Source: Neocallimastix lanati (nom. inval.)
Lineage: Eukaryota > Neocallimastigomycota > Neocallimastigomycetes > Neocallimastigales > Neocallimastigaceae
DNA length: 64,000 nucleotides
Direction of reading: 5' to 3'
Assembly: GCA_016946835.1 (NCBI GenBank)
Contig: JACVTC010000017.1
Coordinates: forward strand, 342,501 to 406,500
Below the pieces are notes generated by a model, which did not search any database, had not been told where the DNA came from, and worked only from the letters and a program-made list of their open reading frames with translations. Positions 1-64,000 of the stretch are shown here, in pieces. Positions within the stretch are counted from its first letter, which is position 1. Every line of letters starts with the position of its first letter. Made by a program: the position numbers and the translations under genes.

Positions 1-1162
1 AAATCAGTAAATCAATTTATTAAAATAAATTAAATATTTATAACTGAAATGTATTAATATATATTTATTTTTATTTATTTTTAATTTTTTTTTTTTAATT
101 ATTATTAATATTATATAAAAGATATTTAATTATTATTTATTATTTTTTAATTTTTATTTATTATTTATTATTCCATTATTTTTATTTTTTTTCTTTTTTT
201 TTTTTTTTTAATTATTATATATGAATTGATAATATATATATGTTTGCAATTTCTTTTTTTTTTTTTCCTTTAAACATAAATAAAGTTTTTTTTTGAATTA
301 AAAATTAATATAAATTGTGTAACAACTCTAAAAATTTAATAAATAAATAATTTACTTTTATTATACTAATTTAAAACCTTATTTATTATAAAATAAATTA
401 TCATAAACTTCCAAAATAGTTGCCAAAAAAAAAAGTTTAACTAATAATATTTCAGATAAATATTAATATTTAATATTTAATATTAAAAAGTATTAAAAAA
501 AAAGCGAGTATAAATAAATTATGGGATATCAAATCAAATCATATGGCTCGTCACTTATTAAAAGAAAAAATAGAAAAAAAAATTTTTTTATTTTTTTTTT
601 ATATATATATTTTTAAAATTTATTTTATTTATTTATTTATCTATCCATTTATTATTAATTATATTTAATAATGAACTCCTTAATGCATTCACAATAAAAA
701 AATAGTTTAAAATTTAATTAAATTATCATTAATTAAATAACTACAATGAAAGCTATATAATAATAAATAGTTGTTTTTTGTAAATTTATTTATATGTATT
801 TTTTTCTTTATTACTTTATTTTTTTTTCTACCATTTTATACTTTATATACATATATTTGTATTCAACATGAAACAAATAAACAAAAACGCATGTTAAATA
901 TATTATATAAATTTCTTATTCTTTGTTACACGAGAAGCCATGTAATGTTATATTATTAATAAAACATTGCTTTTCCATTTTAAGTAAATGTATTCCAAAT
1001 CCACTATTAAAAATAAACCTAAATATAGCAATTCTATAAAATATCATTATTATCATTTTATTGACTTTGTTTGCTATTTGTTCAATATTATTATCATTAT
1101 TCTTATTCTTATTCTTATTCTTATTCTTATTCTTATTCTTATTCTTATTCTTATTCTTATTC

Positions 1163-1245
<83 letters not shown>

Positions 1246-1384
1246 ATTATTATTATTATTATTATTATTTATTATAATTATTTATTATAATTATTTATTA
1301 TAATTATTATAAGTATTATTATTATTAGTATTATTAGTATTGTTATTAATATTATTATTATTATTGTTATTATTGTTAAGAGAC
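1..1384. other. AT-rich low-complexity DNA without genes
   Basis: I see no supportable gene here. The stretch is dominated by poly-A and poly-T runs and TTATTA-type simple sequence. The open frames that exist encode only runs of Ile, Leu, Tyr or Phe from microsatellites. Confidence 0.7.
1097..1243. repeat. Compound microsatellite (CTTATT)n then (ATT)n
   Basis: About eleven CTTATT hexamers run directly into about 26 ATT triplets, followed by degenerate TTATAATTA units to about 1310. Every frame is open through it, giving spurious ORFs. Confidence 0.9.
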
Positions 1385-2172
1385 CTAATTATTCTGAAAT
1401 AAATACTTTTATATTAATATTTTGTGGCTTATACAAAACTTAAATTACAATAGATTTCAAAACACTTGAAGAATAATTTCAAACATTCTCACCTTTAAAC
1501 CTAGTTATTCTATAATGAATAAATTGGTTTACTGGTGAATATGTGCATATAACATTAACCTATTTTATAATGTTAACTTGATATTATTAAACTATTAGTT
1601 ATTTCTTTTTATTCTAAATTAATTTTTTAGCTTTAATAAAATAATCTTTATATATAAAATATTAATTCTTTAATTCAATTTAAATAATGTTTTAAAATAA
1701 CTTCTTAAATATATTTGTAGTCAAATAACATCCTCCTAAAACAAAGTATTTAATAGTATTATACCATTAATATTGGATATATTTTAAGATAATTTCTTAT
1801 AATATATGGTTTATTTTTACCATTTATAATAAAGAAATCTTTCTCTTGAAGGGTGATATTATACCATCTCAATTTGTATGCGAAAACCTCTTATATATTA
1901 GGTTTTACCATACTTTCAAATTATAATCCTCATTAAAGATTAGTGCGAATTTTTTAACATATATTTGTTTTTTAGTTTTAGCGATTAACTTTTAATAAAA
2001 AAAAATTATTAAAGATATATCGGTGTACTTGATAAATCGTAATCTTGAAGATATTAAAATTGAATTACATTTATAACTAATTAAATTCTTCAAGCCATTT
2101 AAACTTATTTAGTAAATAAATGTAAATTGTTTCATAATTATATAAGGATTTAATATTTCAGTTAATTTCGTA
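1385..2172 (-). mobile_element. Degenerate relic of non-autonomous LTR element E1
   Basis: Read on the minus strand, this matches the 3' half of the E1 element at 4983-7125 with many substitutions and indels. Landmarks include the block ending in CTAGGTTTAA just before the 3' LTR (about 1490-1550), the TATAATATCACCCTTCAAGAG block (about 1835-1870) and part of the LTR (1385-1480). The 5' half and the outer LTR end are missing. Its divergence is far greater than that between the other two E1 copies, so it is an old insertion. Confidence 0.75.
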
Positions 2173-2534
2173 CTTGTTGTAGATTTGATAATTTTTTCAA
2201 TTTAGATTATTAATATTAATATTAATATTAAATAATAATAAACTATTTAATCTAATTTTATATAGTTTAAGAGTTGATTGATTATGGAGATACTGTATTT
2301 TATCATAAATTAAAATGATATACAATATTTTTAATATTATACAATTTATTTTTAATTATTAGTAATAGTGTCAATTATATATTTTTGACTTTAATATATA
2401 AATCTATTGATTTAATAAAACTAAATATTTCATAATATCTAATATATTAAAGTCAAATAAAAAAATTATATATACTACAGTAATCTATTTTAATTTAATT
2501 ATATTTATTTTTTTGTAAAAAAAAAAAAAAATAA

Positions 2535-2583
<49 letters not shown>

Positions 2584-3809
2584 GGTCACTTTTATATTTT
2601 AATTATACTTTTTTCAATATTTTCATTCCTAATATTTATTAATTCAATATATTTATATTTTATGAACTTTATATGTATATATATATATATATATATATTT
2701 TTTTTAATTAATACGAAGTAATTTTTAATTAAAAAAAAAAAAAAAAGATTGACACTTTTACATTTAATAATTAATTAATTAATTAATAATGATTAATTAT
2801 ATATGAATAAAAAAAATGATAAATTTATATTATTTAATTATAAATGCTCTTTTAAAAATTCAAAATTTATTAAATAATATATTAATAGGAAAAATAAAAA
2901 ATAGAATATAAAATCACATAATATATTTCATAAATATTATTCCATACTTGTTTTTATTTAAATATTTAAATATCAAATATATATAATTTATAAATAATAA
3001 TAATAATAGTAAACTAAGAGTATTTATAATTAAATTATAAAAAAAAAATTTTTTTTAATGACTATTTATTATAATATCTAATTAATATTCAACTATTTAA
3101 CTATGTCATTTATCGATTAATCTTATCATTTATTTGATACAAGTCTTTTTTTTTTTTTTTTTTTATTATTTTAATTATTTTATTATATAGAAAGGTTAAA
3201 TAGAATTGAATTAATACTAACTCTGATAATTATTGGAATTAAACATATATATTAATATTAATATTATTATTATAATTGTTTACTATAATGAAAATAATAA
3301 TAATAAAAAAAATGAAATATATATAGGTGTGAAGTTTGGAATTGGTTGATAATAGACTAAAAGTCATATATCTATAGAACACATGTTAGCTATTATAATT
3401 ATATATAATATATATTATTATATATTATTAATGTTAAAAATATTATGTTCGATATATTAATAAATTATACTTTATTATTACTATATAAATAATAGTAATG
3501 ATAATAAATCTTATTTAATAGAACTTCATAATTCATTTGTTTTAACTTTTTTTGCTTTTTTTTTTTTTTTTTTTTTAATATAAATTTATCGGATAATACA
3601 TGAAAATTAACATGAAAACGTTAATTTGACTTGTAGGATTAATTATTATTAATTGATTTGTTTTGAAGTAATACATTTTTTAAATTTTTATTTTATTTTT
3701 TATTTTTTTTAATTAAATAAATTAATTAAATTGGAATAGGATAAGGAGGAATATATTAATAATACCAAAATATATATTTTAATAGTAAATAAAAAATAAA
3801 ATATAATAA

Positions 3810-3841
<32 letters not shown>

Positions 3842-4982
3842 GGACTTAAAAAAAAAAAAGGAAAAATTATAAATAAAAATTATATATATATATATGAAAA
3901 ATTATTAATAAAATTAATATGACATAAATTGTTTTAATATTTATATAAAATTAAATAATATATTTATATATATATATATAAAACAAATATAGAAATAACT
4001 TTATAAAAAATTAAAACATAAAAATAAAAATTAAAAAAATTTCTACAAAAGTTATAATTATAATTTAATTTTAATAATTTAAAAAATAAATATTTATATC
4101 AAAAAACTTCTTATATCCTAGTTTTTATTTTTTTACGTTTTTATGAATTGATTTAATCATAGATATATATATCTAAAAATTTGAAGGATAAATATATATC
4201 TATCATGAAAGCTTCTTTTACATATATATATTATTTTTGTTTGCTTGTTCGTTTGTTCGTTTTATAAATTGATTATAAAATAAAAATCTGCTCTAAAAAA
4301 TTATCAATACGTTTTTATTTGAATTTAAATATTTATTATAAAAAAAAATTGTAAATTTATTTTAAATTGTCTTTTTATTATTATTGTATATACTATGTAG
4401 GTTAGAAATTAGAGATAACATAAAAAATAATATTATTAATAATAAATAAATAATAAGTAATAAATAATAAATAATAAATAATAAATAATAAATAATAAAT
4501 AATAATAAATAATAAATAAATAATAAATAATAAATAATATAATAAATAATAAATAATAAATAATAAATAATAAGCAAATAAATAAATAATAAAAAGAATA
4601 TTAATAAATAATAAATAATAAATAAATAATAAATAAATAATAAATAATATATAATAAATAATAATATTAAACAATATTAAATAATATTAATAAATAATAA
4701 TAATAAATTTAAAAGTTTAAATATGTAAATATTTAAATAAATAAAAATAAGCTTCACTATTAGAAACAATTTAAATTAAAACAAAATTATTTGGTAAAAT
4801 AGGGGAAGTTGCATTACGCCAATTTTCACGTGATATATATAAATATGTGGCTTTATCTATTTTGCGCTACATAATATTACTTTATTGTATTATTTTGTTA
4901 CTTCAATTTTTAAATTAATTATTAAGTGAATAATTAAATAAATCATATAATGGTTAGATTTTATGATTTTAATTCTGTTATT
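2173..4982. other. AT-rich intergenic DNA with microsatellites
   Basis: No gene or recognisable element is visible. Simple repeats include (AAT)n at 2536-2580, a TA run near 2675-2697 and an AATAAT/AAATAA tract at about 4437-4690. The minus-strand frames over the last tract are Ile/Tyr/Leu artefacts. Confidence 0.65.
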
Positions 4983-5178
4983 TGTTAGAATATTTGAAAT
5001 GTATGAAAAATAAGCTTCAAATGTATTGAAACATATTGTAATATAAATAATGTATAAGCCACAATGTATTAATATAAAAGCATTTAATTTAGAATAATTA
5101 AGTGCTAGTAACTTTTTATCATAAAATATATTAATAAAGTTGACATAATTATAAACCATAAATTCATAACTTTTAACA
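4983..5178 (+). repeat. E1 5' LTR
   Basis: The 196-bp LTR has TGTTA/TAACA inverted ends and differs from the 3' LTR at only a few sites by eye. A TATAAATA-like box (near 5040) could be its promoter. Confidence 0.9.
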
Positions 5179-5179
5179 G

Positions 5180-5192
5180 ATTAAGAGTCTCA
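5180..5192 (+). promoter_or_regulatory. E1 primer-binding site, half-tRNA-Lys type
   Basis: ATTAAGAGTCTCA lies one base after the 5' LTR. It is the reverse complement of the tRNA-Lys(CUU) anticodon arm (TGAGACTCTTAAT), not of a tRNA 3' end, as in copia-type half-tRNA priming. The tRNA match comes from knowledge of eukaryotic tRNA-Lys; no tRNA gene lies in this window. Confidence 0.65.
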
Positions 5193-6929
5193 TCTGACTC
5201 TTAAAAAGATTCATAGCAAAAGAATCTTTTGCCGGAAACAATATTATGTCAAAAAAAGAAAAAAAATAAAATAAAATAATTGAGTTTTAAATTATGATAA
5301 AGGTTGCTCATTATGTCAATTTTTAAGATGACTAATAAAACTGATAATTGATCAAAATGATCAAGAAAGAAAATTGAAGAAACGCGTAAAATATAAAACT
5401 GTTGATAAAAGAAGTTATTTCAGGATAAGTAAAACTCAAAAAAAAAATATAAAAATATTTATTTAAAAAGAAAAAACACGTATAAAGGTTTATAAAAGAA
5501 AATTATATATCTTCATACTAGAGACTCTTAATTGAAATTATAATTTGATATTTTAACAAATAAGCTTTGGCTATTAGTAATATAATATCTGTACATGAAG
5601 GAATTTACTATGTGATGGACTATTTACGCCCCATGAATATAAAAAACATATTATTTAAAGTATAGTTATTTTAACGCGTATTTATAAATATCAAACGCGT
5701 ATATATAAATATAAACTACAATAATGGAGGAGTATATATGTCAGAGACCTCATATAAAATAATTAATATATAATATCCCAAATATTCATGGGAAATATAA
5801 TAGAATGGTAATTCCTAGGGTACAATCTAGCAATAATAATATTATTAAACCTAGCGTGAAATAGGTTTAAATAAAAAAAAAATTATTTAATATAATCATA
5901 ATACAAACCTTCGTGATGAAAGGTATAATAAAATAATAAATATAACCATGAGTTATATAAAAATGGATGATGTTTATCCATTTATAAACTATACTTATTT
6001 AATACAGAGTATTTAATACTATTAAAATTTTATAATTAATATTTTAATGATGAGAAAATTCAAATATATAAAATCCTTTTTAGAAATTTGGATTTTAGGG
6101 GGAAAGTAGGAAAAATAAAATACAAATTATAAAAATATAAAAGAAAATAAAAATATTAAAGAAAAGTCACTTAACTGATTCTTTGAGCAAATTATTTGAA
6201 AATAATATTTATCTTGAAATGAATAAAATAGCCTAATAGCGAAAATTAACAAAAATTAACCTTTAAGAAAGAATTAACTGAAATAGTGAATATTAATCAA
6301 TAATGAAACAATTTATATTATTACTAATAAGTTTAAATGACTAGAATAATATAATTAATTATAAATACAATCAATTTTAATACCCCAAGATTATGATTTA
6401 TCAAATACACCAATATATAATTAACAATTTATTTTAATAGTTATCGCTAAAACTACAAAGCGAAAATATATAAAAGTTAACTCTAATCTATAAAACGGAT
6501 TATAATTGAAAGTGATGTAAAACCCAATATATAAGAGGTATTCACACAAATTGAGATGGTATAATATCACCCTTCAAGAGAAAGGTTTCCATCATATAAA
6601 TGGTAATATATAAACCATATACTATAAAAGATGACATAGATTCATCTAATATTTATTAATGGTGTAAAAATATTAAATATTTAGTTTTAGGGGGAAATTA
6701 TTAGATTATAAATATATTTAAGAAATTATTTTAGCAATATTTAAATTAAATAATTAATATAACATAAAAAGTATTTTATTCATGTAAAATTAGAGGTTAA
6801 TTTAGGATAGAAATATATAAAACAGTTTAATAATATCAAGTTAATAGTGTAAAATAGGATAATTTTATATACACATATTCACCAGTAAACCAATTTATTC
6901 ATTATTGAATAACTAGGTTTAAGGGGGAA

Positions 6930-7125
6930 TGTTAGAATATGTGAAATGTATGAAAAATAAGCTTCAAATGTATTGAAACATATTGTAATATAAATAATGT
7001 ATAAGCCACAATGTATTAATATAAAAGCATTTAATTTAGAATAATTAAGTGCTAGTAACTTTTTATCATAAAATATATTATTAAAGTTGACATAATTATA
7101 AACCATAAATTCATAACTTTTAACA
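6930..7125 (+). repeat. E1 3' LTR
   Basis: Direct repeat of 4983-5178, preceded by the polypurine tract AAGGGGGAA (6921-6929) and followed by the target duplication TTATT. Confidence 0.9.
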
Positions 7126-7440
7126 TTATTAAAAATAATAATTCTTTTATTTAAATGTTATTAAAAATAATAATTCTTTTATTTAAATGTTATTAAAAAT
7201 ATAAATGTTATTAATAATAATTATTTTACTTAAATGTTATTAATAAAAAAAACACATAATAATATAAATGTTATTAATAATAATTCTTTTACTTAAATGT
7301 TATTAAAAATATAAAACTAATAATAATAATTTTTTTATTTAAATTTTATTAATAAAAAAATTTTATAAAATTACAAATGTTATTAAAAATATAAATTTTA
7401 TTAATAATAATTTTTTTTTTTTAAAAATTATTAAACGAAA
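7126..7440. repeat. Degenerate AT-rich direct repeats
   Basis: Imperfect units of roughly 35-40 bp built on TTATTAAAAATAATAATTC and TTTTATTTAAATG recur several times. No coding potential. Confidence 0.6.
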
Positions 7441-7736
7441 TAATAATTATAATGATAAAACTATAAATTATACATTGTATTTGAATATTTATTAAAACTG
7501 TATAAATTTAATATGCTTTATAAATTAAATTATTGAATGACAGAATTCTGATTATTTCATTTGGTCATTCCTCATTTCTTAATTATTTATTATAAAGTAA
7601 TATTTATATTATATTATTTAAATCAGTTAAACAATCAAACCACAAATTAATAATATTATTTCTATCACATTTAGCATCAATTAACTTGGCTTCAATACTT
7701 TTGTAGCGTTCAATTAAGACACTGATTTCATTAGCT

Positions 7737-9029
7737 TTATTTATTGCTCTTTTTTTTTATTTTCCAAATTCCTCTTATTTTTCTTTGATAATCATAATAT
7801 GATAAATGTTCAAGTTCATTTAATTTATCTATTAATTCATAAAAAGATGGTTTTGTTGGAAATAAATTATTTAAATAATTATTGAGTGATTTTGAGACAT
7901 TGTTTGTTATATGTTCTATATTATTATAATAATTCCAAATTTTCATATCATAATCAATTAAATATGTTTTATAAAAATATTCTAAAAATTTTAAAAATTG
8001 ACAATAATTATTTTTAATGGATTTAATTTTAATTATAACATAAATATCAAATATATATTCAGGATTTATAAATGGTAAATTTGAAATAGTTTTATAATAA
8101 ATAAATATATTATTATTATTTTTTACTTCACTATAGCATAATTTATTTTTTTTAATTTCTAGTGATTTTTTATAATGCCAAATGCAATATTTAATATTTG
8201 TATTAGGAAATATTGTTTTTGCTGCTTTAGATATGGCCCTTTCAAAATCACAATGCAAATTTTTCGGTTCAATTCTAATATTATAGTTACATGTATTAGC
8301 ATTTTTTTTCAACTTTTCAAATAACATTTTATATGTTTCTTGTTCTTTATTTTTTAATATTGCAAAAGAAGTAGTGTAAAAACTATCTAATTCTTTAGCA
8401 TAAGTTCTTGTAATAAATACTTGATAACTAAATTTAGGGGCAATAAAAAATGTATCATCAACAAATATATCATCATTATATTCCCTAAATAATTTTGCTT
8501 GAAAAGGGGATTGAAAAATTATTAAATTAGAATTTTTGAATATCATAAAATTTTCACCTCGCTTTGTTTTATAATATTCAGATTCACTTGGAATTTCAGC
8601 AAATGTTGTTACATTGGATGGTAGTTTTTTATTTAAATTTCTTGATATTTGGGATTTAATTGAATTATATTCTGGACATATAAGTCCCATTTCTTTAGAA
8701 ATTTTATTATATAGGGGTTTTATTTTTATACCAAAAGGAATTGGCAAAAGTTCAATTCCATCTTTAATTTTATGTTTCATTATAGATAGGGATACATCGT
8801 ATTCATTTTCAGGATGATTATGTGAACTATTATACTTTAAAATTTCTTTCTTATCATTTAAAATAATAAAAGATTTACATTTATTTATTTTTTTATATTC
8901 TGTACATTTATACACTTTGGAATTATCTTTTCTTTTATATGAAAAATTAAATTTATATTTTTTATCAATAATAATTTGTTCTTTTCCTTTGTTGGATTCA
9001 CTTATATCAATAATTAAATTTTCTTCCAT
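7737..9029 (-). CDS. FLYWCH zinc-finger / MULE transposase-like protein
   Basis: The 430-residue protein starts at an ATG preceded by AT-rich leader. Residues about 24-73 form a FLYWCH/WRKY-GCM1-type finger with ligands C42, C51, H70 and H72. Residues about 170-290 match the MULE transposase fold: VDDTF (D192), HCDFE (D261) and CIWH (C282, H285). The family's TNN-x-x-E motif reads TNNVSKS, so the third acidic residue is replaced by K380. These proteins derive from Mutator-like DNA transposases, and many FLYWCH-MULE genes are multicopy in fungi. An A9 run near 7745-7753 seems to shift the frame: the next frame continues for about 45 helical-looking codons to a stop at 7604-7606. I saw no terminal inverted repeats. 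It may be a recently damaged transposase or a domesticated derivative. Confidence 0.75.
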   Translation of the reverse strand: MEENLIIDISESNKGKEQIIIDKKYKFNFSYKRKDNSKVYKCTEYKKINKCKSFIILNDKKEILKYNSSHNHPENEYDVSLSIMKHKIKDGIELLPIPFGIKIKPLYNKISKEMGLICPEYNSIKSQISRNLNKKLPSNVTTFAEIPSESEYYKTKRGENFMIFKNSNLIIFQSPFQAKLFREYNDDIFVDDTFFIAPKFSYQVFITRTYAKELDSFYTTSFAILKNKEQETYKMLFEKLKKNANTCNYNIRIEPKNLHCDFERAISKAAKTIFPNTNIKYCIWHYKKSLEIKKNKLCYSEVKNNNNIFIYYKTISNLPFINPEYIFDIYVIIKIKSIKNNYCQFLKFLEYFYKTYLIDYDMKIWNYYNNIEHITNNVSKSLNNYLNNLFPTKPSFYELIDKLNELEHLSYYDYQRKIRGIWKIKKKSNK

Positions 9030-9519
9030 TTCTATATTTTTATAAATATTTTTTAATTATATAATTATAATTATTATATTAATTATCCAGTATTATTCTT
9101 AATTTTGAAAAGTTAGTTTTTCAATTATTTGTAAAATAAATAAATAAATAAATAAAGAATGTAATAATATAAGTACAAGTATATAAAATAAAATAAAATA
9201 AATATTAAATGTAATATTATAAAAGTATAAGTATATATAATAAAATAAATATTTATTTTTTTTTTTATTAAAGAATATTAAAGACAATTTATTTTTAAAA
9301 ATAAAATGTTTTATTTAATTATATATGTTAGAAAGCAAAAAATCATTTATATTTAATGAGATTATTAACTACCAATAATATTAAACTACATCATTAATTG
9401 AATATAATAAAAATGTAAAAAATTTTCATTTCGAAAACATTGATCTTTAATATTCTATAATAAAAATTAATAATAGATATTTATTTTATTTTATTTTATT
9501 TTATATTAGATATTTATTT
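9030..9519. other. AT-rich spacer upstream of the MULE gene
   Basis: The spacer holds TAAATAAA and AAAATA simple repeats and the start of TTTTA-type repeats. No gene or element end is recognised. Confidence 0.6.
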
Positions 9520-10395
9520 TATTTTATTTTATTCAATTTGTACTTTATATTTAATATTCTATTATTTATTTTATTTTATTTTATTCAATCTGTACTTTAT
9601 ATTTAATATTCTACTATTTATTTTATTTTATTTTATTCAATCTGTACTTTATATTTAATATTCTACTATTTATTTTATTTTATTTTATTCAATCTGTACT
9701 TTATATTTAATATTCTACTATTTATTTTATTTTATTTTATTCAATCTGTACTTTATATTTAATATTCTACTATTTATTTTATTTTATTTTATTCAATCTG
9801 TACTTTATATTTAATATTCTACTATTTATTTTATTTTATTTTATTCAATCTGTACTTTATATTTAATATTCTACTATTATTTTATTTATTTTATTTTATT
9901 TTATTTTATTTTATTTTATTTTATTTTATTTTATTTTATTTTATTTTATTTTATTTTATTTTATTTTATTTTATTTTATTTTATTTTATTTTATTTTATT
10001 TTATTTTATTTTATTTTATTTTATTTTATTTTATTTTATTTTATTTTATTTTATTTTATTTTATTTTATTTTATTTTATTTTATTTTATTTTATTTTATT
10101 TTATTTTATTTTATTTTATTTTATTTTATTTTATTTTATTTTATTTTATTTTATTTTATTTTATTTTATTTTATTTTATTTTATTTTATTTTATTTTATT
10201 TTATTTTATTTTATTTTATTTTATTTTATTTTATTTTATTTTATTTTATTTTATTTTATTTTATTTTATTTTATTTTATTTTATTTTATTTTATTTTATT
10301 TTATTTTATTTTATTTTATTTTATTTTATTTTATTTTATTTTATTCAATCTGTACTTCATATTTATATTTCAACTATTTATTTTATTTTATTTTA
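9520..10395. repeat. 52-bp minisatellite with giant (TTTTA)n expansion
   Basis: About seven tandem copies of a 52-bp unit carry CAATCTGTACTTTATATTTA followed by AATATTCTACTATTTA and three or four TTTTA pentamers. The pentamer part of the last unit has expanded into about 92 uninterrupted TTTTA copies (about 9887-10345). A partial diverged unit follows at 10346-10395. Confidence 0.9.
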
Positions 10396-10716
10396 TTTTA
10401 TATACTTTTATTATTATATTCTTTATTTATTTATCTATTTATTTATTAATTTATACATTTATTTATTTTTAAATTAATTGTATTATAATTTTTTATGGCG
10501 TTAACAAAAAATTTTACAAGCCATTAAAAATAAATGGTGTGTTGAAAATTTGTATTTTAAAAATTGGCGAAATGAACCAGATTCGGTAAAATAAAACGAA
10601 ACAAAGTAAAAACGAAACAAATAAACAAACACACACAAAAAAAATTAAAAAAAGTTTATCTTAATTCAATTTATATATTATTGTAACGAAATCTTCAGTT
10701 AGTAAAATTAGAACTT

Positions 10717-10769
10717 TGGTTCAATGGTTAGTTACATTGACCATGACCAATACTTCATGGGTTCGACTC
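10717..10769 (+). promoter_or_regulatory. tRNA-like segment (A box + B box) inside the E4 LTR
   Basis: TGGTTCAATGG fits the Pol III A box consensus TRGYNNARNNG, and GGTTCGACTC fits the B box. The gap between them is 32 nt, as in tRNA genes, and a T4 run follows. The T-arm and acceptor stem do not pair well, so this is not a working tRNA gene. It looks like a tRNA-derived piece captured in U3, and it is repeated in the 3' LTR at 30938-30990. Confidence 0.45.
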
Positions 10770-11076
10770 ACACCTCAACCCATTTTGCATAAATAATTAT
10801 TTTATTAATAATTTTATTAATTATTAATAATATCTTCTTGAATATTCTTTCTGTATAAAATTATAGAAAGTTAAAGATTCTTTCGGTTTGTAATTTAACC
10901 GAAATGAATTTAGAAATTCTTATTATATAAATTATTTTATTCTTTTTTGATAAGATTCATTTTCATCAATTAAAATCTATATTCTAGAAACTTTACATTA
11001 TTAATTATTACAAACATATTTCTAAATATTTCTTTAAAATTATTTTTACATGTTAAAACTGTTTTTCCGTTAAAAG

Positions 11077-11127
11077 TATAAATAGTGCGAACTTCACGAA
11101 TGAAAATATTTTTCTTCGTGCTTTTAT
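11077..11127 (+). promoter_or_regulatory. E4 TATA box and self-priming transcript start
   Basis: TATAAATA at 11077-11084 is followed 41 nt later by GTGCTTTTAT (11118-11127). That decamer is the exact reverse complement of the 10 nt directly after the LTR (11327-11336). By analogy with Tf1, it is the mRNA 5' end that folds back as primer. Confidence 0.65.
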
Positions 11128-11326
11128 TAATAATAATTAACGTATAAGTAATTCGAAATATTACCTTGTTGATTAATATTAATAATTACTTTAAATTTTA
11201 TAATTAATAAAAAAATATTTCTAATAAAACGAATTATTTATACAGATAGTGTAAACCTATTGAGTTTTCTCCTTTCTGTGTTTCTATATCTCATCCCACC
11301 TTTACAATAGAAGCACCTCCGTTACA

Positions 11327-11336
11327 ATAAAAGCAC
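11327..11336 (+). promoter_or_regulatory. E4 self-primer-binding site
   Basis: ATAAAAGCAC directly abuts the 5' LTR and pairs with 11118-11127. There is no TGG start as expected for a tRNA 3'-end primer site. Confidence 0.65.
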
Positions 11337-11763
11337 CAGCTAATCCAAGCCCTCAATACCTTTACGCTATCCCACAGACATTCTACCTTTAGGAATTCTA
11401 CCTTCTCAATATCTTTTGGCAATCGTTGGGTTTCTATTTTTACTATTCTACTATCAAAGAACAAATACCTACTCTTCCGGTTCTCTCGATCTTAGTCTAA
11501 TAATCTTTGAATAAATCTTCTTATCTACTATCTCTTTAATACCGGACTTCTATATCTTTTAATCTTGGATTTTATCTCCTCCCAGACGAATAATTACTGC
11601 CTATTGATTCCTATTCAAATTATCACCTTGTCTGTTTTGAGTTACCCTCACTATTATATAATTCAATCCTTTGTATTTATTATATTACCGGATAATCCTA
11701 ATCCTATAGTTGTTGAAATTAATTCTTATAACAAAAACTCTTGTACTACCCGATCATATAATT
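11337..11763 (+). other. E4 5' leader, part 1
   Basis: This is non-coding leader of higher sequence complexity than the surroundings, with repeated TTCTACCTT and CTACTATC-like pieces. It was continuous with 18288-19707 before the copia insertion. A short frame at 11565-11837 crosses the insertion junction and is not a gene. Confidence 0.7.
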
Positions 11764-12074
11764 TGAGAAAAGTATGTGTGTTTTTTATAATAAACTTTAT
11801 TTATTTTTGTATTTATTTAATACATAAATTTTATTAATGTAAAGAACTCATTTTTTTAAGATAATAAAAATAATTATTTTTATAGTAAAAATTACATATT
11901 TAATCATGTGATAATTCTATGAATTAATACACATAGATAAATGTTACACAACATAAAAATATAAGAATAAAATATTAATATAAGATAAAAATATAATATT
12001 GATAATAATATAAGAATATAAAAATATAATTTTAATAATATAAAAATATAAAATAAAATGTGATTATTTTAACA
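11764..12074 (-). repeat. copia 3' LTR
   Basis: This 311-bp direct repeat of 17972-18282 is bordered inside by the purine tract and outside by TAATT (11759-11763). Confidence 0.95.
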
Positions 12075-12083
12075 TTCCCCCCT
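12075..12083 (-). promoter_or_regulatory. copia polypurine tract
   Basis: AGGGGGGAA on the minus strand directly precedes the 3' LTR and overlaps the end of pol. It is the plus-strand DNA primer in this family. Confidence 0.85.
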
Positions 12084-15000
12084 AAACAAGATTTTTCTTG
12101 AAAATTTTGTTTGCGAAGAATAACATTTTATTTCCGTTGACATCTTTTGTGAGTACATCTGCAAGATTGTCTTCGGATTTGATATGTTGTAAAATAACAT
12201 TATTATTTTCAACATGTTCCTTGAAGAAATGGTAACTTACGCGTATGTGTCTCAGTCTTTTTCCAATAGCGAAATTTTCAGCGGAATATAGACTGGCTTT
12301 GTTGTCACCATAGAGATTTATTTTAAATTTTTTGTTAAATAGTTCTTCAAGAATGTTTTTTAACCATAAACCATTTGCGACGGCTTCCGATAATGCAACA
12401 TATTCTGCTTCGGCAGTGGATCTTGAGACACATTGTTGTTGTCTTGACATCCATAAGACTGGTCCTGAAGCTAGGAAGTAGATATTTCCAGATGTAGATT
12501 TGCTATTGATTATATCTCCAGCGAAGTCGGAGTCAGTATAGCCATTAAGATTTCCATCTCTTTTGTATTGTAGGTAATAATCTTTGGTTTGGTTAATATA
12601 TTTAAATATTTGTAGTACCTTTTTCCAATCAGTCATATTTGGATTTTTATTTTTTCTTGATGCTTTGTTTACTGCACAAGCAATATCAGGTCTTGTGCAT
12701 TTTGCTAGATGTATGAGAGAGCCTACAGCGCTTTGATAGATACTATTATCGAATGGTTCGTTGTTAATTTCTTTAATGTTTTCACCTACACAAGGAGTAG
12801 AGGATTTTTGATTTTCATTTATTTTGAATCTTTTTAAGATATCGTTAATATATTTCTTTTGTGAAATATTATATCCATATTCAGTAGGTTCAACAGTTAT
12901 TCCAAGTATATGATTTACTGGACTACATTTTGATATTTTAAATTTGTTTTTAATTAGTTCAACAGTGGAGTTTATTTCACTATCTAAGCCTGTAATAAGC
13001 ATATCATCTACATATAATGCAACAATGCAAGTAGTTTCTTTTTGGGAATTTGATTTTGAAAATAAACATTGTTCACTTTTAAGTTGAGTAAAACCTATAC
13101 TCTTCAGGAAATTAGAGATTGTTATGTTCCACATTCTTCCTGCTTGTTTCAGTCCATATAAGGCTTTGTTTAATTTCCAAAAACCATTTTTATAGTTTGG
13201 ATCTCCTTCTGGAATTGTCATATAGATTTCTTCATTAAGAGGAGCATTTAGGTATGCAGCTTTAATGTCTAATTGTTGTATATTCCATTTATGTAGTGAA
13301 GCTATTGCGATGACTAAGCGCATGCTTTCAACAGATAACGTGGGAGAGTATGTTTTGTCATAATCAATACCTTCAATTTGTTTAAATCCTTTGATTACTA
13401 GTCTAGCCTTGTATTTTTCAAGTTCTCCTTTATCGTTATATTTTTTTGTGAATACCCATTTGTATTCAATAGGTTTTCTTCCTTCAGGTAGCTTCTTTAC
13501 TAAGGACATGGTTTTGTTGTTGTAGAGATTTTCAAGCTCGCTTGATATTGCTTCTATCCATCTATCCTTATCAACACTAGTTACTGCTTCTAGGAATGTT
13601 TGCGGAGTATCTAAATCAATACTATTTATTTGTTTATTTGTATCATTGCTTGTTTTATTCGTTTCATTTTCAGTATTAACATTTTCATTTGATTTGTTAA
13701 AATTATCATTTTGTTTTATAGGAATATGATTATCGTTTAATGTTTGTTTTCCTAAATTAATTAAATGTTTAATTCTTTGTTTTTTATAAATATTATGATC
13801 TGTACTAGAGTCATTCTCTCTCTTCCTTTTGTTTAATAAATAATTAGAATTAACAATTGCAATGTATTTTGGAGTAGTTTTTGATGTTTCATTATTTTGT
13901 GTTTTTCTTTTCTCTAAAATTTTTGAGATTTTTAATTTTTGAATTCTAATCCTTTTTAATTTTTCTTTCAAAACTTTTCTTTTGTTAACAATTATCACTT
14001 TAGAAGGCGTTTTTTCTCGCGGGGGTTCCCCAAGATGGCTCGCTGGTCGAGCTGTGAGGCGACTGCACAACGATACCGACGACACCGGATCGGATCCGCG
14101 GGTTGTCGTCTCACTCTCTTCTTTTTTTGAAAATTTCGAAGTATTATTTGTGGCTTGATTTTTAATTTTCCTATTTTGATTAATGTTTTCAGACATATGT
14201 AAATTATTTGAATTTGTGGCTTGAACTTTAATAATTATCTTTTTATTATTTTTATTTGACTGTTTTGCATTAGAAATATTCTTTGAATTATTTTGATAAT
14301 TAATTGGAATATTAGAATTATTTATTGATTTTAAATTATTATTTGTATTGGAATTATTATTTGAGGAGTTATTATCATTATTTGAAAATATATTTGATTT
14401 TATATTTTTGTAAATTTCTGATAAGAGTTCTTCATTGTTATATTTATTTTTAATAAAATCTTTTAAATTTTTCGTTGCCTGTTTTAATTGTTTATTAACA
14501 ATTTTATTAGCATTAAATTTGTTATTTTTATAATCACTAATAATACCATTATGCTTTAAATCATATTGTTTAATATCTGATTTCATTTTATTGACAATAT
14601 TTGAGTCATTGTTAAATATATATTTTATTTTATTTAAATTATTCGTTAAATTGTGATTCGAGATATTTGATTTAATTGTTGAATTATTTGAATTCTTATA
14701 TGAATTATTGTTTGAGTTACTATTTGAAATAATATTTGAAGTATTATTTGATTTATTATTTGAGATATTGTTTGTATTATTATTTGAGATATTGTTTGAA
14801 TTATTATTTGAAATAATATTTGAAGTAATATTTGAGTTATTATTAGGAATATTATTTGATTTATTGGTAGAAATATTTGATTCATAATTGTCGTTGTAAA
14901 TTTTATTATTATTTAATGAGTTATTATTATCATTGTTTTGAGAATACTCATGAGAATCTTCACTTGAATAGTTACTGTCGTTGAAATTTGAAGTATTATT

Positions 15001-16830
15001 ATTATTGAAATTTTGTTGAATTAAGAGTACATTTTGATTGTTGTTACTTTGGTGATGAACATTTGAATTATTTTCATTTGATTCATATTCTAAATCTTCG
15101 TCTTCATCTTCATCTTCTTCTGTGTTAAGTTCTTCAGGTGTGTAATTTTCTTTATAATTTGTTTTGTTATTGAAATTAAAGTTTCCAGGGATATCTTCTT
15201 CGAATACGGCATCACGAACAATATGAGTTTTGCAATCATTAGTTCCAAAAATAACATATCCTGGAGAATGTTCATCATATCCTAAGAAAATTCCGGGTAA
15301 TGTGTTATTATCAAATTTTGAGTTTTTAAGGGAAGCGTCTACATAGTAGTATGCTCTGCATCCAAAAACACGAAGATTGTCAATATTCACTTCTTTATGG
15401 TAGTATAATTCATCAGGAATTTTAAACTTTATTGCAGTTCTTGGAGTCATATTGTATATTTTAACAGCGGTTCTTACAGCATCTTCCCAAAAATGGTAGC
15501 TTAATTTTGCTTGATTTAATAAAGCTTTTGTAGCATTTATTATTGTTCCATTTAATCTTTCAGCTCTTCCATTGCTTTGTGGGTTTCTTGGAACGATAAG
15601 ATTTCTTTGTATACCTGCTTTGTTGCAGATATCTATGAATTTTCTTGATGTATATTCTTTTCCATTGTCACTTTGTATTTTTGTTATTGTTAAATTTGAT
15701 TCATTTGTCACCATACGTATGAAATTTTCAAAAATTTCTGGAACTTCGGATTTTCTTTTTAGTAGATATATCCAACTTTTTCTTGTGAAATCATCAAGGA
15801 AAGTTAAAATATATTTGAAATTATTCCTTGATTCTTTAAGAGGTCCAATAATGTCCGAGTGGATTAGTTCCAATGGCCTTGTACTTCTTGCGTTTAAAGT
15901 TTTTCTAAAAGGTTCTTTTTTCAGCTTTGATATTTTGCAGCCAATACATAGAGTTTTGTTAATTGTGTGACCATTTAGGAATTTAATAAGATTATTGTTA
16001 TAGAAATGGCAAAGTCTTTTATGCCATATACTTAAGGAGTATTGGTCTAGATTGCTACTTTGTAAACTGTATATTGTTTTATAATTTCTTTGTTTATTAT
16101 TAACGTAAATATTACAAATTTTGATTGAGTTTTCTTTTTCTATGCATAAAAGTTGACCATTTAGTTTTGCTAATCTAAAGTATGCATTGTTATCAATAAT
16201 GATAACATCAGCTAAGTATTGTCTTTTAAGATCGTTGAATGATATTAATGTTTTATTTTCATTAATATCTTCTGAATATAATACATTTTTTATTATGAAG
16301 TAAATATTATTGATGTATCCCGTAAGATCTCCAATTTTTGAAACTTGTACTATTTCTTTTTCCTTTGTTGGTAGTATCATATTTGTATGATAATCTCTAA
16401 CATTACATAGATTTTTAAGTGATCCCGTGATATTTGAAGATGCTCCAGAATCTATGGATATTACATATCCATTATTATAATCTGGATGACATTTATGATT
16501 GTTAATAAATTCATATATAGTTTTTCTATTTAGGTCGTTTGTAATTATATTTGGAATCATAGGTGGAAGTGGACTATCATGAGGTTTTACTAATTTATTT
16601 TTACCAATAAGGTTTAATTCTAGATTATTATTATTTTCTATGTTATTGATTATTATATCACGTGATTCCATAAAATTATTTGATATATTTGATTTATGTT
16701 CATCATGAATTGATTCATTTGAAATATTATAGTTGATTGGATTTGTTTTAGGTTTGTTATAGTCCCCTAAATAATTGATTATTAAATCATTTGATTCATA
16801 AGAGTTATTCATTGGTGGTTCAGGAGACAT
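12082..16830 (-). CDS. copia Pol: protease, integrase, RT, RNase H
   Basis: The 1582-residue polyprotein runs in copia order. The aspartic protease has DSG at 127-129. A GAG-pre-integrase zinc region follows (H/H/C-x2-C near 250-290). The integrase core has its D,D,E triad near 325, 387 and 423 (SDIIGP, SDNGKEY, GRAERLN). A long Asn/Ser-rich linker covers about 560-900, then the RT with YVDD near 1271, and RNase H with TDSDFAG and ADVLTK at the C-terminus. The ATG at 16830 is probably not the real start: the gag frame continues into pol without a frame change past one UGA (16855-16857). A short GC-rich, Asn-free block (about residues 905-940) is foreign in composition. No stop or frameshift interrupts the domains. 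Confidence 0.93.
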   Translation of the reverse strand: MSPEPPMNNSYESNDLIINYLGDYNKPKTNPINYNISNESIHDEHKSNISNNFMESRDIIINNIENNNNLELNLIGKNKLVKPHDSPLPPMIPNIITNDLNRKTIYEFINNHKCHPDYNNGYVISIDSGASSNITGSLKNLCNVRDYHTNMILPTKEKEIVQVSKIGDLTGYINNIYFIIKNVLYSEDINENKTLISFNDLKRQYLADVIIIDNNAYFRLAKLNGQLLCIEKENSIKICNIYVNNKQRNYKTIYSLQSSNLDQYSLSIWHKRLCHFYNNNLIKFLNGHTINKTLCIGCKISKLKKEPFRKTLNARSTRPLELIHSDIIGPLKESRNNFKYILTFLDDFTRKSWIYLLKRKSEVPEIFENFIRMVTNESNLTITKIQSDNGKEYTSRKFIDICNKAGIQRNLIVPRNPQSNGRAERLNGTIINATKALLNQAKLSYHFWEDAVRTAVKIYNMTPRTAIKFKIPDELYYHKEVNIDNLRVFGCRAYYYVDASLKNSKFDNNTLPGIFLGYDEHSPGYVIFGTNDCKTHIVRDAVFEEDIPGNFNFNNKTNYKENYTPEELNTEEDEDEDEDLEYESNENNSNVHHQSNNNQNVLLIQQNFNNNNTSNFNDSNYSSEDSHEYSQNNDNNNSLNNNKIYNDNYESNISTNKSNNIPNNNSNITSNIISNNNSNNISNNNTNNISNNKSNNTSNIISNSNSNNNSYKNSNNSTIKSNISNHNLTNNLNKIKYIFNNDSNIVNKMKSDIKQYDLKHNGIISDYKNNKFNANKIVNKQLKQATKNLKDFIKNKYNNEELLSEIYKNIKSNIFSNNDNNSSNNNSNTNNNLKSINNSNIPINYQNNSKNISNAKQSNKNNKKIIIKVQATNSNNLHMSENINQNRKIKNQATNNTSKFSKKEESETTTRGSDPVSSVSLCSRLTARPASHLGEPPREKTPSKVIIVNKRKVLKEKLKRIRIQKLKISKILEKRKTQNNETSKTTPKYIAIVNSNYLLNKRKRENDSSTDHNIYKKQRIKHLINLGKQTLNDNHIPIKQNDNFNKSNENVNTENETNKTSNDTNKQINSIDLDTPQTFLEAVTSVDKDRWIEAISSELENLYNNKTMSLVKKLPEGRKPIEYKWVFTKKYNDKGELEKYKARLVIKGFKQIEGIDYDKTYSPTLSVESMRLVIAIASLHKWNIQQLDIKAAYLNAPLNEEIYMTIPEGDPNYKNGFWKLNKALYGLKQAGRMWNITISNFLKSIGFTQLKSEQCLFSKSNSQKETTCIVALYVDDMLITGLDSEINSTVELIKNKFKISKCSPVNHILGITVEPTEYGYNISQKKYINDILKRFKINENQKSSTPCVGENIKEINNEPFDNSIYQSAVGSLIHLAKCTRPDIACAVNKASRKNKNPNMTDWKKVLQIFKYINQTKDYYLQYKRDGNLNGYTDSDFAGDIINSKSTSGNIYFLASGPVLWMSRQQQCVSRSTAEAEYVALSEAVANGLWLKNILEELFNKKFKINLYGDNKASLYSAENFAIGKRLRHIRVSYHFFKEHVENNNVILQHIKSEDNLADVLTKDVNGNKMLFFANKIFKKNLV
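14006..14114 (-). other. GC-rich island inside copia pol
   Basis: About 105-110 bp with G+C well over half sits in an ORF that is otherwise extremely AT-rich. It stays in frame and encodes an Arg/Ser/Pro-rich block (…TTTRGSDPVSS… to …HLGEPPREK…) between Lys-rich flanks in the linker before RT. I cannot identify a source. Confidence 0.7.
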
Positions 16831-16850
16831 GTCATATGGATTTTCTCCAT

Positions 16851-16857
16851 CTAGTCA
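16851..16857 (-). promoter_or_regulatory. Probable UGA read-through site between gag and pol
   Basis: On the minus strand gag ends AAG AAT ATC TGA and continues in the same frame CTA GAT GGA to the pol ATG nine codons after the UGA. UGA followed by CUAG is the best-known strong read-through context. No other stop separates the two ORFs. Confidence 0.7.
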
Positions 16858-17901
16858 GATATTCTTTTCATGGGTTTCTTGAGATTCATCATAGTCACTG
16901 AGGGCATCAATGATTTCTAGGTTGTTGATTGTATCTTTGGCTAGGTTAATATTGCTGAACTTTCTTGCTATTTCTTTAATTTTATTATTAGGATTCCTTG
17001 CATTAAAGTAGCAATTTCTTGTGAAATGGTCATGTTTGTCACAGATTGAACAGTACTTCTCATTATTTCTTTTGGTTTTGTTCCTGTTAATTTTGCTATT
17101 TTTCTGGTTTCTTCTTCTCCGATTATTATTGTTATAGTTATTATTATAGTTATTATTATAATTATTGTTATTGTTATTATAATTATTGTGATTATTATTC
17201 CTAGAATTATTTTGGGAATGATTATGATTCGCATTTTTTATAAAAGAAACTTCTTCCACTGGCTTTGGGTCTTCCGCATTTAAAGTTCTTTTGGCTATAG
17301 TTCTGATTTCATTTGCAATCTCTTGAAGATTGTCTTTATAATTAAATTTGACATAGTTTTTATATTCCCCTGGGAGTCCCTTCAGGAGTAATTTGAATTT
17401 TTCATCTTCGTCTATTGTTTTTCCTAATTCTTTGAGTAGATTACAAAGATGTTCGAATTCTGTAGTAAATTTGATTACTTCTTTGTCCGTTTTGGCTCTT
17501 AGATTTTTTAAACGGTCGTATAAATCTGGAACTTTGTTGATATTTATGATATTATATTCGCTTTCCAGATATTTATACATTTCGTAGGCCGATTTTAATC
17601 GAAGGCCTATCAAGGTGGCTTTGGTTTCTTTGGAAACCGAGCATAAGATTTGTTGGCGAGCTCTACCGTCCTTTTCTTTAATTAGAGAAATTGAATTTTC
17701 AATATTCTTCTTATCTTCTTTTTTAGATTTGAGTTTATCATATAACTCATTTAATTCTTCGTTGGCGTCGAATTGGATGTATTTGTCTATGTGATTTATT
17801 TCGAGATTTGTTCTCAATTCGTACGCCCAAATATCAAAGTTCTCTTCATTTAATATCTCTCTTGGAGTTGAAGATGAATCTAAATTGTTAGAAGTATTCA
17901 T
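16855..17901 (-). CDS. copia Gag
   Basis: The 348-residue capsid/nucleocapsid protein has the copia UBN2-type Gag fold over about 1-210, with ENFDIWAYELR near the N-terminus. It has a basic Asn-rich spacer and a CCHC zinc knuckle, CSICDKHDHFTRNC, near 285-299. The ATG at 17901 is the first after the 5' LTR and primer site. Gag packages RNA and forms the particle. It ends at a UGA that is in frame with pol. Confidence 0.92.
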   Translation of the reverse strand: MNTSNNLDSSSTPREILNEENFDIWAYELRTNLEINHIDKYIQFDANEELNELYDKLKSKKEDKKNIENSISLIKEKDGRARQQILCSVSKETKATLIGLRLKSAYEMYKYLESEYNIININKVPDLYDRLKNLRAKTDKEVIKFTTEFEHLCNLLKELGKTIDEDEKFKLLLKGLPGEYKNYVKFNYKDNLQEIANEIRTIAKRTLNAEDPKPVEEVSFIKNANHNHSQNNSRNNNHNNYNNNNNNYNNNYNNNYNNNNRRRRNQKNSKINRNKTKRNNEKYCSICDKHDHFTRNCYFNARNPNNKIKEIARKFSNINLAKDTINNLEIIDALSDYDESQETHEKNI

Positions 17902-17957
17902 ATCTATAAGAAAGGCGGTTTTAAATAACGGATATATTTTTATAAATAAGAGCTAAT

Positions 17958-17970
17958 TGAGACTCTTAAT
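17958..17970 (-). promoter_or_regulatory. copia primer-binding site, half-tRNA-Lys type
   Basis: On the minus strand ATTAAGAGTCTCA lies one G after the 5' LTR. It is complementary to the anticodon stem-loop of tRNA-Lys(CUU), and identical to the E1 site at 5180-5192. Confidence 0.7.
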
Positions 17971-17971
17971 C

Positions 17972-18282
17972 TGAGAAAAGTATGTGTGTTTTTTATAATA
18001 AACTTTATTTATTTTTGTATTTATTTAATACATAAATTTTATTAATGTAAAGAACTCATTTTTTTAAGATAATAAAAATAATTATTTTTATAGTAAAAAT
18101 TACATATTTAATCATGTGATAATTCTATGAATTAATACACATAGATAAATGTTACACAACATAAAAATATAAGAATAAAATATTAATATAAGATAAAAAT
18201 ATAATATTGATAATAATATAAGAATATAAAAATATAATTTTAATAATATAAAAATATAAAATAAAATGTGATTATTTTAACA
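17972..18282 (-). repeat. copia 5' LTR
   Basis: The 311-bp LTR is followed by the target duplication TAATT at 18283-18287. No difference from 11764-12074 was noticed by eye. Confidence 0.95.
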
Positions 18283-18287
18283 TAATT

Positions 18288-18533
18288 CAAATTAAACTTG
18301 TACTACCCTATTAAGATAAAACTTGCATTACCTTAACCTTTAAATAAAAAAAAATTTTAGATAATATTAAATTAATCTTGTATTACCTTAACCCTTTAAA
18401 ACTAATTCTAATATTTACCAATAAAATTAATTTATAATTAGATAAATAATATTAAATTAATTTAGTAAAAAAAAATTTTTATTTTTAGATAAATATTTTA
18501 GATTAATTTAGTGAATAAATCAATTAGTTTTAG

Positions 18534-18572
<39 letters not shown>

Positions 18573-18617
18573 TCATTTAATTTATCACAAAAATAATATT
18601 TTTTTAAATTAGCTTAG

Positions 18618-18656
<39 letters not shown>

Positions 18657-19707
18657 ATAATAATAATAATAATAATATTAATAATTATAATAATAATTTT
18701 TTATTTTTAATTATTTTAATAAAATACTTGCTTGAAATAATAGCAAGAAAAACCTGTACAATTTTATTTTTTATTTATTTATTTAAAAAAGCGTTTATAC
18801 GAGCGAATAGAGCTCATATACAGAGTTAGAAGAATTGTCTTCTTTAGTGTTGCACTCGACGAATAGATTTGGTTCTAGACTAGGTAAAACTCTATAAGAG
18901 AGCACCGTAGCCTATTATAAAGGAAAACGGTTCTAGGTTTGCAACAACTCTGGCGAATAAGGAGCTTACGTCACCGAAGGCGTAAGATTAAAATTATATA
19001 GTATTTTAAAATTTTATTTCGTGCTTACTCGCGGCACTAGTTATAATAGTACTGACGGTTTTTTCTATAGTTGTGAGTCAATAGTACTATTCTATTTTAT
19101 CAATCAATAATTTTATAATTAATATTATAATTTTATAATTAAGAAAACAAAGATTAAAATATAAATATAAGGTTTATACGACTTCCAAAGCGACAGAAGT
19201 TGGTCTCTGTTTTCGTAACATTTTAGTGTTCGGATACTATTGATATAGGGGAAAATAATTTGTTTTATTCTTTTCAGCTAACAATAAGTCAGACATAATA
19301 AAGAATCTAACAATATTACTTCCTTTTGTTTATAAGACATTAACAATCGATTTTATCTGCGTTATCACTAAAAGGCTAAAGGAACTTATCGTATAAAACT
19401 TTGATAGATTATATATTTAGTTGGTCCAATACTATATAATCTAGTTTATATTTCAGTAATTTTTGATAAATAATTATAAAATAAAAATATTCAATTATAA
19501 AATATTATAAAGTGTTATTAAAATTTTGTGTTCTTATCCATTAACCTTGGAAACCTACCAATAAACAACTTTTGAACTTTTGGAATCGCTACTACCTATC
19601 TACCTTTGGATTATTGGAATCTCTACTACCACTTTGGGAACTTCTGGATTCTACCGCCTATTCTTTACCTTTGAAAACTTATTCTACTTTACCTTATTTA
19701 TTTTAAT
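18288..19707 (+). other. E4 5' leader, part 2
   Basis: The first 490 bp are AT-rich with A-runs at about 18538-18568 and 18622-18654. From about 18785 to 19700 the composition is more balanced, with many short direct and inverted motifs such as ACTCGACGAATAGA and GCGAATAGAG. No ORF is supportable. With part 1 the leader totals about 1.85 kb, much longer than that of E5 (about 150 nt), and it could hold packaging or translation signals. Confidence 0.65.
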
Positions 19708-22700
19708 ATGGACAACTATTATCAAGAAAATCCTACTTTTAAGGACGGTTTTGCTGGTGATCGTCGATTCTTTAAAGGATTTCTAGCTAAAATGGAACTT
19801 ATTTTTATGATTCAACCGGAAAGATTCGCAAACGATGAAGCTAAAGTAATCTATATCATTTCTCGTTTGTATGGAAACGCCATGAATTGGGCTGCTACTC
19901 TCATTGAAAACCAAGATCCTTGTCTCCTTAATTATAATCAATTCATTGCTAGATTAAAATCAGTATTTGGAAGCTACGATTCTACCTTTATTGCGAACCA
20001 GAAATTAAGAACAATCAAACAAAAACGAATTGGTGAAGTCAGAAATTATATTTTAGAATTTAATAAATACGCCGATGAATCTTCTTGGAATGAAGAAGCC
20101 AAGATGGACGCCTTTCTTGCCGGCCTACATGACCATATTGCTACTAGAATTTTAGAAATGTTTCCTGGACCTCAAACCCTCTTTGCTATGCAAACAATTG
20201 CATCTAGAATCGATAATCGTATTTCTACTCATAGACAATTTTCCAATCTTCAAGGTCAAAATTCAAATAATAGTAATATTAATAAAAATAAAAAGAGCAA
20301 AAAATCATTCTTTTTCCAAAAGCAATTTAAATCCAAACCTCATGGACCTCTATCTCTAGAAGAAAAAGAAAGAAGAAGAAGAGAAAATCTTTGTTTGTAT
20401 TGTGGATCCTCTGAACATTCTCTCGACAATTGTCCACTTAAAAATAAATATAAAAATAAAAATAAACCTTCATCAAGTAGCACTTATGTTTCTAATCCCG
20501 AATCAAAATCTATATCTAGACCCAGAGTTTCTGACTCAAATCTTCCTATTTACGAATTTTCTTTGAGTATTGATAATACAAATTCTACTGCTAAAATTCT
20601 TCTCGATACTGGTTCTCAAATCAATTTAATGGATATCTACTATATTAAAAAAAATAATATCCCGTATTCAACTAAAACTAATTTCCCTAAGGTATCTGGC
20701 ATCGGTGGAAAGCAAACTATTCTTGGTAAAACTCTTCCTATTTCCATCACTTATAAAAATCACAAATGTAAAACTCAATTCTATGTGGTTGACCTTCCTT
20801 CCTATTGTGCTATTTTAGGTTTCGAATGGATTTCTACTCACAATCCCGACATTGACTTCAAAAATAAAGTTTTAAGATTCAATTCCAATCATTGTATTGA
20901 AAATTGTTTAATCATTCCTAATTCCTTTACTACCCATATTTCTGAAAATGAAACCTTAACCACTGAAGACGAAAAACTTAAAGATACTGATATTCAAGAA
21001 TTATTACCAACACAGCTTATTCCATTCAAGGATGTTTTTAACGAAAAATCCGCTAATGAATTACCTCCTCATCGTCCTTATGATTGCGAGATTAAACTTA
21101 AGCAAAATGCAAAACTTCATTATGGCCCAATTTATCCCCTAACTGAAAAAGAATCTCTAGTCTTAAAGAAATATATTAAAGAAAATGAAAACAAAAAATT
21201 TATTAGAAAATCTAAATCTCCAGCTGCTGCTTCTGTTTTCTTTGTTCCTAAGAAAGACGTGAATGATCTTAGGCTAGTTGTAGACTATCGACCTTTAAAC
21301 GAAGTCACCATCCGTGATTCATACCCTCTTCCACTAATTAATGATATGTTAGAAAATCTTAGTAATGGTAAAGTCTTCTCAAAATTAGATCTACGTTCAG
21401 CATATAATTTGATAAGGATCAAAGAAGGTGACGAATATAAAACAGCATTCACATGCAAATATGGTCACTATGAGTATCTAGTCATGCCTTTTGGACTAAA
21501 AAATGCTCCAGCGGTTTTTCAACATTTCATTAATGACATATTTGAAGACATTATTGGTTCTTTCGTTTATTGCTATATTGATGATATAATTATCTTTTCT
21601 CCTGACATGGATACTCACTTTCAACATCTTATTGAAGTTTTAAAAAGACTAAGAAAAGCTGGTTTATATGCAAAATTGGAAAAATGTGAATTTTGCGTAC
21701 CATTCCTGGACTTCCTTGGTCACAGAATTTCTTCAGATGGAATATTTATGGACCCTAAAAAAGTTTCTTCCATTTTAGAATGGCCTATTCCTAAAAATAT
21801 AAAAGAATTACAATCATTTCTCGGACTAGCGAATTATTATCGACGATTTATTCCTAGCTTTGCATCTATTGCTCATCCTCTTCATTGCTTACTAAAGAAA
21901 AACTCTAAATTTAATTGGTCTACTGAAACTCAAATCGCATTCGATAACATCAAATCAAAATTTTCTTCTGCTCCTATTCTTGTCTATCCTAATCGCGAAC
22001 TTCCTTTCATGGTTGAAACTGACAGTAGTAATTTCGCCATAGGTGCAATCTTATCCCAAACTACTCCTAAAGATAATAAAATTCATCCAGTTGCTTTCTT
22101 CTCTAGATCCCTTAATTCTGCTGAAAGAAACTATCCCATATATGATAAAGAACTTTTAGCTATAGTCGATGCACTTGAACACTGGAGACACCTTCTTAAA
22201 GGAACCGACACGCCTTTCACCGTTTTTTCAGATCATCGCAACCTACTTTATCAAAAGAAACCAGAAAAGATGACTCAACGTTTGGTTCGTTGGGCTTTAT
22301 TTCTTTCTGAATTTAACTTCAAAATTGTTTACCGCTCCGGATCAAATAATGGTAAACCTGACGCTTTATCCAGAAGACCAGATTATGCTTCTAATAATGA
22401 TGACCCATCATCTGATATTCCATTCACAGTTCTTCGTCCCGAAAACTTTTGTGCTGTCGCAACTCTTGTTTCTTCTCTTAATGATCAAATTCTTCAAGAA
22501 TACAAAAATGATGAATTCTACTCTGACACATACAATCAACTTAATTCAGAATACCAAGAAATACCCTCTAAACTTAATGATTTCTCAATTAGCAACAGCT
22601 TTCTTTTATTCAAAAATAAAATTTATGTTCCTCCAAATTGTAGATCTTCTATTCTTAATATTTGTCATGATTCCCCTTCTGCTGGACACTTTGGTATAAA

Positions 22701-23895
22701 GAAAACTATTAATCTAATTAATCGTGATTTCTGGTGGCCTTCCTTGCAATCTGATGTTAAAGACTATATCCGTTCTTGTGATGTCTGTTCCCGCTCTAAA
22801 GACTCTAGACATAAGCCTTACGGTTTTCTTAATCCTCTGGACATTCCTTGTAAACCCTGGATTTCTATTTCAATGGATTTTATTACTGATCTTCCCGTTT
22901 CTAATGGTTACACTTGTATCTTTGTTGTCACAGACAGATTTACTAAAATGAGTCATTTTATTCCGTTCCCTAAAGTACCCTCTGCTGCTGATACGGCTTC
23001 GGCTTTTATGAACAATATTTTTCGTATTCATGGACTTCCTTCCGAAATCATTTCTGATAGAGGTTCTCAATTCACTTCAAAATTTTGGTCAGCTATTTGT
23101 AAATCTTTCAATATCACAACGAAACTTGCTTCTCCCTTCCATCACCAAACCAATGGTTTAACGGAGAGGGTGAACTCCGTTATTGAACAATACTTAAGAT
23201 GTTATTCAAACTTTAAAGGTTCTGATTGGTATAATTTTTTATTCCTAGCAGAATTCAGTTATAATAATTCAATTCAAGAATCAATTAAGCACTCACCTTT
23301 TTATGCAAACTATGGATATAATCCAAGATATTCACCATCAATTCCAAACAGTACAGATGTTCCTAGAGCTGATGAATTTACAAAAGACCTTTCAGAATTA
23401 TTCAAAACACTTAATGGAAATTTACAACAAGCAAGAAAAAAGCAAGAAGAATTCGCAAACAAACATCGTATTGAAGCTCCAAATTTTAAACCTGGTGATA
23501 AAGTGTGGATTAATAGTTCACTTATAATTCATAATGGAAATAAAAAACTTAAACCCAGAAAACTTGGTCCATATAAAATCATTAAGAAAATTTCTCCCGT
23601 TTCATATAAGTTAGACTTACCAAAAGAAATCAGAATCCATCCTGTAATACATGTTTCTGAACTTGAACCATTTTATGAAGATCACTTTGGACGAAAGAAA
23701 GAACCACCACCACCGATAATTATTGACAATGAAGAAGAATACGAAGTTGAAAAAATTCTTGATAAAAGAAAACATTATGGCAAAACCCAATATCTTATTA
23801 AATGGAAAGGCTATCCTTTATCTGAAGCATCTTGGGAACCCGAAGAAAACTTAAATTGCCCTAAACTCTTAAAAGAATTTAACAATAATAACTAA
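19708..23895 (+). CDS. E4 Gag-Pol polyprotein (Ty3 chromovirus)
   Basis: The single 1395-residue ORF starts at an ATG. It holds a Retrotrans_gag region (about 1-190) and a CCHC knuckle [14 protein letters not shown] from 229. The protease has DTG from 300. The RT has [11 protein letters not shown] and YIDD at 623-626, and RNase H has [11 protein letters not shown] and DKELLA. The integrase has an HHCC finger and D,D,E near 1057, 1116 and 1151. A canonical chromodomain covers about 1345-1393, with [10 protein letters not shown] and [17 protein letters not shown]. All catalytic motifs are present. Gag and Pol are fused without recoding, as in Tf1, so their ratio must be set after translation. 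The chromodomain would tether integration to marked chromatin. Confidence 0.95.
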
Positions 23896-24227
23896 AATTA
23901 AAACTTGAAAATGAATCTTCACTTTATTAATATCAAACTTATATTAATTTATTAATATCAATATTACTAAATATTATTTTATATTATTAAATATTATTAA
24001 TATTCATGTATTCTTATTATATATTATATTCATGTAACTTTATTAATATCATGTAATTTTATTCAAAAAAGTTCGTACTATAAAATGGTTAATTAATTAT
24101 TTTTATTTTATTATATTTTATTTTATTTTAATTTAATTTAGTTTAGTTTAGTTTGCTTAATTTTAGTATAAGTTATGCCTAACTGTTAGATTCGTCTGGT
24201 ATCCGAATCCTGGAGGCGGACCATGTA
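23896..24227 (+). other. E4 3' untranslated region and purine tract
   Basis: AT-rich 3' sequence ends in GGAGGCGGACCA (24213-24223), a weak polypurine tract, followed by TGTA, the first four bases of the E4 3' LTR. The E5 insertion starts immediately afterwards. Confidence 0.75.
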
Positions 24228-25186
24228 TGTAAAATATTTAATAATTTGAATACGTATTTAAATGTAATGTAATGTAAATTATTGTGGATAAAAATGTTTT
24301 CCAAATTTTTAATATAAATTTAAATGTATTCCAAATTATTAATTTAATTAATTTTCTCAAAAATGTATGACTAAATTATTTGGAGAATTTACATCATTAT
24401 TACTCACTTTGAATCATGAAACTTTGTAAATTAAAAATAATTAGTCATGAAACTTGTAAATTAAAAATAATTAGTCATGAAACTTGTAAATTAAAAATAA
24501 TTAGTCATAAATTAGTTAAATTAAAATAATCAAAGAAAAATTGCCTTTTCCGTTTGTTTACAAAAACTTGCCGTTTTGTTTATTTATTTTTAGAAATATT
24601 AGATAGTTTCAAATAGTTTTTATATTAAAATAACTCATAAAAATTCATGTAATTTATTATTAAATGTAATTACAAATATATAATAATATTTTAGTTAGTT
24701 TATTACAATCTATTCAATTTAAATTTTAATTTTCAAAAAGTATAAAAAGAGTTAATTTTCAACTATTGAACGATAGTTGGAAAATAGTATAGAAAATAGT
24801 ATAGTTTAGAATAGTATAGTTTAGTATAGATAATATAGATAGTATAAATTTTATATTTTATTAATTAGTATTATAACTATTATTAGAATAGTTATTTTTT
24901 TATAAAACAAATTTTATTTTAAATTTTATTTAAAATCTTAACTGCTAGTAGGCTTTCCGGTAAAGGACCCTACGGTACCCAGTTAAGTGATTGTTGATTT
25001 TAGAATAGTTAAATTCAACAAATAAGAAATATTAATAAAAGAATTTTTTTTATAAAACAAAAAATTAAATTAGTTTTTTAGTTTTAGTGTTTTAGTTAAT
25101 AATTAATTATAGTGTTGATATAATAAGATAGTGTAAAATAAATTATAGTCTGTCCTCACCGACCTAAGCTATTATTTTATTTTACA
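24228..25186 (+). repeat. E5 5' LTR
   Basis: The 959-bp LTR contains three tandem AGTCATGAAACTTGTAAATT-type units (about 24410-24510), a TATA box at 24741 and the inferred R start at 24775. Confidence 0.95.
24741..24785 (+). promoter_or_regulatory. E5 TATA box and self-priming transcript start
   Basis: TATAAAAA at 24741-24748 is followed 34 nt later by AGTTGGAAAAT (24775-24785). This is the exact reverse complement of the 11 nt after the LTR. Confidence 0.75.
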
Positions 25187-25197
25187 ATTTTCCAACT
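25187..25197 (+). promoter_or_regulatory. E5 self-primer-binding site
   Basis: ATTTTCCAACT directly follows the 5' LTR and pairs over 11 nt with 24775-24785. Confidence 0.75.
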
Positions 25198-25340
25198 CGT
25201 TAGATTAGTATAGTTTACCTTTGTGTAGGATAGACTAGTAATAGTATAAAAATTTTTTTTTTTTTTGAAAAAATAATTAAAAAGTGGATTTAGTAATACT
25301 TTATAGTTTAATTTATAGTTTAATAAATAATAATAATAAG

Positions 25341-28300
25341 ATGAATTACATAAATATCAACAATCAACATCCAGGAGCTAGGGGAGACTTTGACGCAGCC
25401 TCTGAAGCCAGCTCCATGGAAATAGAAAATGAGGTTGGTAATAACGTCAATACCAGGGCACGCCTCATTCCGAAACCAAAAGCATTCTCCGGAAGAAGAA
25501 ACGAACTACCAGCCTTCCTTGGTCAAATCAACCGATATTTTAAGTACAATTTAGACGAAGAAGCTGCTGCTGATGACGAATTCAAGATTGATATTATAAG
25601 TAGTTATTTGGAGGGAAACGCTGCTGAATGGTTTGCTGATCTAGTTAAAGAAGAAAGTCCACTATTGGAAAATTACGAGAATTTTATTGACGCTTTGCAA
25701 CAACGTTACAAATCCTGTGCGAGTTCAGATGTCGCGAACAGTCGACTTACCAAGATACGTAGCCAACAATTTAGAACAATAGCCGAATACTGCAATCAGT
25801 TCGAGAAAATAGCCAGAGATTCATCATTTAATGACGAAGCTAAAATCCATTTTTTCATTGAGGGTTTACCAACAAGAGAAAAAGAAAGAACCAAACTAAT
25901 TTATCCTAGAATTAGAAGAATTAATGAACTAATTAATGTTGTAGCTGCTAATGCTGAAGAAGATCGTCGTGTTAACGGAAATGACCCAATGGATATAGAT
26001 CAAAGAAGAATTAGACCTTTTCGTAGGGATTTAGGATCAAGTCGTTACCAAAATAATTACCGAAGTAGCCAAAATTACAGGGATTCTTCACCAAAGAGGT
26101 CAAACAAACCGAAGAAGTGTTTTATATGTAAGAGCACAAGCCACTTAAAGGAAAACTGTCCCAAGCAACAGGACAAAATTAGAAGAAGAGAAAAGATCTT
26201 ACAGATTAAATTGAGCGAGAAAAGTTTAGCTCACACTTACAATGTTGTTTTTAAGTACAAAAATGGTTTTATTATGTCCGCAATTCTAGATACTGGCTCA
26301 GATCTTAATATTATGGATAGAGCTACCGCCGATAAATACCAGATCCCAATACAACGAATCCGCCATGAGAAAAACGTTATCGGATTTAACGGAAATGGAA
26401 CAATTCGTTATGAAACCATTCCATTAACTATGGTCATGGGTCAACATATCGAAACCATTCAATTTTACATTTATAGTTTACCAAAAGGAATTTCGGTTAT
26501 TTTAGGAAATCCATGGTTGAAGAAGCATTGCCCAACAATTGAATTTGATAAAGGTAATATCAGATTCAGTTCCCAATACTGCAAGAGAAATTGTTGTGTC
26601 ACCGCTGAAGATATTATGAGAAGAACAACTGAAGAAAAGAAGAAAAAAGATGAAATCCGCCGAAGTAAAATACAATTAGCTAGAGAAATTATTAATAATT
26701 ATAATAATGTATTAGATAGTTTAGATAATAATGATGTTAAAAAATTAGTCGATAATAAAAATAAATTATGTAGTAAAAAATCACGTAATATAAAGGCTAT
26801 TATGAAAAAAGCCTTAGTTAAAAAAGAAAAATGTATTAAAAGAAAAGAATTAAATAAAGGAAAATTTGAAAATTATGCTTTCTGTTATGTTTTAAAAAAT
26901 GAGAATAAAGATAAAAGTGTTATTAAATGTGATTATAATAATGAAAGTGTTAAAGAAAATAAAAGTTTGGAAAGAATACCAAAACAATATGAGAAATTTA
27001 AAAATGTGTTTGATGAACAAGAGTGTAACGAATTACCACCACATCGTCCATACGACTGTAAAATTAGATTAAAGGATGATGTAAACTTATTTTATGGACC
27101 ATTATATCCATTAACGGAAGAAGAACGTGAAGCTTTAAAAGAATATATCAAAGAAAATTTAGAAAAAGGCTTCATTAGACCTTCAACATCTCCTGCTGGT
27201 GCTCCAATTTTATTCGTTAGAAAAAAGGATGGAAGTTTAAGACTTTGTGTCGATTATCGAAGACTTAATGAAAATACTATAAGGGACTCCTATCCACTCC
27301 CTTTAATCACCGAGCTTTTTGACAGATTGAGAGAAGCTAAGTATTTTACTAAGTTAGATTTAAAATCAGCATATAATCTAGTAAGAATTCGTAAAGGAGA
27401 TGAGTATAAAACCGCTTTCAGAACAAGATACGGTCATTATGAATACCGAGTAATGCCCTTTGGATTAAAGAATGCACCTGCTACTTTCCAACACTTTATT
27501 AATGATGTATTAGGGGAATACTTAGATGAATTCGCTTTCGCTTATATTGATGATATACTTATATACTCAAACACCCTAGAAGAACATCGCGTGCATGTGA
27601 AGAAGATTCTTAAACGTTTGCAAGAAAGTGGACTTTATGCAAAATTAAGTAAGTGTGAATTTGAAGTCCAGAAAACAACATTCTTGGGGCACGTAATATC
27701 CAATCAAGGAATTTCCATGGATCCGGATAAAGTTAAGTCTATCTTAGAATGGCCAATACCAACTACAGTCAAAGAAGTACAATCATTTATAGGTTTATGC
27801 AACTACTACCGAAGATTCATCCCAAACTTTGCTAAAATTGCTAAGCCGTTACACAACTTAACAAGAAAAGATGTTAAATATGAATGGACTGAAGAATGTT
27901 CTGTCGCATTCGAAAATTTAAAGAAACTCTTTACAAAAGAACCAATACTTGTTCATGCAGATCCAGAATTACCGTTTATAGTAGAGACAGATGCAAGTAA
28001 TTTTGCAATCGGTGCTGTGTTATCTCAAAGACAAAAATATACAAACGAATTACATCCAATTTGTTATTATTCAAGAGGTTTAACAAAATCTGAAAAGAAT
28101 TATCCAATATATGACAAGGAATTATTAGCTGTCAAGTGTGCGTTACAAGAATGGAGACATTACTTAGAAGGGGCTAAGCATCAATTTACAATTTATACCG
28201 ATCATAAAAATTTAACTTATCCACGTAAACCTGAGTTGTTATCTCAACGTCAAATAAGATGGAACTTATTCTTATCTCGATTTGATTACAAAATACAATA

Positions 28301-29909
28301 TAGACCAGGAAAAGAAGGTGGAAAACCAGATGCTTTTTCGAGAAGACCAGATTATGAAAATCAAGAAATAGATGATGAAAAAGAAACTTCAACTTGTCTT
28401 ACAATACAAGAAGCTACAGAAGATTTATGTTTAGTTGCAATTCAAGGGAACTTAAAAGATGAATTGATAAAAGAAATTAAAGATGATGAAGTCATACAAG
28501 AATTAATCAAGATCAAAAAAGGAGAATCTACTTCTAATAATAAATATAAAAATAAAATGAAAGACTTTACTATTGACGAAGAAGGTTTATTATTATATAA
28601 GGGTTTAATTTTCGTTCCAAAGAAGATGAGAAATATTATCATTGCTATTCATCATGATAATCCAGTTCAAGGTCATTTTGGTATTCTCAAAACCAAAGAA
28701 ATTATAAGTAGAAATTTTGTTTGGTTTAAGATGACTTCCGATATTGTTAAGTATATCGCATCATGCAAAACATGTGCTCAAGTAAAAGATGATCGCCACC
28801 GTCCTTATGGATTACTTCAACCTCTTCCTACTCCAAGAAGACCATGGTCCTCAGTCTCAATGGATTTTATAACTGATTTACCTAAGTCAAGAGACAAAAC
28901 AGTTATAATGGTCGTAGTTGATAGATTAACAAAGATGGCTCACTTTATTCCATTTAGAAGTATACCTACTGCTCAAATCGCTGCTGATGTATTTTTTAGA
29001 GAAGTTTTTCGTTTACACGGATTACCAGAAGATATTACTTCCGATAGAGGATCTCAATTCACCTCTGAATTCTGGCAAAGACTTTGTAGTTTATTAGATA
29101 TTCGTCAAAATTTGTCAACAGCACATCACCCTCAAACAGATGGTCAAACTGAACGAGTTAATGGTATATTAGAACAATTTTTAAGGTGCTATATTAACAA
29201 AAGAAAAAATAACTGGATGGACATTCTTCCTTATGCTGAATTCGCATATAATAACACATTACAACAATCGACTAATCAGACACCATTCTTCTCAAATTAT
29301 GGTTTTAATCCAAAATTCAATCCAGTTATACCTGCTGATAGCAGAAGAACAAGTACCATTGACCATGTTGAACAAATAAGGAGAAACATGCAATTCCTCA
29401 AGAAAAATTTAGAAAAAGCTAAGGAAAGATATAAGAGATATGCAGATCACTTAAGAATTGTAGGACCAAAATTAAAAGTAGGTGATAAAGTTTGGTTAAA
29501 GCGTCCAGACTTACTTCCAAAAGGTCCTTCTAAATTGACTAACAGAAAACTCGGTCCTTTTAAAATTATTGAAAAAACAGGCCCTGTTTCTTATAAATTA
29601 GAATTACCTGATACTATTAAATGCCATAATGTTTTCCATATTTCAAATCTAGAACCTTACAATGAAAGAGAATTTAATGAATCAAGTGCAAGTACTAATA
29701 CTCGAATTACTTCGATCGCTACTGATACTGAAGGAAAGGAACCTTTGAAGATTGTTGCCGCTAAAGTTGTTAACAATAAACCTTTTTACTTTATGTTATG
29801 GAAAGGACTTCCAGCTACTGAATGTACTTGGTTGTCTGAAGATGAAATCACTGATCCTCAATTAGTTCAAGAGTTCAATAAAACAAATAGAGTTCCTTCT
29901 AGATTATAA
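25341..29909 (+). CDS. E5 Gag-Pol polyprotein (Ty3 chromovirus)
   Basis: I start the ORF at the ATG at 25341 (1522 residues); the open frame further upstream has no ATG. It contains a Retrotrans_gag region and a CCHC knuckle CFICKSTSHLKENC from 260. The protease has DTG from 317. A Lys/Asn-rich linker follows, then the RT with FTKLDLKSAYN and YIDD from 735, and RNase H with VETDASNFAIG. The integrase has an HHCC finger and D,D,E near 1174, 1234 and 1269 ([17 protein letters not shown]). The C-terminal chromodomain-like segment (about 1470-1515, WKGLPATECTWLSEDE) is divergent. No interruptions were seen. Confidence 0.95.
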   Translation: MNYININNQHPGARGDFDAASEASSMEIENEVGNNVNTRARLIPKPKAFSGRRNELPAFLGQINRYFKYNLDEEAAADDEFKIDIISSYLEGNAAEWFADLVKEESPLLENYENFIDALQQRYKSCASSDVANSRLTKIRSQQFRTIAEYCNQFEKIARDSSFNDEAKIHFFIEGLPTREKERTKLIYPRIRRINELINVVAANAEEDRRVNGNDPMDIDQRRIRPFRRDLGSSRYQNNYRSSQNYRDSSPKRSNKPKKCFICKSTSHLKENCPKQQDKIRRREKILQIKLSEKSLAHTYNVVFKYKNGFIMSAILDTGSDLNIMDRATADKYQIPIQRIRHEKNVIGFNGNGTIRYETIPLTMVMGQHIETIQFYIYSLPKGISVILGNPWLKKHCPTIEFDKGNIRFSSQYCKRNCCVTAEDIMRRTTEEKKKKDEIRRSKIQLAREIINNYNNVLDSLDNNDVKKLVDNKNKLCSKKSRNIKAIMKKALVKKEKCIKRKELNKGKFENYAFCYVLKNENKDKSVIKCDYNNESVKENKSLERIPKQYEKFKNVFDEQECNELPPHRPYDCKIRLKDDVNLFYGPLYPLTEEEREALKEYIKENLEKGFIRPSTSPAGAPILFVRKKDGSLRLCVDYRRLNENTIRDSYPLPLITELFDRLREAKYFTKLDLKSAYNLVRIRKGDEYKTAFRTRYGHYEYRVMPFGLKNAPATFQHFINDVLGEYLDEFAFAYIDDILIYSNTLEEHRVHVKKILKRLQESGLYAKLSKCEFEVQKTTFLGHVISNQGISMDPDKVKSILEWPIPTTVKEVQSFIGLCNYYRRFIPNFAKIAKPLHNLTRKDVKYEWTEECSVAFENLKKLFTKEPILVHADPELPFIVETDASNFAIGAVLSQRQKYTNELHPICYYSRGLTKSEKNYPIYDKELLAVKCALQEWRHYLEGAKHQFTIYTDHKNLTYPRKPELLSQRQIRWNLFLSRFDYKIQYRPGKEGGKPDAFSRRPDYENQEIDDEKETSTCLTIQEATEDLCLVAIQGNLKDELIKEIKDDEVIQELIKIKKGESTSNNKYKNKMKDFTIDEEGLLLYKGLIFVPKKMRNIIIAIHHDNPVQGHFGILKTKEIISRNFVWFKMTSDIVKYIASCKTCAQVKDDRHRPYGLLQPLPTPRRPWSSVSMDFITDLPKSRDKTVIMVVVDRLTKMAHFIPFRSIPTAQIAADVFFREVFRLHGLPEDITSDRGSQFTSEFWQRLCSLLDIRQNLSTAHHPQTDGQTERVNGILEQFLRCYINKRKNNWMDILPYAEFAYNNTLQQSTNQTPFFSNYGFNPKFNPVIPADSRRTSTIDHVEQIRRNMQFLKKNLEKAKERYKRYADHLRIVGPKLKVGDKVWLKRPDLLPKGPSKLTNRKLGPFKIIEKTGPVSYKLELPDTIKCHNVFHISNLEPYNEREFNESSASTNTRITSIATDTEGKEPLKIVAAKVVNNKPFYFMLWKGLPATECTWLSEDEITDPQLVQEFNKTNRVPSRL

Positions 29910-29942
29910 GTCGCTCAGGGGCTCGACTTAAACAGAGGGGCA
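29910..29942 (+). promoter_or_regulatory. E5 3' motif and polypurine tract
   Basis: GTCGCTCAGGGGCTCGAC, able to form a small GTCG/CGAC hairpin, is followed by AACAGAGGGGCA directly before the 3' LTR. A related GCAGGAGCTCGA block lies at the same place in E2 and E7. Confidence 0.7.
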
Positions 29943-30901
29943 TGTAAAATATTTAATAATTTGAATACGTATTTAAATGTAATGTAATGTAAATTATTGT
30001 GGATAAAAATGTTTTCCAAATTTTTAATATAAATTTAAATGTATTCCAAATTATTAATTTAATTAATTTTCTCAAAAATGTATGACTAAATTATTTGGAG
30101 AATTTACATCATTATTACTCACTTTGAATCATGAAACTTTGTAAATTAAAAATAATTAGTCATGAAACTTGTAAATTAAAAATAATTAGTCATGAAACTT
30201 GTAAATTAAAAATAATTAGTCATAAATTAGTTAAATTAAAATAATCAAAGAAAAATTGCCTTTTCCGTTTGTTTACAAAAACTTGCCGTTTTGTTTATTT
30301 ATTTTTAGAAATATTAGATAGTTTCAAATAGTTTTTATATTAAAATAACTCATAAAAATTCATGTAATTTATTATTAAATGTAATTACAAATATATAATA
30401 ATATTTTAGTTAGTTTATTACAATCTATTCAATTTAAATTTTAATTTTCAAAAAGTATAAAAAGAGTTAATTTTCAACTATTGAACGATAGTTGGAAAAT
30501 AGTATAGAAAATAGTATAGTTTAGAATAGTATAGTTTAGTATAGATAATATAGATAGTATAAATTTTATATTTTATTAATTAGTATTATAACTATTATTA
30601 GAATAGTTATTTTTTTATAAAACAAATTTTATTTTAAATTTTATTTAAAATCTTAACTGCTAGTAGGCTTTCCGGTAAAGGACCCTACGGTACCCAGTTA
30701 AGTGATTGTTGATTTTAGAATAGTTAAATTCAACAAATAAGAAATATTAATAAAAGAATTTTTTTTATAAAACAAAAAATTAAATTAGTTTTTTAGTTTT
30801 AGTGTTTTAGTTAATAATTAATTATAGTGTTGATATAATAAGATAGTGTAAAATAAATTATAGTCTGTCCTCACCGACCTAAGCTATTATTTTATTTTAC
30901 A
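29943..30901 (+). repeat. E5 3' LTR
   Basis: This 959-bp direct repeat of 24228-25186 is followed by target duplication ATGTA. Confidence 0.95.
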
Positions 30902-30902
30902 A

Positions 30903-31547
30903 TGTAACGAAATCTTCAGTTAGTAAAATTAGAACTTTGGTTCAATGGTTAGTTACATTGACCATGACCAATACTTCATGGGTTCGACTCACACCTCAAC
31001 CCATTTTGCATAAATAATTATTTTATTAATTATTTTATTAATTATTAATAATATCTTCTTGAATATTCTTTCTGTATAAAATTATAGAAAGTTAAAGATT
31101 CTTTCGGTTTGTAATTTAACCGAAATGAATTTAGAAATTCTTATTATATAAATTATTTTATTCTTTTTTGATAAGATTCATTTTCATCAATTAAAATCTA
31201 TATTCTAGAAACTTTACATTATTAATTATTACAAACATATTTCTAAATATTTCTTTAAAATTATTTTTACATGTTAAAACTGTTTTTCCGTTAAAAGTAT
31301 AAATAGTGCGAACTTCACGAATGAAAATATTTTTCTTCGTGCTTTTATTAATAATAATTAACGTATAAGTAATTCGAAATATTACCTTGTTGATTAATAT
31401 TAATAATTACTTTAAATTTTATAATTAATAAAAAAATATTTCTAATAAAACGAATTATTTATACAGATAGTGTAAACCTATTGAGTTTTCTCCTTTCTGT
31501 GTTTCTATATCTCATCCCACCTTTACAATAGAAGCACCTCCGTTACA
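30903..31547 (+). repeat. E4 3' LTR
   Basis: This 645-bp repeat of 10682-11326 includes the tRNA-like segment (30938-30990), TATA box and R start. It is followed by the E4 target duplication ATTAT (31548-31552). Confidence 0.93.
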
Positions 31548-31873
31548 ATTATTAATATTATTATTTTTTTATGCTACAGCCCAAAAAAGAAATTTTTTTT
31601 AGTTAATGTTGTTAAAATATTAAAATATGAAAATAATTTAATTAGTAATTTTAGTTTTATTATTAATAATCATAGAATTTTAGAATAATTCATCATTACT
31701 TACATGATCAAAATATTAGTAATACATTAGTAATAGAAAAATGTTTTATTTAATTACGCACATTTCAAATGTATATAAAAAGCATTACTTTATTTTTTGT
31801 TAAAAAATTGTAATTACCTTTTTATTAAATTTAATTAATAAATAAACTTTTAAATAAAATCAAATTTTATTAG

Positions 31874-31886
31874 ATAAAGAGTCTCA
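31874..31886 (+). promoter_or_regulatory. E8 primer-binding site, half-tRNA-Lys type
   Basis: ATAAAGAGTCTCA matches the 13-nt anticodon-arm site of the copia element except at one base, and it sits just upstream of gag. Confidence 0.5.
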
Positions 31887-31902
31887 CTTAGCTTAATAAA
31901 AA

Positions 31903-32894
31903 ATGTTCGCAAATAACCAAAACGAAGTTATGAACTACAATGTAATTCTTAACAAGAAGAATTACAATGTCTGGTTATCAAGATTAGAAGTATCATTAAC
32001 CAGCATGAACCTTAAGGAATTCATCAAAAATGATGTAATTGAGCAATTGAAGAAGAAAAACCCAAATGATAAAGCAAGAATCAAAGAAGCAATAATGCAA
32101 GATTCAAAAGCCCAAATGGTTATTTTTAATACTATAAACATTGAAACACACAATAGTATTAGAAATTTAAAGACCGCCTACGACATTTTAAGGAAATTGA
32201 AAGAAAAATATGAAGAAGATTTGAATGAATCCATGGAACAGTGGATGTCAAAATTAAGACTCCTAAAAGCAAGAAATAAAAAAGAAGTTTTCAATATTTT
32301 GAATGAAATTGAAGAAATTTACTCAAACATGGAAGAAAATAATCTGAATCTGAGTAAAGAAGAAAAGATGATATTTATATATAATGCCATGCCAAGTTGT
32401 ACACAAATGAAGATTGTAATAGATAACGGTACGACTGTAGATTCTCTTATCAAGAAAATTAGAGAATTTACAAAATATGAAATATATATGGAAGATTCCT
32501 CTCATATAAGAAGAATAGAATCAAAACAGGATACAAGACCAGATGACCCGATGGATATTGATTCAATTACCCGCAAGTATAAAGGAATCAATAATCAAAA
32601 ACAAAGAGTGATTACAAAGGAAAACACCTTTATAATAAAGAAGAAGTTAGAAGATGTTTTATATGCAATTCAACTAAGCATATTAAAAAGGACTGTAAAT
32701 ATAATATTTTTAATAAAAAGAGTAAATATTATAAATTTTTAGATGAAGAAGATAGAAAAATAAATAGAAAATATCAGCACAATAGATATATCGAAAACAT
32801 GGAATTCGAAGATGATATTGATTATGAAGATATTCGTCCATTTACTGAAAGAAATATAAGTAATTTAGAATGGATTGAAAAAGATGATTGGTAG
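31903..32894 (+). pseudogene. E8 copia-type Gag with one frameshift
   Basis: The ATG at 31903 opens a UBN2-like copia Gag (KNYNVWLSRLEVSL near the N-terminus). The frame is lost by about one base between roughly 32590 and 32640. In the -1 frame a perfect CCHC knuckle, CFICNSTKHIKKDC, starts at 32655, and an acidic tail ends at TAG 32892-32894. Repairing one indel would give a Gag of about 330 residues. There is no slippery heptamer, so I read it as a mutation. It is unrelated at DNA level to the other copia gag. Confidence 0.75.
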
Positions 32895-32916
32895 ACTCGG
32901 GGTTAGCACGTATAGA

Positions 32917-32963
32917 TTTAAAATCAAGCAGGGGGAAGAGTATTACCCTGCTTTGATTTTAAA
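32917..32963. terminator. Strong hairpin downstream of the E8 gag
   Basis: Arms 32917-32933 and 32946-32963 pair over 17 positions with a single bulged A, enclosing a 12-nt loop. The 5' arm ends in a purine run (GCAGGGGGAAGAG spans arm and loop). It lies 22 nt after the gag stop, suggesting a 3'-end or RNA structure role. That role is inference. Confidence 0.5.
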
Positions 32964-33528
32964 TAAAAAATAAATTTCTTTTTATTAAAATTTATTTATT
33001 ATTTATTAATATTAAAATTTATTTTTTTTGAAGTACAAATATTTAATTTTTAAGAAATATTTACAATATTTATATTTTTTTATGAATTTAAAGTATAATT
33101 ATTTGTTTATAATTTAAGTAATTTTATAGAATTATTGAATTAATTTTATATCAATAATTCATTTTTGTTTTTTTATAAATATAATAATATAATATTCAAA
33201 TATAATTTAATTAAAAATAATTATAAAATAAATATATAGAAAATAGTTTTTACTATTTTCTTTGATATTTTTAAGTTAAATAAATTGTTTTTAAAGATTA
33301 ATATAATATATTTAATAATCTTTAATTATTTTAAATAATACTTGTAATTATTTTCAAAATAAAATAAAATTTTTATAATATTTAATTAATAAATTTGATA
33401 ATATTTAAATAATAAATTTTTATAATAATTAATAATTTTTAATAATTTTTAATAATAAATTTAATTAATAATCTTAATAATTTTATAATAGTATTTAATA
33501 GTTATGATAAAGTCCTCTTTTATATAGT
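32964..33528. other. AT-rich spacer between E8 and E6
   Basis: Very AT-rich sequence with no ORF, LTR or repeat copy that I recognise. Confidence 0.6.
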
Positions 33529-34061
33529 TGTAAAGATTTAATAAAATCTTTAATAATTAATTATTACATAATTAATTAATGTAATAAAATTACATAAATT
33601 TATGATTTACGTATATGAAAATTAATTATAAATTTATGTAAACTTTTCATAAAGGAAAAATTATTATTTAAATAATTTTGGATAATAACTTAAATCTAAA
33701 TAATTTATTTAAGTTAGTTAATTTAGTTTAGTTTATTTAAAATAGTTATTCTATTTAATTTAGTTAATTAATATTTAATAAAATTATTAATAAATATTTT
33801 GTTTATAAATAAATAGTAATATATGTAAATTAGATAGAAATAATATATTATAATGTAATAATGAAAAAATATAAATTTCTATAATTAAATCGATGTATTA
33901 GTTATTGACTATATGATAGTTAATAACAAAAAAGAGATTTAATTTTTTTTTTAATTAATAAAGATTATTTTATTTAAAAAAACGAATTTTTATTACGGGT
34001 TTTTTTTATTTTGGTGTTAAAATTTGTTATTTGTAATCTGTTTCTGATAGAACTCTTTACA
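33529..34061 (+). repeat. E6 5' LTR with internal deletions
   Basis: The LTR is 533 bp against 768 bp for the 3' copy. The large deletion joins near 33765-33770 at short TTAGTTAATT repeats. The small one removes 10 bp between the TATA box and the transcript start. Confidence 0.85.
33895..33905 (+). promoter_or_regulatory. E6 self-priming transcript start
   Basis: GTATTAGTTAT follows a CGAT as in E2 and E7 and is the exact reverse complement of 34062-34072. In the intact 3' LTR it lies about 35 nt downstream of TATAAATA; in this LTR a 10-bp deletion shortens the gap to about 25 nt. Confidence 0.75.
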
Positions 34062-34072
34062 ATAACTAATAC
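34062..34072 (+). promoter_or_regulatory. E6 self-primer-binding site
   Basis: ATAACTAATAC directly follows the 5' LTR. It differs from the E2/E7 site ATAACAATTAC, and the LTR partner differs to match. Confidence 0.75.
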
Positions 34073-34110
34073 CTTTTAAATAAAAAGAAACACGTTACAA
34101 ATAATAAAAC

Positions 34111-34456
34111 TTTCTACTGATTTAGGACTCTACTTTAGGACTCTACTTTCTACTGATTTAGGACTCTACTTTAGGACTCTACTTTCTACTGATTTAGGAC
34201 TCTACTTTAGGACTCTACTTTCTACTGATTTAGGACTCTACTTTAGGACTCTACTTTCTACTGATTTAGGACTCTACTTTAGGACTCTACTTTCTACTGA
34301 TTTAGGACTCTACTTTAGGACTCTACTTTCTACTGATTTAGGACTCTACTTTAGGACTCTACTTTCTACTGATTTAGGACTCTACTTTAGGACTCTACTT
34401 TCTACTGATTTAGGACTCTACTTTAGAACTCTACTTTCTACTGATTTAGGACTCTA
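34111..34456 (+). repeat. 36-bp tandem array in the E6 leader
   Basis: Nearly ten almost perfect copies of a unit made of TTTCTACTGATTTAGGACTC, TAC and TTTAGGACTCTAC. A 13-bp sub-repeat (TTTAGGACTCTAC) occurs twice per unit. It lies between the primer site and gag. Confidence 0.9.
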
Positions 34457-34745
34457 TAATTTTGACTTTTAACATAGATTTTTATTGCTCTTAAGCATTG
34501 TTAACCCTTACTGATTTTGGACTCTTATTATTGTTGCTATTCAGGTTGAAATATTAATAATAGTTATATTATTCTATATTTTCTTCGTTTACTCGTTCGA
34601 CACCTTTTCAAGTGGATAGAGTCTGAACGACTTTACGATATTAAATATAGACATATTAATAACTTGTATAATTAATAATAAGAGATCAAAAAAAAAAAAA
34701 AAAAAAAAATAATTTAATTATTAACGTCACTTTAACATTAACAAT

Positions 34746-36362
34746 CTGGAAGAACTAAATCGCATATTTCAAAACCTTAATCTTGATGATAACATGGAGG
34801 GTCAACAACCAAACCAACTACCGATTCATCCTGCTACTCAACTGAAAATTATTAACGATCCACCGTTATTTTCTGGATCTACAAAGGATCTTGATGGTTT
34901 TTTAACCCGAGTGGAATTGGCAATTGAGGTGAATCCTCATAGATTCCCCGATGATAGGAGAAGAATAATGTTTGTAATCTCCTATTTAACAGGAAAAGCT
35001 TTAAATTGGGCTTCATGCCTTAGAAGGAATAACAATCCTGTCTTAGGAAATTATGGAAATTTTATTGCTGAACTTCGTAGAAATTTCGGAGACCCTGATG
35101 TAGAAGCTGTTATTGCTAACGGAAAATTGTGTAACATACGCCAATTTAAATATGGACATGTTGTAGAGTATATCTCCGAGTTCCAAAAAATAAGTCAATA
35201 CTCCGACTTTAATGAACCGGCCAAGATATACATGTTCATAAAAGGTCTCCATTATAAGATGAGAGAAAAGCTTGCTATTGTTAATCCAAACCCAGACAAT
35301 TTGGAAAACTTATTTAGAGAGGCCGTAACGATTGAAAATCTAACAAAAAGAAACGATCTTAGAGAATATTATCTTACTCATCAGGACAGACGGAACTACA
35401 ACCAAAATGACCCCATGGATGTCGATCTTTACCGAATTAAAAAGGGTCAAACTGCTACTAGATACTTTCCCTCTCACAGAAAAAATTACTATGAGCAAAA
35501 TAACCCTTTTAGGGAAGAACGAAAAAGAAAGGGCTTATGCTTCGTTTGTGGTAAGGCTGGGCATTTACAGTTTAATTGCCCTAACAAGAAAAGATCAAAA
35601 AATATAAAACTCATCAATAGAGCATCTGATACAGAAGCAGCTTCAACTTCTTCCTCTGCGCCGACTTCTTCTGTCAGACGAATTAAAAAGATTTGTGAAA
35701 ATGAAAATGTTTACAGAATTCTTGATATTGTTGAAAAAGAAAATATGTTCTTTAAAGGTAAAACAAATATCCTTGATTTTTACATTAAAACCAACAATTC
35801 CGAAGAAACTAAAGTGAAGGTTCTTATTGACTCAGGTTCTGACATTAACTGCATGCATCCTGAATTTGCTAGGGTTAATAAAATCAATTTGATCAATGCT
35901 GATAATTCCTTTAAAGTTGCTGGTCTTGGTTATGGTTTATCTACTGTTAAGAAAATGACAGAAAAATGTATCCTCCGTTTTAAGAATCACTTGGAAGTTA
36001 TTCAATTATACGCCCTTCGTATCCCCGATGTAGATATCATTTTAGGACTCCCTTGGATTGAAAAACATTGCCCTATTAACTACCATGATTCAAAGAAAAT
36101 CTCTTTCAGTTCAGGATACTGTGCTCGACACTGTAATGTAGGGAAAAGAAATAGAAAAAATAAGAATAAAAAGAAGTTAAATAAAATTTCTACTAAAGGA
36201 AAGGAACCATATGAAGAACTTTCCGTAACAAAGGAAAAAAATAAAATAATTGGGTTGACTTGTTGCCTTTTGCCGAGTTTGCTTATAATAATACTCTGCA
36301 ACAATCAATCAATCAATCACCATTTTTTGCAAACTATGGATTTAACCCAAAATTTAGTCTAG
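34746..36362 (+). CDS. E6 Gag-protease remnant
   Basis: The first ATG is at 34794, but homology to E2 and E7 Gag starts earlier, at CTG 34746 (LEELNRIFQNLNL). The ORF has a Retrotrans_gag region containing GSTKDLDGFLTR, a CCHC knuckle CFVCGKAGHLQFNC, and a retropepsin with LIDSGSDIN and ILGLPW. After about 36240 it joins at a deletion to out-of-frame integrase-derived sequence and stops at 36362. The protein could form particles and cut itself but has no polymerase, so the element would be non-autonomous. The last 40 or so residues have no homology in this frame. Confidence 0.8.
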   Translation: MEELNRIFQNLNLDDNMEGQQPNQLPIHPATQLKIINDPPLFSGSTKDLDGFLTRVELAIEVNPHRFPDDRRRIMFVISYLTGKALNWASCLRRNNNPVLGNYGNFIAELRRNFGDPDVEAVIANGKLCNIRQFKYGHVVEYISEFQKISQYSDFNEPAKIYMFIKGLHYKMREKLAIVNPNPDNLENLFREAVTIENLTKRNDLREYYLTHQDRRNYNQNDPMDVDLYRIKKGQTATRYFPSHRKNYYEQNNPFREERKRKGLCFVCGKAGHLQFNCPNKKRSKNIKLINRASDTEAASTSSSAPTSSVRRIKKICENENVYRILDIVEKENMFFKGKTNILDFYIKTNNSEETKVKVLIDSGSDINCMHPEFARVNKINLINADNSFKVAGLGYGLSTVKKMTEKCILRFKNHLEVIQLYALRIPDVDIILGLPWIEKHCPINYHDSKKISFSSGYCARHCNVGKRNRKNKNKKKLNKISTKGKEPYEELSVTKEKNKIIGLTCCLLPSLLIIILCNNQSINHHFLQTMDLTQNLV

Positions 36363-36417
36363 AAATTCCTTCTTTAGATAGTCCTCATAGAGCTGATGTT
36401 AGAGTAAAAGATATAAA

Positions 36418-37185
36418 TGTAAAGATTTAATAAAATCTTTAATAATTAATTATTACATAATTAATTAATGTAATAAAATTACATAAATTTATGATTTACG
36501 TATATGAAAATTAATTATAAATTTATGTAAACTTTTCATAAAGGAAAAATTATTATTTAAATAATTTTGGATAATAACTTAAATCTAAATAATTTATTTA
36601 AGTTAGTTAATTTAGTTTAGTTTATTTAAAATAGTTATTCTATTTAACTTAGTTAATTTAGTTTAGTTAGTTTAAAATACTTTAAAATTAATTTCGGAAT
36701 AGTTTTAAATAGTTAAAATTAGTTTAAATAGTTTACAAAAATAGTTTTGAATTGTAAATATATAAACATTAGTATTAATAATATTTATATAATAAATATA
36801 ATAAATGAGTTGTTATTGAATTTAATTATTATTGTAAATAAGTTGAAAGTTTATTAAATTAATTATTGTTTAGTTTAGTTAATTATTATTTAATAAAATT
36901 ATTAATAAATATTTTGTTTATAAATAAATAGTAATATATGTAAATTAGATAGAAATAATATATTATAATGTAATAATGAAAAAATATAAATACATGTAAA
37001 TTTCTATAATTAAATCGATGTATTAGTTATTGACTATATGATAGTTAATAACAAAAAGAGATTTAATTTTTTTTAATTAATAAAGATTATTTTATTTAAA
37101 AAAACGAATTTTTATTACGTGTTTTTTTTTTATTTTGGTGTTAAAATTTGATATTTGTAATCTGTTTCTGATAGAACTCTTTACA
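36418..37185 (+). repeat. E6 3' LTR
   Basis: This 768-bp copy retains the blocks missing in the 5' LTR. Coding sequence abuts its first base directly, with the usual stop codon and purine tract deleted. Confidence 0.9.
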
Positions 37186-37587
37186 AATTGTATTATTTGA
37201 AAATTTTATAAAATTTTTAACTCAATTTTTGAAAATTTTTCATTAATAAAAAAATTTTTTTTTTTTTTTTTTTTAAAATAATTATATATAATTTTGATAT
37301 AATAATAATTGAATAATATATATAATTATTAATAATTAATTTTGAAATTTAAATTGGAAATGTAATTTTAGAAATTTATTTTGAAATTTTGAAATTTCAA
37401 TTTCGAAAATTTAAAAATAAAATTAATTATGAAATATATATATAAGTTAAATGTCATATTAGCATAAATATGAATAATATTTTGCTATTTTAACTGTAAA
37501 TATTAAAATGGATTGCTGAAATTTAAATTCAAAATTTTGAAATTTATTATTATTTATTATATTTTTGTATTTATAATTGATTTTTAC
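37186..37587. other. AT-rich DNA 3' of E3 pol
   Basis: The stretch holds a T run, TTTTGAAATTT-type simple repeats and no clear LTR or polypurine tract. The E3 3' LTR would be expected here but is not recognisable. Confidence 0.55.
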
Positions 37588-40500
37588 TTATTCTCTATAA
37601 GGTAGGATATTTTTAATATGGATATTTCTTTTTAATATTACTCCTGACCTATCTTCTTGTAGTTTCACCGTATTCCAAGTTATTTCCTTTATCGTATAAG
37701 GGCCAATGTAGTATGGGTCCAATTTTTGTCTTTGAAATAATTTAATCTTTACCTTATCACCAACTTTATACTCAGGAAGTTTTTCCATACTTCTTTTCGC
37801 TTTTCTTCTAGACTTCCAATAATTAATTGTACCTAATTTTTTGTTTGCAGCATCCTTTACCCATTTAGTATGTTCCAAAATTCTTTCAATTAATACTTCG
37901 TCAATTGAGCATTCAACAGGTTCCTCCAAAGAATTCAATAAGGTAATTTCAGTAGGAAGTAAATCTTCTCTTCCATATAAAAGTTCAAAACTAGAGTATC
38001 CACTAACAGAGGATTTTGCCGTCCTTATAGCCCATAAAGCCAACGGTAACAGAGTATCCCATTCGTCGTTCTTACCAGCAAAATTCCTTAATTGTTTTCC
38101 TATTTCTCGGTTTCTATTTTCCACTAAACCATTAGAAGGTGGATGATAATTAGCAACAAAATGAATGTAAACTCCATATAAATCTAAGAAAATTTTTGTA
38201 TAATCACTGTTCAATTGTGGTCCATTATCCATATTAATTATTTGGGGTAGTCCATGCCTACTAAACACATTCACTAAGAAATCAACCACATCTTGAGAAG
38301 TAACAGAAGGATAAGCTTCTGCCTCAGTCCATAAAGTGAAATAATCTACACAAACAATTATATATTTATTACCTTTAGTAGTAGTTTTTAAAGGTCCAAT
38401 AATATCTAGGCCCATTCTAACAAAAGGAGCTTCTACAGGAGTTCGAAATATTTCAACCAAATTAGAAAGGGGCTCAGATCTATTAAGTTGACATATTTTA
38501 CAAATAGATATATATTTTTTTATATCTAAAATCATATTTTTCCAATAGTAATTTTTCTTAATTCTATCATACGTCTTTTGTAACCCTTCATGGCCGATTC
38601 TATGAGCCATTCCGATAATTTTTATCTTTTCTAGATAATCATCTATCACCAGTCTTAATTTATCTTTATCTCTAATATATGTTTTATCATCTATAGTAAC
38701 AATTCTATCTTTTAAAAACTTTTTCATGAATTCCGAGATATATTTTTCATTTTCGACTTCGTCCAAAAAGTTTGATTGATCATCTTCATTATTGTTATTA
38801 CCAATAATTTCTACGTTATTTTCATCAACAATATTATTATTATTTTCAATATTGTTTCCTAAATTATTATTATTTTCTTCAACAATAGCATTTACTACAA
38901 TATTTTCTTTTTTTCTAATGCGAGATAATGCATCAGCAATAATATTCCTTTTCCCTGGTTGGTAGACAACTTTTACTTGTAGTTGACTGAATAAATCACA
39001 CCAATGAGCGTGTTTACTAGTATTAGGTTCGCATTTCATAATGATAGGGACTAAAGGTTGATGATCTGTATACAGTATTGTCTGAAACGGATTACCTAAT
39101 ATATATTGTTTGAATTTATTGACACAAAAATATGCCGCATTACCTTCTAACTCTGTTATTGGGTAATTAAGTTCTGACTTATGCAGGGAACGACTAATAT
39201 AAAATACTGGGTGTTCTACTTCATCATTATATAGTTGCAATAAAACACCACCAATTCCTTGATAACTAGCATCAGTGCGTATATTAAATGGTTTATCATA
39301 ACGTGGATAACACAAAATAGGTGCTTGACAAAGAGCTTCCTTTAATTTTTCTATACTAGTAGTATGCTCATTAGTCCATTCAAAAGTAGAATTTTTCCTT
39401 AGTAATTTGCATAACGGGGAAGTTAATGTAGCATAATTTTCAATAAAATTCCTATAGTAACCCACCATTCCAAGAAAAGAACGTAATTCCGTAACATTAG
39501 AAGGATTATCTAATTTCTTTATTGCATCAATCTTCTTTTCTAGTGGTAATAATCCTTTGTTTGAAATCGTATGTCCTAAAGCCTCCACTTCAAAGACACA
39601 AAAATGACATTTCTCAATGTTCATTTTTAATTTAAATTTTCTGAGAATTTTAAATACATTTATTAGGTCGATTAAATGTTGTTCAATGGATGGTGAATAA
39701 ACAATAATATCGTCAAGATAAATTTGAACACATTTATTAATTAAGTCAAAGAAAATCCTATTCATTTCGCGTTGGAAGGTTGCCGGAGCATTAGTCAATC
39801 CAAAAGGCATTACCTTAAAGTAATAATTTCCAAATTTAGTTGTAAAAGAAGTAATTTCTTGGTCGCTTTCATACATAGGTATCTGGTGATACCCACTAAA
39901 AAGATCAATAGTAGAAAATATTACTGCATCTTTTAATGCATCAAAAATTTCTTGAATTATAGGGATGGCATAAGCATCTTTTTTTGTTATTTTATTTAAT
40001 AACCTATAATCTATGCACAGTCTCCATCTACCATTTTTCTTTGGTACTAAAACAATAGGTGAAGACCAAGGTGAATGAGAAGGTGAAATTAATCCTTTGT
40101 CTATTAATTTTTTTAATTCTTCTTTTAGTGCTGAAAGTTGTACCTGGGAGATCCTATATGCCTTTTGTTTTATTGGCTTGCTACCTTCTAGTAATTCAAT
40201 ACGGTGAGGTAGCAATTTGGATGGTTTTAAATCATCACTAGATATAGCTATTACATCTGAATATGAAGTTAATATGGATTTAATTTCATTTTTAAAATTT
40301 CCATCTTTGATATCCATATTGCTGATTAATTCTTCCAAAATTTTATTTTTATTAGTTGTATTAATTTTATTGGTACTAATTACATTATTAATACTAGTAT
40401 TATTCTCTAATATATAACAAAACATACACTGTGTATGAAGTTCATGTACATCTTCCAAAGGAACCAATGGGACCGCACTAAAGGTAAACACACCATTAAC

Positions 40501-41318
40501 ATTATTAATACCACTTTTTACATATAAATATTTACTATCTGCATCTACTAATAATTTATAATCTGCTTGAGTTTTTAAATTAATTATTATATCAAATATT
40601 GAGTCATCATTATCAAATACTCTAAAGACTGCATTAATTTTTAGAGTACCAATTTGTACTTCTAATTTTACCATTTCATAAACACGTTCTTCCGTATTAG
40701 ATAATGCCTGATGCACTCTACCAGAAGTAGAACCAACTATGGTATAATTTTTAATATTTTTATTTAGAAAATTTCTGGTTACCAAATTTGTATTACTACC
40801 ACCATCAATTAATACAGCAGCAGAATGACCATTAACCGTACCATTGACAATAGCAATATCGTGTTCTTGAATTTCTCTTGTAGCGTAGCAATGGGTAGGA
40901 TTATTTACTATTTCAAATTCTTCTATATCATTATGATATTCTGCACATCCTACCACTGCATCATCATCCTCAGTTCTTACCTTTTTAAAACTTTTAGTGA
41001 TATCTGAACGTAGGGCACTACTTATACCTATTAATTGGGCCAAAGTAATATTTGCTGGGGTATTTTGTAATTCTTCTATAATATCATAAGGTTCAATACC
41101 CTCTAATAATTTAATGATTTGGCCTACCCTAGTAGTTTTTTTCTTTTTATTATTTTGTTCCAATATTTTTGTACTATTATTTTTATCGTTAAATTTATTA
41201 CCAATATTAGATGCAGGTATATTTAATTCCACTGAATCTATGTCAATTTTGTTTTCCAACGTGTCATTTTTATTATTTTTATTAATTCTATTATTATTAT
41301 TATTATTTATATTATTAC

Positions 41319-41355
<37 letters not shown>

Positions 41356-41805
41356 TGTAGTCAAGTTGGATGTATCATTATTGATATTATAATTACTTGA
41401 ATTATTATTAATTAAATTTTCATTAATATTATTATTGCTATTATTTTCATTATTATTATTGCTTCCTTTATTATTAATATTATTCTTAATATTATTATTT
41501 AAATTCGGTTTTAGAATTTTACGATTTTGTAAATTGTATAAGATATTATTGTAAACATTATCACTTATATTTAAATCGTTATTGTTATTTTCATTTATAT
41601 TGTTATTGTAATTGTTATTATTTATTTTAATATTATTATTGTTTTTATAATTTCTTTTTGCCTTAGGTAGAGATGCATATTTTTCATCTCTACTACGTTT
41701 TGCTGCAGCAATAATTGCATCATAATTATTGTTCCATGTTGCTGCAGTTATTACTGGAGAAGTGGCAATTTGATTATGGGAAGTTTGCCTTCTTCCATCA
41801 TTCAG
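37588..41805 (-). CDS. E3 Pol (Ty3 type), -1 frame product
   Basis: The frame opens at the slippery site 41805-41811 and gives about 1405 residues; no ATG is needed. After a long Asn-rich stretch comes a retropepsin-like motif LIDGGSNTN, with DGG where D[S/T]G is usual. The RT has FSTIDLFSGYHQIP and YLDD. RNase H has RTDASYQGIGG and TDHQPL. The integrase has an H..H..C-x2-C finger (IGHEGLQKTYDRI, SICKICQ) and a core with GLDIIGP, MDNGPQLNS and SNGLVENRN. I see no chromodomain. E3 is a different Ty3 branch from E2, E4 and E5. The frame is intact throughout. Confidence 0.88.
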
Positions 41806-42820
41806 TTTTTTTGTAAATTAAAATAATTTATAAAATTTGGATCTTGCTTAATTTTGGCTAATTCAGTACAATCCTTAACAAGATGACCAGGTTGGTTACA
41901 GAAATAGCATGTTTTAATCTGTAAGTTCTGCATTCTATTTACCAAGTCATCCATTCCATCATTATTAGGTATTTGATTGTTATTAATTTTATAATTATTA
42001 TTGTTTCTATTATTTAAATAATTATTATTTATATTATATGGGTTATTGATTCCATTATTATTAAAATTATTTGGCATATTATGATTATTTCGATGAATGA
42101 AATTGGTAGGCATGTTCGTGGAAGTATTCCTATTGTTTCTAAAATTCAGACCAGTTCTTTTCCATGAATTATTGGAATTATTTACAAGATTAGGGACAGG
42201 TTGATTCATAGGGGAATAAATGCTATAATTATTATTTCTTTCATTCCTCCTATTATTCCTATTGTAATGTGATTCCTGTAATATTTTCTCATATTTTTCT
42301 GCTTTACTACAAGCGTCTTCTAGGGAATCACATTCCTCCATAGCTATTTTAGTATAAATCTGAGTCCTTGGTCTAAGAGCATTTTCATAATCTATAACCG
42401 AAATAGATGCTCTATCCTCTGTCTCTAGTAGGTCGTATAATTCTAAATACCTGGTATTGAAATCATATACGGTTTCGTTTGGTTCGATAATAATACGTTT
42501 TAATTGACGTAATTTATTATCTTTTTGGTTTTCTCTCCAATACTTTTTCTTTATTAGTTTTACACATTCATCTAATGTAAGAGGTTTATTTACTTCTGCT
42601 TCTTTTTCTTTCAATACTCTTACAATGTCGTCTTCAGCAGCGGCAATAATATAACTAAATTTATTTTCATCAGTAGTAATGCCTTCTCTCTTAAACCAGT
42701 CATTGATCCTAAATTTCCAAAGTTCCGCATCCCTACGAGATCCACCAATCCTTGGAAGAGTTTTTGTATCTACGTTTGACATAGTGTTGTTGATACTATT
42801 ATAATCACTACTAATATGTT

Positions 42821-42854
<34 letters not shown>

Positions 42855-42857
42855 CAT
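41802..42857 (-). CDS. E3 Gag
   Basis: The 351-residue Gag starts at an ATG followed by ten Ser codons (an AGT microsatellite). A Ty3-type capsid region covers about 30-200 (ELWKFRINDWF, ETVYDFNTRYLELY). An Asn/Arg-rich spacer leads to a CCHC knuckle CYFCNQPGHLVKDC near 317-330. It ends CAA AAA AAC TGA, so the stop codon directly follows a slippery heptamer leading into pol. Confidence 0.88.
41805..41811 (-). promoter_or_regulatory. A AAA AAC -1 ribosomal frameshift site
   Basis: On the minus strand the gag frame reads CAA AAA AAC TGA. A AAA AAC fits X XXY YYZ in the correct phase. The -1 frame is open from here through the whole of pol with no stop (checked codon by codon to 41364). A downstream stimulatory structure was not identified. 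Confidence 0.8.
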
Positions 42858-42870
42858 AAAAGAAAGTTAA

Positions 42871-42904
<34 letters not shown>

Positions 42905-43028
42905 TTAATTCGTTATTGCGTTTTGGTTTAATAATTAATAATAAATACCATTAACACTTTCTATATTTATTTTATTTTATTTTATTTTATATCCTATTCC
43001 TAGTTATTAATAAATATGAAAATATGTA

Positions 43029-43063
<35 letters not shown>

Positions 43064-43074
43064 TATTACTAATC
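42858..43074. other. E3 gag leader interrupted by the E2 insertion
   Basis: This is non-coding, with a T run of about 37 (42866-42902), TTTTA repeats and a TA run. E2 is inserted at 43075, so the E3 leader presumably continues beyond 49883. Confidence 0.6.
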
Positions 43075-43846
43075 TATAAAGTTTTGATTTAAAAAATAGA
43101 TTATAAGTCAAAAATTATAATAACACTAAATAACACAAAAATGTTTTATAAACAAATAAGTTTTATTATATTTAGATTTTAAAATAATCTTTATTAATTA
43201 TTAGTGTTATTAACAATAAATCGTTAATAACAATTACATCGATTAAAATACATGAAATTTGATAACTATTTATATTTTTATCTTATTACATTTATAATAT
43301 ATAATTCCTATTGAATTATATTATCTAGCTATTTATTTAAAAACAATACTAACCTAAACTAATAATAAATAATTAACTATTACTAAATAAAGAGAATTAT
43401 AATTAATAACTAAAATAAATATAATCAATTCTAATTGAGTTCATTTATTATTTATTTATTATTTAAATATTATTAGTAAATTTATTATATATTTTCTATT
43501 TAAAAATAATATAAAAGTTGTCATAATTATTTAATATAAATTTAGCATAAACTACCGTAAGTTTCAACATGACTAATTGCATAGTTTCATGTTGTTAATT
43601 TATCTTGTGAAAAACCTTAACTCTTATTATTTAAATTAAATTACATAAAAAGAAATGATTTTCAAATACTAGTTTCACAAGAGAAATTTTTAATTTATTA
43701 GTATGATTGGGAAAAAATCGAAATTATGTTAAAAATATTTTCAATAATTTTATACACGTGATTTCAAATAAATTTATTTTAATTTTACTTAAATTTATGA
43801 TTAAATTTAATTAAAATTATTTAAAGATATTAATAATATCTTTACA
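43075..43846 (-). repeat. E2 3' LTR
   Basis: This 772-bp direct repeat of 49107-49878 is preceded, in element orientation, by the purine-rich AAAGGGCGAGAT (43847-43858). Confidence 0.93.
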
Positions 43847-43883
43847 ATCTCGCCCTTTAAGTCGAGCTCCTGCGAGATTAACT
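43847..43883 (-). promoter_or_regulatory. E2 3' motif and polypurine tract
   Basis: On the minus strand TCTCGCAGGAGCTCGACTTA is followed by AAGGGCGAGAT against the LTR. The first block is shared almost exactly with E7 and recognisably with E5. Confidence 0.7.
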
Positions 43884-46800
43884 TTAAGAAGGAAGATCGA
43901 TCACAAAAGGTTGATATTTATGCCTAACATAGTACTCGTTCGAATCTTCAGGTAGTTGGCAAAATTCATTGTTAATATTCGAAGATTTATTCTTCTTTTC
44001 TTTTCTATAGTATTCTTGTATTAATTGTTTATCAAAAATTTGATCTTCATCGATCCAAGTATTTTCATTAGAATCGCATCCTTTCCATTTAATCAAGTAA
44101 CGATTTTTATTGTTAAAAGTTTTCATTTTAATTATTCTTTCAGGACTTCTATTAATTGTATCCGTAGTAAGATTAATATTTCTTCTACGAGTATTTCTTC
44201 TGTTTGGGAATTCATTTTCATGGTAAGGTTCGAGGAGCGAAACATGGAATACAGGGTGACAGCGCATATTATTAGGAAGTTTAAGTTCATACGCTAAATC
44301 ACTAACTTTTCTAATGATTTCAAAGGGTCCTATTAGTTGATCAGATAATTTTTTATTTTTCTTTGTTGTATTACCCTTTAAAAGATAAACTTTATTTCCT
44401 ACTTTAAAATCAGGAGAATCCATTCTTTTTAAATCTGCATATTTTTTATAAGTCTTTTTCGCTTGTTCTAAATTTTCTTTTAAAAACTTTATGTTTTCGT
44501 TAATATTCAATATTCTTTTTTCAGCTCTATGTGGATTCTCGTTTGAAGGAATCTCGGGATTAAACTTTGGATTAAATCCATAATTTGCAAAAAATGGTGA
44601 TTGATTTATTGATTGTTGTAAAGTATTGTTATAAGAAAATTCTGCAAAAGGTAATAAATCAAACCAATTATTTTGTTTTTCGTTAATGAAACAACGAAGA
44701 TATTGTTCCAATATCGAGTTCACCCTCTCCGTTTGACCATCGGTCTGCGGGTGATAAGCAGTAGAAAAAGAATGCTTAATATTTAAAAGAGAGCAAAGAC
44801 GATTCCAAAAATCAGAGGTAAACTGAGAACCACGATCAGAAATAATAGAATCGGGGAAACCATGAAGTTTAAAAATATTAGCAATGAAAGAATCAGCAGC
44901 AATAGAAGCAGTAGGAAGACATCTAAAAGGTATAAAATGAGCCATTTTAGTTAAGCGATCCACAACAACCATTATAGTGGTCATATCTTTGGATTTCGGA
45001 AGTTCAACAATAAAATCCATAGAGATAGCAGACCAGGCTCTATTTGGTGTAGAAAGTGGAGAAAGTAAACCATATGGCTTATGTCTTGGGATTTTGGATT
45101 TTGAACAAATTTCACAAGATTTAATAAACATTTTAACATCTTTTTGTAATTTAGGCCACCAGAAATTTCGAGAAATAAGTTCAATAGTTTTATTAATTCC
45201 AAAATGACCAGCAGAAATAGAGTCATGATGGAGTTCTAAAACTCTTATTCTAATTTTATTGGGAACATAAATTAAATTTTCAAAAAGTAAATAACCATTT
45301 TTGTCAAGAGAAAATTTATCGATTTTACTAAAAGGGGGATCTTTTGATTTATCATTTTTAAGAAATTCAGTTATTTTGCAATAGAATTCATCATTAGCTA
45401 GAGAATCATGAATAGAGGAGATTAAAGAATCATTCTTAAAACTACATGAATTAATAACGCATGAAATAGGACGAACACTAGCAAATAAATGATCACTACG
45501 TCTTGATAAAATATCTGGTTTACCTGACTTTTTACCAGCTCTGTAAATTAGTTTAAAATCAAATCTAGATAAGAATTCATACCAACGGATTTGACGTTGG
45601 GAAAGGAGTTCGGGTTTTCGAGGAAAGGTTAAATTTTTATGATCAGTATAAATAATAAACTGATGGCGAGCTCCTTCTAAGTAATGTCTCCATCCTTCCA
45701 ATGCAACTTTAATAGCAAGAAGTTCTTTGTCATAGATAGGGTAATTTCTTTGGGATTTAGTTAAGCTAGTAGAAATAAAAGCAATTGGATGCAAATGCCC
45801 ATCAAATTCCTGAGAAAGAATTGCACCAACAGCAAAATTACTAGCATCAGTTTCAACAATGAATTGTTTGTTGCTATCAGGATGTTTCAAAATAGGAGCA
45901 GTAGTAAATAATTCTTTTAAAGTATCAAACGCTTTTTGTTGTTCAGAACTCCAATTAAAAGGAACATTTTTTCTAGTTAATTTGTGGAGAGGATTTGCAA
46001 TTTTCGCAAAGTCTTTAATAAAAATTCTGTAATAATTACAAAGTCCAATAAACGATTGAATTTCTTTAACGTTTGTTGGAACAGGCCAATCTAAAATTGC
46101 TTTAACTTTTTCTTTATCCATTTTAATTCCATCTCTTGATAAAACATAACCAAGAAAAGTAGTTTCAGTTACATCAAATTCACACTTTTCTAATTTAACA
46201 ACTAAATGATTCTCTAACAATTTTCTTAAAACTTTCTTGACATGTACATGATGTTCTTCTAAAGTATTAGAATAAATTAAAATGTCATCAATATAAGAGA
46301 TTACAAAATCATCTAGGTAATCACTGAGAACATCATTTATAAAATGTTGGAATGTAGCAGGGGCATTCTTAAGCCCAAAAGGCATAACGAGATATTCAAA
46401 GTGCCCATATCTTGTGCGAAAGGCAGTTTTGTACTCGTCACCTTCTTTAATTCTTACTAAGTTATAGGCAGATTTTAAATCTAACTTAGTAAAATATTTA
46501 GCACCTTTAACTCTATCCAACAATTCACTAATTAAAGGAAGAGGGTAAGAGTTACGGATGGTCATTTCATTTAATTTTCTATAATCAATAACTAATCTAT
46601 ATGTACCATCCTTTTTTCTAACAAATAAAATAGGTGCTCCAGCGGGAGAAGAAGATTTTCTAATAAAACCCTTTTTTAAATTTTCTTCTAAATATTTCTT
46701 TAATTCTTCTCTCTCCGTCTCAGTTAAAGGATACAACGGTCCATAAAATAAACTACAATTATCTTTTAATTTAATCTCACAATCATAATTACGATGCGGA

Positions 46801-48707
46801 GGTAACACATTACAATTATTTTCATTAAACACTTCTTTAAACATCAAATAGATTTCAGGTACTTCGACCTTTTCATCATCTTTATTTAAATTATTATTTT
46901 CATTATTACATTTTTCAATTACATTTAATTTCTTACATTTACTTGATTCACAAATTTTTTTTAAGATCCTTAAACTATTAGTACTAATTTTACTATCACA
47001 ATTCATAACAATAATATCATCACTATCGCTAAAGTTATCACTATCACTAATGCTATCACTAAAATTATCTAACATAAAAGTATCATTAATATCACTATCA
47101 CTATCACTATTAATAAATTCAGTACAAGTTCTAATACGAGTTCGGCGGCCACGAATAGAAATTTCTTCTTCAGAATCAGATTCGGAATCGGAGTCAAAGA
47201 AAGATTTTCTTTTTCTTGAGTCTTCAATAATTTTATTTTCTTCCAAGTCGGTAGCAGATTCTTTTCCTTTGTTCTTTTTCTTGTTCTTGATCTTGTTCTT
47301 TCTTTTTCTTTTACCGTTATTACAGTGTCTAGCGCAAAATCCTGAGCCAAAGGAGATCTTCTTTGCGTCGTGGTAATTATAAGGCGAATGCTTCTCAATC
47401 CAAGGTAGACCTAAAATAATATCAACATCAGGAATTCTGAGTACATACAATTGAATGGTTTCTAAGTGATTTTTTAAACGTAAAATGCACTTCTCCGTTT
47501 CCTTTTTAACTGTTGATATTCCGTAACCAAGACCAGTAACACGGAATGGTTCTTCAATTTGTTGGGTTTTGATTCCAAAAGCCTTCGCAAATTCTGGGTG
47601 AATAAAGTTAAGATCTGATCCAGAATCAATCAAAACTCTTGCCTTTACTTCTTCTGTATCGTTTGTTTTGATATAAAAATCAATAATGTTACTTTTCTTG
47701 GTCAAGAGTGAGTTTTGCTCTTCAACAATTTTTCTGACTTTCAAAATATCTTCTTGGCTGTTGATTCTTCTGATTCTTCTTAAGCTAGTAGATGCAATAT
47801 TATCATTTCTTTCTTTCTTGTTGATCATTTTAACTGTAGCGGGCCTCTTCTTGTTCGGGCAATTAAATTTTAGATGCCCTGGTTGCTTACAATAGTAGCA
47901 AAGACCTTTTCTTCTTTCTTCTTCATTAGAGTTAACATTCTCCTGGTACAATTTCTTGTTGGATGGGAAATAGTTGGTATTCCTTTGACCTCTCTTGATT
48001 CTGTATAAATCTATTTCCATTGGGTCACTAGTAGACGCATGATTATTATTATTTATTTCCTTACGATGGTAATAATTATGATAGAAAAATTCATTTATTT
48101 CATGTCTCTTAGTTAAGCTTTCGATACTAAGGACATCAGTGAAAAGTCTTCTTAAGTTGTTGGGATTTGGATTTACCACTGCAAGGTGCTCCCTCATCTT
48201 GTAGTGAAGTCCTTTTACAAACATATAAATCTTAGCAGAATCGTTAAAATCTGAATGTCTGCTGATTTTATTAAATTCATTTATATACTCACTAACATGA
48301 CCAAATTTATGTTGTCGGATGCTGCATAATTTACCGTTTGCGACAACTGTGCTCATGTCCTGCTCTCCAAATTGATTTCTTAATTCTTGAATAAAATCTT
48401 CATAAACATTGAGCAGGGGATCATTATTTCTTCGCAAGTTTGAGGCCCATATCAAGGGATCACCGACAAGATAAGAAATTATAAATCTGACCTTTGTATG
48501 GTCATTATTGAAACCTTGTGGATTGGCTTCCATAGCTATTTCAGCTCTTGTAAGGAAGCCATCAAAGTCCTTCTTGATTCCAGAAAATAGCGGTGGTTCG
48601 TTAACAATCTTTTGATTGTTACGGGGCAGAACTTGATGATTCTCTTGATTCATTTCTTGCAGGTTAAGGTCTTCGAATCTTCTTATTAGGTTGTTAAATC
48701 CCTCCAA
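43884..48707 (-). CDS. E2 Gag-Pol polyprotein (Ty3 chromovirus)
   Basis: The intact frame has up to 1607 residues. Residue 1 is a TTG codon; the first ATG is Met19 (48651-48653). Homology to E6 and E7 begins at the TTG, so a non-AUG start is possible. Domains are Retrotrans_gag (about 35-200), CCHC knuckle CYYCKQPGHLKFNC (270-283), retropepsin LIDSGSD (D361) and an acidic Ser/Asp-rich linker. Then come the RT with FTKLDLKSAYN and YIDD (805-808), RNase H with VETDASNFAVG, and the integrase with an HHCC finger and D,D,E near 1230, 1288 and 1324 ([17 protein letters not shown]). A chromodomain near 1515-1560 contains YLIKWKGCDSNENTWIDEDQ. All catalytic residues are present. Confidence 0.93.
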   Translation of the reverse strand: MEGFNNLIRRFEDLNLQEMNQENHQVLPRNNQKIVNEPPLFSGIKKDFDGFLTRAEIAMEANPQGFNNDHTKVRFIISYLVGDPLIWASNLRRNNDPLLNVYEDFIQELRNQFGEQDMSTVVANGKLCSIRQHKFGHVSEYINEFNKISRHSDFNDSAKIYMFVKGLHYKMREHLAVVNPNPNNLRRLFTDVLSIESLTKRHEINEFFYHNYYHRKEINNNNHASTSDPMEIDLYRIKRGQRNTNYFPSNKKLYQENVNSNEEERRKGLCYYCKQPGHLKFNCPNKKRPATVKMINKKERNDNIASTSLRRIRRINSQEDILKVRKIVEEQNSLLTKKSNIIDFYIKTNDTEEVKARVLIDSGSDLNFIHPEFAKAFGIKTQQIEEPFRVTGLGYGISTVKKETEKCILRLKNHLETIQLYVLRIPDVDIILGLPWIEKHSPYNYHDAKKISFGSGFCARHCNNGKRKRKNKIKNKKKNKGKESATDLEENKIIEDSRKRKSFFDSDSESDSEEEISIRGRRTRIRTCTEFINSDSDSDINDTFMLDNFSDSISDSDNFSDSDDIIVMNCDSKISTNSLRILKKICESSKCKKLNVIEKCNNENNNLNKDDEKVEVPEIYLMFKEVFNENNCNVLPPHRNYDCEIKLKDNCSLFYGPLYPLTETEREELKKYLEENLKKGFIRKSSSPAGAPILFVRKKDGTYRLVIDYRKLNEMTIRNSYPLPLISELLDRVKGAKYFTKLDLKSAYNLVRIKEGDEYKTAFRTRYGHFEYLVMPFGLKNAPATFQHFINDVLSDYLDDFVISYIDDILIYSNTLEEHHVHVKKVLRKLLENHLVVKLEKCEFDVTETTFLGYVLSRDGIKMDKEKVKAILDWPVPTNVKEIQSFIGLCNYYRIFIKDFAKIANPLHKLTRKNVPFNWSSEQQKAFDTLKELFTTAPILKHPDSNKQFIVETDASNFAVGAILSQEFDGHLHPIAFISTSLTKSQRNYPIYDKELLAIKVALEGWRHYLEGARHQFIIYTDHKNLTFPRKPELLSQRQIRWYEFLSRFDFKLIYRAGKKSGKPDILSRRSDHLFASVRPISCVINSCSFKNDSLISSIHDSLANDEFYCKITEFLKNDKSKDPPFSKIDKFSLDKNGYLLFENLIYVPNKIRIRVLELHHDSISAGHFGINKTIELISRNFWWPKLQKDVKMFIKSCEICSKSKIPRHKPYGLLSPLSTPNRAWSAISMDFIVELPKSKDMTTIMVVVDRLTKMAHFIPFRCLPTASIAADSFIANIFKLHGFPDSIISDRGSQFTSDFWNRLCSLLNIKHSFSTAYHPQTDGQTERVNSILEQYLRCFINEKQNNWFDLLPFAEFSYNNTLQQSINQSPFFANYGFNPKFNPEIPSNENPHRAEKRILNINENIKFLKENLEQAKKTYKKYADLKRMDSPDFKVGNKVYLLKGNTTKKNKKLSDQLIGPFEIIRKVSDLAYELKLPNNMRCHPVFHVSLLEPYHENEFPNRRNTRRRNINLTTDTINRSPERIIKMKTFNNKNRYLIKWKGCDSNENTWIDEDQIFDKQLIQEYYRKEKKNKSSNINNEFCQLPEDSNEYYVRHKYQPFVIDLPS

Positions 48708-48797
48708 TTTGATTATTTTAAATTGACTTAAATTTTTGCAATTTCTTTAACAAAAATATCAAACAAATAAATATTTCAAACTATAACGTTTTTTCAT

Positions 48798-48845
48798 CTA
48801 GTCGATCTAGCTCTATCCTTTGAAGCGGTGCTGTCGAGTAAACGT
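48798..48845 (-). promoter_or_regulatory. Leader motif shared by E2, E6 and E7
   Basis: On the minus strand TTTACTCGACA ... GGATAGAG ... TCGACT lies in the gag leader. The same layout occurs at 34587-34634 (E6) and 57215-57264 (E7). It may be an RNA structure for packaging or priming. Confidence 0.45.
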
Positions 48846-48948
48846 AACGTTATAAATTAAAATATTTAAGGTTTATGGTTTTTCGAATCTTGTTCTAAGA
48901 CGTGTAATTGTATTTTCGGTAGCAATATTATAGAGCTGGAGGCAATAT

Positions 48949-49010
48949 TCTGAAACTGGTAGCAATAATCTAAAACTGGTAGCAATAATCTAAAACTGGT
49001 AGAAAAAATA
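48949..49010 (-). repeat. 20-bp tandem repeat in the E2 leader
   Basis: About three copies of AAAACTGGTAGCAATAATCT (plus-strand reading) lie between primer site and gag, at the same relative place as the 36-bp array of E6. The sequences are unrelated. Confidence 0.8.
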
Positions 49011-49095
49011 TTTTGAATCAAGCCACACACAAGCCACTGTTAACGTATCACGTGTTATAATCTTGACTTATAACGTATTTTATTGAGAGAAAAAG

Positions 49096-49106
49096 GTAAT
49101 TGTTAT
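49096..49106 (-). promoter_or_regulatory. E2 self-primer-binding site
   Basis: ATAACAATTAC on the minus strand abuts the 5' LTR and is complementary over 11 nt to the transcript start inside the LTR (49259-49269). It is identical to the E7 site. Confidence 0.78.
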
Positions 49107-49878
49107 TATAAAGTTTTGATTTAAAAAATAGATTATAAGTCAAAAATTATAATAACACTAAATAACACAAAAATGTTTTATAAACAAATAAGTTTTATTA
49201 TATTTAGATTTTAAAATAATCTTTATTAATTATTAGTGTTATTAACAATAAATCGTTAATAACAATTACATCGATTAAAATACATGAAATTTGATAACTA
49301 TTTATATTTTTATCTTATTACATTTATAATATATAATTCCTATTGAATTATATTATCTAGCTATTTATTTAAAAACAATACTAACCTAAACTAATAATAA
49401 ATAATTAACTATTACTAAATAAAGAGAATTATAATTAATAACTAAAATAAATATAATCAATTCTAATTGAGTTCATTTATTATTTATTTATTATTTAAAT
49501 ATTATTAGTAAATTTATTATATATTTTCTATTTAAAAATAATATAAAAGTTGTCATAATTATTTAATATAAATTTAGCATAAACTACCGTAAGTTTCAAC
49601 ATGACTAATTGCATAGTTTCATGTTGTTAATTTATCTTGTGAAAAACCTTAACTCTTATTATTTAAATTAAATTACATAAAAAGAAATGATTTTCAAATA
49701 CTAGTTTCACAAGAGAAATTTTTAATTTATTAGTATGATTGGGAAAAAATCGAAATTATGTTAAAAATATTTTCAATAATTTTATACACGTGATTTCAAA
49801 TAAATTTATTTTAATTTTACTTAAATTTATGATTAAATTTAATTAAAATTATTTAAAGATATTAATAATATCTTTACA
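49107..49878 (-). repeat. E2 5' LTR
   Basis: The 772-bp LTR has a TATA box at 49299-49306 and an inferred R start at 49269 in element orientation, giving an R-U5 of about 163 nt. Confidence 0.93.
49259..49306 (-). promoter_or_regulatory. E2 TATA box and self-priming transcript start
   Basis: On the minus strand TATAAATA (49306 to 49299) lies 37 nt upstream of GTAATTGTTAT (49269 to 49259), preceded by CGAT. The 11-mer pairs perfectly with the primer site after the LTR. Confidence 0.75.
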
Positions 49879-49883
49879 TAATC

Positions 49884-50539
49884 TCTTATTTTATTTTAAT
49901 TTTTTTTTTCTATTATGAAATAATTTATTATTCTACTCTTTTATTTTGTTATTGCTAACTCTACTTTATTAATATTATATACAAATAATTATTATCCTAT
50001 ATATAGAATAATTATATTATTATTTTTTTTTTTTTTTTTTTTTATATATATAATTATTATTATTACTATTCAACTAAAATATTATTACTAAACAATTATA
50101 ACTAATCCTATTTTAATAATTTTAATATAAAGGAAAATTAAAGACTTGTTCGTTTTTATTCTGGTCCGAATTCCCAGTTGTCTCTAATTATATATCCTTT
50201 TAATAATTTAAATTAGTTTTGTGTTATTTAATGATTTATTATTATTAATTATAACCAGCTCAATAACCAATTATAAAAAAAAAATAAAATATAATATTTA
50301 ATATGTATAATTAATCCTCAAATTTATTATTTTTTTTTTTAAAACAATATAACAACACTATTGCACATCCCCGATATCTCCACCAATTTTTGATATGCGG
50401 GACTTTTATGTGCTACTAATTTTTAATAGTATCGTTATATTTAATTCACCTTTATTAATATATTTTAATTTATAAAACCCAATTAACCAAGGGTCTTCTC
50501 TAAACTACAAATAAAGAAGAGTAGTTATTAGAAATCTTT
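49884..50539. other. AT-rich DNA with a possible E3 tRNA-type primer site
   Basis: There is no ORF. At 50368-50385 the minus strand reads TGGTGGAGATATCGGGGA, which has the form of a primer site complementary to a tRNA 3' end including CCA. It could belong to E3, whose leader is split by E2; the 5' LTR end would then be near 50391. No partner LTR was found on the other side of E3, so this stays tentative. Confidence 0.4.
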
Positions 50540-52482
50540 TTAAGAGTCTCATCTGACTCTTAAAAAGATTCATAGCAAAAGAATCTTTTGCCGGAAACAA
50601 TATTATGTCAAAAAAAGAAAAAAAATAAAATAAAATAATTGAGTTTTAAATTATGATAAAGGTTGCTCATTATGTCAATTTTTAAGATGACTAATAAAAC
50701 TGATAATTGATCAAAATGATCAAGAAAGAAAATTGAAGAAACGCGTAAAATATAAAACTGTTGATAAAAGAAGTTATTTCAGGATAAGTAAAACTCAAAA
50801 AAAAAATATAAAAATATTTATTAAAAAGAAAAAACACGTATAAACGTATATAAAAGAAAATTATATATCTTCATACTAGAGACTCTTAATTGAAATTATA
50901 ATTTGATATTTTAACAAATAAGCTTTTGGCTATTAGTAATATAATATCTATACATGAAGGAATCTACTATGTGATGGACTATTTCCGCCCCATGAATATA
51001 AAAAACATATTATTTAAAGTATAGCTATTTTAACGCGTATTTATAAATATCAAACGCGTATAAATAAATATAAACTACAATAATGGAGGAGTATATATGT
51101 CAGAGACCTCATATAAAATAATTAATATATAATATCCCAAATATTCAAGGGAAATATAATAGAATGGTAATTCCTAGGGTACATTCTAACAGTAATAATA
51201 TTATTAGACCTAGCGTGAAATAGGTTTAAATAAAAAAAAAATTATTTAATATAATCATAATGCAAACCTTCGTGATGAAAGGTATAATAAAATAATAAAT
51301 ATAACCATGAATTATGTAAAAATGGATAATGTTTATCCATCTATAAACTATACTTATTTATTACAGAGTATTTAAAATTATTAAAATTTTATAATTAATA
51401 TTTTAATGATGAGAAAATTCAAATATATAAAATCCTTTTTAGAAATTTGGATTTTAGGGGGAAAGTAGGCAAAATAAAATACAAATTATAAAAATATAAA
51501 AGAAAATAAAAATATTAAAGAAAAGTCACTTAATTGATTCTTTGAGCTAATTATTTGAAAATAATATTTATCTTGAAATGAATAAAATAGCCTGATAGCG
51601 AAAATTAACAAAAATTAACCTTTAAGAAAGAATTAACTGAAATAGTGAATATTAATCAATTATGAAACAATTTATATTATTACTAATAAGTTTAAATGAC
51701 TAGAATAATATAATTAATTATAATACAATCAATTTTAATACCCCAAGATTATGATTTATCAAATACACCAATATATAATTAACAATCTATTTTAATAGTT
51801 ATCGCTAAAACTACAAAGCGAAAATATATAAAAGTTAACTCTAATCTATAAAACGGATTATAATTGAAAGTGATGTAAAACCCAATATATAAGAGGTATT
51901 CACACAAATTGAGATGGTATAATATCACCCTTCAAGAGAAAGGTTTCCATCATATAAATGGTAATATATAAACCATATACTATAAGAGATGTTTTAGATA
52001 CATCTAATATTAATGGTGTAATAATATTAAATATTTAGTTTTAGAGGGAAATTATTAGATTATAAATATATTTAAGAAATTATTTTAGCAATATTTAAAT
52101 TAAATCAAATAATTAATATAATGTAAAAATATTTTATTCATGTAAAATTAGAGGTTAATTTAGGATAGAAATATATATAACAGTTTAATAATATCAAGTT
52201 ATTGTGTAAAATAGGAAAATTTTATATACACATATTCACCAGTAAACCAATTTATTCATTATTGAATAACTAGGTTTAAGGGGGAATGTTAGAATATGTG
52301 AAATGTATGAAAAATAAGCTTCAAATGTATTGAAACATATTGTAATATAAATAATGTATAAGCCACAATGTATTAATATAAAAGCATTTAATTTAGAATA
52401 ATTAAGTGCTAGTAACTCTTTATCATAAAATATATTAATAAAATTGACATAATTATAAACCATAAATTCATAACTGTTAACA
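50540..52482 (+). mobile_element. E1 copy lacking its 5' LTR
   Basis: It is nearly identical to the interior and 3' LTR of 4983-7125. It begins exactly at the primer-binding site (TTAAGAGTCTCATC at 50540) with unrelated DNA in front, and ends with a complete 3' LTR. It has no ORF and no matching flanking duplication. Either the insertion was incomplete or a recombination removed the 5' LTR. Confidence 0.88.
52287..52482 (+). repeat. E1 3' LTR (second copy)
   Basis: The 196-bp LTR is preceded by the purine tract AAGGGGGAA and ends CTGTTAACA. It differs from the first copy by only a few substitutions. Confidence 0.9.
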
Positions 52483-53700
52483 ATAAAATTTATAATATAA
52501 ATTTTATGTTATGTAAATATGTAAATAATTTATAAATTAATTAAGTTTTATTTTATTTTATTTTAATTATTTTATTTTATTATATTTTTATTATATTTTA
52601 TAATATTTTTATATTTTTATATTTTATAAATATTTTATTATTTATATTATACTTTTTATAATATTTAACTAAATATTTATTTCTTATTATTTTTAAATAG
52701 TTTATAATTAAAGAAAATTATATAAAGAATACATTTTTATATGTTAATTCTTTGCAATTCAAACACTAAAAAAATATAATAACAAATTGCCAAAATAAAT
52801 ATATTTTATTAGTAAAATTAGTTTAATGATATTTAATATGAATTTATAAAAATTATTAGTTATTTAAATAAATTTTAATTATAAAATAAATAAATAAATA
52901 TTTAATAAATAAGTAAATAAAATTATATTATATTAATAAATTTCATAAATAAATTATATAACTTCTCCCAGTAAGAGAATGAACCAAGGTGTACTTTATC
53001 AAATGGCCTTTTTAATAATTTAACATTATATTTTAAAGGCTAAATTAATTTAACTAATTACTATCTAATTAAAATAAAATTATATAAAATAAGATTCAGA
53101 GAAATATGTAATAGAAATTTTTATATTTCGTACGAAAAATGAATTTTGTATTTTGATAAAGGAATTTTAGTTTGAAAATCTAACAATTAAAAATGTAATC
53201 AAACTAAGAATAATTATTTATTAATGTATACGAAATACAAAAACCTTTTTTATAAGAATAATTTAATTTAATATTTATTTTTTAGAAAACTTTTTAATTC
53301 GTTTTATTAGAATATAAATTTTTATTTATAAACTATTAAAAATTATACTTAATTAGACAATAATTAATACTTAATTCTTAATGCTTAATATATAATTTAG
53401 TAATTAATATTTAATTTAATGAGTAATAATCTTATAAATTATTAGAAAATTTTAAAACTATTTATATTTTACATCAAATATAATATTTTATAATTTATAA
53501 CTAATAACTATTTAATTACTTTTATTTTAATTGATGATTTTTAAATAAAACTATATATTCTAATACTAAACTATTATACACAATAATACTAAACTAATAA
53601 TAATAATTATTATGACTAAAATTAATGAAATAAATATTTATATTAATATTGTTAATGTTAAGAATTATTTTAATATTATTTTGTTTTAGAAGAATATCTT
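52483..53700. other. AT-rich spacer without genes
   Basis: The stretch is TTTTA/ATTTT-rich. A short more complex patch near 52955-53040 cannot be assigned. No ORF or element end is recognised. Confidence 0.6.
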
Positions 53701-54036
53701 AGTATTGGAGACCAATGTCAAATAAATCCTTCACATAAATAATTATTTTCAGGATTATATGAAGGAGAGAAAACTTTTTCAATATTGTTTTCTTTACAAA
53801 AGAAATCTATCTTCTTATTTTTGTATTCCCTTGAATTATCAGAATTAAATTTTTAATTTAATGCTCTTTGGATTTATTGTTAAGCATCCTAAGAGTATTT
53901 ATAATAATGTCTGTGGCTTCTCATTTACTTTTCATAATAAATACTCATGTTTTTCTAGATGCTTCATCAATAATTGTTAGAATGAATCTTATCCCAGTAT
54001 AAGATGTATTTACCGGACCAACAGTATCAGAGTGTA
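53701..54036 (-). pseudogene. copia integrase fragment, decayed
   Basis: On the minus strand one frame shows integrase core sequence HSDTVGPVNTSYTG, then IDEASRKT-stop-VFIMKSK-stop-EA. Further on, in other frames, are SDNSREYKNKK and FCKENNIEKVFSPSYNPENN. Several stops and shifts make it a pseudogene. One TGA stands where the family has Trp (KTWVF). It lies head-to-head with the plus-strand copia relic that starts right after it. Confidence 0.75.
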
Positions 54037-54059
54037 CTATGATTATGATGTTTCAGAAG

Positions 54060-56233
54060 AAGAAATAAATTATGTAACCACCAAAACTCCAAAGCAAAAC
54101 CGCAAAATTTTCTGGTTATAAACAAAATTTTTATGGTACTGATACCAAAGAACATGTAGAGGAAATTTCCTTCGCAAATGGGGAAACAATATAACTGACT
54201 CATATTGGAACATATAAAAGATATATCAATCACAATCTAATTATCCTAAACGACATCCTAAATGTTGCAAACTTTAAAGGAAGCTTATTATCAATGGATA
54301 GTCTTAGTCAAAATTACTATAAGAATATATTAGACCGAGAAAATAATTAAAACTTCGTAACGATATTCAATAAGAAAAGGAATAAAATATGCAAAGTTGA
54401 GGCCAACTCAGTCAAAGTCTATAGAATATGGACATCAAGAAATAAATTCAATTTCAAAAATAATATTAACAAAATGTGTGATAATTTAACGAAAATCGAT
54501 GATAAAATGCAACTTTGTCATGGATTAATGGCACACTTTTATATAGAAAAATTAAAGAATAAATTAAAAGACATCGAAATAAAAGATTCATGTCAAATCT
54601 GTGCAAGCTTCAAGTTACAAAACAAACCGTACTACCCTTCTAACAAAGAGCTTCCAAAGCATTTGAATTAATAGACATGAACACAGTAACCATCGATAAA
54701 CCATCCATGTATAAAAGTAAATACATTTTAATCATCCTAGATGACTAAACAAGATATGGATGGGTTCTATTCACCAATTCAAAAGAAAAAATTTTCAATA
54801 TATTCCTCAAATGGTACAAGAAAATTAAAAACATATTCAACTAAAACATTAAGTACATCAGAACGGACAATGGGACAGAATTCAAAAAATTCATATTTCT
54901 AAAAACTCTGTAATAACGAAGACATTATACAACAATTCACTGTTCCATACAAAATGGCCGTTCCGAAAGATTCAACGAAACAATTATTAATTTAGCAAAA
55001 ACCACACTAAAGGATGCTAAACTTAATGGACATTTCATGGAAGATATTGTCAGTACTGCGAACTATATATATACATAACCGAATATCTCATAACAGTATT
55101 AACCAACAAATTCCTTATGAATTATACAACGAAAAGGTGGATGACAATAAATTCGAAGACTTTGGATGTCTATTTTTTTATTATGTACCAAAGCAATTTC
55201 GAAAACAGCTCGATAATTCCACTTCTCCATAGGTATTTTTATCTGTTATGATTACACAAACCATACAGCATATAGGTTCTATGATTTTTATAATAACAAA
55301 ATCATCACTTCAAGAGCAGTCGAATTCTACGAAGACATTTTTCCAAATGTCTCAAAACCATCCTCTTATCCTTCTTCTATTCCTTTTCCCCTTTTTTTGA
55401 AGTTAAGGGGGAAACCGACGACATAAACAAAAACTACGGCACACAAAATATTAACAGCATCAATAATAACAATAATAATTCTGATTTTAATATAAATAAT
55501 CCTATAAATTACAACATTTCAAACTTAAATTCTTATACTAATACAACCAACACTAACAAATTAAATTCTCAAAATTTACCTGTAACAACCAACAAATTCA
55601 TTTTGATAACCTTAATCAAAACTTAAATCAAATTCCATATTATCCAAATAATTTATTTTATTACAAAAAATTCCTTTCTCTCATTATCAAATTCTACCAA
55701 AATGACACATCCATGAACATCAAAATTTCAATCAAAATTTAAATTATCAACATTTCAATGATTATTATAATTACTTAAATAAATACAAATACAATAATTC
55801 AAATAGTTTAACTGATTATCATTTAGTCATTTTTGGTCAAAATAAAACTGAAAATTATAATAATTTAAATTAAAATAAATTAAACAATTTAAATCCTAAT
55901 TTAAATTTAAATAATATAAACAATAAAATTCTGTATAACTTTTTTTTTAAATAATAATGATGAACACTTGAATTTAATTACTGGCAATAATAGGACTGAT
56001 GAACCAACCAATTTAGAAAAACAAGGTAATAAGAATTACTCAATTTTAAATGATAAATCAATTACAAATGCTTCAAATACAAATAATCTTAGCTGTTTAA
56101 ATTCCAAACTTGATCATGAAGTAAATAAAAGCAATATAAACAATGAAAAACAACATGAAGATAATATCAATAATGAAGAACCCCCAGGTAAACTCAAAGA
56201 TAATGACATCAATATCAAAAATCAGTACTCAAC
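54060..56233 (+). pseudogene. copia Pol relic: protease-like, integrase, Asn-rich linker
   Basis: The reading frames are broken but the order is that of copia pol. The segment after the protease shows EISFANGETI and LLSMDSL. A GAG-pre-integrase zinc region follows (CHGLMAHFYIEKL, SCQICASFKLQNKP), then the integrase core (KYILIILDD, YIRTDNGTEFKKF, NGRSERFNETIINLA) and the LRVFGC-like KFEDFGCLFFYY. After about 55430 comes an Asn-rich linker with an open piece at 55968-56246. E7 is inserted at 56234 and the relic resumes at 62830. Confidence 0.8.
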
Positions 56234-56937
56234 TGTAAAGATGTGATTATCCCAATCACATTTTAAATTAAAAAATTTTTCATGTGTAATTCAAAAATGT
56301 AAATTATTCTTTGATTTATAAAATAATAAACAAAGTAAATAAATCATATGAACTAAATTTTTGAATTATATTCTTTAAGCCACAAGATAAATTTTTAATG
56401 TAATAATTTTTATAAAATTTAATTCTGAGAAAATTATTGTTGTAAAATAATTTAAATGAATTAATTAAAGTTTAAAACAAAATAAATTAATAATTTATTT
56501 TGTGAAAATTAAGTTTCAAAATTTAATCATGACTCCTTTAACATTGTTTTTAAATCGAAAATAAATAAAGACTTTACTTATAATATTAAAATAATAAATA
56601 GATAATATATGTACTTAATTTTAATTATTTAATATTTAGTTTAATTAATAATTATATTTTTCTAAATTTAGCTATAATTTACAAATTTATTATTTAATAA
56701 AATTCATTAGGATAGTTTTATATTAAAATATATGTAATTTAAATAAAATAATATATTATCAATGTATTTAGGAAAAGTATATATAGAAGATACTTTTCAC
56801 ATTTTTTCTCGATGTAATTGTTATTTTAACAAATAACTATTAAATATTAATAAAATATATTTTAATAAAAAATTTTTTAATAAAATAAAATTTATTGTAT
56901 TTTGTTATTGTAATCTATTTTAGTGTTTTCTTTTACA
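56234..56937 (+). repeat. E7 5' LTR
   Basis: The 704-bp LTR has TGTAAAG/CTTTTACA ends. U3/R is placed at 56814 from the TATA box and the primer complementarity, so R-U5 is about 124 nt. Confidence 0.93.
56778..56824 (+). promoter_or_regulatory. E7 TATA box and self-priming transcript start
   Basis: TATATATA (56778-56785) is followed 36 nt later by GTAATTGTTAT (56814-56824), preceded by CGAT. This is the exact complement of the primer site at 56938-56948. Confidence 0.78.
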
Positions 56938-56948
56938 ATAACAATTAC
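56938..56948 (+). promoter_or_regulatory. E7 self-primer-binding site
   Basis: ATAACAATTAC directly follows the LTR. It pairs over 11 nt with the inferred mRNA 5' end, the same length as in Tf1. Confidence 0.78.
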
Positions 56949-57354
56949 CTTTTATTTTACAAAATACGTTGCAATAACAGAATCCGCAAGCTGAAGATTT
57001 TTTTTTGGTCTACCGCCGGTCAAGAGTTTTTATTCAGAGCTAACCATTTTGGAATCAATAATTGGACTGTAATCGAGGACTACAATTCAGGGATTAAATG
57101 AACATTGTATCTAGTAATACAGACTAAAACAAGTGAAAAAACTCCTTCTATCCTTCTAATAACCAGAAAAAAAAAATTATTATTCAAAATTAATAAGCCA
57201 TTTATAAAAAATTAGTTTACTCGACCATCACTATACATAATTGGATAGAGACCTGGTCGACTTTACTAATATAATTATAAAGTTATTAATTTTGAGAAAA
57301 CAAAACAAAGCAAAAAATAAATAAATAAATAATTAAATAATAAATTTTCTTAAA
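56949..57354 (+). other. E7 gag leader
   Basis: This is non-coding. It contains TTTACTCGACCA ... GGATAGAG ... TGGTCGACTTTA (57215-57264), where TCGACCA and TGGTCGA can pair as a 7-bp stem; related blocks occur in E6 and E2. No ATG is in frame with gag. Confidence 0.6.
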
Positions 57355-60300
57355 TTGGAAGACTTAGAAAGACTCTTTGAAACATTATCCTTGGAAGAGA
57401 TAGTGGAGAATCACGAAGAAAACAATGCATTTGGTGTAATTAATAAGCCGCCATCATTTACTGGAAGAAAATGCGACCTTGAGGGATTCCTTACAAGGGC
57501 AGAACTAGCAATGGAATCCCGACCAAATCAATTTAATAACGATGCAGCAAGAGTAAGATTCCTAATGTCTTACATGCTTGGGAAACCTTTGGAATGGGTC
57601 TCTTTCTTGCGTAGAAATAATAGCCCATTACTTAACTCATACGATGACTTCGTGAAAGAGTTAAAATCAAACTTCGGTGATTATACTAGCGAATCCATTG
57701 TTGCCAATAGTAAGCTGTGTAGTATTTATCAAAAGAAGAATGGGCACGTATTTGAATATATTTCAGAATTTCAAAGGATCGCTCAATACTCTGATTTTAA
57801 TGAAAGTGCAAAAATATATATGTTCATTAGAGGATTAAAACAACCATTAAGAGAGAAACTTGCTTTAATCGATCCAAATCCTAGATCTCTTGATAGGTTA
57901 ACTACTGCAGTATTAAATATAGAAAGCTTAATTAGAAGAAACGAAAAGGTAGAATTTTTTTGTAATACTGCTGTGCATAACGACCCAATGGACATCGACC
58001 TTTACAGTATAAAAAGAGGTCCCAACGAGAGAAAATATACTTACCGTCCAATAAAGTATAAAGAAGAAAAGAGAGATTATTCAGAAGAAAGAAAGAAGGG
58101 CGTTTGTTTCCTATGTAAGCAACCCGGACATCTTAACTTCAATTGTCCAAATAAGATAAAGCCAAAAAACTTAAGGTTAATTATGAAGGGAAAGGATACC
58201 GATGATAGTGTTATGGGTAACTTTTCAAATATGCGTAGAATAAGAAGACTTACTGAACAAGAAGAACTTGTAATGATGACAGAAGTTACTTGTGAAGAAA
58301 AAAATCAACAAAAAACAAATATTTTAGATTTTTTTATCAAGACTAATGAAATTGAAGAAAGCAAGGTTAAGGTTCTTATTGACTCTGGATCCGACTTAAA
58401 TTTTATCCATCCGGAGGTCGTAAAAAAACTTGGTATTAAGACCGAAAGGATCAACAAGTCTTTTAGCGTTTCAGGACTTGGATATGGAATCGCTAATGTC
58501 ACTAAAGAAACTGAAAAATGTATTCTACGTTATAAGAACCACTTAGAAATTATTCAATTTTATGTTCTCCGAATCCCAGATGTAGATGTGATTCTAGGAC
58601 TACCTTGGATTGATAAGCACAGTCCAAGTAATTACCATGATGCTAAGAAAATCGCTTTTAGTTCTGGTTTTTGTGCTCGCCATTGTAATAATGGAAAAAG
58701 AAGAAGAAGCAAAAGAAAAAGGACTATTAAGAGAAATAAGATGGCTATTCTTGAACAAGAACTTAAAGTAACTGATGAAGAAAAAAGGGAAGAACCATCC
58801 TGTTCAAGATCCACTTTAAAATATTATTCTGACTCCGAATCCGAACCCGAACCATATTTCAAAGGACGAGTTGTTCGAACTATAAATGATGAATCCGATA
58901 GCGATTATGATTTAGATGATAATTTTATGTACGATAGTATTAGTGAAAGTGAATTAGAAAAAAGTTTAAAATGTGAAAATAATAGTGATAGTATAGTTAA
59001 AAATGACTCATGTAATAATATTAATTCATGTAATAATATTAATGTTTCATGTAAAAAATTTAAATCTTGTAACGAAAATGAAAATTTAAATAAAAATCAA
59101 AATTCGGTCACCGTACCAATCATCTATTTAGATTATAAAGAAGTGTTTAATGAAAAAAATTGTAGTGTGTTACCTCCACATAGAGTATATGATTGTGAGA
59201 TAAATTTAAAAGATAATTCAATTTTATTTTATGGTCCTTTGTATCCTTTGACGGAATTAGAGCGTGAAGAATTAAAGAAACAATTAAAGGAATTATTAGA
59301 TAAAGGATTCATTAGAAAATCCACTTCTCCTGCTGGTGCTCCAGTTCTATTTGTTAGGAAAAAAGATGGTACATTACGTTTAGTTATTGATTATAGAAAG
59401 TTAAATGAAATGACGATACGTAATTCATATCCTTTACCTTTAATTAGTGAACTACTTGATAGAGTTAAAGGTGCTAAAATATTTACGAAATTAGATTTAA
59501 AATCTGCATATAATCTAGTCCGCATTAAAGAAGGCGATGAATATAAAACTGCCTTTAGAACCAGATATGGGCATTTTGAATTCTTAGTTATGCCTTTCGG
59601 ACTAAAGAATGCACCTGCTACTTTTCAGCACTTTATCAATGATGTTCTCAGTGATTATTTAGATGATTTTGTCATTTCTTATATTGATGATATTCTTATC
59701 TTTTCCAATAATATCGAAGAGCATCACATACATGTTAAAAAGGTATTAAAAATATTACTTGAAAATAATTTAATTGTGAAATTGGAAAAATGTGAATTTG
59801 ATAAATCGGAAACCACTTTCCTTGGCTATGTAATTTCGAAAGATGGATTAAAAATGGATAATGAAAAAGTTAAAGCAATTTTAGAATGGCCTTCTCCAAC
59901 AAACGTTAAGGAAGTCCAATCGTTCATCGGTCGTTGCAATTATTATCGTCTTTTCATAAAAGATTTTGCTAAAATCGCAAATCCTATTCACAAACTCACT
60001 AGAAAAAATGTTGAATTTGTTTGGGGTAAAGATCAACAAGACGCTTTCGATAAATTAAAGCATTTATTTACTACTGCTCCTATCTTAAGAAATCCTGACA
60101 GCGATAAACCTTTTATAGTTGAAACTGATGCTAGTAACTTTGCTATTGGAGCTGTATTATCGCAAGAATTTGAAGGTAAATTACATCCCGTTGCATTTCT
60201 CTCGAAAAGTTTAACTAAATGTCAGAGGAATTACCAAATTTATGATAAGAAATTGTTAGCAATCAAATTAGCACTTGAGGAATGGCGACATTACTTAGAA

Positions 60301-62092
60301 GGTGCTCGACATCAATTTATCGTTTATACTGATCAAAAAAATCTTACTTTCCCTAGAAAACCAGAAATGCTCTCTCAACGACAAATTCGTTGGTACGAAT
60401 TTTTATCTAGATTTGATTTTAAGCTTATTTATCGTGCTGGAAAGAAGTCTGGCAAACCTGATTTACTGTCAAGAAGAAGTGATCATTTATTCGCCAATTT
60501 ACGAACTGTGTCAAAATGTTGTTTAACAATTAGTAAAAAATCTAGTGATTCTCTCATTAATTCCATATTGTCTTCATTAAATTCGGATGAATTATTTTGT
60601 AAAATTAAAACTTATTTAAGCAACAATTCCTCATCTTCACCTCCTATAAATAATATAAATAAAGTAAAAATTGATGAGGAAGGATTTCTACTTTTTGATA
60701 ATTTGATTTATGTTCCTGAATCATTAAGAACGAGGATTCTTGAACTTCATCATGATTCAGTTTCTGCTGGTCATTTTGGTATTAAAAAAAACGTTCGAAC
60801 TTATTTCCCGTAATTTTTGGTGGCCAAAATTATTCAATGATGTTTCTAGGTTTGTTAGGTCTTGTGAGATTTGTTGTAAAAACAAGGTCCCACGTCATAA
60901 ACCTTACGGTCTTCTTTCACCTCTTTCTACACCGAATAAACCGTGGTCTGAATTGTCTATGGATTTTATTGTTGATCTGCCTAAGTCTAAAGATCTTACT
61001 TGTATTATGGTTGTTGTAGATCGTTTAACTAAAAAATCACATTTTATTCCCTTTCGCTGTCTTCCTACTGCTGCCATTGCCGCTGTTGCTTTTCTTTCTA
61101 CTATTTTTCGTTTGCATGGCTTACCGGAATCTATTATTTCTGACAGAGGTTCTCAGTTTACTTCTGCGTTTTAGAACAGACTATGTAGCCTTTATGACAT
61201 TGAACATTCTCTTTCTACTGCTAATCATCCTCAAACAGATGGTCAAACGGAGAGGGTGAACGTGATATTGGAACAATATCTCCGTTGCTTCATCAATGAA
61301 AGACAAAACAATTGGGCTGATCTTTTACCATTTGCTGAGTTCTCATATAATAACTCTATACAGCAATCAATTAATCAAACACCATTTTTTGCAAATTATG
61401 GATTTAATCCTAAAGCTCATCCAGAAATTCCATCTAATAAAAGACCTAGTAGGGCGGAAAAACGTGTAATTGAGATTAATGAAAATATAAATTTTTTAAA
61501 AGAGAATTTACATAGAGCAAAAGAAACTTATAAGAAATATGCTGATCAAAAAAGAATGGATCTTCCTAAATTCGAAATTGGTGATAAAGTTTGGTTACTT
61601 AAAGGAATTAACGTAAAAAATAAGAAAAAGAAGCTTTCTAATCAAATGGCTGGTCCCTTTAAAATTAGTAAGAAAATAAGTGATTTAGCTTACTAACTTA
61701 ATCTTCCAAAGGGAATGCGTTGCCATCCAGTTTTTCATGTTTCATTACTTGAACCTTACTATGAAAACGAATTTAAAGATAGGAGAAATTACAAAAGAAA
61801 AAATATACGTTTAACAACTGATTATGAAGAAAGAATTCCGGAAAGAATTAGCGACATGAAGAGACGTAATGGAAAAAACTTTTACCTTGTTTCTTGGAAA
61901 GGTCGTGATATTGTCGAAAACAGTTGGATTGAAGAAAGTCAAATCCCTGATCCACAGTTAATTCAAGAATATCAAAAAAGATGCAGAAAAGGAAAACAAC
62001 CAACTGATACTGAGGAATCTGTTGAACCGGAATATTATGTCAGGCATAAGTATCAACCTTTTACGATAGATATACCTTCGAGAAAACTTTGA
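57355..62092 (+). pseudogene. E7 Gag-Pol, broken Ty3 chromovirus polyprotein
   Basis: The frame opens at a TTG (57355). The first in-frame ATG lies inside the conserved Gag core, so this copy has no usable AUG start. Gag has GRKCDLEGFLTRAEL and a knuckle CFLCKQPGHLNFNC. The protease has LIDSGSD, the RT has FTKLDLKSAYN and YIDD, and RNase H has VETDASNFAIG. The integrase finger begins before a one-base insertion in an A8 run (60784-60791), which shifts the frame. The rest (integrase core with [17 protein letters not shown] and QTERVN, then a chromodomain with YLVSWKGRD) is open in the new frame except for TAG 61172-61174 and TAA 61694-61696. Compared with E2, TAG replaces the Trp of FWN and TAA a Glu. 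Confidence 0.88.
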
Positions 62093-62123
62093 TCTCGCAG
62101 GAGCTCGATTTAAGGAGGGAGAT
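62093..62123 (+). promoter_or_regulatory. E7 3' motif and polypurine tract
   Basis: TCTCGCAGGAGCTCGATTTA is followed by AGGAGGGAGAT against the 3' LTR. The block is nearly identical to the one in E2. Confidence 0.75.
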
Positions 62124-62829
62124 TGTAAAGATGTGATTATCCCAATCACATTTTAAATTAAAAAATTTTTCATGTGTAATTTAAAAATGTAAATTATTCT
62201 TTGATTTATAAAATAATAAACAAAGTAAATAAATCATATGAACTAAATTTTTGAATTATATTCTTTAAGCCACAAGATAAATTTTTAATGTAATAATTTT
62301 TATAAAATTTAATTCTGAGAAAATTATTGTTGTAAAAAATAATTTAAATGAATTAATTAAAGTTTAAAACAAAATAAATTAATAATTTATTTTGTGAAAA
62401 TTAAGTTTCAAAATTTAATCATGACTCCTTTAACATTGTTTTTAAATCGAAAATAAATAAAGACTTTACTTATAATATTAAAATAATAAATAGATAATAT
62501 ATGTACTTAATTTTAATTATTTAGTATTTAGTTTAATTAATAATTATATTTTTCTAAATTTAGCTATAATTTACAAATTTATTATTTAATAAAATTCATT
62601 AGGATAGTTTTATATTAAAATATATGTAATTTAAATAAAATAATATATTATCAATGTATTTAGGAAAAGTATATATAGAAGATACTTTTCACATTTTTTC
62701 TCGATGTAATTGTTATTTTAACAAATAACTATTAAATATTAATAAAATATATTTTAATAAAAAATTTTTTAATAAAATAAAATTTATTGTATTTTGTTAT
62801 TGTAATCTATTTTAGTGTTTTCTTTTACA
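62124..62829 (+). repeat. E7 3' LTR
   Basis: This 706-bp direct repeat of 56234-56937 is followed by the target duplication TCAAC. Confidence 0.93.
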
Positions 62830-62834
62830 TCAAC

Positions 62835-63926
62835 TTTCATCCTGGATTCAATTCTAGAAAATTACAATTTTAGTGAAAATGTGAAAAACAAGGAAAACAT
62901 TAGCGAAACCCCCCCCCATTTAAATTGGAAGTAAAGATAAAAGTAAGGAAAATAATGTTATAATTGAATTAAACAAGAATAAATCCAATGAAAATGTATC
63001 AAATAATCTGAATAATAATAGCTAATAAAAACGACGAAGAAATGAAACAGAGAAAAAATAACTCTCTTAAAATAGAAAATCGCAAAATAGACAAAAAAAA
63101 AATTAAGTCCAAAAGAACTAGTAACCAACATGAATACAACAATAGAAGTAATAAAAGAAAATGAGAGAAAAATGAAAGTAATGCCAATACAAAGTTCAAA
63201 TCTTTTATCATAGTAGGTAAAATGGCAAACTATTCTGTTAACATTCAGGTTGAACCAGAGAATTTTAGAGATGTAAAATATAAACCAAATAAGTACGATT
63301 GGTTAAAGGCTGTCAATGATAAATTGAAAAATATGAGAGATTCAAAAGTATACGAAATAGTTAATAAGGTTCCCTTGAACGCAAATATTATAACGCCATG
63401 ATGACTATTTAAATATAAACATGATTCTGAAGGAAATGTCATAAAAAGAAAAGCCCTCTTAGTCGCGAGAGGATTTAATGTAAAAATATGATCAATATCT
63501 TTACTACATTAATTAATTTATTTTGTACATTAAATAATTTATTATAATTTATGTTCATAAGAACATATTACATGTACTAATTTGAATCGAATTTAAAATG
63601 CTTAGAAGCAAACCATGTTTATATGCAAGTTTAATAAAAGAAGAGAAATTACTTATATCCTAGCTGTTTATGTTGATGACATACTTATAACAGGAACTGA
63701 AGAAGAAATTCACAAGAACAAGAAAATTTCTGAAAGAGAAATTCCAGATCACAGATGTAGGTGAAGCCAATTTTATTATTTGAGTAAATTTTGAAAAATG
63801 CAAAGATGGTTATTTATTACATCAAAAAAAAAATACACCAAAGACATATTGAAAAGATTCAATATTGATAAATTCGTACTTTCACCAAATAAGATTGTAA
63901 AAAGTTTAGAAGAAACAGATTACAAA
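62835..63926 (+). pseudogene. copia Pol relic continued: reverse transcriptase
   Basis: This is the continuation of the relic at 54060-56233 after the E7 insertion. Broken frames show the start of copia RT (VEPENFRDVKY, KYDWLKAVNDKL, ALLVARGFN). Then comes the region around the YVDD box, in shifted frames (YVDDILITG-like, EEIHKNK), and LKEKFQITDVGEANFII and CKDGYLLHQKK. Much of RT between about 63490 and 63600 is missing. Many stops and indels show it is far older than E7. RNase H and the 3' LTR are not within the window. Confidence 0.78.
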
Positions 63927-64000
63927 TAACAAAATACATAAAATAGTTTAAAACATATAATAAAAAATTCCTTTTTTAATAAATAATCTTTTATTAAATT

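Follow-up and report, generated by a model that had tools for sequence, protein, structure and literature searches.

We found that four chromovirus families (E6, E7, E2 and B) of the window, i.e. the whole 64-kb stretch of DNA that was analysed, carry in their 5' LTR an exact 11-nt complement of a site that begins at the first base past this LTR. These elements are very probably Tf1/sushi-like chromoviruses, the RNA of which is predicted from its sequence to prime its own reverse transcription. The best reading of the data is that a mechanism already known from elsewhere occurs in one more host group, Neocallimastix, an anaerobic gut fungus. Self-priming is described as a trait of the Tf1/sushi chromoviruses of fungi, vertebrates and some plants (PMC10085805, PMC4600332, PMC6317226). 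The features of the E6 copy are as follows:

33529-37185, + strand: E6 element, a chromovirus copy in the 64-kb window
33529..34061, + strand: E6 5' LTR (TGTAAAG...CTTTACA), with 226-nt and 10-nt deletions as compared to its own 3' LTR
33870..33875, + strand: TATA-like box TATAAA, with the primer segment 25 nt downstream
33895..33905, + strand: primer segment GTATTAGTTAT, predicted RNA nt 1-11
33901..33927, + strand: local hairpin GTTATTGACTAT / ATAGTTAATAAC, overlapping primer nt 7-11
34023..34037, + strand: 5' arm of the U5-IR-like stem, TTTGTTATTTGTAAT
34062..34072, + strand: primer-binding site ATAACTAATAC, beginning at the first base past the 5' LTR
34094..34108, + strand: 3' arm of the U5-IR-like stem, GTTACAAATAATAAA
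34794..36362, + strand: 522-aa reading frame with capsid, zinc knuckle and protease
36418..37185, + strand: E6 3' LTR, with a second copy of the primer segment GTATTAGTTAT at 37020-37030

E6 is a broken remnant copy. A domain search of its frame (34794-36362) retrieved only domains of gag and protease, and the RT, the RNase H and the greater part of the integrase are absent; no purine tract precedes its 3' LTR and no target duplication was found at its flanks, whereas E2, E7 and B are purine-rich at that place and each have a 5-bp duplication. The two LTRs of E6 are identical at 527 of the 530 aligned positions, and the distance from the TATA-like box to the primer segment is only 25 nt in its 5' LTR because of the 10-nt deletion. 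No Rfam matches were found in 33401-37300. The leader of E6 also contains a tandem array of a 36-bp unit (34109-34456) between the primer site and gag. It is the family of this remnant that supplies the evidence. The features of the other three elements are as follows:

49096..49106, - strand: E7 primer-binding site ATAACAATTAC (5' LTR at 49107-49878; 5-bp duplication GATTA)
49259..49269, - strand: E7 primer segment GTAATTGTTAT (3' LTR copy at 43227-43237)
56814..56824, + strand: E2 primer segment GTAATTGTTAT (3' LTR copy at 62706-62716; 5-bp duplication TCAAC)
56938..56948, + strand: E2 primer-binding site ATAACAATTAC (5' LTR at 56234-56937)
24228-30901, + strand: element B, a chromovirus (5-bp target duplication ATGTA)
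24775..24785, + strand: element B primer segment AGTTGGAAAAT (3' LTR copy at 30490-30500)
25187..25197, + strand: element B primer-binding site ATTTTCCAACT (5' LTR at 24228-25186)

The E6 site ATAACTAATAC is the exact complement of the LTR segment GTATTAGTTAT (11 of 11 pairs). Compared with E2 and E7, both halves are changed at two of the 11 positions, without loss of any of the 11 pairs, as the earlier note had claimed, and we confirmed the sequences and coordinates involved. A third matched pair, ATAACAACTAC/GTAGTTGTTAT, occurs elsewhere in the host genome. The pair of element B, ATTTTCCAACT/AGTTGGAAAAT, which lies outside the E2/E6/E7 group, is also an exact match, and is unrelated to the E6 and E2/E7 pairs. 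In Markov-resampled LTRs, an exact 11-nt complement occurs somewhere with a probability of 0.0023 for E6, 0.00365 for E7, 0.00385 for E2 and 0.0012 for B. None of the four sites has the leading TGG of a tRNA-type primer site. E7 and B encode a Ty3/gypsy Gag-Pol (PR-RT-RNase H-integrase) with SH3_Tf2-1 (PF24626) and chromodomain (PF00385) parts; the E2 frame stops within the integrase, and the SH3/chromodomain part is absent from the E6 and E2 frames examined.

The covariation check across the E2/E6/E7 relatives, which had been put forward as a means to refute the pairing, was carried out on the host genome (199 Mb, 762 contigs). The site pattern TTTAYA+ATAAC+NNN+TACC gave 212 genome matches vs 9 in the reversed control; as it sets 8 of the 11 site bases, the apparent invariance at these bases comes partly from the search. 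The three free bases were AAT, TAA or AAC among the 100 matches listed. From 81 of these 100 matches and further E6-family loci, 80 distinct 260-nt sequences were obtained (identical ones merged), of which 70 possess the partner of their own type at most 330 nt upstream (TAA, 28/30; AAT, 34/39; AAC, 8/10; AAA, 0/1) and none a partner of another main type (TAA, AAT or AAC), so that the pairing withstood the check. The 10 sequences devoid of an exact partner comprise four that are one base off, five without a near match, and L023, the site and LTR segment of which are both altered, yet not complementary. A whole-genome search for cross-type combinations (TAA versus AAT/AAC, both directions) with a 143-173 nt gap (the spacing is 124-126 in the E2 family) found neither a TAA-type primer with an AAT/AAC-type site nor an AAT/AAC-type primer with a TAA-type site.

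The primer segment in one context gave 857 genome matches vs 6 in the reversed control, and, of the 11 primer pairs, the two variable ones are altered in both partners (20 distinct rows, preselected for a perfect pair). A site search with all 11 bases free gave 169 matches (control, 49), and the 100 matches listed comprised about 17 unrelated rows besides the AAT type, the TAA type and a single variant; a rare site variant on contig C179 is without either of the partners tried. For element B, the site pattern gave 42 genome matches (control, 8) and the primer context 176 (control, 0), the primer being located 322-503 nt upstream in 26 of 27 sites among the matches listed (contigs up to C285). 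In unrelated sequences bearing the site pattern, no partner was found within 1 kb upstream (0/119; 0/39 viral and 0/80 prokaryotic, among the matches listed), as compared to 51 of the 58 rows of host loci, in which some loci are entered twice. Protein-based scans of viral and genome contigs, which used low-complexity peptide queries and are insensitive, retrieved no relatives outside the host genome. Two candidates were discarded: L018/L019, considered as a transposed mismatch intermediate, are the same stretch twice (identical over 2369 bases, flank included), and the match at 41608 to the E2/E7-type pattern, which falls in AT-rich sequence separating the two frames of E5 (a non-chromodomain element), was taken as chance. 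Separately, the LTRs of L061-L063 harbor a fourth primer type, GTATTTGTTAT, with the same hairpin, and a matching site was not found in the three stretches examined.

Clustering of the LTR ends yielded eight groups, in which the sole mixing of types is one AAA copy in the E6 group. In the RT-integrase tree, the TAA and AAC families are nested among the AAT families E7 and E2, which requires no fewer than two matched changes, with two positions involved in one of them; the order of the TAA, AAC and AAT families is itself weakly supported (0.65-0.71 at the nodes concerned). In this tree, which contained no named Tf1 or sushi sequence, the elements are grouped with an Orpinomyces element, and with a Batrachochytrium element and two vertebrate ones at 0.992, two plant elements standing apart. 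The motif CCCAYTAAG follows the site in 34 elements (26 TAA, 8 AAT), and those of known partner agree in type, namely L254 (TAA) and four of the five F5 members (AAT); in the fifth, L253, a near-match partner is absent. Three TAA members of this set have a TAA-type primer 151-159 nt upstream, by coordinates among the matches listed. The LTR of L254 is closer to one E6-family copy and its leader closer to F5; as L254 may be a recombinant, its TAA pair is no certain extra event.

The primer segment is predicted to be the 5' end of the RNA, from the TATA spacing only: a TATA-like box lies 34-38 nt upstream of it in 67 of the 70 partner-bearing loci. Besides the primer, an LTR stretch located about 24-39 nt before the LTR end pairs with a stretch starting 31-34 nt past the LTR. 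This flanking stem is paired at 13.6 of 14 positions within families (66 loci) and at 8.3-12.4 between families. In 20 distinct rows, preselected for a perfect primer pair, the primer duplex and flanking stem together are 96.4% paired vs 82.9% in shuffled sequences, and 11 pairs (two of the primer duplex and nine of the stem) are changed on both sides, the shuffle mean being 8.2 with 6 of the 500 shuffles reaching 11. Sliding the partner by 1-3 columns lowers the pairing to 29-57%. The reading of the earlier note, that the covariation speaks for a working pairing, is supported. E6 by itself is not the strongest evidence; as much comes from element B with its unrelated pair, and from the flanking stem, which covaries as well.

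A local hairpin begins at primer nt 7. It has at least 7 bp in 60 of the 70 loci and 5 bp in five others, and is lacking in the remaining five, which all belong to the E2 family; counted by distinct sequence, at least 7 bp are formed in 20 of 30, as compared to 0.5 expected in shuffles. No hairpin that overlaps the primer in this way is present in element B. Just 5' of the primer of B, an imperfect copy of the B site, ATTTTCAACTAT, generates a DNA palindrome around the predicted start. In folding without pseudoknots, the primer:site duplex was not chosen in seven of the eight leaders (0/11 pairs in six, 5/11 in E7), where forcing it costs 1-16 kcal/mol, and all 11 pairs were chosen in B. The primer:site duplex and the flanking stem form together a pseudoknot, beyond what the folding program can represent. 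The folding result counts against a resting state with the primer:site duplex formed, and agrees with a hairpin in need of opening.

From these lines of evidence, we propose the following pathway. Transcription would start about 35 nt past the TATA-like box, and RNA nt 1-11 would fold back onto the 11 nt just past the 5' LTR, next to the U5-IR-like stem; pairing potential and co-change were observed for the primer and site, and co-change for the stem. By analogy with Tf1, the RNase H of the element would cut after nt 11, and the freed end would prime the minus-strand DNA. Plus-strand synthesis would then copy the primer into the new site, thereby carrying over to the site any change of the LTR segment. 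Primer nt 7-11 also pair in the local hairpin, which may have a role in this process. In the general picture of how LTR elements replicate, copying of the primer into the plus strand precedes the second jump, and the new site is thus templated by the primer on one strand. As the site is thus expected to be copied from the primer, the co-changes should not be taken as independent compensating mutations; co-change would be partly built into replication, and it still argues that the segment is the primer. In the proposed pathway, the halves would match because the primer is copied into the site and pairing is selected.

It is also conceivable, if rather unlikely, that the pairing is used but that its halves match solely through selected compensating mutations, the site not being rewritten from the primer. 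Strong selection would equally account for the absence of cross-type intermediates in the spacing tested, and selection on the leader structure is real, since the flanking stem covaries and its arms are not copied from each other. What speaks against this explanation is the replication scheme outlined above, which predicts that the primer is copied into the plus strand. Priming by a cellular tRNA or other RNA, the 11-nt complement serving in dimerisation, packaging or translation, appears improbable. The self-priming described here is predicted from sequence and the tRNA search, which found no tRNA genes, covered the 64-kb window only; on the other hand, the sites have no initial TGG, begin at the first post-LTR base, and differ between families along with the LTR. 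A match due to chance or shared ancestry is the least credible explanation and is already contradicted: the sequences are AT-rich, and the copies are non-independent as members of related families, but the per-LTR chance is 0.001-0.004 in four families, the unrelated sequences have 0/119 partners, and the data comprise two or more matched changes as well as a fourth pair that is unrelated to the others.

With regard to the hairpin, we tentatively suggest, as a speculation less likely than its alternative, that the leader RNA switches between two states. Nucleotides 7-11 of the primer (GUUAU) would pair either with the far arm of the hairpin, AUAAC, or with the identical AUAAC that opens the primer site, nt 1-6 acting as a toehold for the remainder of the site; by strand exchange, the hairpin would be opened where the cut after nt 11 is expected, and this would set when the RNA becomes a template. 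If so, the first five site bases would be locked and only the toehold would drift, each primer change passing to the site by replication. Except in B, the variation seen is confined to the toehold positions. The inverted repeat after the primer could instead be a DNA element, such as a protein-binding site, which we find possible and somewhat more plausible than the switch: it sits just past the predicted start and, with arms such as GTTATTAAC/GTTAATAAC, has the look of a protein-binding inverted repeat. Against a DNA element, the arms vary between families with pairing retained, G-U pairs included, and ATAAC, the far arm, recurs as the first five bases of the site.

The Neocallimastix elements share with Tf1/Tf2 (Schizosaccharomyces pombe) and Tj1 (S. 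japonicus), as these are described in PMC4600332 and PMC10085805, an RNA 5' end (here predicted) that complements the post-LTR site, an additional duplex between site-adjacent and LTR sequences, and a chromovirus Gag-Pol. They differ from them by the host phylum and the primer letters. The flanking stem resembles the U5-IR stem reported for Tf1 (in a title among the references of PMC4600332; the duplexes are described in PMC10085805); of the three duplexes of the 'pretzel' leader of the Tf1/sushi group, the primer:site duplex and this U5-IR-like stem are present here, and for the remaining one we found only short AT-rich matches. The text consulted on Tf1/Tf2/Tj1, figures aside, does not mention a hairpin sharing primer nt 7-11. 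The 5' LTR ends with CA in E6, E2 and B, and with TA in E7 and the F5 family, unlike the set of PMC10085805, the legend of which states, for that set only, that the 5' LTR always ends with CA. PMC6317226 describes Tcn1-clade chromoviruses of mosses and club-mosses as predicted self-primers, on the basis that the sequence starting 0-5 bp past the end of their 5' LTR has a complement of 10 bp or more within this LTR, as is found here; these elements have other hosts, and are likened to ours by this criterion. Similarly to Skipper of Dictyostelium (PMC5006619), the Neocallimastix elements are chromoviruses without a TGG primer site, but their complement is exact, whereas no complementary region is reported in the left LTR of Skipper.

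Other elements were noted in the window. The Ty1/copia element at 11759-18283 (- strand, RVT_2) has no complement of at least 9 nt, given the LTR ends used. The frame at 19708-23895 (+ strand, 1395 aa), just upstream of element B, encodes an RT about 56-60% identical to that of E7, and no LTR pair or 11-nt complement was found for its element. The Ty3/gypsy element at 37588-42857 (- strand), without SH3_Tf2-1 or chromodomain match, served as the tree outgroup, and the close Neocallimastix relatives of the frame at 7737-9029 (- strand) carry MULE transposase and FLYWCH domains.

In the open-licence literature, as judged by titles and abstract openings, we found no report of self-priming in gut fungi. 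As far as this literature shows, our findings would extend self-primed reverse transcription to these fungi. A single genome offers a natural set of co-changed primer/site pairs, which make it testable whether the site is rewritten from the element's own LTR at each cycle, and whether the hairpin gates translated versus reverse-transcribed RNA.
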